This document shows positions 1 through 64,000 of a DNA stretch of 64,000 nucleotides, one piece after another. This DNA comes from Seiridium cupressi (Eukaryota; Ascomycota; Sordariomycetes; Amphisphaeriales; Sporocadaceae). Both the position numbers and the translations under genes were made by a program. The stretch lies in contig JARVKI010000004.1 of the NCBI GenBank assembly GCA_036674765.1, positions 434,001 to 498,000 of the forward strand. The letters are read 5' to 3'. Under the pieces are notes generated by a model that was not told the origin of the DNA, did no database searches, and saw only the letters and a list, made by a program, of their open reading frames with translations. How positions within the stretch are numbered: position 1 is the first letter of the stretch; every line of letters begins with the position of its first letter.

Positions 1-509
1 ACGCCAAACAATGGACACTCAGAATCGACAGTGGGGTCGACGACCGAGTGCCTCAATGAATATCGTCCGTTCTCAGGACGGATGGTGCCAGTTCGATAAC
101 TTGAGCTTGCAACCAGCCAAATAACAAGAAGTCCCCGCCGATCTCACTGCATACCGAACAGATTGCAAGGATGCTCTCCGGGTAGGGCATTGGATTGCAT
201 CTCCTATCTAGAGTTCTTGTCCGACGCAACGCTAGTCATGTCCGTCATATGCACCACCCCCACTCTTGACTGGGCCGCCGCGGCCGTGCCTTATCAGGAG
301 TGGGACGGGCTCGCGATACTATGGCGCAGCTGAAGCTGTAGTGAACGACAAATGCCGGTGCCACGCCGAAGGGCTTTGCGCTGCCCGAGTACTCCCTATC
401 CCACCTCTGGATTGAGTTTTTGCTCCTCTCCGGCCAACAGTGGAGGACTGCGAGTGATCCTCAATTGAATCTCATCCCATTGTCTTGTGCACAGACCAAG
501 AGCGAAGAA
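1..509 (+). promoter_or_regulatory. Upstream region of the hxnR-like regulator
   Basis: There is no supported gene here. It holds a CCCCCAC element at 257-263 and a CTTATC (GATAAG on the other strand, the AreA-type nitrogen-control consensus) at 290-295. Both motif types recur in the other promoters of the cluster. The function is inferred only; AreA control of hxn genes is known from A. nidulans. Confidence 0.35.
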
Positions 510-3500
510 ATGGAGAGACGAGCTGGACAGCGACGGACTGCCACTGGCACTGATGCCAATGAGAGGGCCAAGAGTTTTTTATGCAGTCATCCTGGCTGCG
601 GTAAACGGTTCAGTCGGCTCGAACACCAGAGGCGTCACGAGTGAGTATACTCTCCGGGGCTCTCCATACAAGCTTGCTTTGCTGCCTGTTTGAGGAGCAG
701 TTACCAATCCCCCAAGAGCTACAGCCCTGGAACGGGCTTCGGTAGTCCGAATACATACTGTAGCCTTGAGCAGCTTGAGTGTCCGTAAAGATCATTGGTA
801 ACCATAATGATATAGATACAACCACGGTGTGGGTGATGCAACCTGTCCTCGCTGCAGTGCACATTTCAAGCGACCCGATCTCTTAGGTAAGCTATTGCAT
901 ACAGGTCCGCGTGCACGTCGTCGGATCTGACCATCTCGGTATAGAGAGACACTTGAACCGACATCGCCAAAAGGACGAAGAGGCCGGGGGCGAAGGTTAC
1001 GGTATACTCAACACACGCAAACGTGCCTGGAAAGCACCAGACGGGAGTGTGGTGCCAAAGAAACCTTCAGTGACAGCGCAACAGACATCGCACAATCAAC
1101 CGTCCCGTCAGAACCAAAGCGACATTGTGTCTTCCGGACAGGAAAATAACGCCGGCATTCCCATCTCACCTCCTGCATCAACGGGGCACTCGGATCACGG
1201 CCAATTCCAGGAGTTCCCGCACGAACAACACGATGATTCCAATTTGTTATTGGGCGGAAATTCCTGGTCTTCGGGTATCGGCTCCATCGAAGAATCCAAC
1301 GCAGATGTTCAAGAGAACTTTTGGGTAGATCCGGGTCTTCTGCCACCAGCCATACCAGCATCGCAACAGTTCGCGTTGCCGTATGATGATATTTTCCAAC
1401 CTGATACCGCTAGTTCCTTTAACATGTAAGTGCATTGGCTTCTTGTCATTTCCCCTGGTTGTGCGGAGGCATTACCCTGATCTGTCCCATCTCGGCTCGC
1501 TCGACATATGGGACTAATTATTGAGCTGTACCTCGTTATTGGCACTATCCGTTCATGAATAACTAGTAGTTACTGACCTCCTGCGACGATATAGGCCATA
1601 TACGACTGCAGCAAACTATCACTGGTTATTTGAACAAAACAACACAATTTTCGACACATTGGCTGACCAATGTGCGATGGATATTGACTCTGGATTTCAG
1701 ACGACTATTCCTTCTCAAGAGTTCCAATCGATGGGTATGGAACCTATGGTACCAAACCATGAGCATTCTGCTCCAACAAAACTATCTTGTGATTCCATCC
1801 AAAATCAAGGAGCCGGGTACCCTCAGGTTATCTCTCCAGCTAGCAAAATCCAGGCACCAGCACGTTCGGCTGAGCGAAGCAGCAACACAACTGCATCAAA
1901 TGTGTCTGGAAGGAACACAGAAAGCGTTGTGTCACAAACGAATCATGCTACACCAGCCCAACTATCTCACAAACCTCCCCCCTCTAGCGAACTTGAAAGG
2001 CCATTATCAACACTTAGACCACCTTCGAGGCTACCCGTCATTCATGATGACGCCAGGGATAGACTCTTGGAAATCATCGATGTCGCACAGCCAGCTGTGC
2101 CAAGTGGGTCATTCAGTGCTTGGGATCACGATCTTCTCTCTCTCGGTGCTCTGCAAGACTACCTTGACCTCTTCTTCACCAAATTCAACACCACCTACCC
2201 TCTCATCCACTGCGCTACGTTTGATGCGGACAGAACAGAGCCTCTCCTGCTGCTTTCTGTGCTCCTGCTCGGAGCCACATATTCAAACCGAGACGCTCAT
2301 CAATTGGCTGTATGCATACACGATGTTGTGCGTCCTCAGATATTCGCACATGCCGGCTTCAGTGCAAAACCAGAACTCTGGGTGCTGCAAACTATCTTGC
2401 TCGTAGAATGTTTCGGTAAATCAAGGGCCGGGCAGAAGCAGCATGACATGAGTCATCTTTTCCACGGCTTGTTGATAAATCTTATTCGCCGATCTGATTG
2501 CCAGACAGTACAGACAGCTCCTTTCAGGAAGCCTCCAGCTGGGAAGGACAACGCGGAGGTCTATTGGCGTCAGTGGGCTGAGGCGGAAGAGAAAAAGCGT
2601 CTCGCTTTACTTTGTTTCATGTGGGATACCCAACATGCAGTTCTATTCTGCCAGAGTCTCTGCATGTCAGCTTTCGAGTTACGACTTTCAATGCCTTGCA
2701 GTCAGGCGCTCTGGGAAGCCAATGATGACACCAGGTGGAGAGAGATTCAAAATGCGGAGTCTCAGCCTGAGATCTCATACTTGACTGCTCTGAAGTCTTA
2801 CTTGTTCAATCCGGGTAGTCAACGTCCAGCACAACTCAATGCGCTTTCACGAGTACTCGTGCTACATGGCCTTATGTCGATCTCCTGGGATCTAGAGCGA
2901 CGAGACCAGACAGCACTTGGTGTTGTGAGCTTCGTCGGTGGCGTCAATTGGCGGAACAGACTAGGAGACGCCTACGACCTTTGGAAGACAGATTTCGATT
3001 CTTACTGCTCCGAGTATGTCATCAAGCAACGACAGTTGAGCCAAGCTCCGGGTAACGAATCGGTTGATTGGAATACAGCGCGCCGGGAGTTTGCAACATT
3101 TACCACCGCCTACAATAGCATATATCGGGCGGCACACATCCTCCTGAACTCGTCGTTCTTAGATGTGCAGATATACGCCGGGTCTCGACATATCCTGGGT
3201 CGTCCTATCAGGAGAGGGGATTACATCCGCTCGGAAAAGATAGTGAGGCGCTGGACCTCAGGAAGTGATGGCGCAGACTTGGCGCCGTCCTTCGATTCAC
3301 CGAGGCCCGGAAATCCCGCCGAAGAACCCGTATCTACATCCGCGGCAGTTGCAGCCCATCACGCTGCATGTATGCTTCGCGAAGCGTCCACTCATTTGGA
3401 CGACTTTGACTCAATGGGCATCTTCCATGTTCCGTGGTGCTTCTACCTGGCAACACTAACCGTCTGGGCTTTCCAACATGCGCGTCCGAGTAGATGGAAT

Positions 3501-3749
3501 GGCAATGAGGACGAAAGCAGCGAGATGGTGTGGGATGCGAGAAAGGAGATGGATGAATTACTCTCCAGCATGACCGGCCCAAAGCTGTGGAAGCTGGGCT
3601 CGACCCAAGGCCGTGGCAGTACGGCTGGTCTTTGTTTCTATATGAGTGAGGTGCTTGGGAGAGTGCGCTGGGGCATTGTCCATGCTGGTACGCTGGTCTT
3701 GAAGGCTCTCATTCCGATGAGATTGGTCGGACAATATGAAGGTTTATGA
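510..3749 (+). CDS. hxnR: C2H2 zinc-finger / fungal-specific transcription factor, HxnR-like cluster regulator
   Basis: Predicted nuclear activator of the adjacent nicotinate-type catabolic genes. Exons 510-640, 816-886, 945-1425 and 1595-3749 join exactly in phase (945 aa). Two C2H2 fingers sit at the N-terminus. Finger 1 is in exon 1 (CSHPGCGKRFSRLEHQRRH). Finger 2 is split by intron 2 (CPRCSAHFKRPDLL, then ERHLNRH). A Ser/Gln-rich linker follows, then a long helical region of the fungal-specific TF domain type (YLDLFFTKFNTTYPLIH, a WDTQHAVLF segment). This two-finger plus Fungal_trans architecture is that of HxnR, the specific activator of the A. nidulans hxn regulon. The assignment rests on architecture and on the gene content next to it. 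A different C2H2 regulator of the same family would look similar. Confidence 0.82.
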
Positions 3750-4379
3750 CATGTTTAATGGAAATGACCATAATGAGAATTGGAGAACCACATTTATTAG
3801 ATGATATAACTACAACAGTCTCATAGAAAAATCATCTATGCGTCGACATGCTGATGCACTTGCGAACTGTGGTTGCAAGCCTCTCAAATGACTTGTAGTG
3901 CCTTGCATCGTAGCGGCATTGGTGCTACCCCCACCCTTATTCGCAAGGTCGCGAGCCGCTGGATCCCGGTTGTTGGGGACTAATTCTATATGCGTAGCAT
4001 CAGGATAACGTTCAGGGCAAAGAATTGCAGATTTTTGACACCAAGGCCAGGAATACATCATCTCTGCCTGAAGCCGAAATTGCAAAATGTTTCTGTCAGG
4101 CGATGAAGCTGGAGGCTCACACAGGGTAACGAAGCCAACTGCTGGGATCACTAATGTGGTGCTAGAACCTAGGTCACCCCGCCTAGCACTAGAGCGGTAG
4201 GCTTGACCCCCTGCAGTGCAATGTGCTGTTGATGTCTGCTGCCAAGCATCTCTGGCTACATATACCTACATTCCAGGATGGGGTATAGGGGCGTGAGTTG
4301 ACTATCGCATTCATTGATCTTAGTTCAGTCGAGTGGAAATATTTCAAGCAGAAAATTTTGGTTTGTCTTTCCATTAAAG
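3750..4379. other. Convergent intergenic region between hxnR-like and hxnM-like genes
   Basis: Both flanking genes end here, so it should mainly hold 3' UTRs. A 113-codon minus-strand frame (3810-4151) has no recognisable domain and was not called. A CCCCCAC element lies at 3928-3934. Nothing else stands out. Confidence 0.5.
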
Positions 4380-5606
4380 TTACTTGGTTTTCTCCAGCAT
4401 TGCTAACACCTCCTCCTTCGTCGCTGGAGTCATAGCGCCTTCAGGGACTGGGTTTTTACTCTTGAAGTAATCACACATCTGTATTGAAGTCAGTATATAG
4501 CTAGGGAAGAGAAGTGGTTGTAGATTTACCTGTTCCATTGTGACCCACTCAACCCCTTCATGCTTGTTGATGTGTTCGATTATCCTGGAAATTCGATAAG
4601 TCATTGCTCGGGCACAACTATAGCGCGTCAAACGTACCTCTCATGCATGAGCAGAACATGTGGCCTGCCAGAGACGTCTGGGTGAATGGTCATTGGGAAT
4701 ATGAACTCGTCATATTCGCGATAGAAGTAGTCGAAGTGATCGCGCCATATGTCCTCCACATCTCTGTGAGCACTAGTGTTAGCACATTGCCTGGTATCAA
4801 AGTCGCGTTTGGTTAGGTGCAGTGTGTGTTCACTTACCTGGGGTTGACCCAACCATGCGAGTTGGCCGACTTTTTCATAAACATCATCGGCGGTAAATCG
4901 TCGATATACCAACTTCCTGGGATCTCGACTAAGCCTGTCTCTTTGCCCTTCACCAGAGGCTTCATCCATGTCTCAGCCTTTTGAGAATAGTCGATCTTCG
5001 TCCATGTATCCCCCGTGCGGAGCCAGTACATTTGACAATCCCTAATTGAAAGTCAGCTCTGACAGTTTAGTAGTATGGAACAGTCTACCGACTCGTGACT
5101 CATGGAGTGATCATATTCTATGCCGTATTTCAGCATCAATTCAGTTCCCTCCGCACTCGTTTCCCACCACGGTGCTACACTCCCACGAGGGGGCTTTCCG
5201 CAGAACGCAGTCAGCATCCGGAAGGTCTTGTCCAGCACATCGCGTTGCTGCTCGATTGACATGTCGGATGGATTCTCATGGCTATAACCATGTAGACCGA
5301 TCTCATGCCCGGCATCTCTCACCATCGCGCATTCTTCCGGAAATGTTTCCAGAGAATGGCCCGGGATGAACCAAGACGCTTTGATGTTGTACTTGTCAAA
5401 GAGCTTCAGGAGCCTGCGGGTACCGACTGTGCCAGCCCAGAGACCGCGACTGATGTCTGAAGTGCTGTCCTCTCCTCCATAGGAGCCTAGCCATCCGGCG
5501 ACGGCGTCAATGTCGACACCATAACTGTGAATTGTCAGAAATCTGGACAAGTAACATGTCGAAGAAATCTATCGTCTTACCACACCAAGACCTTCTTCTT
5601 GCCCAT
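4380..5606 (-). CDS. hxnM: Cyclic-imide hydrolase of the polysaccharide-deacetylase fold, HxnM-like
   Basis: Probable ring-opening enzyme. In A. nidulans HxnM hydrolyses 3-hydroxypiperidine-2,6-dione to alpha-hydroxyglutaramate. Six exons (5606-5581, 5524-5093, 5041-4838, 4763-4638, 4584-4530, 4478-4380) give 313 aa in phase. The second donor is a weak GTCGGT, chosen because it is the only one keeping frame. The protein starts [16 protein letters not shown], with the first NodB-type acidic motif. It also has HGYSHENP (metal-binding His pair) and a C-terminal motif VLLMHER. It is related to the HpPgdA/PuuE-like branch rather than to secreted chitin deacetylases, and it lacks a signal peptide, which fits a cytosolic imidase. 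It is divergently paired with the SDR at 6241. Confidence 0.82.
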
Positions 5607-6240
5607 GATTATTCAATGAAGACTCTGTGAAGTTTGATAGTACTATTTGAATTTGAGGTATGGTGTATGCTGAGTGGCGCAGGTGAGAACTATGATATTC
5701 GGGTTATTGGTAGACTGCAATCCAATCTTGGTGATCCGCTATGGGCTGACGCACTCGATTTTGACTTCCTCTCACAGTTCAGTATGGCCTCACATTTGTC
5801 ACTATTGCTTTTCTGGTGACACGACCTTATCGCGAGGCCGAGCATATGCACGCATCCGATAGTCGGGCCAGCACCGTTTCAGGAGTCCTTACCCCACCTT
5901 CGCCGCCTTAGTGGGATGCACGACGAACCCCCCTGAAGATAAGTCGGGCACTGCCGAACAATGTCTGGTCCTATTCTCCCACTCCCCAACTTTGGGAAGG
6001 GGATTGGTTCCACCAGGGCGCCGGCCTATGCTGGTTGCAGTAGGGTCAACATGGCTGCCAAGGTCCGCATTTAGCTCCACCGTAGGGGAAGAGGAATATC
6101 TTATGGATATCTCGATGTTGTGGTGACTATGATAGAGATCTCATTGACCTAAGACGCATTTTGTTACACTATCAACTATAAGCAAACCAAATTACTGCCT
6201 GAACCAGTACTTATTCAAAAGCAGTACCGCAGTTGAAAAT
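5607..6240. promoter_or_regulatory. Divergent promoter of hxnM-like and hxnW-like genes
   Basis: No coding potential is supported. It contains CCCCAC at 5892-5897, CCCAC at 5978-5982 followed by TCCCCAAC at 5983-5990, and AGATAAG (GATA-factor consensus) at 5937-5943. CCCCAC read in reverse fits the CreA consensus SYGGRG. It could equally be a site for the C2H2 cluster regulator. The sequence alone cannot separate these. Confidence 0.4.
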
Positions 6241-7062
6241 ATGAGTAAAGTATGTATGGCCCCAATGGTCGGCACTCCATGGCATGTTTGCTCATAATAT
6301 TTTGCATAGTTTTCTTTGAAGGGACGGGTGGCGTTGATAACCGGTGGTGGTCGTGGTTGTGGCCTAGCATTTGCCCAAGGGCTCGCGGAGGCCGGTGCCG
6401 ACATCGCGGTGTTCGACGTGATAGAGCCCGTAGCTGGATACCATAGTTTGGCATCAGAGCATGGCGTCAAGACCAAAGCCTACACAGTGGACGTCACGTC
6501 TGCGGAGAGCTTAGCCAAGGGCTTTGCGGACGTCAAGGCGGACTTCGATGGGAAGCTCGACATTGTGGTAGCTTGCGCGGGTGTGAACAAGAACGTCGAG
6601 TTTCTGTCGACTACGGATGGAGAATACGACAAGCTCTTCGCCGTAAACAGCAAAGGTGTATTCTTCACGGCCCAGCTTGGCGCGAAGGCCATGATTGAAA
6701 ATGGCACCAAGCATGGCAGCATCATCCTGGTCGCCAGTATAGCAAGCCACATGGCCATTCGTTCGCAGCGTTCGTCAGCATATTGTGGCACGAAAGGCTC
6801 AGTGCGAGCCATGGTCGCCCCGATCGCCGCCGAGCTCAACCAGCACAAGATCAGAGTGAATTCGATTAGTCCGGGTTACGTTCGGACAGAGATGACTGCT
6901 CCTTTCCCTCACTTGCTAGAAAGCTGGAAAGACGAGATTATGAACGGCAGAGTGGCCGAGCCGGACGACATTAAAGGCGCTTGTGTTTTCTTGGCCAGTG
7001 ACGCAAGCATGTACTGTACGGGAACAGATATTCTTGTAGATGGCGGTGTCACGAAGTGGTAG
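6241..7062 (+). CDS. hxnW: Short-chain dehydrogenase/reductase, HxnW-like
   Basis: NAD(P)-dependent oxidoreductase. In the A. nidulans pathway HxnW oxidises 5,6-dihydroxypiperidine-2-one to 3-hydroxypiperidine-2,6-dione. A 9-nt first exon (6241-6249, Met-Ser-Lys) is followed by an intron with GTATGT donor and GCATAG acceptor, then exon 6310-7062; total 253 aa. The N-terminus becomes MSKFSLKGRVALITGGGRGC, which carries the TGxxxGxG cofactor motif. Further SDR features are the NNAG-like ACAGVN, the catalytic Ser in LVASIAS, YCGTK (YxxxK) and the C-terminal GTDILVDGG. The tiny first exon is supported by the frame and by an N-terminus typical of classical SDRs. It is paired head-to-head with the hxnM-like gene. 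Confidence 0.82.
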
Positions 7063-7464
7063 TTTAGAATAGCAAATTTCCAGGAGATACCAAGTATACA
7101 ACTGGAATTTTAAGCACCGTCCGTCTTACATGGCGTGAAGTTAATGAAGCCAGCGTTTCCTAGTGTTAGATAGATCAAACGGCCTTGATCATCCGTGCCA
7201 TTCGCAATCTTTCAACTAGGAGCCAAATTTTATAGTGCAGCCACCACCAATCTAGACGCTTTGGCCTGTTGTGAGATATCAACACAGTAAACCTGTTAAC
7301 TTAGTCTTTGATGTTAAATGAAACCGGTTTATTGATCTATGTGTTTGAGTATGGGCGTTACATACCAGCTAATTTCAACTCTGTCAAAAAGTTTCTCTAT
7401 CAAGCGGCACGCACTTTCTACCGCAGATTGTGTCAAATGGCGAGGAAATTCAAGTCCCAGCAGA
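7063..7464. other. Convergent intergenic region, hxnW-like / hxnN-like
   Basis: 3' ends of the two flanking genes face each other. A short plus-strand frame overlapping the end of the amidase gene is only a shadow. No other signal was seen. Confidence 0.5.
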
Positions 7465-9397
7465 CTAAGGCTTGCCTCGAAAGATTTCATCAAATAGCTT
7501 ACCAGCTGCCAGGATCTTCTCTTCCTCTAACTTTCTGCCAATGATCTGTATACCAACAGGTAAACCTAGTCTGATCATATCCTCCTTGTTCTTTCGCCAC
7601 AGCTCCGCATTCCAGTCATCCATTGCATTGCGTGCCTCAAAATCCCACACTGTGTCTTTGTCCTGCTGTTCAGTCTTTCCGCCAGGAATGACCAGGGCGC
7701 TGTAGTCAACTAGATTCCATATCTTCGTGTAGCCAACCCACCTACATCCACCATGAGGTACACTCGTGTGTGGCATGGGCGGCATAATGAGGATATCAGC
7801 CGTTCGCCCCGTTACAGGGCTTCTTATTCGATTCCACTTCTCAAGATAGGCTTGTTGAATGGCCCACTTCTTTCTGTTCAGCTGCCAGTATTCGTATACG
7901 CTGATAGCCCCGCCTCGATTCACCAGTCTTTCCACGTGAGGAATGAACGGCTCACCACAAGCTGCCACATCAGTCCTGATGTCTATCCCACCATCAGCTG
8001 AGTAGAAAGCATCCATCACTGCGATGCCCTCTAGGTGAAGCGACGCATCCCACTCGATTATGTCATGTCCAGCGGCCTTTAGCATCTCAACTACAGAGCT
8101 TAACACACGAGTTATCGGTGGATGCGGTCGCACAACTCCATCATCGAGGAGCACGCCAATTGTTAACGGCCGGGATAAGCACGAATCGTAAAGCTCATTT
8201 CGCCATGGTATAGGAGCACAACGAGCGTCGTGCTCCCACGGCTTGGCGTCAGCAAGGGTTCTCATGACATAGGTGATAGACGAGAGACTCCGCGCCATGG
8301 GCCCGATTGAGGATGGCACATGCTCTTGGCCTTCGGTTGAAACTGGAACACCAGTATACGGAAGCCGGGAACTCTATATGGAATCGTGTCTTAGCTAACA
8401 TTGATCAATGGGCAGCAATCAAACTTACGCTTGGCTTCAAGCCGTACAGTCCCATCATATGCGACGGGATTCGGATGCTCCCTCCAATGTCTGTTCCCCA
8501 TGACACCATGCTACCATTCAGAGCAAGGAGAGCTGACTCGCCCCCAGTCGAACCGCCAGGTGTGTATGATGAGTCCACTGGGTTCGTTGTCAACCCCCAA
8601 AGGGGATTATCCGTCTCGCACCACTAAAACCTTTTTTTTTAGCTATAGAAGCACCTCCTGGTACAATGTTAGGAGGCATACCATGATGCTCTGAGGCAAG
8701 TTCGTCTTGGCCAGTATGACAGCTCCGAGCGAGCGTAGCATTTTGACGAGAACGGCATCGTCCTGAGCGGGTTTCAACGCTCTACCAACGTAACCAATTG
8801 TGCTGTCGTAGCCCTTGACGTTGAATTGATCTTTTAGTGTCATCGGTATACCATGCAAAGGGCTGAGGCTGCTATTCCCTACGCACACCCTGGAATCCGA
8901 GTCTTTGGCGTAGTCGACTGCATCATCAAATGCTATCTCAGTCAAGCTATAAATCGATCATTAGAGGCGATATTGAGAAAATGAAGGAGACCCAAACCAG
9001 TTTGTCTTTGGTAAAAGTCAGCATCACGTCCAGATCGTTGCTAGATCAGTTTGTAGAATGGGTTAGTTACCTTCTCATGTGCAGCGATGGCACTGTTATC
9101 CTGTTAGCGGCTCGTTTCTCCAAATCGTCGCCTGGTCAATTTACCTCTCAATATAAGATCTCACTACTGCTTCTGCATTCACATTCCCGGAAGCGTATAA
9201 TTTCTGAAGATCTTCGATATTTGGGATAGTGCTATAATCCTGCTCAACTTCTGTGCCGATCTGGATGGTTCGTCTTAATCAGCATCTTGTCTCTCACATA
9301 TAAATGCCCGACGTACAGCTTTGGCTTTATACGATCCTATCGCTGCAGCTTGAGCCTCGCGCTTCTGCGTGACGATTTCTTGCCATGTCATTCTCAT
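7465..9397 (-). CDS. hxnN: Amidase-signature hydrolase, HxnN-like
   Basis: Predicted amidase. In A. nidulans HxnN releases ammonium from alpha-hydroxyglutaramate, making alpha-hydroxyglutarate. Seven exons were reconstructed: 9397-9317, 9260-9145, 9092-9071, 9005-8998, 8946-8682, 8623-8429 and 8373-7465. They sum to 531 aa with no phase conflict. The Ser-cis-Ser-Lys triad is visible: Lys in PLHGIPMTLKDQF, cis-Ser in GGSTGGESALLA and nucleophile Ser in GTDIGGSIRIP. The start is MRMTWQEIV; a second Met is two codons downstream. The gene contains an 8-nt and a 22-nt exon, needed to restore the family-typical segment AIAAHEKTNCLTEIAFD. It is paired divergently with the flavin monooxygenase at 9974. 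Confidence 0.85.
8998..9005 (-). other. 8-nt microexon inside the hxnN-like amidase
   Basis: The minus-strand octamer ACAAACTG lies between a CCAAAG acceptor and a GTTTGG donor. It is flanked by introns of 65 nt (9006-9070) and 51 nt (8947-8997). Including it gives HEK-TN-C-LTEIAFD, the usual amidase spacing, and keeps the exons before and after in frame. Skipping it shifts the frame. It is inferred from frame and splice signals only. Confidence 0.65.
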
Positions 9398-9973
9398 TTT
9401 GGTAGCCTTGTCGTTAAAATTCAAGTCAATGCAATGATGTGCTGTACTCGTAGATGATTGCCCTCGCGGTACTCTCAAAGCGTCCATGGACCATTGGTCA
9501 CCCAAACCTGTGGTGTTGTGCACACCAGTGGCTAGTGCTATCAACGACCTGCATCAGCGGACGTTCCGCTTCTCGGATCCTTGGCCGCTGCAAATATCGC
9601 CGAAACCGCCCCAGAATCGACAAAATTCCCTTAACTCCACTAAACACTAGCTCTTTCTGACAGCTTGGGGGGTTCGTTTCGTTTACCTGCGGGACAGCGT
9701 GCTGGCCAAGAGTGGGGGATTGCCCGTAGCGTGATCTTGTGCATAGTACGACCGGCGCAAATCATGGGCCCCTGAGGCACTGTGGCATGGCGCCATTCTT
9801 CACCAATTAGGACTCTACTATTGTTTGGGTATAATCGCCCTATCATAACATAGGTGGAAGTCATCGACGACGAAAGCCCATGTAACCAGGCCTATTGCTA
9901 CTTCAGAACACCCAATGCATCGCGAAGCAATCTAAATACGTGACGGCTTATTCAATTCCTACAATCATTGATC
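9398..9973. promoter_or_regulatory. Divergent promoter of hxnN-like and hxnV-like genes
   Basis: It holds GTGGGGG at 9712-9718 and CTATCA (TGATAG, HGATAR consensus) at 9840-9845. No coding frame here is convincing. The shared motifs with neighbouring promoters suggest common control. Confidence 0.35.
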
Positions 9974-11963
9974 ATGGCCCCTTACATCACCGGATCAGAT
10001 ACCGACATGGCTGGCACAACCACGATGGAGTCCGTGGAAACCACAGCAGTCAATGGTAGCCTGTCTCAACCTGGACAGTCCGAAAATGAGCAATGCGACG
10101 TTTGCGTTGTTGGTGCAGGTCCATCTGGCCTGATGCTTGCAAGCTTGCTTGCTCGGTTTGGCATCCATGTCATTACGCTTGATGAACGGCCTGATCAGAC
10201 GGCTGTTGGCCGTGCCGATGGCATTCAACCCAAAACTATCGAAACCTTTCGCATGCTAGGAATCTGCGATGAATTACTTCGATTGGGCATTAAGATTTAC
10301 GATATCTGCATGTGGAAAGGATCTTCCACGCAGAAGCTAACACGAATGGGTCGTGAGGTTCATTACCCCGACTCGATCGTGGATATACTCGAGCCATACA
10401 TTCTGATCGGCCACCAAGGCATGATTGAGAAGGCTTTCCTTGACGACTTGCATCAGCGTGGAGGGAAGGTCAAGCGATCTCATAAGTTCAGGAAATGCGA
10501 AGCTCGGGAGAATCAGAGTGGCCGCCCCATTGTGGTACACTCAGATTTCAATGTCACACAAGAAGAGAAGATCATCGAAGCCAACTACGTGGTTGGCTGT
10601 GATGGTGCACATTCTTCGGTTCGAAAAATGATATTTGAGTCGCCGAGGACATCTGGGGCCAGTGTTTGGGGTGTTCTCGATGGAGAGCTCGTCACAAACT
10701 TCCCTGATATCTGGAGCAAGACGGTCATCTTTTCGGAGGAACATGGGTCAATCTTGATTATACCTCGCGAAAGGAACATGACCAGATTCTATATCGAAAT
10801 GAAGGAGTCCGCCTCATCGAAGGATCTCGGCCAGGAATATGTCATGCAGCGCGCTAAAGATATCTTCAGCCCATATCATGTTGAATGGAGTTCCGTCGAA
10901 TGGTTCGGCAAATACCAAGTTGCACAGAAGGTTGCCGAGAAGTTCGCAGATCCCAGCCTCCGCATCTTTATCGGCGGGGATGCTAGTCATTCTCATTCAC
11001 CGAAGGCTGCGCAAGGGCTGAATACTTCTGTCCACGATACATTCAACCTGGGCTGGAAGCTGAACCTGGCTGTTCGAGGTTTGGCAAAGCCTGTTTTGCT
11101 TCAATCGTACGAGGAGGAGCGTCAGAAGATCGGCCAAGATCTGATTGACTTCGATTACGAGCACGCGAACCAGATAGCTAGCGGAGATGCTGCTGCCTTA
11201 GCCGAGAACTTCCAGAAGAACATTCGATTTATTTCGGGGGTGGGCGCAGAGTATGCACCAAATACGATCAACAAAGCGACCCTCGATATTCGCGGATCTG
11301 CACAGCCTGGATGCAATCTGCCTCCAGCGAAGGCTACTCGCTACTATGACGCCAATCCTGTCGATGTGCAATTAGACATCCCTATTCTAGGCCAATTCAG
11401 GGTATACACATTTGTGCGAGATGTCACTTCAGCCCCAGATCGGACATTCCTAGACTCGTTTAGCAGCTCATTGCTTGACCCGTCATCCATTGTATCGCGA
11501 CTCTCTGCCGCCGCACAAGAGTCTTATCGGAAAGTCCCACGAAAGGCTTCGCCTGAAGAAGTATATATGAGACCCGAGAGATACACAACTGTTAGCCAAC
11601 TGTTCACGTACTGTTTGATAAGTAAGTAGCACGAATATCCAACTGGGTCAGTGACTGACTTTTTCGATAGCGATGACTGAAAAATCACTATTTGAAATAG
11701 CTGATCTGCCGGACATTCTCTCCAGAAGCCCGTGGACTGTCTACCTCGATAACATTCCAGAGCTTGATACCAGGGGTCAGACCTGCACCGAGAAATGGCT
11801 CGGTGATCTGAGCCGAGGAGAAGTTGCAGTTGTCGTTGTTCGGCCAGACGGGTATGCTGGTGCAATTGAGAGGTGGAATACTGCTGACGAAGGCGCTGGG
11901 AAACAGGCCGCACAAGCGCTTGACACCTACTTCGGGAATTTTCTGCAAGTACCGGAGCTGTAG
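9974..11963 (+). CDS. hxnV: FAD-dependent aromatic monooxygenase (phenol hydroxylase family), HxnV-like
   Basis: Flavoprotein hydroxylase using NAD(P)H and O2. Exons 9974-11621 and 11671-11963 join in phase (646 aa). The N-terminal FAD domain has the GxGxxG motif in [23 protein letters not shown] motif follows in [11 protein letters not shown], and the GD motif is in [19 protein letters not shown]. The C-terminal third, including [10 protein letters not shown] near the end, is the thioredoxin-like domain typical of phenol 2-monooxygenase (PheA/TfdB group). HxnV of A. nidulans has this architecture. Its exact step is less certain than that of M, N, W and Y. The start is the ATG at 9974, after an in-frame TTG. 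Confidence 0.8.
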
Positions 11964-12247
11964 AGTCATAATGAAAATTACTTCTTAGTCTTGTTTCAGT
12001 TTCTCTGCATAGCATAGTAGAATAGACCATAAGCTAAAGCTTATGCGTTCGAGTGACAACTGCTCGTGTTGCAGGATGAAATGAAGCGACCTTAGGATCA
12101 ATCTGATACAAACGGGATCGATTTGAAATTTATGCCACGAAGTTGTTAGGGTATATGCGTTTAGATTGAAACCCGGTCACCGAGATTACACGTTTAAAAT
12201 TTAGTGTTGTGCCATCATACTCGAACATTAGATATACCGCGTGCTAT

Positions 12248-13601
12248 TCACCATGCTAGTTGCGGGCTTGTCTGGCACGCTTCTGCGTCCAGTTTGGAAC
12301 AAAATGTTTCTTCCTCCGTCAGCTTCCCCGTCCTCATTTGCCCTGCCACCTTCTGGGCTGCCGGCCAAATCTCTCGACCTTCTTGCTCCTCTTTCTTCCT
12401 GTGTTCCATGACCTCTCTTCTTACTGATTCTTGAAAATGCAGCGGACCCTGTACACGCGAAGTTAGCTATCAGCCACCGTTTAATGGAATCTGGAGACTG
12501 TTCCTACTTTTTCCTTGTCGGGATGAAGCTCCCCAGTAACATATACGCCTGCGCTGAGATTCTTCTGGGCTCCTTCGCAGAGGCCTTTGTCTTCTTCTAG
12601 GACTTGAGTGTAGAAATCGCAAAGCGCTTTGAACTTCTCATCGGTAGCATTCTTGTGGCGGTACACTTCGTTTTCTATCCTGCTTGTCGTGGCTGAGACC
12701 GGAATCATCCGTTGTATATAGAAGAAATGCTCACTATATGGCCATGTCAGATTTTCAAGTCCAAGAAATGCTTCTCATAAAATCGTTGTACTCACGTTAC
12801 TGTGACCGATGTACACGGAGGGAAGAATGTGATTGATCTTCTGAAGCTGTTGTCGTCCATGTTTTTGTTGATTATAGTATGCTCGAGGCAACCCAGCGCA
12901 GGTTCGACGCGATACTTGGTAAGATCAGAAACACCAGCAATGAGCGGGTGCGATGTCTGACAGTGATAACATTCGTTGTAGTTGTCTATAAGCCCTTTCC
13001 AGTTGGCTTTCAAGTCCATATCCCACTGGTGGTCGAATTTGAATTCGTTCTCAAAGTCGAACTCCTTCAAGATTGGCTTCTCATCGGCCCCCTGGAATTC
13101 GCTTTCCCATTTGATGTCTGGTTCTCCTGCCTGGAGATTCGCCCACACGAATCCCACTTTGTCGATATGCACATGTATCGGTAGGAGACCATGCTGCGTC
13201 TTGTCGAAGTCCGGAACTGTATCGAATCTCGGCGCTTTCGCGAGGTTGCCCTTGAGCCCATAAGACCAGCCATGGTATTTGCAGCTTAATATCTTGGCAG
13301 TGCCTGATTCGGATTCCACAATCGGATAGGCTCGATGCCGGCAGATGTTGTGGAAAGCATTGATGTTGCCCTCGCGGTCTCGCACGAGGAAGAATGAGAA
13401 ACCTGCGTATGTGTACGACAGATAGTCACCAGGCTGGCTGATTCTGATGGAGTGAGTTAAGAGAATCCATTTTCTTGAGAAGATGGCTCGTCGCTCCAGC
13501 TCGTACATGCTCGGAGACCTATACCATGATGAAGGCAAGGCCCCGGACGGTGGAGTCTTATCTGATTGATCTGAGGCTGGGTAGCCGAGTAGACGCCACA
13601 T
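12248..13601 (-). CDS. Rieske non-heme iron oxygenase alpha subunit, choline-monooxygenase-like
   Basis: Oxygenase that would hydroxylate or oxidatively demethylate a small substrate, needing a separate reductase. Exons 13601-12796, 12733-12508 and 12448-12248 give 410 aa exactly in phase. The Rieske [2Fe-2S] cluster is Cys87-His89 (NICRHRAYP) and Cys107-His110 (CKYHGWSYG). The mononuclear iron site is Asp207, His213 and His218 ([16 protein letters not shown]). The NYNECYHCQ motif is typical of choline monooxygenase and related quaternary-amine demethylases. The gene is divergent from the hxnY-like gene and sits inside the cluster, yet no Rieske protein is among the eleven A. nidulans hxn genes. 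The substrate is unknown. An N-methylpyridinium such as trigonelline, or a pyridine ring intermediate, are hypotheses. No reductase gene is seen nearby. Confidence 0.9.
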
Positions 13602-14207
13602 GATTATTTCAAGGTTTTGAAGAATGTACTGTCAAAACCGATGTTTTCCACTGATCGAGTTCAGCTTCACGCCCTTGGTTACTATACTGCTCTACGCTAC
13701 GGCTCATATCAGCCCAGTCATATACTGACCTATTCTTTGACTAATACTTCATACAACTATCTTATCGATGCCTAGTGGACCCCGCTCAGCACGCCACATT
13801 ACGGGTCGCCCGGATTCTGGTCTTGAGATCGTTCCACTTAGTGCTGAACTCTCCAAACCCACTACTCTAGGAACTGGTTAGCCTAGCTCCCCACCCTCAT
13901 GAACTTCTCCCCACCTCCTATCGCTACCCGCAATTGGAGGGTGTGTCGGTTTCAGTTGTCCCTTTCAGTGATTGAGATGTACTGCCACCCCACTCTTGCT
14001 ACCATGGGAAGGCTTAGCCGGTTGGTCGCCGGGTGATTGGAACGACGGTTCCAGCTACGGCAGTGAAGACTGGAGGATATAGCATTAGGAGGTTGTCACC
14101 AAGTCAAGCCATTAGCTGAGTGCATCGTCAACGAGATCAGTCGCCTGTAGGATTCCTCGAACTATACTGTAAATCTTAAGCTCTACTCGTATCGATTGCC
14201 CAGCAAG
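13602..14207. promoter_or_regulatory. Divergent promoter of the Rieske oxygenase and hxnY-like genes
   Basis: This is the richest motif region of the cluster. CCCCAC occurs at 13889-13894, 13909-13914 and 13988-13993. GATA-type sites overlap at 13757-13766 (CTATC, then CTTATC). The same motif set in this promoter as in the M/W and N/V promoters is the main sequence evidence that the Rieske gene belongs to the regulon. Confidence 0.45.
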
Positions 14208-15648
14208 ATGGCTGACCTAGAGATCCCCATTATCGACTTCAGTGGTAAGGACATTCCATACCCTGACAGCCCATCATAGAAGGAATGTGTTGTCTAACAA
14301 CGAACAATAGGCTTTTACTCAGATGAACCTAATCGCAAACAGGCTGTGGTGGATCAGGTTCGCAAGAGCTGTCTCTACAACGGGTTCTTTCAGATCATAA
14401 ACCACTCTGTACCACTAGCACAACAAGATGGAGCTTTGAGCGCCGCGAAGAAATTCTTCACTCTTCCCCAGGAGGAGAAGGACAAGGTCTCCAAGAACAA
14501 CAACACATGGAACCGAGGATACGAGATGCTGAGATCTCAGATTCTCGAAGAAGGAACACAGCCGGAGCTGAAAGAAGGCTTTTACATTGGAGCGTACGTT
14601 GCAGTGTCATCCCATACGCCTTTTAGCACCTTGGGAGTAAACAGTTCCTGGTTCAATTGTTTTTGCTGTTCAAGCTCAGGTTTCAGCTCCTAGTTATGCA
14701 CCAAGTCTACCCGACGCAGGATTCGCTGACCCCAATTCTTTCAGTGATCTGCCGGCCACTCACCCCTATTTCATCAACAAGAAGCTCAATAGCGGACCCA
14801 ACCAATGGCCCGAGGGTCTTGGATCCGACCTTGGTTCTTTCAAGACCGGCACGATGGACTACTATAATTCTACATTCAATTTGGCCTCAGATCTGTTGAG
14901 GGTGATTGCTCTTTCGCTAGATCTGGAGGAGAATTTCTTCGCGCAATTTGCAGATGGCGCTGTAGCTACTATGAGGCTTCTTCATTACCCTAGCCAGCCG
15001 AAGGATGCAGAGGAGAAGTTGACACGTGGTATCGGTGCCCACACTGACTTTGGAGCCATTACCATGCTGCTTCGTAAGTAGTTTCCTCGTCTCTTTTAGA
15101 TTGTTTTCCAGGAGAGATCACATGTCGAGGGTGGAAGATGCTCATGATTATTCTCAACACATCATCTGGCTGCAGTAAATACCGCTCGCTGATGATCAAT
15201 AGAGGACGAAGTAGACGGTTTGCAGGTCTGGGACCAGCGCAATCAGACCTGGATTGATGTGAGTACCCATGGTTCATCCTGATTATTGGTTATACTGACA
15301 ATGAGACACAAGGTCGAGCCGACGAAGGGTGGCCTGGTCGTGAACCTCGGCAACCTAATGCAGAGATGGACTAACGAGAAGTATAAGAGTAACGTACATC
15401 GTGTGATTAACAAGAGCGGCAAAGAGCGCTACTCGATTCCCGTCTTTCTTTCTGGCAACCCCGACTTCCTGGTCGAATGTATCCCAACTTGTCGAGCACC
15501 GGAGGAGCCCGCTAAGTTTGAACCCATTACCGTTCAGCAGGCAGTGTCCGCTGCCTACGCTGAGTCCTACGGCAGAGCACAGAAATATAAGCAAGGGCTG
15601 GAAAAGGCAATTGATAGTCAGACACAACCACAGACAGTCCAAGTCTAA
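14208..15648 (+). CDS. hxnY: 2-oxoglutarate/Fe(II)-dependent dioxygenase, HxnY-like
   Basis: Hydroxylase of the isopenicillin-N-synthase-like family. In A. nidulans HxnY hydroxylates 5-hydroxypiperidine-2-one to 5,6-dihydroxypiperidine-2-one. Exons 14208-14244, 14311-14593, 14745-15073, 15203-15258 and 15313-15648 give 346 aa in phase. The N-terminal DIOX_N segment starts MADLEIPIIDFSGFYSDEP. The Fe(II) facial triad is His and Asp in GIGAHTDFGAITML plus His in YKSNVHRV. The 2-oxoglutarate-binding Arg-x-Ser is in KERYSIPVF. All are intact. The third exon begins after a 151-nt intron, the longest in this gene. Confidence 0.85.
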
Positions 15649-16611
15649 ACAAATGTTCAAAAACTTTCATGATGACGATCATTCTAAGTTAGCTATAGTA
15701 TTGAAAGTTTTCTGTAGAAATGTGACATTAGTAGTGCTTGGAATGTGACTAATCTTCTACGGTCACTGATCATCGATCAAGATAGCAGATATGCTACTTG
15801 AGAGCCATATTTAGCATATAACTAGCTAAGGTTATCGTTGCGCTCAACTTACACACCTAGCGACGGGATACTACACGCAAGATCAGGCCATGAACCCTTA
15901 ATGGCAACCCAGTAGGCTGTTGGTACGACAGTGTTTACCACTTGAAACACCACCTGCAATGGATCGACTGCTCATAGGGCTGCATAGAAATCCCAAAACA
16001 GGATGGGCGACTTACAACTAACTTTCCTAGAATTACCAATCATTTTTTTTGACTACCGTCATCCCTTTATTGTGATAGGAAAAGACGTCGAGCGGCCAAG
16101 GGTGGGGGTGGAATTTCCCCCAGAGTCCCGGGGAGGTGGTTGTGGGGTACAGATAAGGCGACCATCACGCAGCCGCTAGCATATCAGTGTAGCATGGCCA
16201 CTGGTCAAGGCAGTGAGACTCTTGAAACTTGCCGTGGTGGAGACCATGTCAGGGCAACTTGTTTACAGATAGCGATAACCCACTGTAAGTCTAGGGTGCG
16301 ATAGGTGTGATAGCTAGAACCAGGTCTTCTTCCTAGGTCCATCACTCCATGGAGCTATACATCTTTGGTCGAAAGCCACTTTGAAACTAGGCCATCACAC
16401 AATTGAATTACAATGAATACAAGTAGCCCCATCATCAGCCTCGCTACATGGGCTTCTGTTTGAAGTTGAGCCATTATCCCCTTCACACTCGCGGGCATAC
16501 TTGCTTCCTCGCTTTTACGACTTCCAGAAGCAGGACTGTGCATCTATTGACTTGAGTCTCACGCATTGTATATTTTTCCACTCGGCTTTTTCGCATAGCC
16601 ACTCCTTCAAG
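15649..16611 (+). promoter_or_regulatory. Promoter region of the hxnZ-like transporter
   Basis: The first part is the 3' end of the dioxygenase gene. The rest carries GTGGGGG at 16102-16108, GTGGGG at 16142-16147, TGATAG at 16073-16078 and AGATAAG at 16151-16157, all clustered within 90 bp. No coding frame is supported. Confidence 0.4.
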
Positions 16612-18869
16612 ATGGCGTCCGACCCTGAAAAGATTAGTTCTCATAAAGAAGCACAGTCTGGCCTATCTGGAGTTACCTCACCTTCCGTTCACAATGGCTC
16701 CATGGGAGTCGACGATGACGCTGCCATTAGGGACTTTTATGGCAGCGCCGTGAGTGAGGTATACCGACTCAAGTCTGAACTGGTGTCGGAACACTTGCTG
16801 AGTATCGGTATGGGAAAGTGAGTAAACTTCGTGTACTCACCAAAGAGAGGTGTCTGCCATTTTCTGCTCACAATATAAAATTTTGGTGATTTTACAACAT
16901 TTTCTAACATAACTCCTATCTTCAGATTCCAATGGATCATGTTCGTTGTCAATGGCTTCGGATGGGTCGTCGACAATTTCTGGAGTCAGGGCCTCACCGC
17001 TGTGCGCCCGGCCGCTGCCAACGAGTTCACGAGCACAGTCAGCCCTAGTTTCAGCTCGGTAGCATACTATGTCGGACTTATTCTTGGCGCCTCATTTTGG
17101 AGTGCTTCAGCCGACATATTTGGCCGAAAGTGGGCGTTCAACGCCACCATACTGATCGGGGGTTTGTTTGGTTGCGCCGTTGCAGGGGCACAGGTACGCA
17201 GCCACCACAGATATTCTTTTGTAGTCTACATCGATCTGTTGCTCAACCCGATATTGAGAACATTGTTAAAGTTTGTCAAAAATAGGACTTCGTGACATTT
17301 TCTTCCTTATGGGCCCTTATTGGCACGGCCGCGGGCGGAAACGTTCCCGTGGACAGTATCGTGTTCCTTGAGTTTGTAAGCTACTTTTCTCGACCCTCAT
17401 ATTTAAGCAACACTGTCATGGTCAATCCATCAGTAAACCTATTATACAATCCACATATACCTAAGAGCTCATGAAGTTAACTCATAGCGCTCATTCAGGT
17501 CCCTCAAACTCATCAGTGGCTAGTTGTCTCACTATCTGCATGGTATGTGGCCCTCATCACGTCCCCACCCCGTTCCAGCCAACCGGGAAAAGTTAATAGA
17601 GAATTGCTAGGTGGAATCTTGGACAGGTGATTGTCGCCCTGCTCAGCTGGGTATTTTTTGCCAACTTCTCTTGCTCTGATGACACCAATTGCAGCATGAA
17701 AGACAATATGGGATGGTCAGTACAATCACATTAGCTCCTGAATAACCAGGACATTAAGTTTTGTTACAAACAGGCGTTACCTCATGATCACATTGGGTGC
17801 AATTGCCCTAGCATTTGCTTTGATTCGAATCCTCGTCTTCAAGATCCCCGAATCTCCTCGATACCTGCTCTCGAAAGGGAGAGACGCAGAGGCGGTTGAA
17901 GCGGTCAACTATATCGCAAGATACAATGGCAAGCCCGAGACATTGACATTGGAAATGCTCCAGGCGATCGACATACAGACTGGAGGACATATTTCGATTA
18001 CGTCAAGCCCAGAGGACCCAAGTTCTGGGGTATCTACAAAAGGCCTTCCATACGTACAGCTCTTGAAAGAGAGTTTCAAGGATTACAAGTCTTCGAATAT
18101 ACGCCAGCTGTTTGCCGGTCGAAAGATGGCGCAGCATACTAGTGTCACATTCCTGATCTGGTTGACCATTGGCATCGCATATCCTCTATACTTCGCGTTC
18201 ATCACCTCATACCTTCAGGCGAACTCAAACTACACCACGGATTCTTCCTTGAGCTACACATACAAGATATACTGCATTGTTTCGGCGGTGGGTGTATTAG
18301 GCCCACTGGCTGCCGGATTTGCTGTGGAGACAAGGCTCGGAAGGCGGTGGATGATGGCAATGTAAGTCAAACTTGCCTGGCCCTAATGTCCGGTATCTCA
18401 AACAACGGAGCGGAGTGCCGTGAGGAGCCGTGAGTGATTAAAACGCTGACATATCATGACAGCTCTGCTATTCTCACAGGAGTTTTCCTCTTTGCCTACA
18501 CGGCAGTCCGCTCAGAAGCATCTGACATCGGTTTTCAGTGTGCCACGGGAATTCTCGGAAACTTCGGTAAGTCTCATAGCCTCCCCAGAAACACATGTAG
18601 GCGGCAATGACTTAATGCTTGGTTTTCTCATAGAATATGCTATCATGTTTGCTTTCAGCCCAGAAAGCTTTCCAGGCCCGGTACGAGGAACAGGAACGGG
18701 TATCGCTGCTTCGCTTCTACGTTTTGGTGGTTTGATCGCAAGCTTAATCTCCATTTACGGCGGTGGCTACACTGTCATACCTATCTACGTATCAGCAGCG
18801 CTGTGGATCGTGGTTGGAATATTCTGTTTCGGACTACCATACGAGACTCACGGTCACGCATCTATCTAA
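16612..18869 (+). CDS. hxnZ: MFS transporter, HxnZ-like
   Basis: Plasma-membrane permease predicted to import a pathway substrate or intermediate. Eight exons (16612-16817, 16926-17193, 17286-17375, 17499-17542, 17611-17715, 17774-18361, 18463-18566, 18634-18869) sum to 546 aa in phase. A hydrophilic N-terminus of about 70 residues precedes the first membrane segments (WIMFVVNGFGWVVDNFW). MFS signatures include ADIFGRKWAFNATILIGGLF, the mid-loop FKIPESPRYLLSKGR, and FSPESFPGPVRGTGTG near TM11. It resembles the SV2/niacin-transporter-like branch to which HxnZ belongs. Whether the substrate is nicotinate or a derivative cannot be read from sequence. Confidence 0.8.
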
Positions 18870-19347
18870 CGAGACTCTCTAATGGCCAATGGAAGAAAGG
18901 AATGTGCGAGTGTGCGGGCAGAAGATACCGAGCTATATATGTGCTGAGTAGTCAAAAATGTCATAAGATAGACAGGACAGTCTTTTTAGAGAGAGATTAA
19001 CGGGCATTCCCGAATTCTCCTGGCAAATACAGACACACTCCTGTCATAGTTAAGCGTTGAGGTATGTCTCAGTTAAAGATTTTGTGGTTGCACGCATAAG
19101 CCAGATCCTTGTACCTCTGGCGACCTCACGGCACTTCGGGTGAAGGGCCGTCCACTCCCGGAGCTCCTCGTCGGTGATCTCCTTCGCCCAAGCGACCAGC
19201 CTCTTGACCATTTCCCCAAACATTGTCACAAAGTTCTTCACATGCGGATCGTTTCTTGGTACCATTCACGTGTTGTTGATGCGCGTGGTTTCGTCTTCGA
19301 CGCACTCGGTAGGCCTCCAAATGAACTTCTTGCGGACCCATGCAGAC
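18870..19347. other. Intergenic, right edge of the hxn-like cluster
   Basis: 3' flank of the transporter. A 71-codon minus-strand frame (19050-19265) has no recognised family and may be part of the decayed locus to the right. No regulatory signal was identified. Confidence 0.4.
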
Positions 19348-21078
19348 TTAGAGCTTGATGCCTTGCGCTTCGATGGAATACGCGCCTCTTGCTCGGCGAG
19401 CATTTGATACGTGCTCGAGCTGGGACCTGTTCAAGAAATGGTCATGACACCATTTGCCCATATCGACATTGTTTGCCCTTTTGGCTCGTCCGTAGGCGTG
19501 CAGAGCGTTGAGTTCCGTGATAGGATCGGATAGAGGGTGTGCAGATTCGGGGTTCCCAATGCAGTCCGCTGCATCTCGAAATGCATTTGGACGAGAGCAA
19601 ATTGGGTATTGGCTGCTGGCAATAGCCACAATGGCACAGCTGTCCTCCAGACAACCAAGGCTCTTAGCTGCCGCTAATACTCGATACCAATGTGGCTCAA
19701 CGGGCAGTAATGCTGCTCGTTTGCCCTCGCTTGTGATTCTTACGATGCTCTTTGTTGTGGCAGGCGCAGCCGTTTCGACTACATGTTCAACTAGCTGCCT
19801 GAAAACGTAGGTTGTCAGCATTATCATAACTCGACATATTGGAAATGAGCAACTACGAAGACTTACATGTCTTTAAGCTCGAAAAAATGCTTCTAGCATG
19901 CTCTCCAGAGCCGAAGCATCTATGAAGTCGAGGGCCAATGGATCCTTGACACCAGCATTCAGCAATTACAAGACTGTAGACGCCAAGTTGCTTGTCAGAA
20001 TGGCTGGACACGTTGTGGGTCGAAGAGCCTCATCAAACGCGTTTTTGGTGTAGAGTCTGAAACACATTCCGTCTCGATATTGGTGGTCAGAATGCATCTT
20101 CGAAGATTTCTTGGTTGAAACATAAGATCCTGTTGTGCCTTAGGCAAGGATCCATATATGGGCAGGATGTTCATGGAGCTAGTCTCACTGCTGAGCGCGT
20201 CGCGGCAGCGCTCAACTTCTTCTTCGCCGCTCAGGAAAACCACGATAGTTCCCTCTGGCATCGTAGTGTGAATGAACAGAGCTAGCTTCAAAGCCATATC
20301 GAAGTAGTCGACTCCGGCTGCGAAGCGATCAGGTGGAGAGATGGTTTGGGTTTTTCCTTCTTGTTGGCTTGTATTGTTATGAAACCCAAGAAACAACTCC
20401 TTGGCTTGGTGTTGGCGCCCGGAGATTTTGAGTAAGGGTGCGGACTTTCCACTGGCGTTCGTGAAGTAAGCTCGGAACTTTTCGGCGTCTAGAGTTGCCG
20501 ATATGATGATGACTTTCAAGTCTGGTCGAAGCTGCAAGGCACGCTTTATAAACACCAGAAGCGTATCAGTCGCAAGCGATCTCTCGTGCGCCTCGTCGAT
20601 GATGATACAGCCATAACGGGAGAACCGAACGTCGTTGGAATTCTCATGGAGGATGAGCGCATCGGTGGTGAACCTGATCCTCGTGCTGTCGGTCTCCACG
20701 TGGTCAAGGCTGACATCATACCCAACCTCTTCGCCGAGCTCGACATCTGGTTCCAGGGCGACACATTCAGCAGGTGACCTTGCCGCTAGTCGCGGGCTGT
20801 GTGACTACGATCTGCTTGTCTCCCTCAATCTCATCGTATCGCACATATTGTGCTAGTTGGGTCGTTTGTCCTGAGCCAGTCTCGCTGACGACGACCATGA
20901 CTTGATTCGTATGGCACATGTCCAAAACTTCTCCTCGATTCTGGGCAACAGGAAGCTTGCGGCGATCCTCCCACACTTCGTAGTATCTTCTGGAGAATGG
21001 CTGGCCGCTGACGGGATTAATCTCCCCATCCTCTAAATTCTTGGCCCACTCCTCGGTCGTCTTTTTGAAAGGCATCAT
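19348..21078 (-). pseudogene. Degenerate DEAH-box RNA helicase (Prp43-like) relic
   Basis: A broken copy of a DEAH-box spliceosome/ribosome helicase. From the start at 21078 it reads through a recognisable RecA1 domain: RRKLPVAQNRGEVLDM, Walker A written ETGSGQTTQ (catalytic Lys replaced by Gln), then a stop and frame change near 20770. It continues with LGEEVGYD, intact IIIDEAHERSLATD (motif II) and IISATLDAEKF (motif III). The region with motif VI (QRxGRAGR) is missing: the frame jumps from TTNIET into a remnant of CFRLYT-type sequence around 20050. A winged-helix/HA2-like tail (EPHWYRVLAAAKSLGCLED, then KWCHDHFLNRSQLEH) lies at 19827-19348. Several lesions and loss of key motifs make function unlikely. 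The intact parent gene is expected elsewhere in the genome. Confidence 0.75.
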
Positions 21079-21891
21079 GGTCGCGTAGCAGCAACTGCAA
21101 AAATAGATTTTGTGACGAAAGCTTATGTTGCAGCTTGATTTACTGGCGATGGCAGGATTTGATGAGGTTGTGATTGTGTATGGGAATCGGCAGGGTGAGA
21201 TTGCTGGCGTCGTGACTTTAGAAAACCTTGCGTCAAACAACAACTCGGGCTAGTTGTGCCAAGTTGGGAGCAAACGCGAGTCGATTTGTTTGAATTTGGT
21301 GCGTGAGGATAAAAGCGGTCCAGAGTTGGGTGGGTTGTGATTTGTGGCAGATTTGAGAACACACAAATAAGAATTCCATGTGATGGGGCCTAGGAGTTCC
21401 CTGCCGTTTTCAGATCTTATTGATCCAGGAGGAACTAAAATTCTTCAGTGCAAACACGTTTAGCTTTGATTGGCCACCAAATTTTCCATTTTCAAAATCC
21501 ACAAGTCCATACTCTTGTCTATTTCAATTATTGGAGCTTCCTGTTACGGACCAAGAGGATCAAAAGGGCTGAGCTCAAAGGTGCCCCATGAATTATGTAT
21601 ATTACAAAAGCTAAAGAACTGGAATTAAATTTCGAGCTCCCACCTATCCTCCCATGCTGTCCAGCAACCGTATCCTTCAAATTGGCATAGCAACATTCCC
21701 ATCGCCCATCCATTACCTTTCAAGTCCCAATAGTTCGTCCCGCTCTCAAAGCAATGCGTATGGTGTCCGAGTTAAACAAGGATATCGCCCAATATATCCT
21801 CCCAATTTACAAGCTAATGGAAGCGGAAAGTACGCCGAGGAAGTTGAGTTCGGGTTCCCATTGATGCCATGAAAGCACCAGGCCGGTAGGT
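21079..21891. other. Intergenic region
   Basis: No supported gene. Short frames on both strands lack domains. The stretch 21420-21640 is rather AT-rich. Nothing else was seen. Confidence 0.45.
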
Positions 21892-22620
21892 TCATGTTTG
21901 GGTTTCCTTATTGATGGTCATAAGAGAATAACCAGGTCCATGGCTTGACTCCTTTTTTCTTTTAGTGAGGAACTTTTGATAGCAGTTCGCGCAACGGCAT
22001 CTGTCTGGCGATCTGTTTTCACCCTTGTCAACGTATGTGAATTTCTCGAACGCTGGTCTTTTCGGTATTGTCGATGGTGTTCTTGGCGCCGCAATGCAGG
22101 TACGCTGTATGGTCTTCGGGAAGTGGTAGGTTCTTAAATCCTCGGCAATCCTTTTTGCTTCTAGCCTCTTGTTACGGGGGCCGTCCCTGTCGTCACCATC
22201 CTCAGCTTCTTGGCCGAATGATAACAAGTGAGACATTGCATGTTGGTGAGGTCCATATCCTTTTCCATATCGATACGAATGAAAGAGCGAGTCTCTTCAT
22301 CACTTGTGATCCCGCATTTGACACAAACTCGCTTGATTCCTAGCGGAAACCGTTTGCTGTAGCTTTTGTTCTCCGAGGCGATCTTGTCACGCTCCTTGCC
22401 ATGCCTCACGAAATGATCGCTGCAAGGTGACAACGCATTTGGGTTTGGTCCCGGACGTTGGGATCAACATACACCCCATAGTCGATGAATGGTTTGCCAT
22501 AGGCGGGGTTGAAACATTTGCGGTCGGCCCTAGGTACGATGGGCTTCAGATCGCCGTCTTTCTGATGTTGTCTCAATCTGGCACATGGAAGGCCGTTGCA
22601 TGTTCGTGCGGGCGAACAGT
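21892..22620 (-). pseudogene. Cysteine-rich putative zinc-binding protein, frame-disrupted
   Basis: Three overlapping minus-strand frames together look like one protein. They share regularly spaced Cys pairs: RVCVKCGIT, NMQCLTCYHSAKK and RCRCANCYQKF. The first frame covers 22620-22434 and ends in a stop after MRCHLAAIIS. The second (22433-22161) continues with the plausible CSDHFVRHGKERDK. The third (22236-21892) carries the last Cys pair and a basic tail. Joining them needs frame changes near 22430 and 22190 that I could not explain by introns. It may be a decayed gene or a gene with unusual splicing. The CxxC pairs suggest zinc binding; no family was recognised. Confidence 0.4.
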
Positions 22621-23474
22621 TTAGTTTTTGCCTTGTTGCTTCCCTCTTTGTTTTGACATCGTTCCTAACAGTCTCGGTATATGTGGGTGCCTGGAGTGAG
22701 GGTGTGGATGAAGCGCGGAGAGCGAGGCTTGCGGTTGATGGCGGAATCCCTCTACTGTACTAGCTGAGGTGGGTCGTGTGACAAGTGCTTCAGTCGGGAG
22801 GTCGCCTGCTGTAACTTGTGTTGGGGAAGAACTCAGGCCCAGCAGAGTTAAGCAATTCTTTCCTCCATGGTCTGGAACTTGCTTTAATGTGGTTGCCTAA
22901 TGTAGTTACAAAGATTTGGCCGGCACATTATGCAAAATTATGCCATTTGAGCAGACAAATGCCCAATAAAGCTCATGGAATAATGAACACCCTTCAATAG
23001 ATATCCACTACCAGCTAGAACAGAAATAATGCACGGCCAAATAAAGAACCATATAGTGATGCCGAGAGCAAGGATCGTTCCAGGCAAATTTTCATGATAA
23101 CAGACAAAATAATAGGCACCACAAGGATGCACTGCAGTAACATCCCCCACTTTCTTTATACTAACGTCGGAATACACATGTCCCGTATGGCCTGTATGCA
23201 CCAGCTCGGCGTACCAGGTCTAAATCCCCGAATTGGAGCAGTATATTCAGTCCAGAGCTGAAAAATGTGCCGCCTTGGTTGAACCGAGGCTGAGAGACGC
23301 CTGGAGGCCAGTGGATCTGCTCCGAATTGCCCATGATCTATCGTTTCCGCACGCTTAGGATACGCTTCAGCGATAAAATAAACTCCGAAACGCCCCTCGT
23401 TCATTTCCTATCCAAGACTCTGTGCCATCACGCAGATCACTAGTTCAACAAGGCGCCTCGGGTGGCCACCTCGT
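22621..23474. other. Intergenic region
   Basis: No convincing gene. Small frames (such as the minus-strand 22938-23201) show no domain. Nothing further was seen. Confidence 0.4.
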
Positions 23475-23849
23475 CTAGTTCCAAGCCAAGACTTCCGAAG
23501 ACGTGGGGTTTGTATCAGTAACAGTCTTCGTTGACTTCTTGCTCTTGCTCTTGCCGTTGCCAAATCTCTCGTTCAAGAACTTCTCCCTCTGCTTCCGCAC
23601 TTCTTCACTGCTGGTACTTGATGCTGTGACGCCTGTAGGGTCTTGAACTGGAGCTGCAGTGGGTCTGGCGGTTGGTGCAGCCGTGGCTGATGGTACGGGT
23701 GATTGTGGAGACGAGGTTGTTGGCGTTTTCGGGGCCGGGCTCGAACCCAATACACGAGTCTCACCCCGTACTTGAGACGGCGAAACTTGCGGCTTTGGCC
23801 TGAAGTCGGGAAGAAAACTTGTGAAGAAGGAAGATATAGTGTTTGCCAT
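23475..23849 (-). CDS. Hypothetical Pro/Ser/Thr-rich small protein
   Basis: A 124-aa protein from the Met at 23849 (MANTISSFFTSFLPDFRPK). The middle is low-complexity and rich in Pro, Ala, Ser and Thr. It is followed by a charged segment (EEVRKQREKFLNERFG) and a Lys/Ser-rich stretch near the C-terminus. It has no signal peptide or known domain. The frame is longer upstream but the residues before this Met do not look coding. It may be a genuine small fungal protein or chance; codon-level evidence is weak. Confidence 0.4.
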   Translation of the reverse strand: MANTISSFFTSFLPDFRPKPQVSPSQVRGETRVLGSSPAPKTPTTSSPQSPVPSATAAPTARPTAAPVQDPTGVTASSTSSEEVRKQREKFLNERFGNGKSKSKKSTKTVTDTNPTSSEVLAWN

Positions 23850-24784
23850 AGCTGCGGTGCATGTGTGAACTTGGGTTGAATGCTGCCCCGAGTCGAATGT
23901 CTCTACACAAAGCAAAGAAGGGGGAAAGACTAAGCTAGAGCTTCTTAAGCACAACAATTCCCTGCCAGTCGTTGAAGAAATCCGAAAAGCAAACCGATCG
24001 TAGAAGGGGGGGTTTTTTTTTTTGTTGCAAATTTTGACGTTTTTATTGACCAATGGTGACACAACCACAGCCCACTGTGCCGCAGGCAGAGCAGGCAGAA
24101 ACCCCCCTTGTCTCCCCTTTGCCAGTTAGGCTGCGCCTTAGTGTGCATTAGGACTACTTGGATTTCCTCACAGAACGTGTAATTAGACGAGAACCACAAT
24201 ACTGGCCGACAATTGACCATGTCGTATCCCCGTCCTTCATAATCTTACTTGGAATGTAGTTCGTCCGAGTTTTTATTCTACTTGGTAGGTTGTCGACAAA
24301 TGCAATTGTGACCGTGTGATAGGCTCAAATCCAGTCGATGGGTACTATTCTTTGGCTCTTGGCACACACTAAGGGTACCTAAAACGGCCAGTGAGCCCTG
24401 GCCACCGCTCCATTTGCGGCGTGACCCAGTTCTATACATTGTAAAGATTGCATCAACCCACCGATCTCAACTGAGTGCATACGGGATGTGACGATGTTCT
24501 CATTGTATAGCGCAGAAGAAATGGCCACGAGTCGTCACGTCCTTCACCAGTGTTCGGGCTGGCGTGCTTCAAGACGCAATATGGCCATCAGCAAAACATT
24601 GCATCACTCAGTTCTCCACAGATCGCAATTCTTTACTCAAATCACCCAGTAGAAAGACGAATGGCAGATCATTTGGTATAATTACTTCGGATATTCCAAT
24701 GCCCGCAGCGAACGACATGATGGACAGTTAGATGGATGCCAAAGGTCATCGAGCCGAAGCCAGACACTCTTCGGCTCCCTCCCA
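23850..24784. other. Intergenic region
   Basis: No gene supported. It contains a T-run at about 24006-24023 and mixed-composition DNA without long frames. Confidence 0.4.
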
Positions 24785-25174
24785 TCACTTGAAAATACAA
24801 AAGTGGGGTAGAGTGCTTCCAGGCTTGAGCTTAAATGTGTTTGGAGCTTCTCGAGCGCCAGTCACATACATGTTAGCGTTTACATTGTACCTATTTACTC
24901 CGCCAGCGCGGACAAAGCCAGCAGCGTCGTGTATAATAGAGCGACCAAGCCCCAAATAGCATCTCTCGTCAGTATCTGGTTCATCTCCTGGAGCTAGATC
25001 TGCACTGAGCCGATCTAGGTAGACAGTTCGGCACTTTGGTATCATACGGCGGGTCCAGGTCCGCGTCCGATATCTGCGGATGTTGACAGTGGGGGATTCT
25101 GCACCCCACCTTTGCTGCATGCTATCAATCGGCCGTACATTCAGAGTCCGTAATGCTGCAAAGCTGATAGGCAC
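24785..25174 (-). CDS. Uncharacterised ORF with weak resemblance to a MOSC-type domain
   Basis: A 129-codon frame whose N-terminal part (FAALRTLNVRPIDSMQQRWG, then VNIRRYRTRTW) recalls the YRRFRxN region of MOSC-domain proteins. The expected conserved Cys (a CRTV motif) is present, but the rest does not follow the family clearly. It may be a truncated or decayed copy. It lies just upstream of, and divergent from, the P450 gene. The identification is tentative. Confidence 0.25.
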   Translation of the reverse strand: MPISFAALRTLNVRPIDSMQQRWGAESPTVNIRRYRTRTWTRRMIPKCRTVYLDRLSADLAPGDEPDTDERCYLGLGRSIIHDAAGFVRAGGVNRYNVNANMYVTGAREAPNTFKLKPGSTLPHFCIFK

Positions 25175-25314
25175 GTCGGAGTAAGGGACGCCATGTAAGC
25201 AGCTACAGAACTTACTTTTAGCATGTCATGCAATTCGCTTGTGATCACAACTTTCATTTTCCCAAGTTTTTTACGTGCCATGACTGGGTGACTTTCGAGT
25301 TGACACGTCTTAAC

Positions 25315-27141
25315 ATGGAGCTGGCTCACTACTTGGCACTTCTAGCAGTGATATTACCCGTGTGGGCAATATCATACTGGATCGTTCCATATTTTACGAT
25401 CTATCGACACCTGCAACATATACCAGGTCCCTTCGTGGCCAAGTTTAGTAATATATGGTTGGCTCTTGGCGCGCGACAAGGCCAAAAGTTCAGCTGGGTG
25501 GACTGTAAGTAATTTGGAACGATACCCCTTCTCCCTTGCTAGACATTGAGTGCTGATCTTAACTAAGACGCGCATCGCAAATATGGGAACGTTGTTAGGG
25601 TTGGCTTCGAGCATATCTCTATTGCAACCCCGGAAGGATTACATACCGTCTATGCACACGGCAATGGGTTCTTGAAGGAGTACGTATTGCATTGTCGGGG
25701 ATATCATGTTATTTGGAGTAAGCTAATCTGAGTGCAGTCACTTCTATGAGGCTTTCGTGTCGGGCGTACCTGGTGTTTTCAATGTTAGAGACCGTGGAGA
25801 GCACACCAGAAAGCGCAAGATCATTGCCCATGCCTTCTCCCCGGGCGCTGTCCACGACTTCGAGCAGCATATGTCTGCCAATTTGGAACGTTGGGTTAGA
25901 CAGTTAGACCGCCTAGCCACATATCCCGAAGCGGACGGTTTTGCACGGGTCAATATGATGCCTTGGTGCACCTTTTTGGCTTTCGATATTATTGGCGATC
26001 TAGCGTTTGGAGCTCCCTTCGGCATGGTCCAGCGTGGCCGCGATGAGTGCGAGAGCACGCGCCCAGGCAAAGCACCAACCTACGTGGCAGGGGCCGAAAC
26101 GCTCAACCGAAGAGGAGAAGTGAGCTCGACTCTAGGCCTCCTGCCTGCGATACGACCATGGGCGAAATACCTTCCCGACCCGTTTTTCAGTAAAGGGCTA
26201 CAATCAGTGGCCGACCTCCACGGTATCGCTATAGCCGCCGTCACTAAACGCCTTGATGGAATGAAAGGATCAAACCCAAGTCATAAACGTCATGATATTC
26301 TTGAGATGTTGGTTCATAGCACTGATTCTGACGGCAACCCAATGCCCCAAGACGAATTGGTCTCTGAAGCGCTCACGCAGCTCATCGCTGGTAGTGATAC
26401 AGTAAGTACCTTCGGTTCTTTCGACTCCGTCCAAGGTTCATATCGCTCACACGGTGTTTCTACCGTTGCTTATTCTGAATTATCACTAAATCTCTTGTCT
26501 CAGGTATCTAACACAGCTTGTGCTGTCATGTACTGGATTTTGGCCGGTGAACGTCGTGCCCCTGGAACCATCATCCCGAGGCTACAAGCAGAACTTGACG
26601 CAGCCATTCCTTCAAGCTCAGCAATCGCAGCCCATGCTGATGTCAAGAATCTGAAGTTTCTGCGACAGTGTATTGACGAGGGGATGAGGCTACACTCCAC
26701 TTCCGCTATCGGTCTTCCCAGGATAGTCACTGCCAAACAAGGTGTCGACTATGGAAAGGAGCACTTCCCCGAGGGTACTGTGTTATCAGTGCCAAGTTAT
26801 ACCATACATCACGATGCCGATGTTTGGGGCCCGGACGTGGAAGAATTCAAGCCAGATCGATGGTTGAGCCTGACCCCCAGGCAGAAAGTCTGCTTCAACC
26901 CTTTCTCGTATGGACCACGGGCTTGCGTAGGTAAGTACAGCACCATCAGCCGGAATTTCTCATGATAAAGAGGCTAATGATAGTCTTAGGTCAGAATGTC
27001 GCTCACATGGAATTGGCCCTCATAATTGGGACAGCATTCCGTCGTTATAAGTTTGAGCTATACCAAGAGAAACTGGAGTCTCACGAAGGCTTCTCCAAGA
27101 AACCCATGGAATGTTGGGTTGGCATCCAGCAGAGGGCATAG
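25315..27141 (+). CDS. Cytochrome P450, CYP53-like (benzoate para-hydroxylase type)
   Basis: Membrane-anchored heme monooxygenase. Exons 25315-25504, 25568-25679, 25738-26401, 26504-26930 and 26990-27141 give 514 aa in phase. An N-terminal anchor (YLALLAVILPVWAISYWIV) precedes the Pro-rich hinge HIPGPFVAKFSNIWLALGAR. The I-helix motif is LIAGSDT with the following VSNT, the K-helix ExxR is in CIDEGMRLHS, and the heme loop is FNPFSYGPRACVG. The segments YGHGNGF-like (VYAHGNGFLKE) and NVRDRGEHTRKRKIIAHAFS match the CYP53 family, which hydroxylates benzoate and related antifungal phenolics at the para position. All catalytic motifs are intact. No obvious pathway partner lies beside it. Confidence 0.82.
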
Positions 27142-27947
27142 TGGCTGAATGCTTCAACATTAGGGTCATTCCTGGTACACCTTGAGCTTCCCATATGCTC
27201 AGATAGTAGTCAATACCCACGATTAAGCAACCTAGATGGGCAGTCACCTATCCGCAGGCGCTATAGCCTAATCCCGATAGTTTCAACTCGCTCATGCATA
27301 TGTTTGGGCCTCTAGCGCAGTGAATTCCACATGTGTGTAGCTTCTCCTGACAGGATGGCCATTAGCTAGAGTAGTCACGAGACAGCTTTCATTGAGTAAT
27401 GCAGGCCTCAATCGAACGGTCATCTACATGATTCCCACTATGACCGCTAGTCCACTGGTGGTAAGTTCTTCTAATTTCCCGACTTATTCGTAGGCACTTT
27501 TCACTATTTGCATCATACCTGACCGACCGAAATGGTGATGTTCAGTGGTTAGATCATGATACGACATCGCCAATGTACATAAACATGCATCTCCCAAGTA
27601 TTGATCCAGATACCATGGCTATTCGTAAAATCCTAGTTGAGGCGTGGGTATCAAATCGCCTTCACTATGAGCGGATGACAATCACACGGAGAAGACAACA
27701 AGAGTCATTATCATCACGTATCAAATGTGGGAGATGAGTTGTGCTAGTTGCAATTGATTGTGGGCATCTAACATTGTCTCGAAACGAGTTCGAGACTTGC
27801 TTCATCTTGTTCGCGTAGCCAAAGCTTCGCTAGGAAGTGCAATTGAAAAAGTAAGCACCAAACATAATCTTTAAAAGCTGGATGCGAAGGTATTGTCCTT
27901 GCTTAGAAGTGAAGATAGGAAGTGAAGAGTAGGGGGCGAATGAACTC
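27142..27947. other. Intergenic region
   Basis: 3' flanks of the convergent P450 and secreted-protein genes. No coding frame or repeat was recognised. Confidence 0.45.
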
Positions 27948-29174
27948 TTAGCCAAGAGCTAGAATACCATCATAATCGTGAATAGCAATGCCTGCAAAGC
28001 TGGCATAAGTGGCGGCTGTTGCGTTTACCGCAACAAGATCGTTGAATAAGGTCGTGGCGCTCTTTCCATAGTAGCTGATCAGAAGGGCATCGGCGGCGTC
28101 GACTGTCTCCACGGCAAGCCAGACTGGCTTGCCGGCAGTGTTGCCTGCCTCTAGGACAGCAGTTGCAATGTCGAGAAGCTCTGAAGCCGTGTTGCGGTAT
28201 GTCATAAATGTGGCAGTGTCTAGGTTATCAAGCATCCAGCTATCGAGCGTTTTACCGGTGATCGGGCATGTAATAGTATCGGCCCAATAAGGTAGATCGG
28301 CAGCGACAGGCAAGCCAAGGGCTTGACCAAGAGCCGTTATCTGCGTGACGATGGACTGCAAAGCCAAAGTGTAGGTTTCCGCGTTTGATTCCCAGCCGTC
28401 AAGACCCCATGGCTATTATCAAGTAATTAATTCATGAACTCCATCTTCGTATACTAAGAAATTCTCTCTTACCTCAACATCCATGTGGATCCCAGCGAAC
28501 TGGGAGCTTGCGGACGCATTTCCCTGATACTGCTCTAGCCAAGTGAGCTGCGACTCCAAAGTCGGGTCCCCTTGTCCAAGGATCCATTCTGAGTTGCCCA
28601 TCAAGGCTTCGACAGCAATTCCGCTTGCGTTACACTGTTCGATAAAGGTTTCGAAAACGGCCTGGCCCATATCACGATCGATAAGTGTATAGACCGACTT
28701 GATGCCATTGGATTCAGCAAAGGACAGGAACTTCTCAACCTCGGCGCTGTCCTTGATGATATCCGACTGCCAGAGCCATGTTGCCCGACTGGGCGTCCTG
28801 ATCGTGGACGCGGCAGATGCTGTAGGTTGACTTGTCTGGACTGCATCGGCCGTGGTTGTCTGGACTGCATAAGTGGCGGCCGTCTGAATTGCACTGGTTG
28901 TAGTAGTCTGCACTGCACTGGTTGTAGATGTCTCGACTGCCTTGCTTGTAGTTGTCTGGACCTCCTGACTCGTTTGTACCACCCCCACAGCCGGCGTTGC
29001 CTGTGGTTCCGAGCTCGTCTGCACTGTCCCCACTCCAGCGGTCACGTACGACGTCACTGTCGTTGTAAATGTCCCCTCGCAGTTTTGCCTTCTGTGCTTG
29101 TGCCTTTGATTGTGATTGTGAGACCAGACTGGCGCAGCCAGTGCAACCATGAGAATAGCCCACCAATTCATCAT
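27948..29174 (-). CDS. Secreted protein with Thr/Ser-rich repeat linker and putative TIM-barrel-like domain
   Basis: Two exons (29174-28473 and 28412-27948) give 388 aa in phase. A signal peptide (MMNWWAILMVALAAPVW) leads into a His/Arg/Gln-rich patch. About 85 residues of imperfect repeats of the type (A/T)VQTTT(S/T) follow, probably O-glycosylated. The C-terminal 250 residues start RATWLWQSDII and contain FAGIHMDVEPWGLDGW, FMTYRNTASELL and FAGIAIHDYDG. The alternating beta-strand and acidic-motif pattern suggests a (beta/alpha)8 barrel, perhaps a glycosidase. I do not recognise the family. An extracellular or wall location is inferred. Confidence 0.7.
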
Positions 29175-30783
29175 GAAATCGAGATGGGGGTAAAGGAGTG
29201 GCTACGCGAAAAGTCGCGTGAAAACGAACGTAAGATCCCAATCCCGAAGGTAGGCAAGAAGAAGCAGCAAACCAGTATGGAAACGCCCGGCGACGGCCTC
29301 AGCATATAACATATTCTCGAAAGAAAACAAGATCCCGAACGCGTGGCACTGAATCCGTGGGGTCCTGTAATCTCTGGCGCCGCCATAGCTTCCCTGTAGA
29401 CGTACCACAATACTGCACCCATCCATTGGCCGACCAAACGCTATTTACGTAAATCGGCAACTGCGGGCACTATGGCCAGCACCAGACCCGATGGCGCGTT
29501 TGACGAAGCAGGGGGAACGCTGTACGCTACATTAATGGCGGGATGACCCGAAGATACAACAACGGCTTTGATTATACTTGTAAATAACGCCGAGAGACGG
29601 AGGAACTCTGTGATTGGGGCTTGTTCAAGGAAATAGGATCCAATTTTCTCCTAACTGGGCGAGGAAAGAGAGGCATGAGTACAAGGATTACAATCAATAC
29701 AGTACCGCCTTCAGGGGCTGGTGCCACATGCGCTAACTTTAACTTTCCGTAAGCGCTTCCCCTGCATAGAGTGCCATTTGTGGGACCCAGAGCCTACAGT
29801 CTTGGACCACCAACCACGACTCATGTGCAGCATCAATAAGTAAACTGATACAAGCGGCTCGTATCAAGTCGGGGACTTCCATATCTATTCGCGGAGATAT
29901 CAGGTCTATTTTCTATTCAGCAAGTCAGCAGCAGCGGCGACCTTGCGAGAAGACGATCTGATCCAAGCTTACAATTAATAATGGCCGAGCTAACCGAAGC
30001 GTACCTGTCCCTTGAATGTTGTCTGGTGCCTTTACCATAGCCGTCTACAAACCCATGTTCCGAAATGCATTGAATTACGCCGATTTTTCTGTCATGTATT
30101 ATCCAGGTTTTCCTTATAAAGATCTAATACGAAGAACTTTGTTGGCTGGATGCTAATGGTAATAGTACGTATTGCTATGCGGTTGTAATTACCAGCTTCC
30201 TCTTAGTTATGCCAATGGCTTTTTTGTATGTTGAAGATATCTATGTAATGCTTTAAAGTCTTGCTCAGGTTCAGTTACATTGGTTGTTTTGGTAAAGTGT
30301 CAATAGTCTTCAATGCGCGGGACCAATCACATGTAAGCCAATGAACTAATCGGTACGGACGTCAGATTGGCCCCTCGCTAATTTTGCGTTTCTGACCCAC
30401 CGAAACATTTGGGCGGTGTAGAGTATTGTTAGACTATACAATATGCGCGGTCAGGCTCTCTAAAAGTATCGTAGGGGTATCAAGTCGCTCCGGATTAAGG
30501 GATCACAGGTGCGCCATTTAGTTGCGAGGCTGCTCGTGTAGGATTAGACCCCGCTTTTGGGCTTCATGAATTGGCCCTGCCATGTCAACAACGCCCTTTC
30601 TATTACATGACTTGCCTCTGGATGACATGGAAACAGCAGACATTATTCATTTTCAGTTTTTATAAATAAGGGTTCACTTCCTGTGAAGAAAAGTAAATGG
30701 ATAAAGTTCACACTAACTTTTAAGCTGAGCAAACGAGAACAACATCACACCAATCTGGCAAGTTGAAGTTGAATTCAGCAAAC
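29175..30783. other. Long intergenic region with a promoter at its right end
   Basis: Divergent promoter between the secreted-protein gene and the GNAT gene. A TATA-like TATAAATA lies at 30661-30668, about 120 bp before the GNAT start. No gene or repeat was recognised in the rest. Confidence 0.4.
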
Positions 30784-31347
30784 ATGGCTACTATCAACCT
30801 CCAATTTCGCATTGCCACTCAAGACGATGCAGCAAAAGTTCAAGACTTGGTGCAATCTGCATTCCGCGCCGATGACAGCAGAGAAAATTGGACGGGAGAC
30901 AAGGACCTTTCGGCGGAATTCCGTGCGGGATTCCGCGTTGATATCGGGGACATCATGGCGAAAATTACCAAGCCCGACAGCGCCGTCTTGATTGCCCTTG
31001 ACGACTCTGGCGACCTTGTAGGGTCTGTCGAAACAGTCAAGCGCAGCTCGGAACTTGCTCGTATTTCCATGCTGGCGGTGGACCAGCATTACCAACGCGG
31101 TGGTGTTGGACGCCAGATTCTCGCCCACGCCGAACATTACTGTCAAAAGACATGGAGCATCGCCCAAATGGGCCTTAATGCACTTTCGACCCGCCAGGAA
31201 CTCATACTGTGGTACGAGCGTCGTGGTTACGTGAGAACGGGAGAGACGACCCCATTCCCGCGCCTGTATTCTGCGGGCTTCAAGTTGCCGGAGGACCTGT
31301 GTTTCATCGAGCTTGAGAAGGATTTAACGGGTTCTATCTCTTCTTGA
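30784..31347 (+). CDS. GNAT-family N-acetyltransferase
   Basis: Intronless, 187 aa from MATINLQFRIATQDDAAKVQ. It has the GNAT pattern: an N-terminal beta strand and helix, then motif A for acetyl-CoA binding in ISMLAVDQHYQRGGVGRQIL (Q/RxxGxG/A written QRGGVGR), and the C-terminal LWYERRGYVRTGET strand-helix. The substrate is unknown; a small amine or metabolite is likely for stand-alone fungal GNATs. The start was chosen over the upstream in-frame TTG. Confidence 0.8.
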   Translation: MATINLQFRIATQDDAAKVQDLVQSAFRADDSRENWTGDKDLSAEFRAGFRVDIGDIMAKITKPDSAVLIALDDSGDLVGSVETVKRSSELARISMLAVDQHYQRGGVGRQILAHAEHYCQKTWSIAQMGLNALSTRQELILWYERRGYVRTGETTPFPRLYSAGFKLPEDLCFIELEKDLTGSISS

Positions 31348-31871
31348 AGTGCACTAGGATCTGTGGTCGTAGTCACGATGATATACAACCCAGCCAGCGG
31401 GAAGTTTTGAGTCGCCCAGCAGAAGTGAGTGGTGGGCGCCCGGCTTCCCGTCTTCCACGACAGCTGACATGATGGTCGCAGCGATCTAAGGAGAGCAGAA
31501 TGATGCAGAGTTCCGTTATGCGGCGTGGTCAACTAGGCCTTCCAAATGGGATCTTGCAAGACACAAGCCGTGAAACATCTGAATGAATCACATTGAATCC
31601 TGCAGTAAACCAATATTGGGATTGTCCCTTACCAACGGGCGGGAGAGGAGACTATCAGTAGCTTAGAAAGAAAACAGGCGTAATACAATGCCTAGGACCC
31701 TGAATAAAGTTGATAAATGTGGATATCTTGGTGACAACTCGTTACTGTAACCCCACAGCTAGACCCTGAAGTCTTTTGATCTATTAGCACCGCTGTAGAC
31801 ACTAACACTTCTTGACGATCCTAGAGCGAGGCGTCGTCATGGACCTCGGACCACACGCCTATCCGGCCAAC
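31348..31871. other. Convergent intergenic region
   Basis: 3' flanks of the GNAT and Zn2Cys6 genes. Nothing else was recognised. Confidence 0.45.
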
Positions 31872-34081
31872 TCAAATGTGAGTGACACAGCCTCGATTCT
31901 TCTCTGATTGTGCCCAATGTCTCTTAAGCGGTTGAATGTAATGCTCAATCGGATATCCAGTAAGCTTAGAAAGGCGGTTAAGCATATCCTCTAAAGCATT
32001 TCGATGACCCTTGGAGGTTAAATACCGGCCGGCTGATACGAGTTAGTACCCCTGGCAGTTTCGCGTGCACAAACATGGAAAGAATTCTGACACACCGAAG
32101 AACAAGGGTCCAAATGAGTTCAGCATGGCAGCTAGGTTTTCATTCGTGCACGCGAGTCCGCAAATTCGAAGTGCGAGTTTCTGCACTGCCTCCGGTGGTG
32201 TTTGGCTACTATCTAATCGGTGGGTTGGTGAAGATAGAAGGAGTAAAATCTTTGCCAATGAAGCGTACTGTAATGCGCTGACTAGACACTAGGTTAGTAA
32301 TTAGTTGGTATCATATGTGTCAGTAACGTACCATGCCAGGGCTTTAGCATCCATTCCGAAGGAAACGCATTGCCAGGTTTAGGAGTGACAGAAAATGGAT
32401 GGAAGGTAGCTGGCAAACTATCGGTCCACACGGTTAGATCTGCCATTAAGGCATCCCAGGTCGCAAGATGTTTGTCGATAAAGTGATGACCACCGCCCTC
32501 GACTTCTGTGCCTCTAATGGAGCAATATAAATTCAAAGCCCGCGCCACGATGTAGGAAACCAAGTTTGCCCGCATGTCGTCACCAATGTTTGGGAGAACC
32601 ATTGTATCACGAAATTGTGTCAAGTCCTTCCCAATACGCACCATCCTGTTGGGAGCAGAAGCCAAGCTAACGGTGATCTCTTCCCGAAGATAGTTCCAAA
32701 ATCCGGCTTGCGCCATATCCCAAGTTGAGAGGTCTATATGGAGGGCAGTCGAGAACGAATAAGCACCTAAAAGATGACAGGGTGGATTTTGCATGCTCTC
32801 TTCTAGATATAAAAGATCGAGACTTAGCGCGATGCAAAACCGAACGGCGATCGAAGTCTTAGGATGGATGACAAACCATTGCCGCTCATGATCTCATCTA
32901 CATTGAAGCGGGGTTAGTCATTATTCTTATGGATAGTTTCTGGGAGTCATGAAAATTCTCTGAAGAGTGTTTGACTCTTTAGATATTGATTCCATACCCA
33001 GTAACAAGACCAAAGAGGCAAAAAGTGACACAGGGAGGTACGTACATAGTTGCAAGGAGCAAGCCGCGGCTAGGTATTCCCCGAGGAAATTAGAAGCACC
33101 ATCTAGAGCTCGAAGCAGGTCTTCGACACACGTGGCATAGAATGCGAAGGCGATCTCCTGTGAATCACCAGTCATCCTGTAATGATGGCTCTACATCGGA
33201 TCGGGGTCAGTGGCTATTCCTACATGTAATTGATGCGTGTCTGGAAACAAGCACGAGGAGCGTACGAGTCTCAAAACATTCATCGCGCCCCCATTAGGAA
33301 GAACAAATATGTAGAAAGGGTTCCAATGAGATACCTACGCTGGATAAGGCAATTATGGCTCGGAATAGGACAGGGAAGTCCAGAGCACGCGACGTTACTA
33401 GGATACTAAAAGTGTTCGTTGCATCATTTAGGTCATACCATGGGGCAATCGTCTCGATATAGTGCAGGAAGAGGTGGGCGATTATTGGATCTTCTAAAGC
33501 ATTTCGGGGAGGCTTCTGTGATAGCTCGGCAGCCTTTCGCAGTCGAGAATCTACCGTCTCGTCGGATTCGGCAGGGCTGCTGGAGGAATGATGTCGACGA
33601 GAATGAGTCGGCGAGGGGGCTATTAGATGATCAACAGCAGTCCAACCACTTCGAACGTTAAGACACCGCAATACCCGGGTGGATAATATCTTGCAAATTG
33701 GTATGAATCAAGAAGCGGAGGTCGGCGGCTGGTTTCTCGCAGCGTAATTGTAGCTTGACACAATTCCTGCAATCTGGGGACACTCCATCACCTGTGATAT
33801 GAACAATATTAGTCCCCAGTCAAAGATTATACTTTACCCGTGATCATAAGCCGTCACGTCGATCGCGAGATCGATGGGTAATGAAATATCGGGGATCCTT
33901 CTCACACTTGACCTTTCTTCGCCTACAAGTATTGCTCATCACCAAAATATCAGTCATATGATCTAATAAGAGGCTAGGCAAGTCTTGTAAAAGTACCAGG
34001 CTACACACGATAAACGATTAGCAAGTGGTATTTTCTAATGACAACAAAGCACTACGCACTCTTGGGGTTCTTCCGCGCCAT
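31872..34081 (-). CDS. Zn2Cys6 (Gal4-type) fungal transcription factor
   Basis: The gene is heavily split, so no single long frame shows it. The binuclear cluster is divided over three exons: a first Cys whose codon is interrupted by an intron, CNTCRRRKVKCEKDP near 33930, and CRNCVKLQLRCEKP near 33770. Middle-homology exons include EDPIIAHLFLHYIETIAPW (about 33480), the EIAFAFYATCVEDLLRALD segment (about 33130) and FWNYLREEITVSLASAP (about 32680). The C-terminal exons 32281-32096 and 32032-31872 read LQYASLAKILLLL, ICGLACTNENLAA, FGPLFF, AGRYLTSKGHRNALEDML and a stop after CVTHI. The start is uncertain; ATG at 34081 (MARKNPK) is a candidate. It may regulate the neighbouring sugar-porter gene. 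Confidence 0.7.
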
Positions 34082-35081
34082 CCTAGGATATCTGTGAGGT
34101 GACTACATGGGTGGTGTGGGTTGTGCAAATTGCGGGGTTTCTGACAGTCGGTGTATCCCGACTCGGGGTGTGAGCAAATATTGAGTCGCCAACAGCCTCA
34201 AACGGTACATGGCTTGTCGTATCGTAGAGTGTCTGGCTGGAGGAGCCGGTGAAGAATTTGAGGCCAATATTACCCATATCCGGTTCTGTCGACGAGTTGG
34301 TGCTGGAAGTGGTTGAGAGTGGGCGGTCGTCGGGAATCTAACCCAATATGGGAAACTTTCCCGACGTCGCCGATGAGCCTTGAATTGGATTGGCGTTTAG
34401 GGGCTACTGCACTCCCCATTCGAGAATGCATTCACATCCGTGAACGGCCTGCAGGCCATCCATCAATGGAGCTGACCAGGACCAGGGGGGAGTCTATATG
34501 CCGCCAGACAATCATTCCCTAGTTTCGCATTTTAGCTTGATATTTCCTTACATGGAGTGGTAATTCTCATAGTTTCGAGTTCGGCTTGCAGGTGTCGGTA
34601 AGATCAAATACTCCATAAGTTCTCTGCCTGGTGTTCTTTTATTGATTTGGGTATGCTGCCTCGGGTGCTTTAGAATCATACATGACTCATAATATCACCA
34701 AACGCATGGATTTAAAGCGTTGAGAAATACATAATAAAACTATATTGACTGTATCCTACGCGACAATAGATTTCTTCTTCGTGTTAATTGAATGATAGCT
34801 GGAAAGTGTGAGGTGCGTTGTTGAATAGAGCTTTGGAAGTAGACGATCGAGGTACTGGATTCCATGCTTCTACCAGACCAGCCCGCCAACCACACACATC
34901 ACGAGATCGAGTGCGCACTACATCCAACTTTTATATGGAGGTTACAGTAAATTATGACGCTTTTAGAGTATTTGAGCATGAGCTGGCGACTAAAAATGAA
35001 CTCCAAACCTTGTATATTGCCCCATTATTAAGATTTCCACACCAGAATAGCACGATTCAAAGTCTAGAACGGAGTCCTTCC
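34082..35081. other. Intergenic region
   Basis: 5' flank of the Zn2Cys6 gene and 3' flank of the MFS gene. Small frames on both strands have no recognisable domain. Confidence 0.4.
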
Positions 35082-36693
35082 TCAATGCCTCTTTGGTCCA
35101 AGCCATTCCTTGTATAGCCTATCCACTTCCTCCATCGTTCTTTTTTGCGATTCGACCAGGATATAGTACATCGCCACTGCCATAAGTACGCAACAGCCGC
35201 TGAAAACGTATCCGTACAGGTAGTCGATTCTTGCTGTAATCATTGGTGTGAAAAAGGCAAGGAGAAAACTCCATGTCCACAAGGATGCCATGGCCAGTGA
35301 TGTACACGTAGCTCGGCATTGTGGGGGACAGATCATGCTTGCCTCGCCCCATGAGAGAGGGCTCCAAGTACTAGCAAAAACAGCAATGAATAGCACGGCC
35401 ATTGCGACCATGACCGCACCAGCAGCAGGTGTCTTAGTCGCATCATCCCTGTCAAGGCAAAAGTGACCAACAGAAGAAAAGACGACAAAGAGGACTGCCA
35501 TTAATAATGCTCCAATTACCAGGCACCGTCGGTGGCTATACTTCTGGGCAAAGTACAGACCAGGAACAGTACTCGCGACATTCACCGTACCCAGGATAAC
35601 CTGGATAACGTATCCATTCGAAATCCCAATTGCTGCAAAAATCGACGTTCCGTAGTAGAAGAAAAAGTTAATTCCCGTAAGCTGGTTGAAAGCCATCATA
35701 GTAGCAGCCAGCAGAGTACGAAGGCGCACGTCTCTGCTACGGAAAGCGTACCACCAATGCTCACTTTTGTTTTGTACTTTCTCGTTGTTCAGTTTCTCTT
35801 CCATCTCCTTGATTTCCTGCTCTAAGATCTGATGATCGTTTTTAACTCCAAGCATGTCACCCATAATGGTTCTCGCTTTCTCGGGCTGGCCCTTGCTGAA
35901 GAGATGCTTGGGACTTTCCGGGACAAAGATCAATCCAAAAGCCAGCAGAAACACCCATAGAAAGTCAAACCCAATGGTAACTCGCCACGAAGCCAAAGAG
36001 ACGAGGCGCTGAATACCGAGGTTGATTATCGAGGCAATGAGAATGCCAAACGTGAGTGCTAACGAATAGCTTCTGCACCATTCGTTCGTTATTTTAAGGG
36101 TGTTTGAAACTGGAGACAACTTACGCAATGACGAAACCTCGGCAGTTGGTTGGTGCGGTCTCATTGATGGCCAGCGGTAATACAACCGAAAACGCACCAA
36201 TACCGAGTCCGCCTATGCAACGGCCAATGGCCAACTGGTACCAATGATTGCTCGATGAAATCTGTACAACAGCCCCCAAGGCATAAATCAAACAAGACAG
36301 CAACACCGGTTTCCTCCTTCCAACACAGTCGGAAATAGGGCCGGCTGCGACCGAGCCAATGAGAGCGCCGATGGATAACTAAACCGTTAGTTATTATACA
36401 AGGTCTTTGAGTGGAGTGGTGATCTTACCGCTCCTACGATGAGTCCAGAACGGACAGTAGGAATTCCGTATGTAGCTGTGTCAGAATCGAAATCGCCGAA
36501 TGTTGTTTTGAAACTCTCCATTTCAAGAAAACCCGAGACTTGGCCTAATCCTTGTTTAAATATTGAGCTTTTCGTAAGAGTGGGCGCATCCCATACCTGT
36601 ATCATAGCCGTAGATGAAGCCTCCCATAGAATATGTTGCACCCATGAGTAGTACTTGTCGAGTAACGAACGGGGCAGTTTGAGATTGGTCCAT
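35082..36693 (-). CDS. MFS sugar-porter family transporter
   Basis: Exons 36693-36597, 36544-36429, 36378-36125 and 36072-35082 give 485 aa in phase. Hexose-transporter signatures are present: GGFIYGYDTGQVSGFLEM in TM1, DCVGRRKP after TM2, GRCIGGLGIGAFSVVLPL, FVPESPKHLFSKGQPEKA at the central loop and NQLTGINFFFYYGTSIF in TM7. TM10 reads STWSPLSWGEASMICPPQCR, close to the classic GPxxWVxxxEIFPxRxR but with GE and ICPPQCR instead. Import of a hexose or related polyol/acid across the plasma membrane is inferred. Confidence 0.85.
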
Positions 36694-37418
36694 CGCGCCG
36701 ATGTGATCACAGCCGGAGAATTTATGGAGTATTAGGTAGGACAATGAAGAGCTAGTCTGAGACAATTGTGTCGAGAAAGGGTAGAGCAAAATGGTGGGAG
36801 GTGAGATGGGTGGGCGATGGCACGAGATATGCCCGGGAAATTTTATGGGTTTAAACAGTTATTACAATAAATCCATCCTGAACCTCTGTGGCTTACACGT
36901 ATCCAAGAGGCCGTGCATGACGGATGAGAAGCTTCCCTGACCAATCGCTGCAAGACTCACACCAGTCCAAATGAGGTTAGATTTCCGATCGGGCAAGTAT
37001 TGGCTGAGATGCCTCCCAGCGACTTGGTTGTTCACAATATGGACCTGTGAGTTTCCATTTATATGCATGCGATTATTCGGCCTAGCGAATTTGAATCCGG
37101 CGACCTTGAATTCTACCATTGGAAACAAGACGTGTTTGTCGGTGACTCAATTGAACGGACCAATGGCAGCCGTGACTAACCTGGATGACGCCCATTCCGT
37201 GATGGTGCCTGCCACGTTATTTCCATTGGTGAAAAGCTCCTGGGCTACGAGGACTGGCCGCTTTCTGGTATGAGCCCCGCAACTCGGTCTGTTGACACTA
37301 CATACTTAAAGGCGTTTGAGTGACACCGACAAGAGAATCAGACGTTTTGGGCATCGTGCACCATAAATTCCGTCGGCGTTTCAATTGTCCCCCTCCCAAG
37401 TGACAGTTGCTGTTCTCC
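36694..37418. other. Divergent intergenic region
   Basis: Shared upstream region of the MFS gene and the gene at 37419. The frames seen are short and without domain. No motif stands out. Confidence 0.4.
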
Positions 37419-38368
37419 ATGTCGAATACTCACACGATGTGGACATCTGAGATCGACCTTTCCCTAGACACGGCAGCGACGCTCGATACCAAGATGGGTC
37501 GCGAGCCGTGCCAAGCGCCCACTCATCTCTCTCGCGTCCTGTATCTCCCCCATCATGATGATACCACGGTCCACTTACCCATATATGAAGTCGGATCCCG
37601 GTACAGGAGCGCTGTACGAAATGCACTGCTCGGATCTACACTCTACACGACTATGCTTGGCTTCATGGAGACACCACAGGGCAATGATATGAACGATCGA
37701 GTCGCGTACCTCGCCGACATCCAAAGAATGGAAAATGGAGTTCTACAAATCCATTTGGACAGGCGAGAGCTTGAGATCTTGCGGCCCGATACGCTACTGT
37801 AGGCACAGATTTCTTGGTCCCCGTCCCAAGTATCTAGTGAATTGATTCTGACTGGATTAGCACGATGACAAGATTCTCACCCTCATTAGACGTCACACCC
37901 ACCGTCATGGTGAGGTCCGGCGAGGTAGCAATGAAGATGAGCACATTCTACCCCATCGCTGAATCAACTAGGGGGAAACAGACTATTAAGCACCCCTTTT
38001 TCACGATGACTACGGCCAAAGCAGACAATGAGAGGCCCGTTAAGTTGGAATGGCAGATCGATCCTGTCAAGGACGGAATGCTACGATATACACTAGTTGA
38101 GCAGGACGAGCATTCAGGCACTACGGTCTACGCCATTTATCATCACAAGGGCTGGGCGGTATCGCTTTCACTCCCCTACAGCGATGGCATACTTCTGCTG
38201 CCGGGAGCAAACCGCGACATACATTTCGAAGGCATTGTGGTGGCTAGTTTCCTAGTGCTTCTTGCCCAGCTAAGGATACTCAGCGTTCATAGGAGGGGTG
38301 AGGAGAAGCCTGGACAGGCCAAAAGCCTGATGCGTCGCGCCACATCAATATTGCATCGTCAACGTTGA
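37419..38368 (+). CDS. Hypothetical protein with C-terminal hydrophobic segment
   Basis: Two exons (37419-37798 and 37861-38368) join in phase to 295 aa. The N-terminal half is beta-rich and hydrophilic. The second half has alternating short strands (VKLEWQIDPVKDGMLRYTLV, TVYAIYHHKGWAVSLSLPY) and ends with a hydrophobic helix (IVVASFLVLLAQLRIL) followed by a basic tail. This layout recalls fungal tubby-C-like or LURP-like proteins with a membrane tail, but I cannot confirm that. A start at the Met at 37440 is also possible. Confidence 0.6.
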
Positions 38369-38787
38369 AACTAGTTCGACAATTTCAGACTCTCATGTCA
38401 ACCTCTGAATTTCACATCACAGCGTCGAGCTTACGGGGAATACCCTTTTCGCGAAGGAATATCTCAACCTATTCACAAGGAAACGTCATCTTAAGATTGC
38501 GTTGATCATCAGGGCGGGACCTATTGACAATAAAGATAGACTTTGAGGTGGGCATCGTCTTTCTCTGTATGATACTGTGTGGTATGTGTGTTTATCAATG
38601 ATGACTGCAATGGGCCGAATTGAAATATATAAACTGACGGCGATTTCAAAATATCATTTCAATTATTGAATTCCCAGACTACACTCGATCACATCTTTCG
38701 AGAATGTCAGCGATGTCTTGGGAAATAATGCAATAATCCAACAATACGTGCTATAAATCAAGCTAACTCAAGCATAGCCAAAAACTA
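38369..38787. other. Convergent intergenic region
   Basis: No gene or repeat recognised. Confidence 0.45.
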
Positions 38788-39966
38788 TTAAACAATCAAA
38801 CTCGTAGTCTTAATCTTGAAAGGGAGTTGCTGCTGTCCCATTACGAAACGATGCCCATCCGTTCTATCTATGCCATACCCGGAAGCGCGGTAAGTGTTAT
38901 AGGGCGTTAGCATTGGAAATACTGAAGTCAATATATTTCTGAACATAGAGCCATCAGTCTCCTCACCAACCATGTCCTTGGCGGTGCACTTGTTGGCGGT
39001 GGACATCGATTACTTCCTGATGGAACCGCAGCCGTCGTAGAAGCATTGGGACATATAGCGCGTTGGAGCGCGTCTCCCTCTCAGCCGAACATGTAGTCGG
39101 CGTGGGTACCGTATCCACTGCTGCCCTCGAAACTCCAGGCGAAGGGGTTAGGACCACCGGAAGGCCATATGCTATCGAACTTGGTGGTATCCCATACGGT
39201 CTCGTAGGTCACCTGCGGCATCCGGACAGGGTGGAACGCCGGGCACGGAGGAGCATTGTTGAAGTCATATTGCGTTATGATACTGTACATATGAGACTGG
39301 TCTTCGCGGCTGTCAAGGTCCTTAGCATCCCAACATCTAGAAATGGTTATCACGAGTTGATTTGCTTAGAACAGGAGGATACTAACGCGGCAAGTGATGG
39401 ACCGTGGAGATGCCACCTTCGTATGGCTTGTCAGGAAAGTCAACATACTCTGGACCTCTATCGACAGTGGTCTTCCGGCAGTTGTATCGCAGACCGATGT
39501 GAACCTTGGCTTGATCTAGTGTATTCGTCTTTGGGCTGCCCACCGTCATGCGGAACTCAGGTGGGTAAGGTGTGATAGGCATGGTCTTCACATCATCGTT
39601 CCAGAAGTCATGCTGGGTGTAGTAGATGGACATTTCGCCAGAGGCACCCGTCGCGAGGGCGGCGTTGTTGGTGACTGGAACACGATGGTAAGAGCCGTTT
39701 TCATGCTTGAAGTACAGAACAGCAGTCAAGTAGTTCGAAATGTCCTCGGACATCTGGCACGTGGTGCAGGTACCCCTCTCACAAACATCGCCTAACATGG
39801 TGGCATTCAAGGCGTTCCCGCCGACGATGTGGTGAAGACGTGCACAAGGTTTTCTGCCCGGCTCTTCGACCGGGTCAAGGCGTTGAATGGTCAACGATGA
39901 GCATCCAAAGCGTAGACCTGCATGGGCAGGCGCGATGAGCGCGAGAGTGACTGCGAGCGATTTCAA
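38788..39966 (-). pseudogene. DUF1996-type secreted protein, inactivated
   Basis: The first part (39966-39382) is a good DUF1996 match: a signal-like KSLAVTLALIAPAHA, LHHIVGGNALNATM, MSEDISNYLTAVLYFKHENG and EFRMTVGSPKT. The expected initiator Met is TTG. The second part (39353-39081) has CWDAKDLDS, HPVRMPQVTYETVWDTTKFD and SGYGTHADYMFG. It cannot be joined in frame to the first: the GTTAGT donor and CTAG acceptor leave a one-base phase error. The frame then stops at TGA (39081-39083), where the family normally has Trp. Beyond it, EGDALQRA, a frame shift, SQCFYDGCG, a second stop (TAA, 39010-39012) and ANKCTAKDMVGEE continue the homology. These combined lesions indicate a pseudogene. Confidence 0.75.
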
Positions 39967-40931
39967 CTTGCCGATGATTGAATTTTGGCGAAAAAGATGT
40001 GCAAAAGGAGCTGAACCAGGGGACGCAACTCACTGCCTCGGTCCGTTCTTATAGGCGCTGCGCTACCTTCAAGAAAGCCTGGAACCATAAAGCCATCTAT
40101 TGCTACCTATCCAAGATAGACGGAAGTGGCATCCCCTGTATGAAAGCGTCGGGTAGGTTGGAATTAATATTACAATGGAGATAAAGCAGTATAGATCTGC
40201 TGCACAGCCAGACCAACTGCTACCCACATCACCAAAGAATCATTCCCTGGGATTGCAGTAAGCTCGCAATCCGAGGCAAGTATAACAATAACATCGCCAC
40301 CTACAAAATCTGCCTGTACCTACGACAAACCAGCGCTGGAGGGAAATTCCAGAGACTGGAGACCTTAAATCTTTTCAAATTGCTCTCGAGACACCCAGCT
40401 GGGATAAGCTCGCTCGCTCAATTAGTCAGAGAACGCCTCGTGATGACGAGCCGCTGCTTCACTTACCAGTACCACGCCTGAAGGTTGCAAGGCTCACCTA
40501 CAACTGATCAAAGACATGCGCCATTGAAAAATTGGGCGATTAAACCGAGCAATACGAAAATACGTGGCTAGTAGACAATCATTTGCAGACTTCATCGTGG
40601 TTGGACAGGTTTTGATAGGGTCCGGAGAGGGGTTTCTTCTTTCCTCCCTCCTTTCCCTTCCTCTTCTTCTCTAATTATTGGTACTCAGGTTTATAACGCA
40701 GTATTTGAGCTTGTATTATTTCTCTAATAGTTATAACAAAAAGGCCACAAAGTTTAAATATTATTTTCAGTTAAGCTTTCGGTGGCAATACTGTCTTAAT
40801 TTACTATATTCTGTATAATAACGCGCTAAATAGGTCGGGTATATAATCACCGATCGTCCGAAAACAGCTGTCTAATTTATATCAAATGCCCAGTCTTTCT
40901 CCCTGTCAACTATTTTGTAAATATGTGGTAC
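39967..40931. other. Intergenic region with an AT-rich block
   Basis: 5' flank of the DUF1996 relic followed by an AT-rich stretch at about 40665-40920 with T/C-rich tracts near 40625-40665. No transposon or gene remnant could be identified. Confidence 0.4.
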
Positions 40932-42182
40932 CTACTTAGGTTGCGGGAAATGCGCTGCGAACATAGCTGCAATCTTTGGCGCTGCATCTGCGCTGATAAA
41001 TAGGTTCAGATTGTTCCATGTTTCCTCCGCCGTTTCCTCAGATCGTTCGAATAGATTTGCCTCTACGCCAGGCAATTTCCTCTCTAATATGGATGTGAAT
41101 GCCTCCGATCCTGTCCCCTTAATCACCTCATCCCATGCTTCCTTGATTGCCTCCGACAAGTCCAAAGCATCCTTCATGGCTAGATTGACGCCTTCTCCTG
41201 CGAATGGTGTCATCAAATGCGCTGCATCACCGATAAGTGTGACGCCAGCCTTGTGTTTCCATTCTAGCTGACCCACGGGAAGCATATACAGTGGCTTGAT
41301 ATCCAGTGGACCTGATTGTTCCTCCAGACCTCGAACAATGAGTTCTTGCAGTTTGGGGCCAAAGGTACCAAACATCTTCCATCGCCTTTCGCTGGTATCA
41401 ATGGCCAACAGCTTTTCCTTCGCATCTGTTGAAGTTGCTGCCTTGAGTCCACTGAGAGCCCCGAATTCCCCTTCCGCAGTGTTGACGGCTAGGTAGATTC
41501 TTGTCGACCTGCGGGCTCCGCGCTGACACATTACGACATTACCATCCCCAGGGGCAGCAAAGGTGCCTTGACCCACGAGCTCGGCAAGGTGTGGGAATCT
41601 TGTGTCGAGATCCGTAATCGTGAGTGTTATGAACGTGAATCCGCTATAAAAAGGCTTCTTCTCTGACAGAAGAGAACGAATCCGAGACCATGCGCCGTCA
41701 GCCCCGATTACAAGATCAGCCGTATGAATTCCGTGTGGGCCAAAATCGAGTTCCTGCTGACTTGTGTTGCTCCCTCTAGGGCTCGCCTTGAGAAGCTTAT
41801 GTTCCCAGAGGATACGATCAGCGGGGATATGTGAAATCAGCATCTTCGTGAGGGCATGTCGAGAAATTTCGGGCATGACACCGCCTCCTTCATCAGAGTG
41901 TAAGATCTTTCCCTCCTTGTCCGCGATTCTGTCGGCCTCGGAGCAATCTCCCGTGAGTGAGAGAAACTCGTCGTATAGTTTGCTTGCCTGGATGGCAGGT
42001 AATCCAGTGTTTTGGTTCAGATTGAGCATGCCGGATACTTGCTCAAATTCCTCGTCGGTAGGCTTGGAGCGAAGATCATAGATCGTGAAGGGTATATCTG
42101 CCTGGTGCAATAGAACGCCTAGAGTTAGGCCAGCAGGACCAGCGCCTATGATGGCGATTTGGGGTTGAGTTGATGAAGCCAT
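40932..42182 (-). CDS. FAD-dependent monooxygenase, TetX-like
   Basis: Intronless, 416 aa from MASSTQPQIAIIGAGPAGLT, which carries the GxGxxG FAD motif. The DG motif is in DLVIGADGAWSRIRSLL. The GD motif is in GVTLIGDAAHLMTPFAGEG, followed by NLAMKDALDL. It belongs to the class A flavin hydroxylases (FAD_binding_3) and is similar to TetX-type and salicylate-hydroxylase-like proteins. The substrate is unknown. It is shorter than the HxnV-like enzyme and has no thioredoxin-like tail. It could be an unlinked pathway hydroxylase, but nothing in the sequence ties it to the hxn-like cluster. Confidence 0.85.
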   Translation of the reverse strand: MASSTQPQIAIIGAGPAGLTLGVLLHQADIPFTIYDLRSKPTDEEFEQVSGMLNLNQNTGLPAIQASKLYDEFLSLTGDCSEADRIADKEGKILHSDEGGGVMPEISRHALTKMLISHIPADRILWEHKLLKASPRGSNTSQQELDFGPHGIHTADLVIGADGAWSRIRSLLSEKKPFYSGFTFITLTITDLDTRFPHLAELVGQGTFAAPGDGNVVMCQRGARRSTRIYLAVNTAEGEFGALSGLKAATSTDAKEKLLAIDTSERRWKMFGTFGPKLQELIVRGLEEQSGPLDIKPLYMLPVGQLEWKHKAGVTLIGDAAHLMTPFAGEGVNLAMKDALDLSEAIKEAWDEVIKGTGSEAFTSILERKLPGVEANLFERSEETAEETWNNLNLFISADAAPKIAAMFAAHFPQPK

Positions 42183-43267
42183 GATCACCACGTAAGTGTT
42201 TCACGGAACTGTATATAATTATATGTGAATTAAGTTGGACAGATTTAATTCGCGAGATGGATGGTTGAATGTGAAGTTGCTGATCTGTAGTGAAAAGTTG
42301 GTCTGGTCGAAGTAATGTAGGAAGAGAATATATACAGTCAGGCTTAGATCATGTTGCTCATTCTGAAATATATGCCTAGTCCTACTACTACCTTGACCGG
42401 CAAAATCGTGAATATCGCTAAATGTTAATGTCCGAAGTCCAATTCATGGTCGTCCAAAAATATGGTTTCCTATTGGGCGGCTTGATGGCCTAGTTTTTTA
42501 GCTTGCTTTACCAGGGTTAGCCAGTTCATGGAGAGGGCGCTTTTCGGGTCCGAAGAGGGATTTTCGTGTCCGAGAAGCTACAGGTTGAAGCACTGGAAAC
42601 TTCGCACGGTTGGTGCTACCTACAATGTAATTAGTTGCCCCCATTCGGTGGGATACATTACAATGATCGCCGTCTGTAAATAGAAATACGCTTCGGCAAT
42701 GACCTAAGACCGGCACCGAAGATATTTAAGCCCCAATAATGGGCTAGGGACTTACTGCCTTTCCATCTACTTATGGCTTTGTATTCTTTGCAGTCGCAGC
42801 CGCAAGCGCTCATAGTGGGTGCATGCTTCATCGGCACTTCTCACATGGCGTGGCGGCTGCCACAGCGTGATGCATCATTGGAATATTAAAGAGAGGTAGT
42901 CAATACGCTCGTGGATTATCAATATGCGCATGCTTTCCTTGCCTTACTGAGAGTGCAGGGCGTAGCATATCTGCACGTTGTGTCCACTGCGACACAATAT
43001 ACATATACGGAGCGATAAAACTACGTCAATTGGCACAACTACTACTGCTTATTGCCCAATCGTCTTCGCTTAGGTGACGTACGGCATTGACCCAACTTAG
43101 GGCGTCGGATAGGGCGTCGTTCTGACAATCACTCCACTAAAACCAAAAAGGCAACACCCAAACCATATTCAACCCCGCGCCCTTCATGTTGTCTGCTTGG
43201 TCTATTAAAGACCTGGACGGGGTACCGGAATTTTTCAATCTCATTATCGACGCTCCGTTGATTGCAA
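42183..43267. other. Divergent intergenic region
   Basis: Upstream of both the flavin monooxygenase (-) and the alpha/beta hydrolase (+). No gene supported; a minus-strand frame at 42498-42716 has no domain. Confidence 0.4.
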
Positions 43268-44206
43268 ATGCCCTCCATGAACAGTTTCAATCTACCCGAG
43301 ACCTTTTCCCACAAAGGTTGGACTATTAGATACCAAGTTCGTCATGGAGAGAACGTGTCCGCATCACCCAAGAACTGGGTTGTCTTCGTGCATGGCACTC
43401 CATGGAGCTCAGCTGTTTTTCAAAACATCACGGAAGCCTTGCATGCGACAGGCCACTTCAATATTGTTCTTTGGGACCTTCCTGGTTACGGAGAATCACA
43501 GCAGTTCGAATCGTCGGAGACTGATGCGGACACTTCTGTGAAGGCACAAGGGGAAGCTCTCGCAGCTCTACTCCATCATTTAAATCTCGGCGGCAAGGAG
43601 GAAGAAACAAGGCCTCACGTCGTCGCGCATGATATTGCGGGCGTGATATCCCTGCGTGCTCATCTATTGCACGGGTGTGAATATCGCAGCTTGTGTCTCT
43701 TAGATACAAACTGCGTGCTTCCATGGGGTGATAAGCTATACAACCTGGTGCGGTCGAACCCACATGTCTTTGAAGAGCTTCCAGCCAGTGTGTTCGAAGG
43801 GCTACTGCGAGCTGTCATCCAGAGCGCTCGAGTGCCAGGTCAAGGGCTGGGTTCGGATTGGGTGGATGTCCTTGCACGGCCGTGGTTAAGTAGCTCCAAG
43901 TCCAGCTCAGATTTAGGATGCAACCCGCAAGCCAACTTTGTCCGGCAAATTGAGCAGTCCAACGATGCGCACACGGCTGAGCTGCTTGACAACGACCTGT
44001 ATTCAAAGGTCCGCTGCGACGTGAAAATCCTTTGGGGCGAGAAGGACGAGTGGATCCCGTATGAAAAGATGCAGGCGCTTGTCAAAATGCTAGGAACTCG
44101 TCACAAGGCTTTCGTCGTCGTCCCGAATGCTGGCCACTTGATCATGCTCGATCAGCCCGAGAGAGTAGCACTGGAGATTGGACTATGGCTCGAGCAGCAG
44201 CCATGA
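43268..44206 (+). CDS. Alpha/beta hydrolase with Asp nucleophile (epoxide hydrolase / haloalkane dehalogenase-like)
   Basis: Intronless, 312 aa. The oxyanion motif HGTPWSS follows WVVFV. The nucleophile elbow is VVAHDIAGVISLRA, with Asp instead of Ser, which places it in the epoxide hydrolase/haloalkane dehalogenase/fluoroacetate dehalogenase group. The acid is in ILWGEKDEWIPYEKM and the catalytic His in VPNAGHLIMLDQPERVALEI. All triad members are present. The epoxide-hydrolase cap tyrosines cannot be placed with confidence, so the reaction stays open. It is divergent from the flavin monooxygenase, so a shared oxidation-hydrolysis route is conceivable. Confidence 0.8.
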   Translation: MPSMNSFNLPETFSHKGWTIRYQVRHGENVSASPKNWVVFVHGTPWSSAVFQNITEALHATGHFNIVLWDLPGYGESQQFESSETDADTSVKAQGEALAALLHHLNLGGKEEETRPHVVAHDIAGVISLRAHLLHGCEYRSLCLLDTNCVLPWGDKLYNLVRSNPHVFEELPASVFEGLLRAVIQSARVPGQGLGSDWVDVLARPWLSSSKSSSDLGCNPQANFVRQIEQSNDAHTAELLDNDLYSKVRCDVKILWGEKDEWIPYEKMQALVKMLGTRHKAFVVVPNAGHLIMLDQPERVALEIGLWLEQQP

Positions 44207-44475
44207 TGTTGACGGGCTGAATAGTTTTATGGAGTTTTTATCATTATATTAAATGTTAAGAGTACAAGTGCAGGATCGAGAAACTACTACGGTCTAAATT
44301 TCCACCAATTATAAAGTATACTAAACGATATAAAAATTCATTTCAATAGCCAGAGGTTAAGATATATTCAATGCCCAATATGAATATTCTTCGTTTAGGT
44401 ACTCAGAGCCTTTGAAGCCCACTCTACTCAATATACAAGATCTTTTCTTCTGACCAGTCGATTTTCATTCTGAGC

Positions 44476-44985
44476 ATGCCCATAGTAGATGACATTGGAA
44501 TGTGTATTGTTGTTGGCGATGGAATTCCTATGTGTGCGGCGCCTTCCAGTGCACTGTGGGTTACCAGCAAATACATGATCCCAATCTTGACAATCGTTTT
44601 GAATAATGGAGGTAAGTTTCATACCATTACCAGTATTCATATCGAGCCCAATGGAACACTTGCCATTAATCTCACTCGTTGTAACGGGCTGACTCGTGAC
44701 AATTCTTACAGGCTGGAAAGCTCCACAATTCACGCAGAACTTGTTCATCCGAGTGGTCTTAGTATCACTGTGTCCGATAACGAAATCAATGGTCGTTTCC
44801 GTCCAACCCCCAACTAGGCTGCTTTGGCAGAGGCAGCAGCAGGCTCAGAGGTTGATTCTTCCGACACAGTACCGGAGAACATGTGGATGAAGGGTCTACT
44901 AGTGAGGACGGTTGAGGATTTCAAGGAGGCGCTTCGATGGCGAAGTCGAAGGTGATCGGAGAGGGGAAAGGGATGCTAGTGAAGG
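44476..44985 (+). pseudogene. C-terminal relic of a ThDP-dependent enzyme (acetolactate synthase / benzoylformate decarboxylase-like)
   Basis: The plus-strand frame from 44476 reads IVVGDGIPMCAAPSSALW and then ILTIVLNNGG. This is the GDG...NN thiamine-diphosphate/Mg2+ binding motif of the C-terminal PP domain. It is followed by a degraded stretch and a TAG at 44815-44817 where a Tyr is expected. Downstream, AALAEAAAGSE, MWMKGLLVRTVEDFKEALRW and, after a frame change, GEGKGMLVKVL still match the end of such enzymes. No N-terminal or central domains are found upstream, where the DNA is AT-rich. It is a non-functional fragment. Confidence 0.7.
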
Positions 44986-45795
44986 TATTGACTGTAGATT
45001 CGAATATCATCGAATGTCTTCGTCTTCAAATTTAACCGACCTTTAAATACTTCACCGGAGACGTATACATAAATAAATCGAAGCGTTGAGTTGTGACAAG
45101 GGTTTCTCCTCGGCATCACGGATCTACACATACCGAAGCGATAATCGGCTGGGTCTATAACATCTCGCGGCGCGTGCTATCTTTATTTGAGTTACTTGGT
45201 TAATAAACGTCATAATACAATCAAACTGGTGGGCCCTATGCATTACCAAATTCCTGCTAGCCATTATGACGACCGTTAGTGCATTAAAATATGTCAAAGA
45301 TTGGGAAAGATCTTAATAAAAATCTACAGAATATATTATTTCACGGAATTTCCCTTTCAACAGTGAGTTAAATCAAATCCGTGTCAACGTTGCGCTCCGT
45401 CCCAGACTCGAGCATATGCTGGCTGCTACAGTCCTGAATATCAGGACGCGGAACCCCGCCCTCTGGCTTACATATAATACATATAGTACCAAACCGAGCG
45501 TCCGTCCGAGGCACAGAAGACTCATAAGAAAAATGATCAACCTCGCCAAAGATGGGGTAGGATATGCAAATTTATCAACTTTCGCCACACTAATGCACGC
45601 TCAAAATCCGTGAGAATGCAAATATGGTAATTGAGTGTGCGTGGCGCTTATCATCGTTCCATTTTCTCTTTGCAGGCTCACAAGCTTGGAGCCTTTTTGT
45701 GGATGGCTTCTAGGTTCATAGAATTAAGTCATAGATATTGCGTAGGTTTGTATAAAAAGCGCCCGCTATAAAGGGAATTGTAGACAGATCAAGTT
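44986..45795. other. AT-rich intergenic region
   Basis: No gene supported. The AT-rich part at about 45180-45370 and the similar stretch at 44220-44400 flank the ThDP relic. Confidence 0.4.
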
Positions 45796-45849
45796 TTGAA
45801 TATAAGACTGTACAACCTTCTGAACCACGCGATCATTACAATAGCACAC

Positions 45850-46647
45850 TTATTGACCCACTTGAAAAAATCAAGACACCCTCGCCTATCATTCTCGTAC
45901 TCGGGGCCGGGTCATGAGTCGGCACAGGAGTTTGCGAGACGCTTCGCTGGCCTTGGCTACAAGATAGCTCTTGTCTCACGACGAGGCTCGAATCCACCAT
46001 CGATCACGCCCAAAGGCTATCTTAGCATTACGGCTGGTTTATCTGATGTTAATGCATATTCCCTCGGTTCAAGAGACATTCGGCGGTGTTCCCAGCACCA
46101 TTATCTTCAATGCCTACGGCCCCACCCCGCCCAGAGAAGAGGGAAACATCTTCAACATCCCATTGGACTCAATCCGCTATGATCTTTAAATTGCAGTTAC
46201 GGAGCCGTATGTCGCCGCTCGAGAAGCCTACCGACTATGGTCTGAGAGGGATGATGGTATGAGGAAAGCCTTCATCTACACGGGTTATATCCAGGCCAAG
46301 AAGTTGCTGCCAATACCTGCGATGACTACGCTAGCACTCACCAAGCGTGCTAGTTATTACTGGCTTGGAGTTGCAGACAAGCTATATCGCGAGAAGGGTT
46401 TCCGGTGAGGATTGTCCAACTGATAGGCTTATATGTTATGACTTTGAAATTAATGACGTATGACTTGTGGAACAGCTTCCTCTTCGCGGACCAGCGAAGT
46501 GTGCAGGGTGGACCGAATAACACAGTTAGACCTGAGGAACATGCCGAGATATATGAGAAGATAATGAAGAACCCGGATAATTTCCCATTCTATGTCGCCT
46601 TCATCGATGGAACGAAATTCGTTCTATTTGAGGATAAGGAGGAATAG
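45850..46647 (+). pseudogene. Decayed short-chain dehydrogenase-like gene
   Basis: SDR-type homology is spread over all three frames. TPSPIILVLGAGS lies near 45875-45915 and ends in TGA. AQEFARRFAGLGYKIALVSR and GYLSITAGLSDVN follow in another frame. IPSVQETFGGVPSTIIFNAY comes in a third frame and stops at TAA (46187-46189). Then VAAREAYRLWSERDDG, KAFIYTGYIQAKK and, after a well-formed intron (GTGAGG donor, AACAG acceptor), FLFADQRSVQGG and HAEIYEKIMK run to the stop at 46647. At least three disruptions show it is dead. Confidence 0.7.
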
Positions 46648-47138
46648 ACGGGTCCGCAGGGGGTGTTAATCTCGGTCAAAATGGTGATTGCCATTTGGCC
46701 CAGGCGTGGCCTCAAGCCCATTATTAGTTAACTACACTTTGGCTCTGTTGATGCAAACGTAAATAAGCTACAAAGGAAGAGTGTTATCGGGCAATAAATG
46801 TTACCGAAATTAGTCTCATTTCTGTTTGCGATGTATTGGATATTTACACAAGTGAGATTCTACATGCGATCTGGGGAGGCTGTGATTTGTCGTAATTGCA
46901 CAAGGTAGCCTGGGCGACTTTAGGAGATGCCTCCTTGTCAGGTCGGGGCCTAGGAGCCAAGGCTCGGTGAAGGCTGGATATGCCCCGCCTTCACCGATGA
47001 GCTCTGCTGCCCCACTGCCTGCCCCTCTATTTGCATAAACATTTTGGTGGCCCGCAGCCCAGTTGCGTAGACCAAACGCTGTTGGTTATTCTCCCACGAC
47101 AGCTTGCGATGCGTTGAGAAGCGACTCCCAGCTCCACT
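46648..47138. other. Intergenic region upstream of the prefoldin gene
   Basis: Probable boundary and promoter region between decayed accessory DNA and the housekeeping block. No element was recognised. Confidence 0.4.
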
Positions 47139-47997
47139 ATGGCATCCAAAGGCAAAGAAGCTGCGTCCAGGTACCGATCCCCCCGCTCGAGAATGCAGTG
47201 CTTAGACCCGTCGACTGACGCCAATTGTGCAACAGCAAAGAGGCTGCAGCCACGAACCCGAGAGGCATACCATATGCGCCATTCGTTGACAAGGTCGAGG
47301 ACTATGTGACCTCGCGGGAGGAAGTAGAGGGAACTCTCCGCCAGTTCCAGGAGATGATCTCAAAGTACCAGTTCATGGAGCTGAACCTTCAACGGAGAGT
47401 AGCTGGACTTGACGACAAGATGCCGGATATTCAGAAGACTCTCGAGACTGTACGCTTCTTGAAAACAAGAACTGTATGTCATGGAAGAAAGACTTTGCCA
47501 GGGGAAGTAGGGCTGAACACTGCTCCATAGGACGAGTCCGACCCGATCGAGACGACTTTCGAGCTTAACGACACACTGTATGCGAAAGCATTGGTGCCAC
47601 CCACAGAAGAAGTGTACTTGTGGCTTGGTGTACGTGCAAAAATACCTGGTGGAGGACCTACCGCTGATGATGACGATGAGTAGGCCAATGTCATGTTGTC
47701 ATATCCGATCGATGAGGCGGAAGCATTATTAGAACAGAAGCTTTCTGCGGCCAAACAAAGCCTGGCTAACTGCGAAGAAGATTTGGACTTTCTAAGGGAA
47801 CAGATTACAGTACGTTGATGGAACCCATGCGCCCCAGGAGGATGGTCGCTATGCAGCCTGCTAACATTGCCTAGACCATGGAGGTTGCGGTTGCAAGAGT
47901 ATACAACTGGGACGTCGTACAGAAGCGTAAGGACAAGGCAGACGAAGAAGGCAAGGGAAGAGGGAAAGAAGGCAGTAATGGTCAGGCCAATGGCTGA
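47139..47997 (+). CDS. pac10: Prefoldin subunit 3 (Pac10/VBP1)
   Basis: Alpha-type prefoldin subunit of the cytosolic chaperone that delivers nascent actin and tubulin to CCT. Five exons (47139-47170, 47236-47473, 47531-47629, 47684-47809, 47875-47997) give 205 aa in phase. The N-terminal helix includes NPRGIPYAPFVDKVEDYV, then a long coiled-coil helix with FQEMISKYQFMELNLQRRV. The beta-hairpin region has FELNDTLYAKALVPP, VYLWLGANVMLSYPIDEA and a C-terminal coiled coil (DLDFLREQITTMEVAVARVYNWDVV). Length and layout match the family. The Lys/Gly-rich tail is a common fungal extension. Confidence 0.9.
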
Positions 47998-48807
47998 AAG
48001 TTATGCCAAGCACAACCTCAATTAACATCCCCGTAGAGGCTTAGAACACATGCAAATTCCCACGGCGCTTCCTACCTTCGACAAGGCAGCAAATAGCATT
48101 GCTGCATCCAAAATTTAGGGAAAATAGTGGTCGAAGAGAATGATCACATCTTCCTATGCGGCGGCCTCGGCTTCTGTGGACAGTTCTAAACTGCGGTGAT
48201 AGGCGATCCAATGGAAGCATTCTCTACACTAGTTAGCTGGCGGCAAATGAAAGCCTGACGTCAGATATTGTGCCATGTGTCTTGAATGAATAGCCACCAG
48301 ACGCCTCGAGGGGATCATCAGTCGATATGCGCCGTGTTTCAGCCCGCAAGGAGACAGGGCAAAGACGACGGATTACACATATGGGAGATAAAGTCTGGGC
48401 TCGTTTTCTTTCAGATTGGCTCACCGCTCAGTAGATGAAGCTGGGGTTTATAGTGGGGTCTAGAATGTATCGGCGGAGGACCCCTGGGTTACGTAACCGA
48501 GCTCTCCACACACAGCCGTCCCTCATTTTCATTTGATTCATTTGTTGAAAGTGTCTCCCTAGGCTATGACGAAGTTCGCTCCTTTATATGACCGTCGGCC
48601 CCTAGCGATAGCCCAACAACCTAAATCAATACTTGAGAAGTGTGCTCCCTGCCGCCGGGATCTCTACCTGACTCGACCCTACCCAAGCAACTATCTATCT
48701 TTGCTCAAGACCGATATTACTCGAACTTGACCGTCGCGACTCACTTTCGAGAACCCCACATCCACCGACCTGAGTGCATCTCTATCACCCCCAACCCCAG
48801 ACGCAAA
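47998..48807. other. Intergenic region
   Basis: Upstream of the Sec14-type gene; pyrimidine-rich 5' leader at about 48640-48800. No gene supported. Confidence 0.4.
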
Positions 48808-50005
48808 ATGGCAGCACAAGCGACCATGCAGTTGGACCCGAAGTACGATGACTATGACTTCCCGACCACTGCACCCGAGGCCCAGAGTGGCCATCCCGGC
48901 CATTTGAGCGAGCAGCAGCAAGCTCAGGTTAGCCAGCTGCGCCTGATGCTCGAGTCTGAGGGCTACACACAACGACTAGACACCTTGACCTTGGTACGCA
49001 AAGGAGGCGGCTTCGAGACGATATACACTACAGACTTGCTGATTTGACTAGTTGCGGTTTCTGCGTGCTCGCAAGTTTGATGTCAAGCTCTCCAAACAGA
49101 TGTGAGGCCTTATCTGGCCCCGAATATGCAAATAAGAATCGTTGGCTGATAGGTGCAGGTTCGTTGACACCGAGAAATGGAGAGCCGACACCAAGCTCGA
49201 CGAGACGGTACCCACCTGGGAGTACCCTGAGAAGGAAGCCCTGTTCAAGTACTACCCCCAGTACTACCACAAGACAGACAAGGTACTATATCTGCGGATA
49301 GGGGTTCATGGCGGGCCCGCCCTGTTCTGAGACGGCAATCTAATGTTTCTATAGGATGGCCGCCCAGTCTACATCGAGCAGATGGGTGGCATTGACCTGA
49401 CCGCCATGTACAAGATCACCACGGCGGAGCGCATGTTGACCAACCTTGCCGTCGAGTACGAGCGCCTTGCCGATCCTCGTCTGCCTGCCGCCTCGCGCAA
49501 AGCCGGCCAGCTTCTCGAGACATGCTGCACCATCATGGACTTGAAGGGCGTCGGTCTAACCAAGGCGCCTCAGGTGTACTCGTATGTCAAGCAGGCATCG
49601 GCCATGTCGCAAAACTACTATCCTGAACGCCTCGGTAGAATGTACCTGATCAACGCGCCCTGGGGCTTCAGCGCTGTGTGGAACGCCGTGAAGGGCTGGC
49701 TTGATCCGGTCACCGTCCAGAAGATCCACATCCTGGGTTCTGGCTACCAGAAGGAGCTCCTTGGACAGGTCCCAGCTGAGAACCTCCCCAAGGCCCTTGG
49801 CGGTACTTGCGAGTGCTCTGGCGGCTGCGCTTTCAGCAATGATGGCCCGTGGCAAGACCCCCAGTGGGCGAAACCCGCCAAGTGGGAGAAGAAGGCCGAA
49901 ACAGTTGTCAACGAGCCCGGCACAACCACCGAGCCCCCTCAGGCTGCTGGACAGATCCCCGTCACCGGCGCTGAGGGTGAGGCCGCTCCAGCTCATGCGT
50001 TGTAG
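48808..50005 (+). CDS. sec14: Sec14-type phosphatidylinositol/phosphatidylcholine transfer protein
   Basis: Lipid-transfer protein acting at Golgi/endosome membranes. Exons 48808-48993, 49052-49101, 49159-49282 and 49355-50005 give 336 aa in phase. The CRAL-TRIO N-terminal region has LRFLRARKFDVKLSKQMF. The lipid-binding domain includes DGRPVYIEQMGGIDLTAM, TCCTIMDLKGVGLTK, YPERLGRMYLINAPWGFSAV and LPKALGGTCECSGGC. These are hallmark Sec14 motifs (the ERLG-x-NAP motif and the PxxLGG motif). The C-terminal tail is Glu/Pro/Ala-rich. Confidence 0.92.
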
Positions 50006-50404
50006 AGTGGCATAGGCTCTGTGGTCATATATTGCAAGGGAGATATATTTTTGGAGTAGACTTTGGTGTTTGGAATGCATCAAGGGCGAGGAGTCACGGA
50101 TGAGAAAGAAACACAGACACCCGCGTCTACGTTTGAAAATGGGAGACGCGGATTCTTATCATGCATTGCTGGTACACACCCAAGAGGAGTAAAATATATG
50201 GGCAAACAGCCTGGAATACCAAGAGCCAAGGCATCGTGCTCGTCGCAGAATTGACGTTCGTTCATCTTTAGTACGGTATTTAACATTATACTCGCATTGC
50301 TGTGGGGTATCCCAAATCTGATCCTGGTATCTCGTAAAATCAACTTCCATGTCAGAAAAACGCCAATACGCCATCCCATGAATCCCTTCTGACAGAGGTC
50401 CGTA
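50006..50404. other. Convergent intergenic region
   Basis: 3' UTR space between the Sec14-type gene and the kinetochore gene. The minus-strand frame running through it is not a real extension, since the kinetochore gene stops at 50405. Confidence 0.5.
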
Positions 50405-51188
50405 TCACTTCTCGGTAACAACATAGCTTCCCGCGCCTCTTGCTCTTTCCATTCGCGCAACAATGGCTGGCATATCTCTCTTTAGTCTCTCCAGACCCTC
50501 CACAGCTCTTCCATAGGCGCGCTCTACATCTTCCTGTCTCTCCAGCCTGTCCAGGTTGAGCCTTTCTCCGCCCTGCTCTGTGTCCTCGTCTGCTTCTGTT
50601 CCGTTGGCAGCATGTCGCTCCTTGGCCGCTCCCAGTGCCTCCTCATCCTGCTTCAAGCTTTTTTTGAATGCCTCCGTGTACGCGCTAGCTGCATTTCCAG
50701 GCACGGATTTCTTCAGCGCCGCGATGTCGCGCAGCAGATCTTCCTCCTCTCGTGTCAGCTCCTCGACGCGTTGGCGCAGCCGCGGGTCAAAGGGCGTGTA
50801 GACTACATCGGGCTCGGCGGGGTTCGAACCATTGGAGGAAGGGTCATACGTCGGGGACAGGATGGCTAGATCGGGGGAGATGTCGTCGATTGAGAGGCCG
50901 TTGATGGATAGGTTAGGCGCGGAGAGGGTGAACGTTTTGGTTATATACTATTCCATGCGTCAGTTCCCTGCATCCTCAGCAGAATAGAGCCCAGGGAGCA
51001 CAAACCTCATCAACGAGCTGTTCGATGCGACTCCGCAATTCGTCTTCGCCATGCGCGCCTTCGACAGGCGGGAACGCCTCGTTAATGCGCTCCGCAGCGG
51101 CACGCCGTACATTGGCGAGCAGATACACCAGGTCCTCAGGGGCTTGGAGCTCGATTTTGCGTTGATGCGCGGATACTGCTGTGTCCAT
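50405..51188 (-). CDS. mis14: Kinetochore protein Mis14/Nsl1 (MIND complex subunit)
   Basis: Subunit of the Mis12/MIND kinetochore complex that links CENP-C/Ndc80 to centromeres. Exons 51188-51006 and 50947-50405 give 241 aa in phase. The N-terminal part RKIELQAPEDLVYLLANVRR and INEAFPPVEGAHGEDELR match the Mis14 family start. TFTLSAPNLSINGL and VVYTPFDPRLRQRVEELTRE follow, and the C-terminal half is an alpha-helical coiled coil rich in Glu, Arg and Leu. The intron lies after VDE. Confidence 0.85.
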
Positions 51189-51619
51189 CTTGGAGTCGCG
51201 CCACAGGCGTTTGGGTTCCAGCCGAACAGAATAGTGAAGGTGTAAATTTGCTGGTTGCTGTCGTGATGTTTACTTTCTCGAGGATGGACAATGCCTTATC
51301 GGCTTATCGAGACGTCAATACGCGGCGGGGTGCTGTACTCAAGACGCACCTCTTTACTGAATTAAATGGATCATGTTCAACAGTCTACTGTAACAATAAA
51401 CTTTAATTTAGATCGAAACAGGTATCTAGCATGGACATATCATGCCATCAAGCCATTGATTTTGTTCATGTGTTACAAGTGCTTTTCGCAGCGTCTTGCC
51501 GTCCCTGCATGCTCACTGACCCTTGTCGCACGCCTTTCTCAATATGACCTCATCAATCGACACTCATCTGACTGTGCTGGCGTCTTTAGCCACCATGCTT
51601 CCACAATACCGGCGAATTG
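51189..51619. other. Divergent intergenic region
   Basis: Promoter space between mis14 (-) and the HET gene (+). No element was recognised. Confidence 0.45.
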
Positions 51620-53290
51620 ATGCGGCTCATCAATGCCCACAGTTTGAAGCTTGAGGACTTCCGGTCGGCGGCCGATGCGCCCGAATATGCCGTCCTGTCG
51701 CACACGTGGGGCGAGGCCGAGCCAAACTTCACAGAATGGAACTCGTATTTGACACGCCTCAGGAAGGCGAAACAGCCTGGCTTTGCCAAAGTCTACGCAG
51801 CGTGCAAGCAAGCCCGCCGTGATGGGATCTCCCACGTCTGGGTCGACACGATCTGTATCGACAAGTCAAGCTCCGCGGAACTATCCGAGGCCATCAATTC
51901 CATGTATTTCTGGTATCAAAGCTCCAAGCTCTGCTATGCCTACCTCAAAGACGTGTCCGGTACTCCCTCAGACCAGATCGACCCGTTGGATCTCTTCAAG
52001 CGGAGCCGATGGTTCACACGAGGCTGGACGTTGCAGGAGCTTCTTGCCCCTGGTAATGTCGTGTTCTTTACTCAGTCGTGGACTGTTCTTGGCACGAGGA
52101 ACGCGCTTGCTAGTACCATTGCAGCCGTGACCGGCATCGACCAGCGTTGTCTCACTAAGGAGATCAAATTGAGGAACTACAGTGTTGCCCAGAGGATGTC
52201 ATGGGCTGCCAACAGGTCCACAACCAGGGAGGAGGACATCGCATATTGCCTGCTTGGGATCTTCAGGATCAACATGCCTCTTGTTTACGGGGAAGGCCTG
52301 CGTGCATTCAGGAGATTGCAGGAGGAGATCATCAGAACGTACGACGACCAGAGCATTCTCGCCTTTGACAACACACTATCTAAGAACTCTGTTCTCGCCG
52401 ACCACCCGAGACTGTTCCACGATGCAGGACAGATTCAACCCAATTTCGCTCCGCGGATAACGCCGCCATTCTCTATGACCAGTGCTGGTATGGCTATCCG
52501 GACCCCCTTGATACTTACACTTTCGCCGTTCTGGGTCCTTGCTGTACTCAATTGTATAGAGATGCATGCCAAGGGGGGCGTGCAAAAATCCCAAATCTGC
52601 CTTCCGCTCTTCGGCAAAGACGGAACTTTTATGAGAGCTAGGGCACCTGTGCACCTCATCAGGAGAGCGTTGACCGACGCGAAGCCAGGGGTCATGTCTG
52701 ATATTAGTGATCTCACCACGACAACTAATGCCGAATACCTGATATCATACTTTACCCGAGTCTATCCCGTATTCGGAAACGAACTGGACCCGGCCCTGAA
52801 CGGGTTCGACACCGATGAGGCGCTACCATCTGGATTTATGCTCACATTTCCACGGGGCATGGGCGATTGGCATTTGCGTGAAGCATATCCAAAGGATGCT
52901 TTACAGAGGGAAACGAGTTTTTTCGTTCCCACCGTTTCGCATTCGGGACAGTCGTTTCCTCACGGGGTGCTTGTATTTGAGAACGACACATTCACCCCAC
53001 CAAGTCGTATTGGCATCTACCTCGCACACACTATGGACATTGCTGAAGACGGCGGAAGCTGGATGTGTCAAATCACACCAGTCTTGGATGCCGCCGAGGA
53101 ATTATACAAGGTATGCAACAACCAGTGGCTCTTTGAGGAAGTGCCCGAAAAATGGCCGCATTATCACTGCGTCAACAATTTCATCGTTGCTGCTCGGACA
53201 CAATTTTCCTATGGCACACCCGAGCGTCAAGTCGTCATGGTTGAAATGGTGTTTGATGCTGATGCTCTCTTACGGGAAATAGGACTATAA
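51620..53290 (+). CDS. HET-domain protein (heterokaryon-incompatibility type)
   Basis: Intronless, 556 aa. The HET domain occupies about residues 1-240: MRLINAHSLKLEDF, then APEYAVLSHTWGEAE, HVWVDTICIDKSSSAELSEA, SRWFTRGWTLQELLAPG, and IAYCLLGIFRINMPLVYGEG. These blocks match the HET-R/HET-E-like group (vegetative incompatibility and NLR-type effector domains). The remaining 310 residues show no NACHT, WD40 or ankyrin repeats, so it is a stand-alone HET protein with a unique C-terminus. HET domains can trigger cell death on non-self recognition; this role is inferred from the family. Confidence 0.9.
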   Translation: MRLINAHSLKLEDFRSAADAPEYAVLSHTWGEAEPNFTEWNSYLTRLRKAKQPGFAKVYAACKQARRDGISHVWVDTICIDKSSSAELSEAINSMYFWYQSSKLCYAYLKDVSGTPSDQIDPLDLFKRSRWFTRGWTLQELLAPGNVVFFTQSWTVLGTRNALASTIAAVTGIDQRCLTKEIKLRNYSVAQRMSWAANRSTTREEDIAYCLLGIFRINMPLVYGEGLRAFRRLQEEIIRTYDDQSILAFDNTLSKNSVLADHPRLFHDAGQIQPNFAPRITPPFSMTSAGMAIRTPLILTLSPFWVLAVLNCIEMHAKGGVQKSQICLPLFGKDGTFMRARAPVHLIRRALTDAKPGVMSDISDLTTTTNAEYLISYFTRVYPVFGNELDPALNGFDTDEALPSGFMLTFPRGMGDWHLREAYPKDALQRETSFFVPTVSHSGQSFPHGVLVFENDTFTPPSRIGIYLAHTMDIAEDGGSWMCQITPVLDAAEELYKVCNNQWLFEEVPEKWPHYHCVNNFIVAARTQFSYGTPERQVVMVEMVFDADALLREIGL

Positions 53291-54589
53291 GGATCAAAAG
53301 CCATATTGCACCAGGCATCGTCGGCCACATAGTCCTTGTGGATGTGAGATTCGATATACGAGTAAGCGAGTGGGCAATGTCTTGGCATAATGCTCTTGCT
53401 GAGCCGAATGGCAATTGGTCACTCGACTAGAATATGTTGCATTTCGCCCCTGTTGACGCCAGTGAGGATCGGATGTCGCAAGCATACGCGGCCGTGTTCG
53501 TCATACCTGAGCATTTAGCATATTGTCGGTGGATAGGGTCTGGTCTGGGCAACCTTGCTTGCTGTTCTGCTCTGGGTGCATCTCCAACGGAGTTCACGTT
53601 CCAGGCCCTGTGATACCCTCCCAATCATCTGGAATGCATGTTATGCAAGGGAAAGGCAGTCTTGGGTTCGACGAAACACCCCGCCCGGGGTCTCTCAGGG
53701 TATCCCCGTGTCGATCCCGGCCGAGGAGGGTCCACCGTCAGCCATTCGCCGGCATTTGCACGGATCCTTACCCCACATTCTGGGACATCCAAGCCATTGG
53801 GCGGACCACCTTTTTCCGGGGAACTCGATCCTTTTTCAGGCCATACCGAGAGCCGATAGATTCTCATTGGCTGTTCAATTGCTTTATAGACTGCTGATGT
53901 CGTATCGTGTTGTCACAAGCTGTGCGGGTGTCGCGGACCGCCAGTGCAACTTCAACCGACCTCAGAGCTGGATCTCTCGGTCTTTACAGAGTCAAGATTT
54001 AAGTTACACGAGATGTGACGCTGTTCAAAATGCACGAATGGAAGATCTTCAAATGTTTATACTTCCCCCTTCTTCACGGCTACCAAGCTGAACTTCTCGC
54101 CCGAAACAGGTTCAACATCCCCGACTTCCGAGGTGGTGGTCTGGTACGAGGGGCTCGAGTGTTATTCGCCGAGGCGGATATACGATCGCAGCTTCCGGCA
54201 CTGAGACCATGACTGTGAAGAGAAGAGAGTTGATTGAAGGAATCATTCGTAATATCAGGGGTAACTGGGTTTGGTCTCTGGGACGAGAGCTTCCATCCGC
54301 AGCTTGTCTCTCTTGGGCGACAGTACAGCCGGCACATTCTGGTAGCATCTCCGAAAGGAACCCCCTTGGGTCTTTCCGTGGTCATAGAAACGGATGGGTT
54401 TACCGCTTCAGCAATATACCCCTGACTAGGAGGGTCAAAATCATGTTGAGATTAGACTAGATGGCTTATGCATTGGAAGCCTAGAAAATATAAGATGTAC
54501 GATTTCTTCTCGATGTTGAAACTTTCCCCGACAAAACTTCTCCAGAGAGGCCCCAAATATATCATTTAACCGAATTCACAACATACGCG
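53291..54589. promoter_or_regulatory. Upstream region of the GH7 gene
   Basis: No gene supported; long frames on both strands lack domains. The part 53680-53830 holds several CCCCGG/CCCCAC-type elements, including CCCCAC at 53771-53776, compatible with CreA/Cre1 carbon-repression sites that are common upstream of cellulase genes. They lie about 760-900 bp before the start codon, so the link is only inferred. Confidence 0.35.
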
Positions 54590-56104
54590 ATGATCTCAAG
54601 CCTTGTAGCAACAGTTTCTTTGGCAGGTCTGGCTGCTGCCCAACAAGTCGGTACCCAGCAGGCTGAGACTCACCCATCGCTGACGTGGAGCCAATGCACA
54701 AGCTCTGGATGCTCTACAGTCAGCGGCCAAGTCGTCGTTGACGCTAATTGGCGTTGGCTTCATGATGTGAACGGCACTACCAACTGCTACGATGGCAACG
54801 AATGGACCGATGTATGCAGCACCGAAGACGATTGTGCTACCTTGTGCGCGTACGAGGGTGCCGACTACTCCGGCACCTATGGTGTCACGACCAGCGGCAA
54901 CGCTATGACGCTGAAGTTCGTCACCGAGGGAACATACAGCACCAATATCGGCTCCCGTATGTACCTTATGGCTAGCACCGACGCGTATCAGACATTCACG
55001 CTGTCGGGCAACGAGCTGGCTTTCGATGTTGACCTGTCGACTGTCGACTGCGGCCTGAACGCTGCGCTCTACTTTGTTGCCATGGATGCCGACGGCGGCC
55101 AGTCTAGCGAGCCCAACAACGCAGCTGGCGCCAAGTACGGCACTGGGTATTGCGACGCGCAGTGCGCTCGCGATCTCAAGTTTGTTGGTGGCAAGGCCAA
55201 CATTGAGGGCTGGGTGCCATCCACCAACGATGACAATTCTGGTGTTGGGCCCTATGGTGCTTGCTGCACTGAAATCGATGTCTGGTAAGTGGTGATCATA
55301 GACAAGAAATTTCCGGGCTAAAGTTTCTAATACCATATCTGACAGGGAGTCAAACTCTCATTCTTTTGCCTTGACCCCTCACCCTTGCACCGAAGCCGGC
55401 TACCACGTCTGCGAGACCGACGGCTGTGGTGGTACATATTCAGAGGATCGATTCGCCGGCGACTGCGATGCCAATGGATGCGACTACAACCCATACCGAG
55501 ATGGCGTCACGGACTTCTACGGAGATGGCAAGACTGTTGATACAAGCCAGAAGTTCACCGTCGTGACCCAATTCGCCCCGAACAACCTTACCCAGTACTT
55601 TGTTCAGAACGGCGAGAAGATCTACATACCCGCCCCGACCATTGACGGCTTCCCCGACAGCAGCTCCATTACTCCCGACTACTGTGCCGCTGAATTCGAC
55701 GTTTTCGGCGACCGTGACCGCTTTGATGAGGTCGGAGGCTTCACGCAGGTGAACTCCGCAATGGCATCAACCCCTATGGTCTTGGTCATGTCTATCTGGG
55801 ATGACGTAAGTAACTACACGCATGGCATGATGGATGGATTCCAATGCTGACTGTGGATAAAAGCACTATGCCAACATGCTCTGGCTCGACTCCTCCTACC
55901 CCGTTGACGAGGCCGGCACCGCTGGAGCTGACCGCGGTGACTGCGCCACCACGTCTGGTGTCCCATCTGATGTCGAGTCCAGCATTCCTAATGCGTAAGT
56001 TCATAGCTTCCTCGACCAGAATAAAATTCAATGCTAATATATCATCTAGCCAAGTCATCTGGTCCAACATTCGCTTCGGCCCAATCGGCTCGACCGTCAC
56101 CTAA
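54590..56104 (+). CDS. GH7 cellobiohydrolase (CBHI type, no cellulose-binding module)
   Basis: Secreted reducing-end cellobiohydrolase of glycoside hydrolase family 7. Exons 54590-55284, 55346-55805, 55864-55994 and 56050-56104 give 446 aa in phase. A signal peptide ([18 protein letters not shown]) precedes mature [15 protein letters not shown]. The catalytic block [11 protein letters not shown] carries all three acidic residues (E, D, E). [35 protein letters not shown] and [17 protein letters not shown] are typical of CBHI, and the tunnel-forming loops are present, unlike in GH7 endoglucanases. It ends at [13 protein letters not shown] without linker or CBM1. Confidence 0.93.
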
Positions 56105-57074
56105 ATTCCGCATACTTCGAATGTCTACCATACACTATATTACATGAGGAGAGCTAGGTGCAGGAGAAAATATGATGCTTCAAACGTTCTTTATGTACAT
56201 ATTGCTTTTTTGGACGAGGTGTGAATTCACATAGCATAAAACGCGGGCCAGAGGCATGCCTACGAAGCTTTATCAAAATCTATGTGCGATATCTTGCTGT
56301 ACTATAGCAACCTACTGTCTATATGAACTCAACGTAGATCATGTAATGATTTCAAACTCGATACAGATATAGAAATGACTGAATCCTATTTGAGGTTATC
56401 ATCTCTCCCGACGGAAGTACGTAGAGTAGAACAGCTGCTACCAATGCCATCTGTGACCCAAAATTTGAGGAACCACTTCTTGCCTGAATTTCATGGTGCA
56501 ATTATAATGCATTTGGTCTTCAGCATTCAGTTGACATAGATATCACTAACTAGATCTTGAAGCCCGTACCTATTCCGCCCTTTGTCATTAAAGCAGACGC
56601 AGATATAACAAAGATTTGGTGCAACCGTTAAGAGCTTCAGCGTTTCCTAGCCCCAGTTCGTACACGGTGCTAATCTCCAGAAGTAGGCGCAGGAGCAGTG
56701 CCAACCAAACCGAGGATCTCCAACCGTCATACCATCATACCTGCTCGGTGTCCAAACTCCTCGAGTTGATTACCCATCTTCATCTGAAGCTGTAATCTTG
56801 GTAACACATAATCGCGGCTAGGTTTGTATCACAGCCAAATTGAATATTTCCAGTCGCTATTGTCTGCACACATGCTAGTTTTAAAGCTGTGATAATGCCC
56901 TCCGTTAAATCCAGGAGTAGTGGTTATTCACAGAGGCTAGCCACCTCCTATAAGTCGAGCGTCCGGGACCTCCTTGAGGTTGCACACCGAATCGTACGCG
57001 ACCCGTCAAGACAAACACAAAAAGCGCCAGCAACACATTTTCCGAACCCTAGTTAGTTTCTTCGAAACCTCAGC
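56105..57074. other. Intergenic region
   Basis: No gene or repeat recognised. Confidence 0.45.
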
Positions 57075-57338
57075 ATGTGCTGCGCCATTTTATACCGAAG
57101 AATTTGCAAGAATCCACGATGCGGACTGCAGTACCAGATCGTTCCGCTGAACGGCTCATGGCAAGAGGCCAAGGCTGTGCCGGATCTTCGAAGGCCAGGG
57201 GAAGCACGTTATTTTCCCTGCGATGCGGACCTCGACAGAAACTCAGTCCATTGCCCCAACTTCTTCGCATCTGAATATAGGATTGAGAATGTTGCTTTTT
57301 GCCCCATATGCCGCAACATGTTTGGGAGACGGGAGTAA
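57075..57338 (+). CDS. Small Cys-rich hypothetical protein
   Basis: 87-aa frame with ordered Cys residues: MCCAILYRRICKNPRCGLQY at the start, and VHCPNFF and VAFCPICRNMFG near the end. The CPIC pair suggests a zinc knuckle. There is no signal peptide and no recognised family. The Cys spacing makes it look like a real protein, but the frame is short and unsupported by neighbours. Confidence 0.4.
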   Translation: MCCAILYRRICKNPRCGLQYQIVPLNGSWQEAKAVPDLRRPGEARYFPCDADLDRNSVHCPNFFASEYRIENVAFCPICRNMFGRRE

Positions 57339-58602
57339 GGAAGAGGATGGGTTACACAGAAAGGCATCGATCACCACTACTGGTAACTCACGTAGCTTAA
57401 GAGACGTGTGCTCGTATTCAAACGGGGAAGGGGCAATATGTATAACTCGCCGAAAATGTCCTGCGGAACTGCTAGGGCTCAAGGGTATTCTGAGACAGGA
57501 ACAGTTCCTCTGGCAGTTGATGTCGAACTTTGGTTTAGCTTTACTGCATACCAACCGCCACATTCGTATTGGCAACTGTTCCCACTGATCTGATTGGATT
57601 TATAGTCCATGGAAGTAAATCCTATGTCACGTGGTGATTATTCATCCACTATACTAATTTGGCCAAGATAACTTTGGGTCAAGTGGCAGGAGCCGCATCG
57701 CAATGTGGCGTTGGTGGTGGATACGTGTTAGTTGGGCCTTTTGAAAGCTTGACTTTCGTGGAAAATCATTCCATTTGTTCATCGTTCTAATGTGTTCTTA
57801 GCTGAGCTGTCCGTGCGAACTCTTACATTTTTGAAATTGAATACTGGTTATTGCTGTGATGACGCTTATTCGGGGACAGGCGGTCGCGAGCTTGAAGTGC
57901 TGTGATAGGAATCCATATTCCGTAAAAAAGTGGAGAGCTCCGGTATCATCTTGCGGGGTTCAGCGGATAGCAGCCCGCGGCTCGAGGCTCAAGGGAGCAT
58001 GTAGCCTCTCTGGACCGATACCAATGATTGATGGCTTCGTGATAATTAGCCTAATAATGGCCAAACCTTAACATGTTTACTATCTCTTCTCCTATATTCG
58101 GACTCCTTTTTCGATACAATTCGTTGAGCCTTGGAAGAGATCAACATAATCCGCAGCGGGGTTCAAGCGGGATTCAGGCGGTCAACTACTAAACAGTTTA
58201 CATGCGCAGTCTCCCACACAAATAGTCCGGCAACCAGCGTGCGAGTTTCCCATTGTCTACTTTTGTCTCGATCGAGTAGTGCTCTGGTAGAAGAGGATTG
58301 ATAAAAAGCTGGGGCGAGAAACCGAACTACGATCTCCAACCCTGCCGCTAGATACCGGCAGACTGCAGGCGCAGGGTACTGGGACGACAATGTGCTTATA
58401 GAACACGAGAATACTCAAGCACTACGATATCAGCAACTCAGTCGTGCACATGATGGGTTATCTCTCCGTACCTGATATTAGCTTAGCAGGCTGCTCCATA
58501 AATCCAAGATATAAGGGAGGCATGGAGACGCCCTATTGCTGGCTTCATGCTGAGATATCTCAACTGACAGAAGCATACTGGAAAGCACCTTCATTCTTCG
58601 AT
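57339..58602. other. Intergenic region upstream of the secreted amidase-type gene
   Basis: No gene supported; an in-frame extension of the downstream gene to 58450 exists but lacks a signal-peptide-like start. Confidence 0.4.
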
Positions 58603-60531
58603 ATGGCGCTAGCACAGATGTCATTGCTCACAGGGATCGTAGCGACGGCTACGGCCCAGTACCAGCCACTTGTCACCAACCCATTTGGCGACCAGATCTT
58701 TCAGCTCGGCGGCAACATCACATATCTTGCCACGACCAGTTCACCCGAGATACGAGTAGGGGCCTATTCGGACCCATTCACGGCACCGGCGACTCACATC
58801 ATTGCCAACGATTCTCTAGTGACCGGGGACTACATCCGAGATGTCATTGCTAGTTATGTAGCTGATGACGATGTTTACGCGGCACCATTCGCCAGTAACA
58901 TTATCATCAGTTCTAGTATTAACTCGAGCCTTGATCCATCCGCGACAGACTACGTGGCATCTATTGGGTCTCGTATGATCCTCTCCAGTGAGTTGTTGGG
59001 CCGCAACGAGTCGTTCGTTCCCGGACCTGTGCTGGTCGTGGCAAATGGTTCCACATATCATATCTCAAAGGTTTTTCGCCTATACGTGGACACGTATCGC
59101 ACTTTCGTTGATGGTATTTATCTGTCTAACGAAACGTATAAGCCCCTTGGCTTTTTCGAGCCCGGATGGTCCTACCCTATGATACCTGTCCCTTCACGTC
59201 TCTATAGCAAAAACGACCCTCATCCTCTTACAGGCCAACGCATTGGAGTCAAAGATATATACGACATCGAGGGCCTTGTCACAACCAGAGGTAGCAGGGC
59301 TTATACTGCTATTGCGCTTCCATCGAACGCCACCGCACCGTCTGTTCAACGCATCGTCGACCTTGGCGGAGTAGTTGTGGGAAAGCAGAAGACGGCCCAG
59401 TTTGCTTCTGCCGCACAGGGCTGGCAGTGGACTGATACGTACTATCCTCAAAACCCACGTGGAGACGGGCTCCTCAGCTGCTCAGCATCATCTTCCGGGG
59501 GAGGTTGCTCTATAGCTGCTTACCATTGGCTCGACTATGCCATTGGAACGGACACTGGCCAATCGGTTCGGCAGCCAGCCGCTTTCTCGGGCACTTTTGG
59601 TAACCGGCCCTCTCAAGGGCTCATGAACTTGGATCACGTAATGCCAATCTCTTATGGAACCGACACGGCGGGCTTCTTCTGCCGCGACCCGTTCAAGTGG
59701 GTGAAGTTCGCGAAGCTCTGGTACGAACCGTCGCTGCACCAGGATGCCTCACTAAATGGGCTACCGGAGCTTGACGTGCCAGATACCGAGGCGTTCCCAA
59801 AGCGAATTATGTACCCAACAGATCACTTACCGCTGAAGAACCCCGCCGCAGAAACCATCTTGCAGACGTTCATCCGAGATACAGCTGACGCATTCGGCAT
59901 GGAGATCGAGGAGTTCAGTCTAACTGAGAACATAGAGTCTTCTCTGAAACGTACTATAAGCGAAGTTTTGGCCAACCTCAATACTCTATGGACCCACGAT
60001 TATTTCAAGGACGTAGCGACTCCATTATTGAAGCAGTATTACCCCGAATTCCCTGCTCTGGACTTCCCTCACCGAAAGACTTTTCGGAATTTCACGTACA
60101 ATGATACTCAGTACGCCGAGGCGATATCGAGGAGAGCTCAGGACGCGCACATCTGGAACCAAGGGCTGTTTGCCTCGACGAACGAATCCTGCTCAGATTC
60201 GATGCTAATCTATGACATCGGCACGGGTGGTCTGCCGTCCTTCCGTGAAGCCGATCTCAATAATGACATAGGGGCAGCATTAGCGGCTGAGCCCGGAACC
60301 ATTGGTGCTCCGTCCATCATGGCCTCCTACTTTGGCAGTATGGATTTCACTATTCCTATCGGTCAAGTGCCATACTTCAGTAACGTCACGTATCAGGAAG
60401 TCATGATGCCCGTGACCATTAACATAGTCGCGAGGAGAGGTTGCGATATGGTTATGTATAATTTCATTCAAGCACTGGCAGGGCGGGGCATCATCAGAAG
60501 CGTGAAGACTGGCGCGCGGGCATTTAGCTGA
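58603..60531 (+). CDS. Secreted amidase-signature protein with Arp1-like N-terminal domain
   Basis: Intronless, 642 aa from the Met at 58603, which gives a good signal peptide (MALAQMSLLTGIVATATAQ). About 200 residues with several NxS/T sites come first, resembling the scytalone-dehydratase-like (Arp1) N-terminal domain found fused to fungal amidases. The amidase-signature core follows: catalytic Lys in IGVKDIYDIEGLVTT, the Ser-Gly-rich loop SCSASSSGGGCSIAAYHW (cis-Ser region) and AIGTDTGQSVRQPA, holding the nucleophile Ser but with Gln for the usual second Gly. Extracellular amide or ester hydrolysis is inferred. Confidence 0.8.
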   Translation: MALAQMSLLTGIVATATAQYQPLVTNPFGDQIFQLGGNITYLATTSSPEIRVGAYSDPFTAPATHIIANDSLVTGDYIRDVIASYVADDDVYAAPFASNIIISSSINSSLDPSATDYVASIGSRMILSSELLGRNESFVPGPVLVVANGSTYHISKVFRLYVDTYRTFVDGIYLSNETYKPLGFFEPGWSYPMIPVPSRLYSKNDPHPLTGQRIGVKDIYDIEGLVTTRGSRAYTAIALPSNATAPSVQRIVDLGGVVVGKQKTAQFASAAQGWQWTDTYYPQNPRGDGLLSCSASSSGGGCSIAAYHWLDYAIGTDTGQSVRQPAAFSGTFGNRPSQGLMNLDHVMPISYGTDTAGFFCRDPFKWVKFAKLWYEPSLHQDASLNGLPELDVPDTEAFPKRIMYPTDHLPLKNPAAETILQTFIRDTADAFGMEIEEFSLTENIESSLKRTISEVLANLNTLWTHDYFKDVATPLLKQYYPEFPALDFPHRKTFRNFTYNDTQYAEAISRRAQDAHIWNQGLFASTNESCSDSMLIYDIGTGGLPSFREADLNNDIGAALAAEPGTIGAPSIMASYFGSMDFTIPIGQVPYFSNVTYQEVMMPVTINIVARRGCDMVMYNFIQALAGRGIIRSVKTGARAFS

Positions 60532-60742
60532 TATGCCATGCGTGGAATAGTGTTGTCGATAAAGTTGACCCTGAATGGAAGCTTGTCACATTTTGCGGAA
60601 TCATTCATCCTTCCGATCTTGAGCTCGACGGTGAGTGTCACAACGCACGATCTGCAGGAGAGCCTAATATACCGATACCAATTACATTCCAAGTTTCGCA
60701 GGGTTTTGTGGCCCAATTCCCAGTCAGAGGTCAACTACTTCT

Positions 60743-62126
60743 CTAGGGATCTTTGCGCGACTCGTCGTAACAGTACTGAAATACATCCCCCAAACCCTGT
60801 GCCCAATCCTTTTCACTACACTGTGGCTCCCAGCCGATTGAGCGCGCTAGATCAGGCGTAGTCTTTGAGCTAGGTAGATAATGAGTTGATTTTGCGCTGC
60901 CGATTTATGCATGGTTCTTGCGCTTACTTTGCAGCAAGAGTCAGCTCTGCTCTCGAAGCATTACCGGCAAAAAGTCGCGCTGCTACCTGTTCGAGGGTAA
61001 TGGATCTTGGCTCGGAGCTCCGTAGTGCACCCAACTTCGCGCCAGCTTGGCCGAGTCCCTTTGCGACCTCCAACCAAGAATGTGTTCCAGTGTTAGCGAA
61101 GTAAATTCCACGCCTGCCATAAGGAGGTTCCGATCCATTCAGGATCAGAGATAAGATCAAGTGAAAAAGTGACGCCAAGTCGACCACGTTGACGTGACCG
61201 AGTCTGTATGAGCCATCGCCGACATACTCACTGGATCCTTTATCTATTGCGTTCCTAGCAAGCAGTGGGATCTGATGGGACTGTTGGTGGAAGAATCCTG
61301 TACCTCGTCCGTATACGCACTACAACTCTTTGAAGTTAGCGATTCCTTCATTGCGCATGCCTGTCAAGAAATCGGATGGTAAACGTTGCATCTTAAAGAG
61401 AAAAAACGCCTAATCAGGATGTGGTTGCTCCCACGTAAGGTGGTCAAAGATGACAAACAACATCAAGCTAGTCTCACCGGAGCCATGACTATGAAAGTCT
61501 TGATACCGAGCTCTTCTCCCAATTGAATGACTTTGAGATCAGTATCCCTTTGTTCGTATCGTTCTGTTGCATTGCGCTCCTTCTCGTATTCGTACACATC
61601 ATGATCACGGTCCGAGAACAAACGGCTTTCTTCGGCTTGTTGAGTAATTCCACGAGTGGCAAGATTTGATGTGCCTGAAGTCTATACCAAATCAGTCTGA
61701 TACAGGCGATAAGCCTCATGGTAGGAGAACTGTACGTGAATGAAAATAGGTTCGTGTCGTCTGTCATCTTTCCTGAGGGCCAAGCCACGCAACAGTGATG
61801 CTGCAGATGCTGTGTGGAACCCACTCGCGCAATGTATGATAACGTCGTGCTCCGATGCAGCTTGCGTCAACCCTTCGCTGTCATCGAGTCCCTCGAACAA
61901 TATGGCGTGCAGCCCTTTACTACGCAACACCTCTGCTTGCTCCTATTTCCGTACAACCACGGAGATCTTCAGTTCCGTGATCTCCGGCTTGTCGGATGTT
62001 AGAAGGCATGTGAGAACTGATCCACCACTGCCGAAGCGTTAGAAGCTGTGGGAACGTGATGTTTCGAGAGCTATTGGCATACACATACCCAGATGCGCCC
62101 GTCAACGAAAGCCTCCGTGGACCCAT
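60743..62126 (-). pseudogene. NAD-dependent epimerase-like gene with one in-frame stop
   Basis: Five exons (62126-62083, 62027-61736, 61681-61478, 61319-60928, 60869-60743) join perfectly in phase to 352 codons of an extended-SDR/epimerase protein. It starts MGPRRLSLTGASGYVGGSVL (TGxxGxxG motif), then ASEHDVIIHCASGFHTASA, IKTFIVMAP, CVYGRGTGFFHQQ, GHVNVVDLASLFHLIL and the tail GWEPQCSEKDWAQGL. The only defect is a TAG at 61943-61945 within VVVRK-stop-EQAEVLRSKG. A CAG-to-TAG change would explain it. It may be a young pseudogene, a strain-specific allele or a sequencing error. No intron explains the stop without losing the cofactor motif. Confidence 0.75.
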
Positions 62127-62440
62127 CTTGAATAAGAAGCATGTATTTTGCTATAGCAAATTTGATATACCATATCATTCTCTTCAAAAGAAGTTATGAC
62201 CAAGAACCGTTAAATGCAACTTGATGAGCGCGATTGTGGACCTTTGGCGTCATTGCTCGGCTCGGCTGTAGCACGTCATGCAGAGCCTGGCTGCTTCTAG
62301 TTGGCGGGACGGAATGCATATTCCGTATCGTAGCGGACATCACAAAACACAAATTGGATATACATAAGAGCAGGACCCATCTCCATGGTTCAAAACGTCA
62401 AGAGATGTTTGCTTCGATGATTGAGAAGAACTATAAATAG
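62127..62440. other. Intergenic region
   Basis: No gene or element recognised. Confidence 0.45.
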
Positions 62441-62573
62441 TCAACTCCAATGCCTCTCTTGCATTAGCCATGACCCCCAATCCGTCATCCAGGTGCTCAC
62501 CATTAGGAAATTGTAGATGTCGGAGTCATCTGGCGTTCCAATGTGAGACCTATATCTGTTTCTCCCCTTATAT

Positions 62574-63262
62574 TTATGGCAAATCTCCTGTGTAATAGTA
62601 AGTGAGAGGGGCAATTGTGTTGGTCGCGAGGTCGACAGAGACGCCTCGCTTTTCCCCGTCATCTGCTGGCTGAATCAGATTCTTCTGCTTATCGCCTTTG
62701 CTTTCAAGCACTTTGAGAAAGTTTTTACGTATTCTAAAGGCTACATTCAGGGGCGTACATAGCTCGTCTAATACTTGCAGACATTGTTTCAGGTCTCCTC
62801 GAATCGGTCTGGGAATAGACACGACCATTCCCGTATCGTCTATCCAAAGACTCACTGCCGAGACGATCATCGCGCCGGCAAGGAGAAGCAATGGAGAAAG
62901 AGGACCACATATCCATCCTCACTTTGTAGGATTTCGGAGTATAGGAGTGTCCCATAAGATCTCGCCGTGGATTTGAACAATATAGAAATCGTAGCAACCC
63001 TATCTCTCCTAGAAAATCGAATGTAAGCGGTATCATTGGCATCACCAAGAAAACCATGTAAATTTTCCACCAGATGCAAAATCATTGTAGTGTCCAGAGT
63101 ACTACAGGTTAGAAAAACAGCAATATATATGAAGGTCCCACAATATGAGCCGAAGGAGATGATACCTGTAGATATCAGGCTGCAGACACGAACGAATGAA
63201 TCGTTTTCCATACCACAACCCGTAATAGCCACTCCAGCTTTGCGACTACTAATTTGTCCCAT
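62574..63262 (-). CDS. Hypothetical membrane protein, exon structure unresolved
   Basis: Coding-like stretches occur in different minus-strand frames: MGQISSRKAGVAITGCGMEN from 63262, TTMILHLVENLHGFL near 63070, and PLLLLAGAMIVSAVSLWIDD near 62890. The last is followed by a charged C-terminus (IRKNFLKVLESKGDKQKN) ending at 62574. Plausible introns lie at about 63164-63099 and 63039-63003. One more frame change before the hydrophobic segment is not explained. It is either a real multi-exon gene with one or two membrane helices or a damaged one. Family not recognised. Confidence 0.35.
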
Positions 63263-63855
63263 GATTGTAATCCATCACTTCCCAATCTTACAGCGGTGAT
63301 TAATCATATGAGTGGGCAATTGGAGTCGATCGTTTTGATATTGTAAAGATTCATTTAAACAAATAAGTGTTGGAAATTATGACTTGACTTGGATACAAAC
63401 CTGGCCCTAGACTCTACGCTGAGGGAAAAGAATTCATTCCACCAGTTAAGGATTGATATTATATGCTGAAAGAATTATGGAGGAGATCTTATTCTACAAC
63501 CCAAACGGATTGTTATTGCATTGTATCATGAGCACGTCGGTTGAGTGATTAGTCTGATCATAGCAGGCGGTACACGCTGCGAGCAACGGAACACTTACCA
63601 GGTGTTACCTCTAGCTAATTCCAATGCGTTGACGCGCCGCTGGATCTGTTTGACGCAATTGGGACCATCCTAATTCCCCCGCGCCCGCGTCTCTCTGCCT
63701 TTACAGAAGTCACCACACAATCGCAAAACATCAAAATTTTCATCTCCTTCCTCTCGCCACACCCTTTTCGTAATTCGAAGAAGAGCGGCCAATCCACATT
63801 AATTTATGAGGAACCAAGGCACGTTACAAATTCCTCCAAATAAAGCAACTTCATC
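63263..63855. other. Intergenic region
   Basis: Likely promoter for the gene at the right edge; a pyrimidine-rich leader lies at about 63665-63780. No gene supported. Confidence 0.4.
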
Positions 63856-64000
63856 ATGTCGGCACCAGACACAATGTCAGGATACGCTATGGATGAGCCC
63901 GACTGGGGCTATGAGGCCTATCGAGACCGGCTCGACGCGGCCCAGCCAATACGCCGCTTCAATCAGCAATACGTTGAGGAGCGAGATCAAGCTTCGGCAA
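63856..64000 (+). CDS. N-terminal part of a gene cut by the window edge
   Basis: Open frame of 48 codons from MSAPDTMSGYAMDEPDWGYE, continuing past the end. The composition is hydrophilic, rich in Asp, Glu, Arg and Tyr. ATG context (ATCATGTC) and the pyrimidine-rich leader support a real start. Too short to identify. Confidence 0.5.
   Translation, partial: MSAPDTMSGYAMDEPDWGYEAYRDRLDAAQPIRRFNQQYVEERDQASA

Follow-up and report, generated by a model that had tools for sequence, protein, structure and literature searches.

The 64,000-nucleotide window analysed here, a stretch of a Seiridium cupressi contig, reaches into what is almost certainly a ten-gene hxn catabolic cluster with the order T X R M W N V Rieske Y Z. 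The Rieske oxygenase gene is the new part at this locus, the rest being a known hxn cluster. Judged by its DNA context, it is very probably a working member of the hxn regulon, because it has its promoter in common with hxnY and its orthologues are placed beside hxnX, hxnW or hxnV elsewhere. The explanation taken as a whole, namely a ten-gene hxn cluster with a Rieske regulon member acting by the mechanism proposed below, is considered probable.

Gene content of the hxn locus

The ten genes span 22.6 kb (contig C4:430277-452869). Positions 510-18869 of the window carry hxnR, M, W, N, V, the Rieske oxygenase gene, Y and Z, all intact and all present as the initial annotation had described, while hxnX and hxnT lie to the left of the window edge, 0.2 kb and 2.3 kb outside, respectively. 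The regulator gene hxnR (510..3749, plus strand, 4 exons) encodes a transcription factor of 945 aa with PF04082 and two C2H2 fingers, for which the Pfam zf-C2H2 match falls slightly under the cut-off. Adjacent to it is found the enzyme set X, V, T, W, M and N: hxnM (4380..5606, minus strand, 6 exons) encodes a cyclic imide hydrolase of 313 aa with the polysaccharide-deacetylase fold, hxnW (6241..7062, plus strand, 2 exons) an SDR dehydrogenase of 253 aa, hxnN (7465..9487, minus strand, 7 exons) an amidase of 561 aa, and hxnV (9974..11963, plus strand, 2 exons) a phenol-hydroxylase-type flavin monooxygenase of 646 aa. Further along, hxnY (14208..15648, plus strand, 5 exons) encodes a 2-oxoglutarate/Fe(II) dioxygenase of 346 aa and hxnZ (16612..18869, plus strand, 8 exons) an MFS transporter of 546 aa.

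The best solved match of HxnM is 3qbu (HpPgdA, 7.6e-132), a structure also named for A. nidulans HxnM. NicC, reported as the nearest structure to HxnX, ranks just fifth among the solved matches here, and thymine hydroxylase, the structure named for HxnY, eighth. The nearest NCBIfam model of HxnZ is the cation-transporter subfamily TIGR00898, at 154 of 551 bits and well under the cut-off. Published active-site residues, numbered as in the available text of PMC9304392, are kept in HxnX, HxnV, HxnT and HxnW, the active-site Asn of the latter sitting two positions off the published number; the claim of intact catalytic motifs is borne out where tested.

In A. nidulans the hxn genes are distributed over three clusters (1/VI, 2/VI and 3/I; PMC8478523), whereas here the locus is contiguous, as first noted, and gene strands confirm the divergent arrangement of the M/W, N/V and Rieske/Y pairs. 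The novelty implied for such compactness did not hold, since single clusters and divergent pairs have been described before in many Pezizomycotina. Published examples are 11-gene clusters in Cyphellophora europaea and Hymenoscyphus repandus, a 10-gene one in Monascus ruber, and hxnM-hxnW and hxnN-hxnV as conserved divergent pairs, and hxn clustering in Xylariales was pointed out in 2017 (PMC5746545). Published Pezizomycotina clusters have the same regulator, the enzymes T, X, M, W, N, V and Y, the transporter Z and the divergent M/W and N/V pairs, and loss of hxnS with hxnR retained is also known there. By contrast, the present cluster has no hxnS, hxnP is not among its genes, X/R and Rieske/Y form divergent pairs, and the place opposite hxnY, taken by hxnP in most published clusters, is occupied by the Rieske gene. 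Besides the missing hxnS and hxnP, it is the Rieske gene that sets the locus apart.

The locus had been proposed to encode exactly the lower pathway, a description that fails because HxnV acts in the upper pathway and because the left edge of the window is adjoined by hxnX and hxnT; a compact locus restricted to the lower pathway is ruled out by these two genes and retains virtually no probability. Likewise, the conversion of 5-hydroxypiperidine-2-one by HxnY, HxnW, HxnM and HxnN disagrees with PMC9304392, which, in its available text, gives 5,6-dihydroxypiperidine-2-one as the HxnW substrate, assigns no step to HxnY, suggests for it a role in detoxification (section 15), and describes an A. 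nidulans pathway of 11 genes with two enzymes still unidentified.

A single xanthine-dehydrogenase-type gene occurs in the assembly, and its motif is the HxA-type FTAL and not FATAL, the HxnS signature according to the consulted part of PMC5746545. This xanthine dehydrogenase (L012) is therefore ruled out as HxnS, and hxnS appears to be absent from the assembly. Its absence does not bar membership among hxn clusters, since published clusters without hxnS exist. Of 139 species, 40 have hxnR only (PMC5746545), and hxnS is missing in section Flavi and Talaromyces, save for an unclustered copy in some Talaromyces, A. niger having the gene (PMC8478523, available text). This single HxA-type gene, the gene content, the active sites where tested and the promoter sites considered below are all read directly from the DNA.

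Family and active site of the Rieske oxygenase

The Rieske gene (12248..13601, minus strand, 3 exons), named in the initial annotation without any inference being drawn from it, encodes a protein of 410 aa that is 98% identical to P0001 of Seiridium cardinale. By sequence, signature residues and fold it belongs to Group V, the quaternary-ammonium type. CntA and stachydrine demethylase are its closest solved structures, both by sequence and by fold, with 26-28% identity to CntA across the Foldseek alignments listed and a structure model of moderate confidence (mean pLDDT 76); against NCBIfam, it matches GbcA with 140 of 670 bits. Group V is defined by a bridging Glu and a Cys-x-x-Cys beside the iron site (PMC7948474, PMC10952381), the Cys pair being present in only some members (PMC10952381). 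The clade holding the protein (82 rows, SH-aLRT 100) keeps E210, the bridging Glu, together with C211 and C214 in 82/82 orthologues, and an aromatic residue at position 208 in 81/82.

The protein has in common with CntA, Stc2 stachydrine demethylase, GbcA and choline monooxygenases the Rieske CxH/CxxH, the bridging Glu, the Cys-x-x-Cys and the aromatic residue at the CntA Tyr203 position, where its Y208 is of the clade Va type; clade Vb has Asn at this place, as stachydrine demethylase does. Unlike those enzymes, it is fungal and linked to pyridine catabolism. The position of CntA Tyr295 is occupied by Asn290, this residue being Asn in 64/82 orthologues and Tyr in 68/68 fungal paralogues, and that of CntA Asn270 by Thr267, as read from the alignment. 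Because of the change at Tyr295, the substrate cannot be inferred from CntA.

Promoter sites and gene neighbours

Predicted HxnR-type and AreA-type sites exceed expectation when the six promoter regions are summed. GHGGGG, the published HxnR motif, occurs 13 times in 4360 bp of promoter against a shuffled mean of 5.7 (2/1000 shuffles reach 13), and HGATAR, the AreA motif, 25 times against 12.6 expected (0/1000 shuffles as high), the left limit of the hxnT promoter region having been set by choice of the analyst. Tested per promoter, the Rieske/hxnY divergent region (13602..14207) alone is enriched in GHGGGG (P 0.017), its three RGTGGGG and four GHGGGG being the highest of the six regions; the other five show no enrichment (P 0.08 to 0.68). 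For HGATAR, the hxnM/hxnW divergent promoter (5607..6240; six HGATAR, one RGTGGGG) and the hxnZ upstream region (15649..16611; eight HGATAR, one RGTGGGG) stand out, and no excess of AreA sites is seen in the Rieske/hxnY promoter (3 sites; 307/1000 shuffles as high). Two RGTGGGG lie in the divergent promoter of hxnX and hxnR (694 bp in total; window part 1..509), and a single one, within CCAAGAGTGGGGG, in that of hxnN and hxnV (9488..9973). Altogether, RGTGGGG occurs 10 times against 1.1 expected, statistics that are inflated since the motif was refined on these very promoters. The extended site CCCCCACYCTTG has 13 matches genome-wide, 3 of them inside the cluster; at 9/10 of the other places no hxn-type gene was found among the longest reading frames inspected by eye, and therefore the site points to no additional regulon member.

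In other fungi, publicly available gene models in which two proteins are joined place Rieske orthologues next to hxnX, hxnW or hxnV, as annotation evidence and not at DNA level. In a survey of 153 proteins from three listings (best 120 of 1223, 767 and 961 matches), 8/153 Rieske homologues among the matches listed have a second match among the hxn proteins of this cluster: HxnW in P0048 (Aureobasidium, 64%), HxnV in P0055 (Oleoguttula, 52%) and HxnX in P0121-P0126 (six Eurotiomycetes, 53-56%). The HxnX-joined models belong to Talaromyces stipitatus and to section Flavi species of Aspergillus, A. avenaceus among them. Among the 14 listed matches longer than 480 aa, an hxn partner is carried by 8/8 of the window's clade and by 0/6 outside it, the latter being joined models of Rieske paralogues. 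P0048 and P0055, both 'partial' records from short contigs, also served as two of the three queries, so that the survey favours joined models of their kind; the search with P0048 gave no further joined models among its best 120 matches. Since such models fuse it to hxnX, hxnW or hxnV, the Rieske gene may be partly hidden in databases. A Rieske gene is seen beside hxn genes in Sordariomycetes, Dothideomycetes and Eurotiomycetes. Genes such as nfsA and pfdB, reported as sporadically inserted into hxn clusters (PMC8478523, section 2.5), likewise represent an extra gene in some taxa, but the Rieske gene differs from them in having different hxn neighbours across three fungal classes.

Proposed role and alternatives

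On the basis of published biochemistry, 6-hydroxynicotinate or 2,5-dihydroxypyridine, once imported, would be converted by HxnX and HxnV to 2,3,6-trihydroxypyridine, which HxnT would reduce and HxnW then oxidize, before ring opening by HxnM and deamidation by HxnN yield alpha-hydroxyglutarate and ammonium. We propose that the Rieske enzyme is an overlooked regulon member that would supply this route with a pyridine that is N-methylated or otherwise quaternary. A cationic N-substituted pyridine would be held by the cation-pi Tyr Y208, electrons from a general reductase would pass via the Rieske cluster and the bridging Glu E210, and the N-methyl (or the carbon beside N) would be hydroxylated, delivering a pathway intermediate. 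N-dealkylation of a pyridine as the job of the enzyme is put forward tentatively. Somewhat more doubtful is its standing as a twelfth regulon member that provides entry from plant N-methylated (betaine-type) pyridines, for example trigonelline or a 6-hydroxy/pyridone form of it, also in HxnS-losing fungi. Against the proposal, no reductase gene was noticed within the cluster, and HxnS, which would be needed to use nicotinate if that were the product, was not found in the assembly. The 11 A. nidulans regulon genes include no Rieske gene, so that none is needed for nicotinate use in that species.

The word 'rieske' has 0 occurrences in the main texts of PMC8478523, PMC9304392, PMC7842363 and PMC5746545. 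No paper on such an enzyme came up in literature searches that linked Rieske proteins with nicotinate clusters of fungi, with demethylation of trigonelline or with choline monooxygenase in fungi, and no newer hxnR paper was found beyond two already known. The Rieske oxygenase may broaden the pathway's range of usable substrates, and a recurrent extra oxygenase in hxn loci suggests substrates that lie upstream of 6-hydroxynicotinate and are untried in the available texts of the hxn papers. The puzzle of hxnR kept without hxnS in many fungi thereby becomes testable and, if the proposal is true, Group V would include a eukaryotic Rieske enzyme whose physiological context can be guessed.

That the enzyme acts on general quaternary ammonium compounds (choline, carnitine, betaine) in a nitrogen-scavenging locus, unconnected to pyridines, would agree with its closest relatives by sequence, NCBIfam and fold, with the AreA-type enrichment over the summed promoters and with the nearness of HxnZ to cation transporters, under cut-off as that match is. 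We nevertheless regard it as unlikely, considering that (i) orthologues adjoin one of three hxn genes, depending on the lineage, (ii) the Rieske promoter is the richest in HxnR-type sites, and (iii) the pocket is unlike those of CntA and the fungal paralogues at the Tyr295 position.

Less likely still is that the Rieske enzyme replaces HxnS by converting nicotinate to 6-hydroxynicotinate, so that hxnS-losing fungi still enter from nicotinate. Some Rieske monooxygenases do hydroxylate N-heteroaromatic rings, and no HxnS was found in the assembly. The HxnX-joined models, moreover, come from Talaromyces stipitatus and section Flavi, groups reported without hxnS in the available text of PMC8478523. 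Nonetheless, signature residues, sequence and fold are those of Group V quaternary-ammonium enzymes and not of ring hydroxylases, and an orthologue, P0013, is also carried by A. niger, which has hxnS (PMC8478523, same text). Removal of toxic by-products (e.g., 2,5-dihydroxypyridine products) by the Rieske enzyme and HxnY, with no entry role, is the least probable of these alternatives; the promoter region common to both genes and the detoxifying role suggested for HxnY (PMC9304392, available text) are consistent with it, but no link is seen between Group V chemistry and dihydroxypyridines, and the other linked orthologues adjoin hxnX, hxnW or hxnV, not hxnY.

Content and order of the hxn cluster

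Spliced models of the eight window genes were built by hand, with the end of the Rieske gene being checked separately. In this 45.4 Mb assembly, they place hxnR at window 510-3749 (+), hxnM at 4380-5606 (-), hxnW at 6241-7062 (+), hxnN at 7465-9487 (-), hxnV at 9974-11963 (+), the Rieske oxygenase gene at 12248-13601 (-), hxnY at 14208-15648 (+) and hxnZ at 16612-18869 (+). The domains of the seven Hxn proteins match Table 1 of PMC8478523, models and domains thereby agreeing with the initial annotation on gene content. Its proposal that only the lower pathway is encoded does not hold, since hxnX (positions 8160-9815, -, 470 aa, ending RANL) and hxnT (6277-7667, +, 412 aa) were found in L009, the 10 kb left of the window (C4:424001-434000). 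The whole cluster extends left of the window, covers C4:430277-452869 and reads T X R M W N V Rieske Y Z, with X/R, M/W, N/V and Rieske/Y as divergent pairs.

By eye, a sugar-transporter-like stretch of degenerate look and several frames lies left of hxnT (L009 3243-4800, C4:427243-428800, minus strand) and may be the left border of the cluster; farther left, a frame resembles a fungal secreted peroxidase (L009 136-930). Directly right of hxnZ, DEAH helicase-like frames appear in pieces (window 19995-21249, minus strand; by eye). A long FAD-monooxygenase-like open frame with no visible introns (window 40932-42200, minus strand; also by eye) is unrelated to the hxn cluster.

Amphisphaeriales is an order once placed within Xylariales. 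Clustering of hxn genes is maintained in Xylariales (PMC5746545), single clusters of 11 genes are described in Cyphellophora europaea and Hymenoscyphus repandus and of 10 genes in Monascus ruber, and the divergent hxnN-hxnV and hxnM-hxnW pairs are conserved across Pezizomycotina classes (PMC8478523). Thus, the contrast initially drawn with the split A. nidulans genes is true but not new. The accompanying pathway statement, in which HxnY, HxnW, HxnM and HxnN act from 5-hydroxypiperidine-2-one, was inexact: in PMC9304392, HxnW acts on 5,6-dihydroxypiperidine-2-one and HxnY is not assigned to a defined step.

Assembly-wide family searches for MoCoBD_2 and FAD_binding_5 returned one match each, both on contig C37, on the same strand and 1.7 kb apart, and therefore evidently within one xanthine-dehydrogenase-type gene. 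Its active site, FGISFTALWF, reads FTAL and lacks the Ala between Phe and Thr that is the HxnS signature (FATAL; PMC5746545); this gene is thus of HxA type and ruled out as HxnS, and hxnS appears to be missing from the assembly. Following the logic of section 2.4 of PMC8478523, such an organism should grow on 6-hydroxynicotinate and not on nicotinate. No hxnP was found among the cluster genes; the published clusters considered mostly carry it opposite hxnY, whereas the Rieske gene stands there in this cluster. Clusters lacking hxnS and hxnP are an already known kind, and the interest of the locus lies in the Rieske gene, its one addition.

The Rieske gene beside hxn genes in other fungi

The word 'rieske' has no mention in the main texts of PMC8478523, PMC9304392, PMC7842363 and PMC5746545, placing this gene outside those accounts, and it also adjoins hxn genes in other fungi. 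Among named proteins, its nearest match comes from Seiridium cardinale (98%; Sporocadaceae, Amphisphaeriales), which makes another Seiridium the most likely source of the window. Relatives comprised 153 proteins from three listings (the best 120 each of 1223, 767 and 961 matches), and comparison with the other Hxn proteins of the cluster revealed that eight also contain an hxn protein. Two are 'partial' records, P0048 of Aureobasidium melanogenum (Rieske with HxnW, 64%; 10 kb contig) and P0055 of Oleoguttula (Rieske with HxnV, 52%; 6 kb contig). The other six join HxnX to Rieske, namely P0121 of Talaromyces stipitatus and P0122-P0126 of Aspergillus avenaceus, caelatus, minisclerotigenes, pseudonomiae and pseudotamarii (all five of section Flavi), with 53-56% identity to this cluster in the HxnX part and 63-69% in the Rieske part. 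P0048 and P0055 were themselves used as queries; neither contains HxnX, so the six HxnX-joined models are independent of query choice.

These models might represent a true fusion protein or neighbouring genes merged by annotation. The five Aspergillus models drop the HxnX end and the first ~31 Rieske residues at the join, and the Talaromyces model is joined at another place; two differing joins fit an annotation merge better than a single fusion. Under either reading, the HxnX and Rieske genes are adjacent.

When 150 Rieske proteins were placed in a midpoint-rooted tree, the eight joined models all grouped with the window protein, in one set of 82 rows (SH-aLRT 100). Fourteen models exceed 480 aa; of these, an hxn partner is present in 8/8 inside this group and in 0/6 outside it (P0069, P0129, P0131, P0133, P0136, P0137). 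The Rieske gene thus adjoins differing hxn neighbours in Sordariomycetes (the window), Dothideomycetes (Aureobasidium and Oleoguttula) and Eurotiomycetes, nine of the 82 rows having a known hxn link.

As a separate observation, P0129, P0131, P0133 and P0137 are Aspergillus/Penicillium paralogues joined to a PF04082 transcription-factor domain with no match to the window HxnR, which suggests that this enzyme family has a further small regulated locus. The same genome also holds a second Rieske gene (C56:136155-137454; 46-55% identical over its two matched stretches) and weaker matches on C66 and C147.

Type of oxygenase and its pocket

By sequence, the solved structure closest to the window Rieske protein is CntA (9e-41), followed by stachydrine demethylase. 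A Foldseek search using the protein's predicted model, whose mean pLDDT is 76, likewise puts these two first. The Group V marks are a bridging Glu, a Cys-x-x-Cys and a cation-pi position (PMC7948474, PMC10952381). Here, E210 and C211/C214 are kept in 82/82 orthologues (the 82-row group), and Tyr208, at the cation-pi position, is Tyr in 76 and Phe in five of them, whereas stachydrine demethylase has Asn there. Since fungal paralogues share these marks, they define the enzyme type and not the hxn branch. The position of CntA Tyr295, described as being in polar contact with the substrate, is, as read off the alignment, Tyr in 68/68 paralogues and Asn in 64/82 orthologues (7/9 of those hxn-linked); the hxn branch has thus changed its pocket. 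Given enzyme type and cluster, a betaine-type pyridine would be the natural guess for the substrate. For HxnZ, the nearest NCBIfam is the cation-transporter subfamily TIGR00898, far below cut-off, with aromatic-acid symporters next; this likeness would suit cationic pyridine uptake.

Promoter sites and Hxn enzymes

Sites proposed for HxnR (GHGGGG) and AreA (HGATAR) (PMC8478523) were counted across six promoter regions totalling 4360 bp, where the left boundary for hxnT was set by choice. Candidate HxnR sites number 13 against a shuffled mean of 5.7 (2/1000 shuffles as high), and candidate AreA sites 25 against 12.6 (0/1000). Region by region, Rieske/hxnY alone stands out for GHGGGG, with four (12/1000 shuffles as high; P 0.017 singly), no enrichment being seen singly for T, X/R, M/W, N/V and Z (P 0.08 to 0.68). 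HGATAR is in excess in M/W and upstream of Z only, the three in Rieske/hxnY being no excess (307/1000). The narrower RGTGGGG, a provisional form refined on these same promoters, is present in 6/6 regions (ten versus 1.1 expected from shuffles), against 14 occurrences in 65 kb elsewhere on C4. Across the four 3'-3' gaps, which total 1811 bp, there are two GHGGGG and one RGTGGGG, all within the R/M gap.

The RANL ending of HxnX is of peroxisomal type, like catalase KANL. HxnX has 8/8 residues cited for its A. nidulans counterpart, one displaced by one position, and matches 6-hydroxynicotinate 3-monooxygenase (1.3e-44), which ranks no higher than fifth among solved structures, below those named 4-hydroxybenzoate decarboxylase, vanillate 1-hydroxylase, an unnamed FAD protein and tropone 2-monooxygenase. 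HxnT keeps all three cited ligand residues and matches OPR/OYE structures. Top solved matches are phenol 2-monooxygenases for HxnV (3-hydroxybenzoate hydroxylase 2dkh being fourth), fungal biosynthetic dioxygenases for HxnY (thymine dioxygenase 5c3p being eighth) and 3qbu for HxnM.
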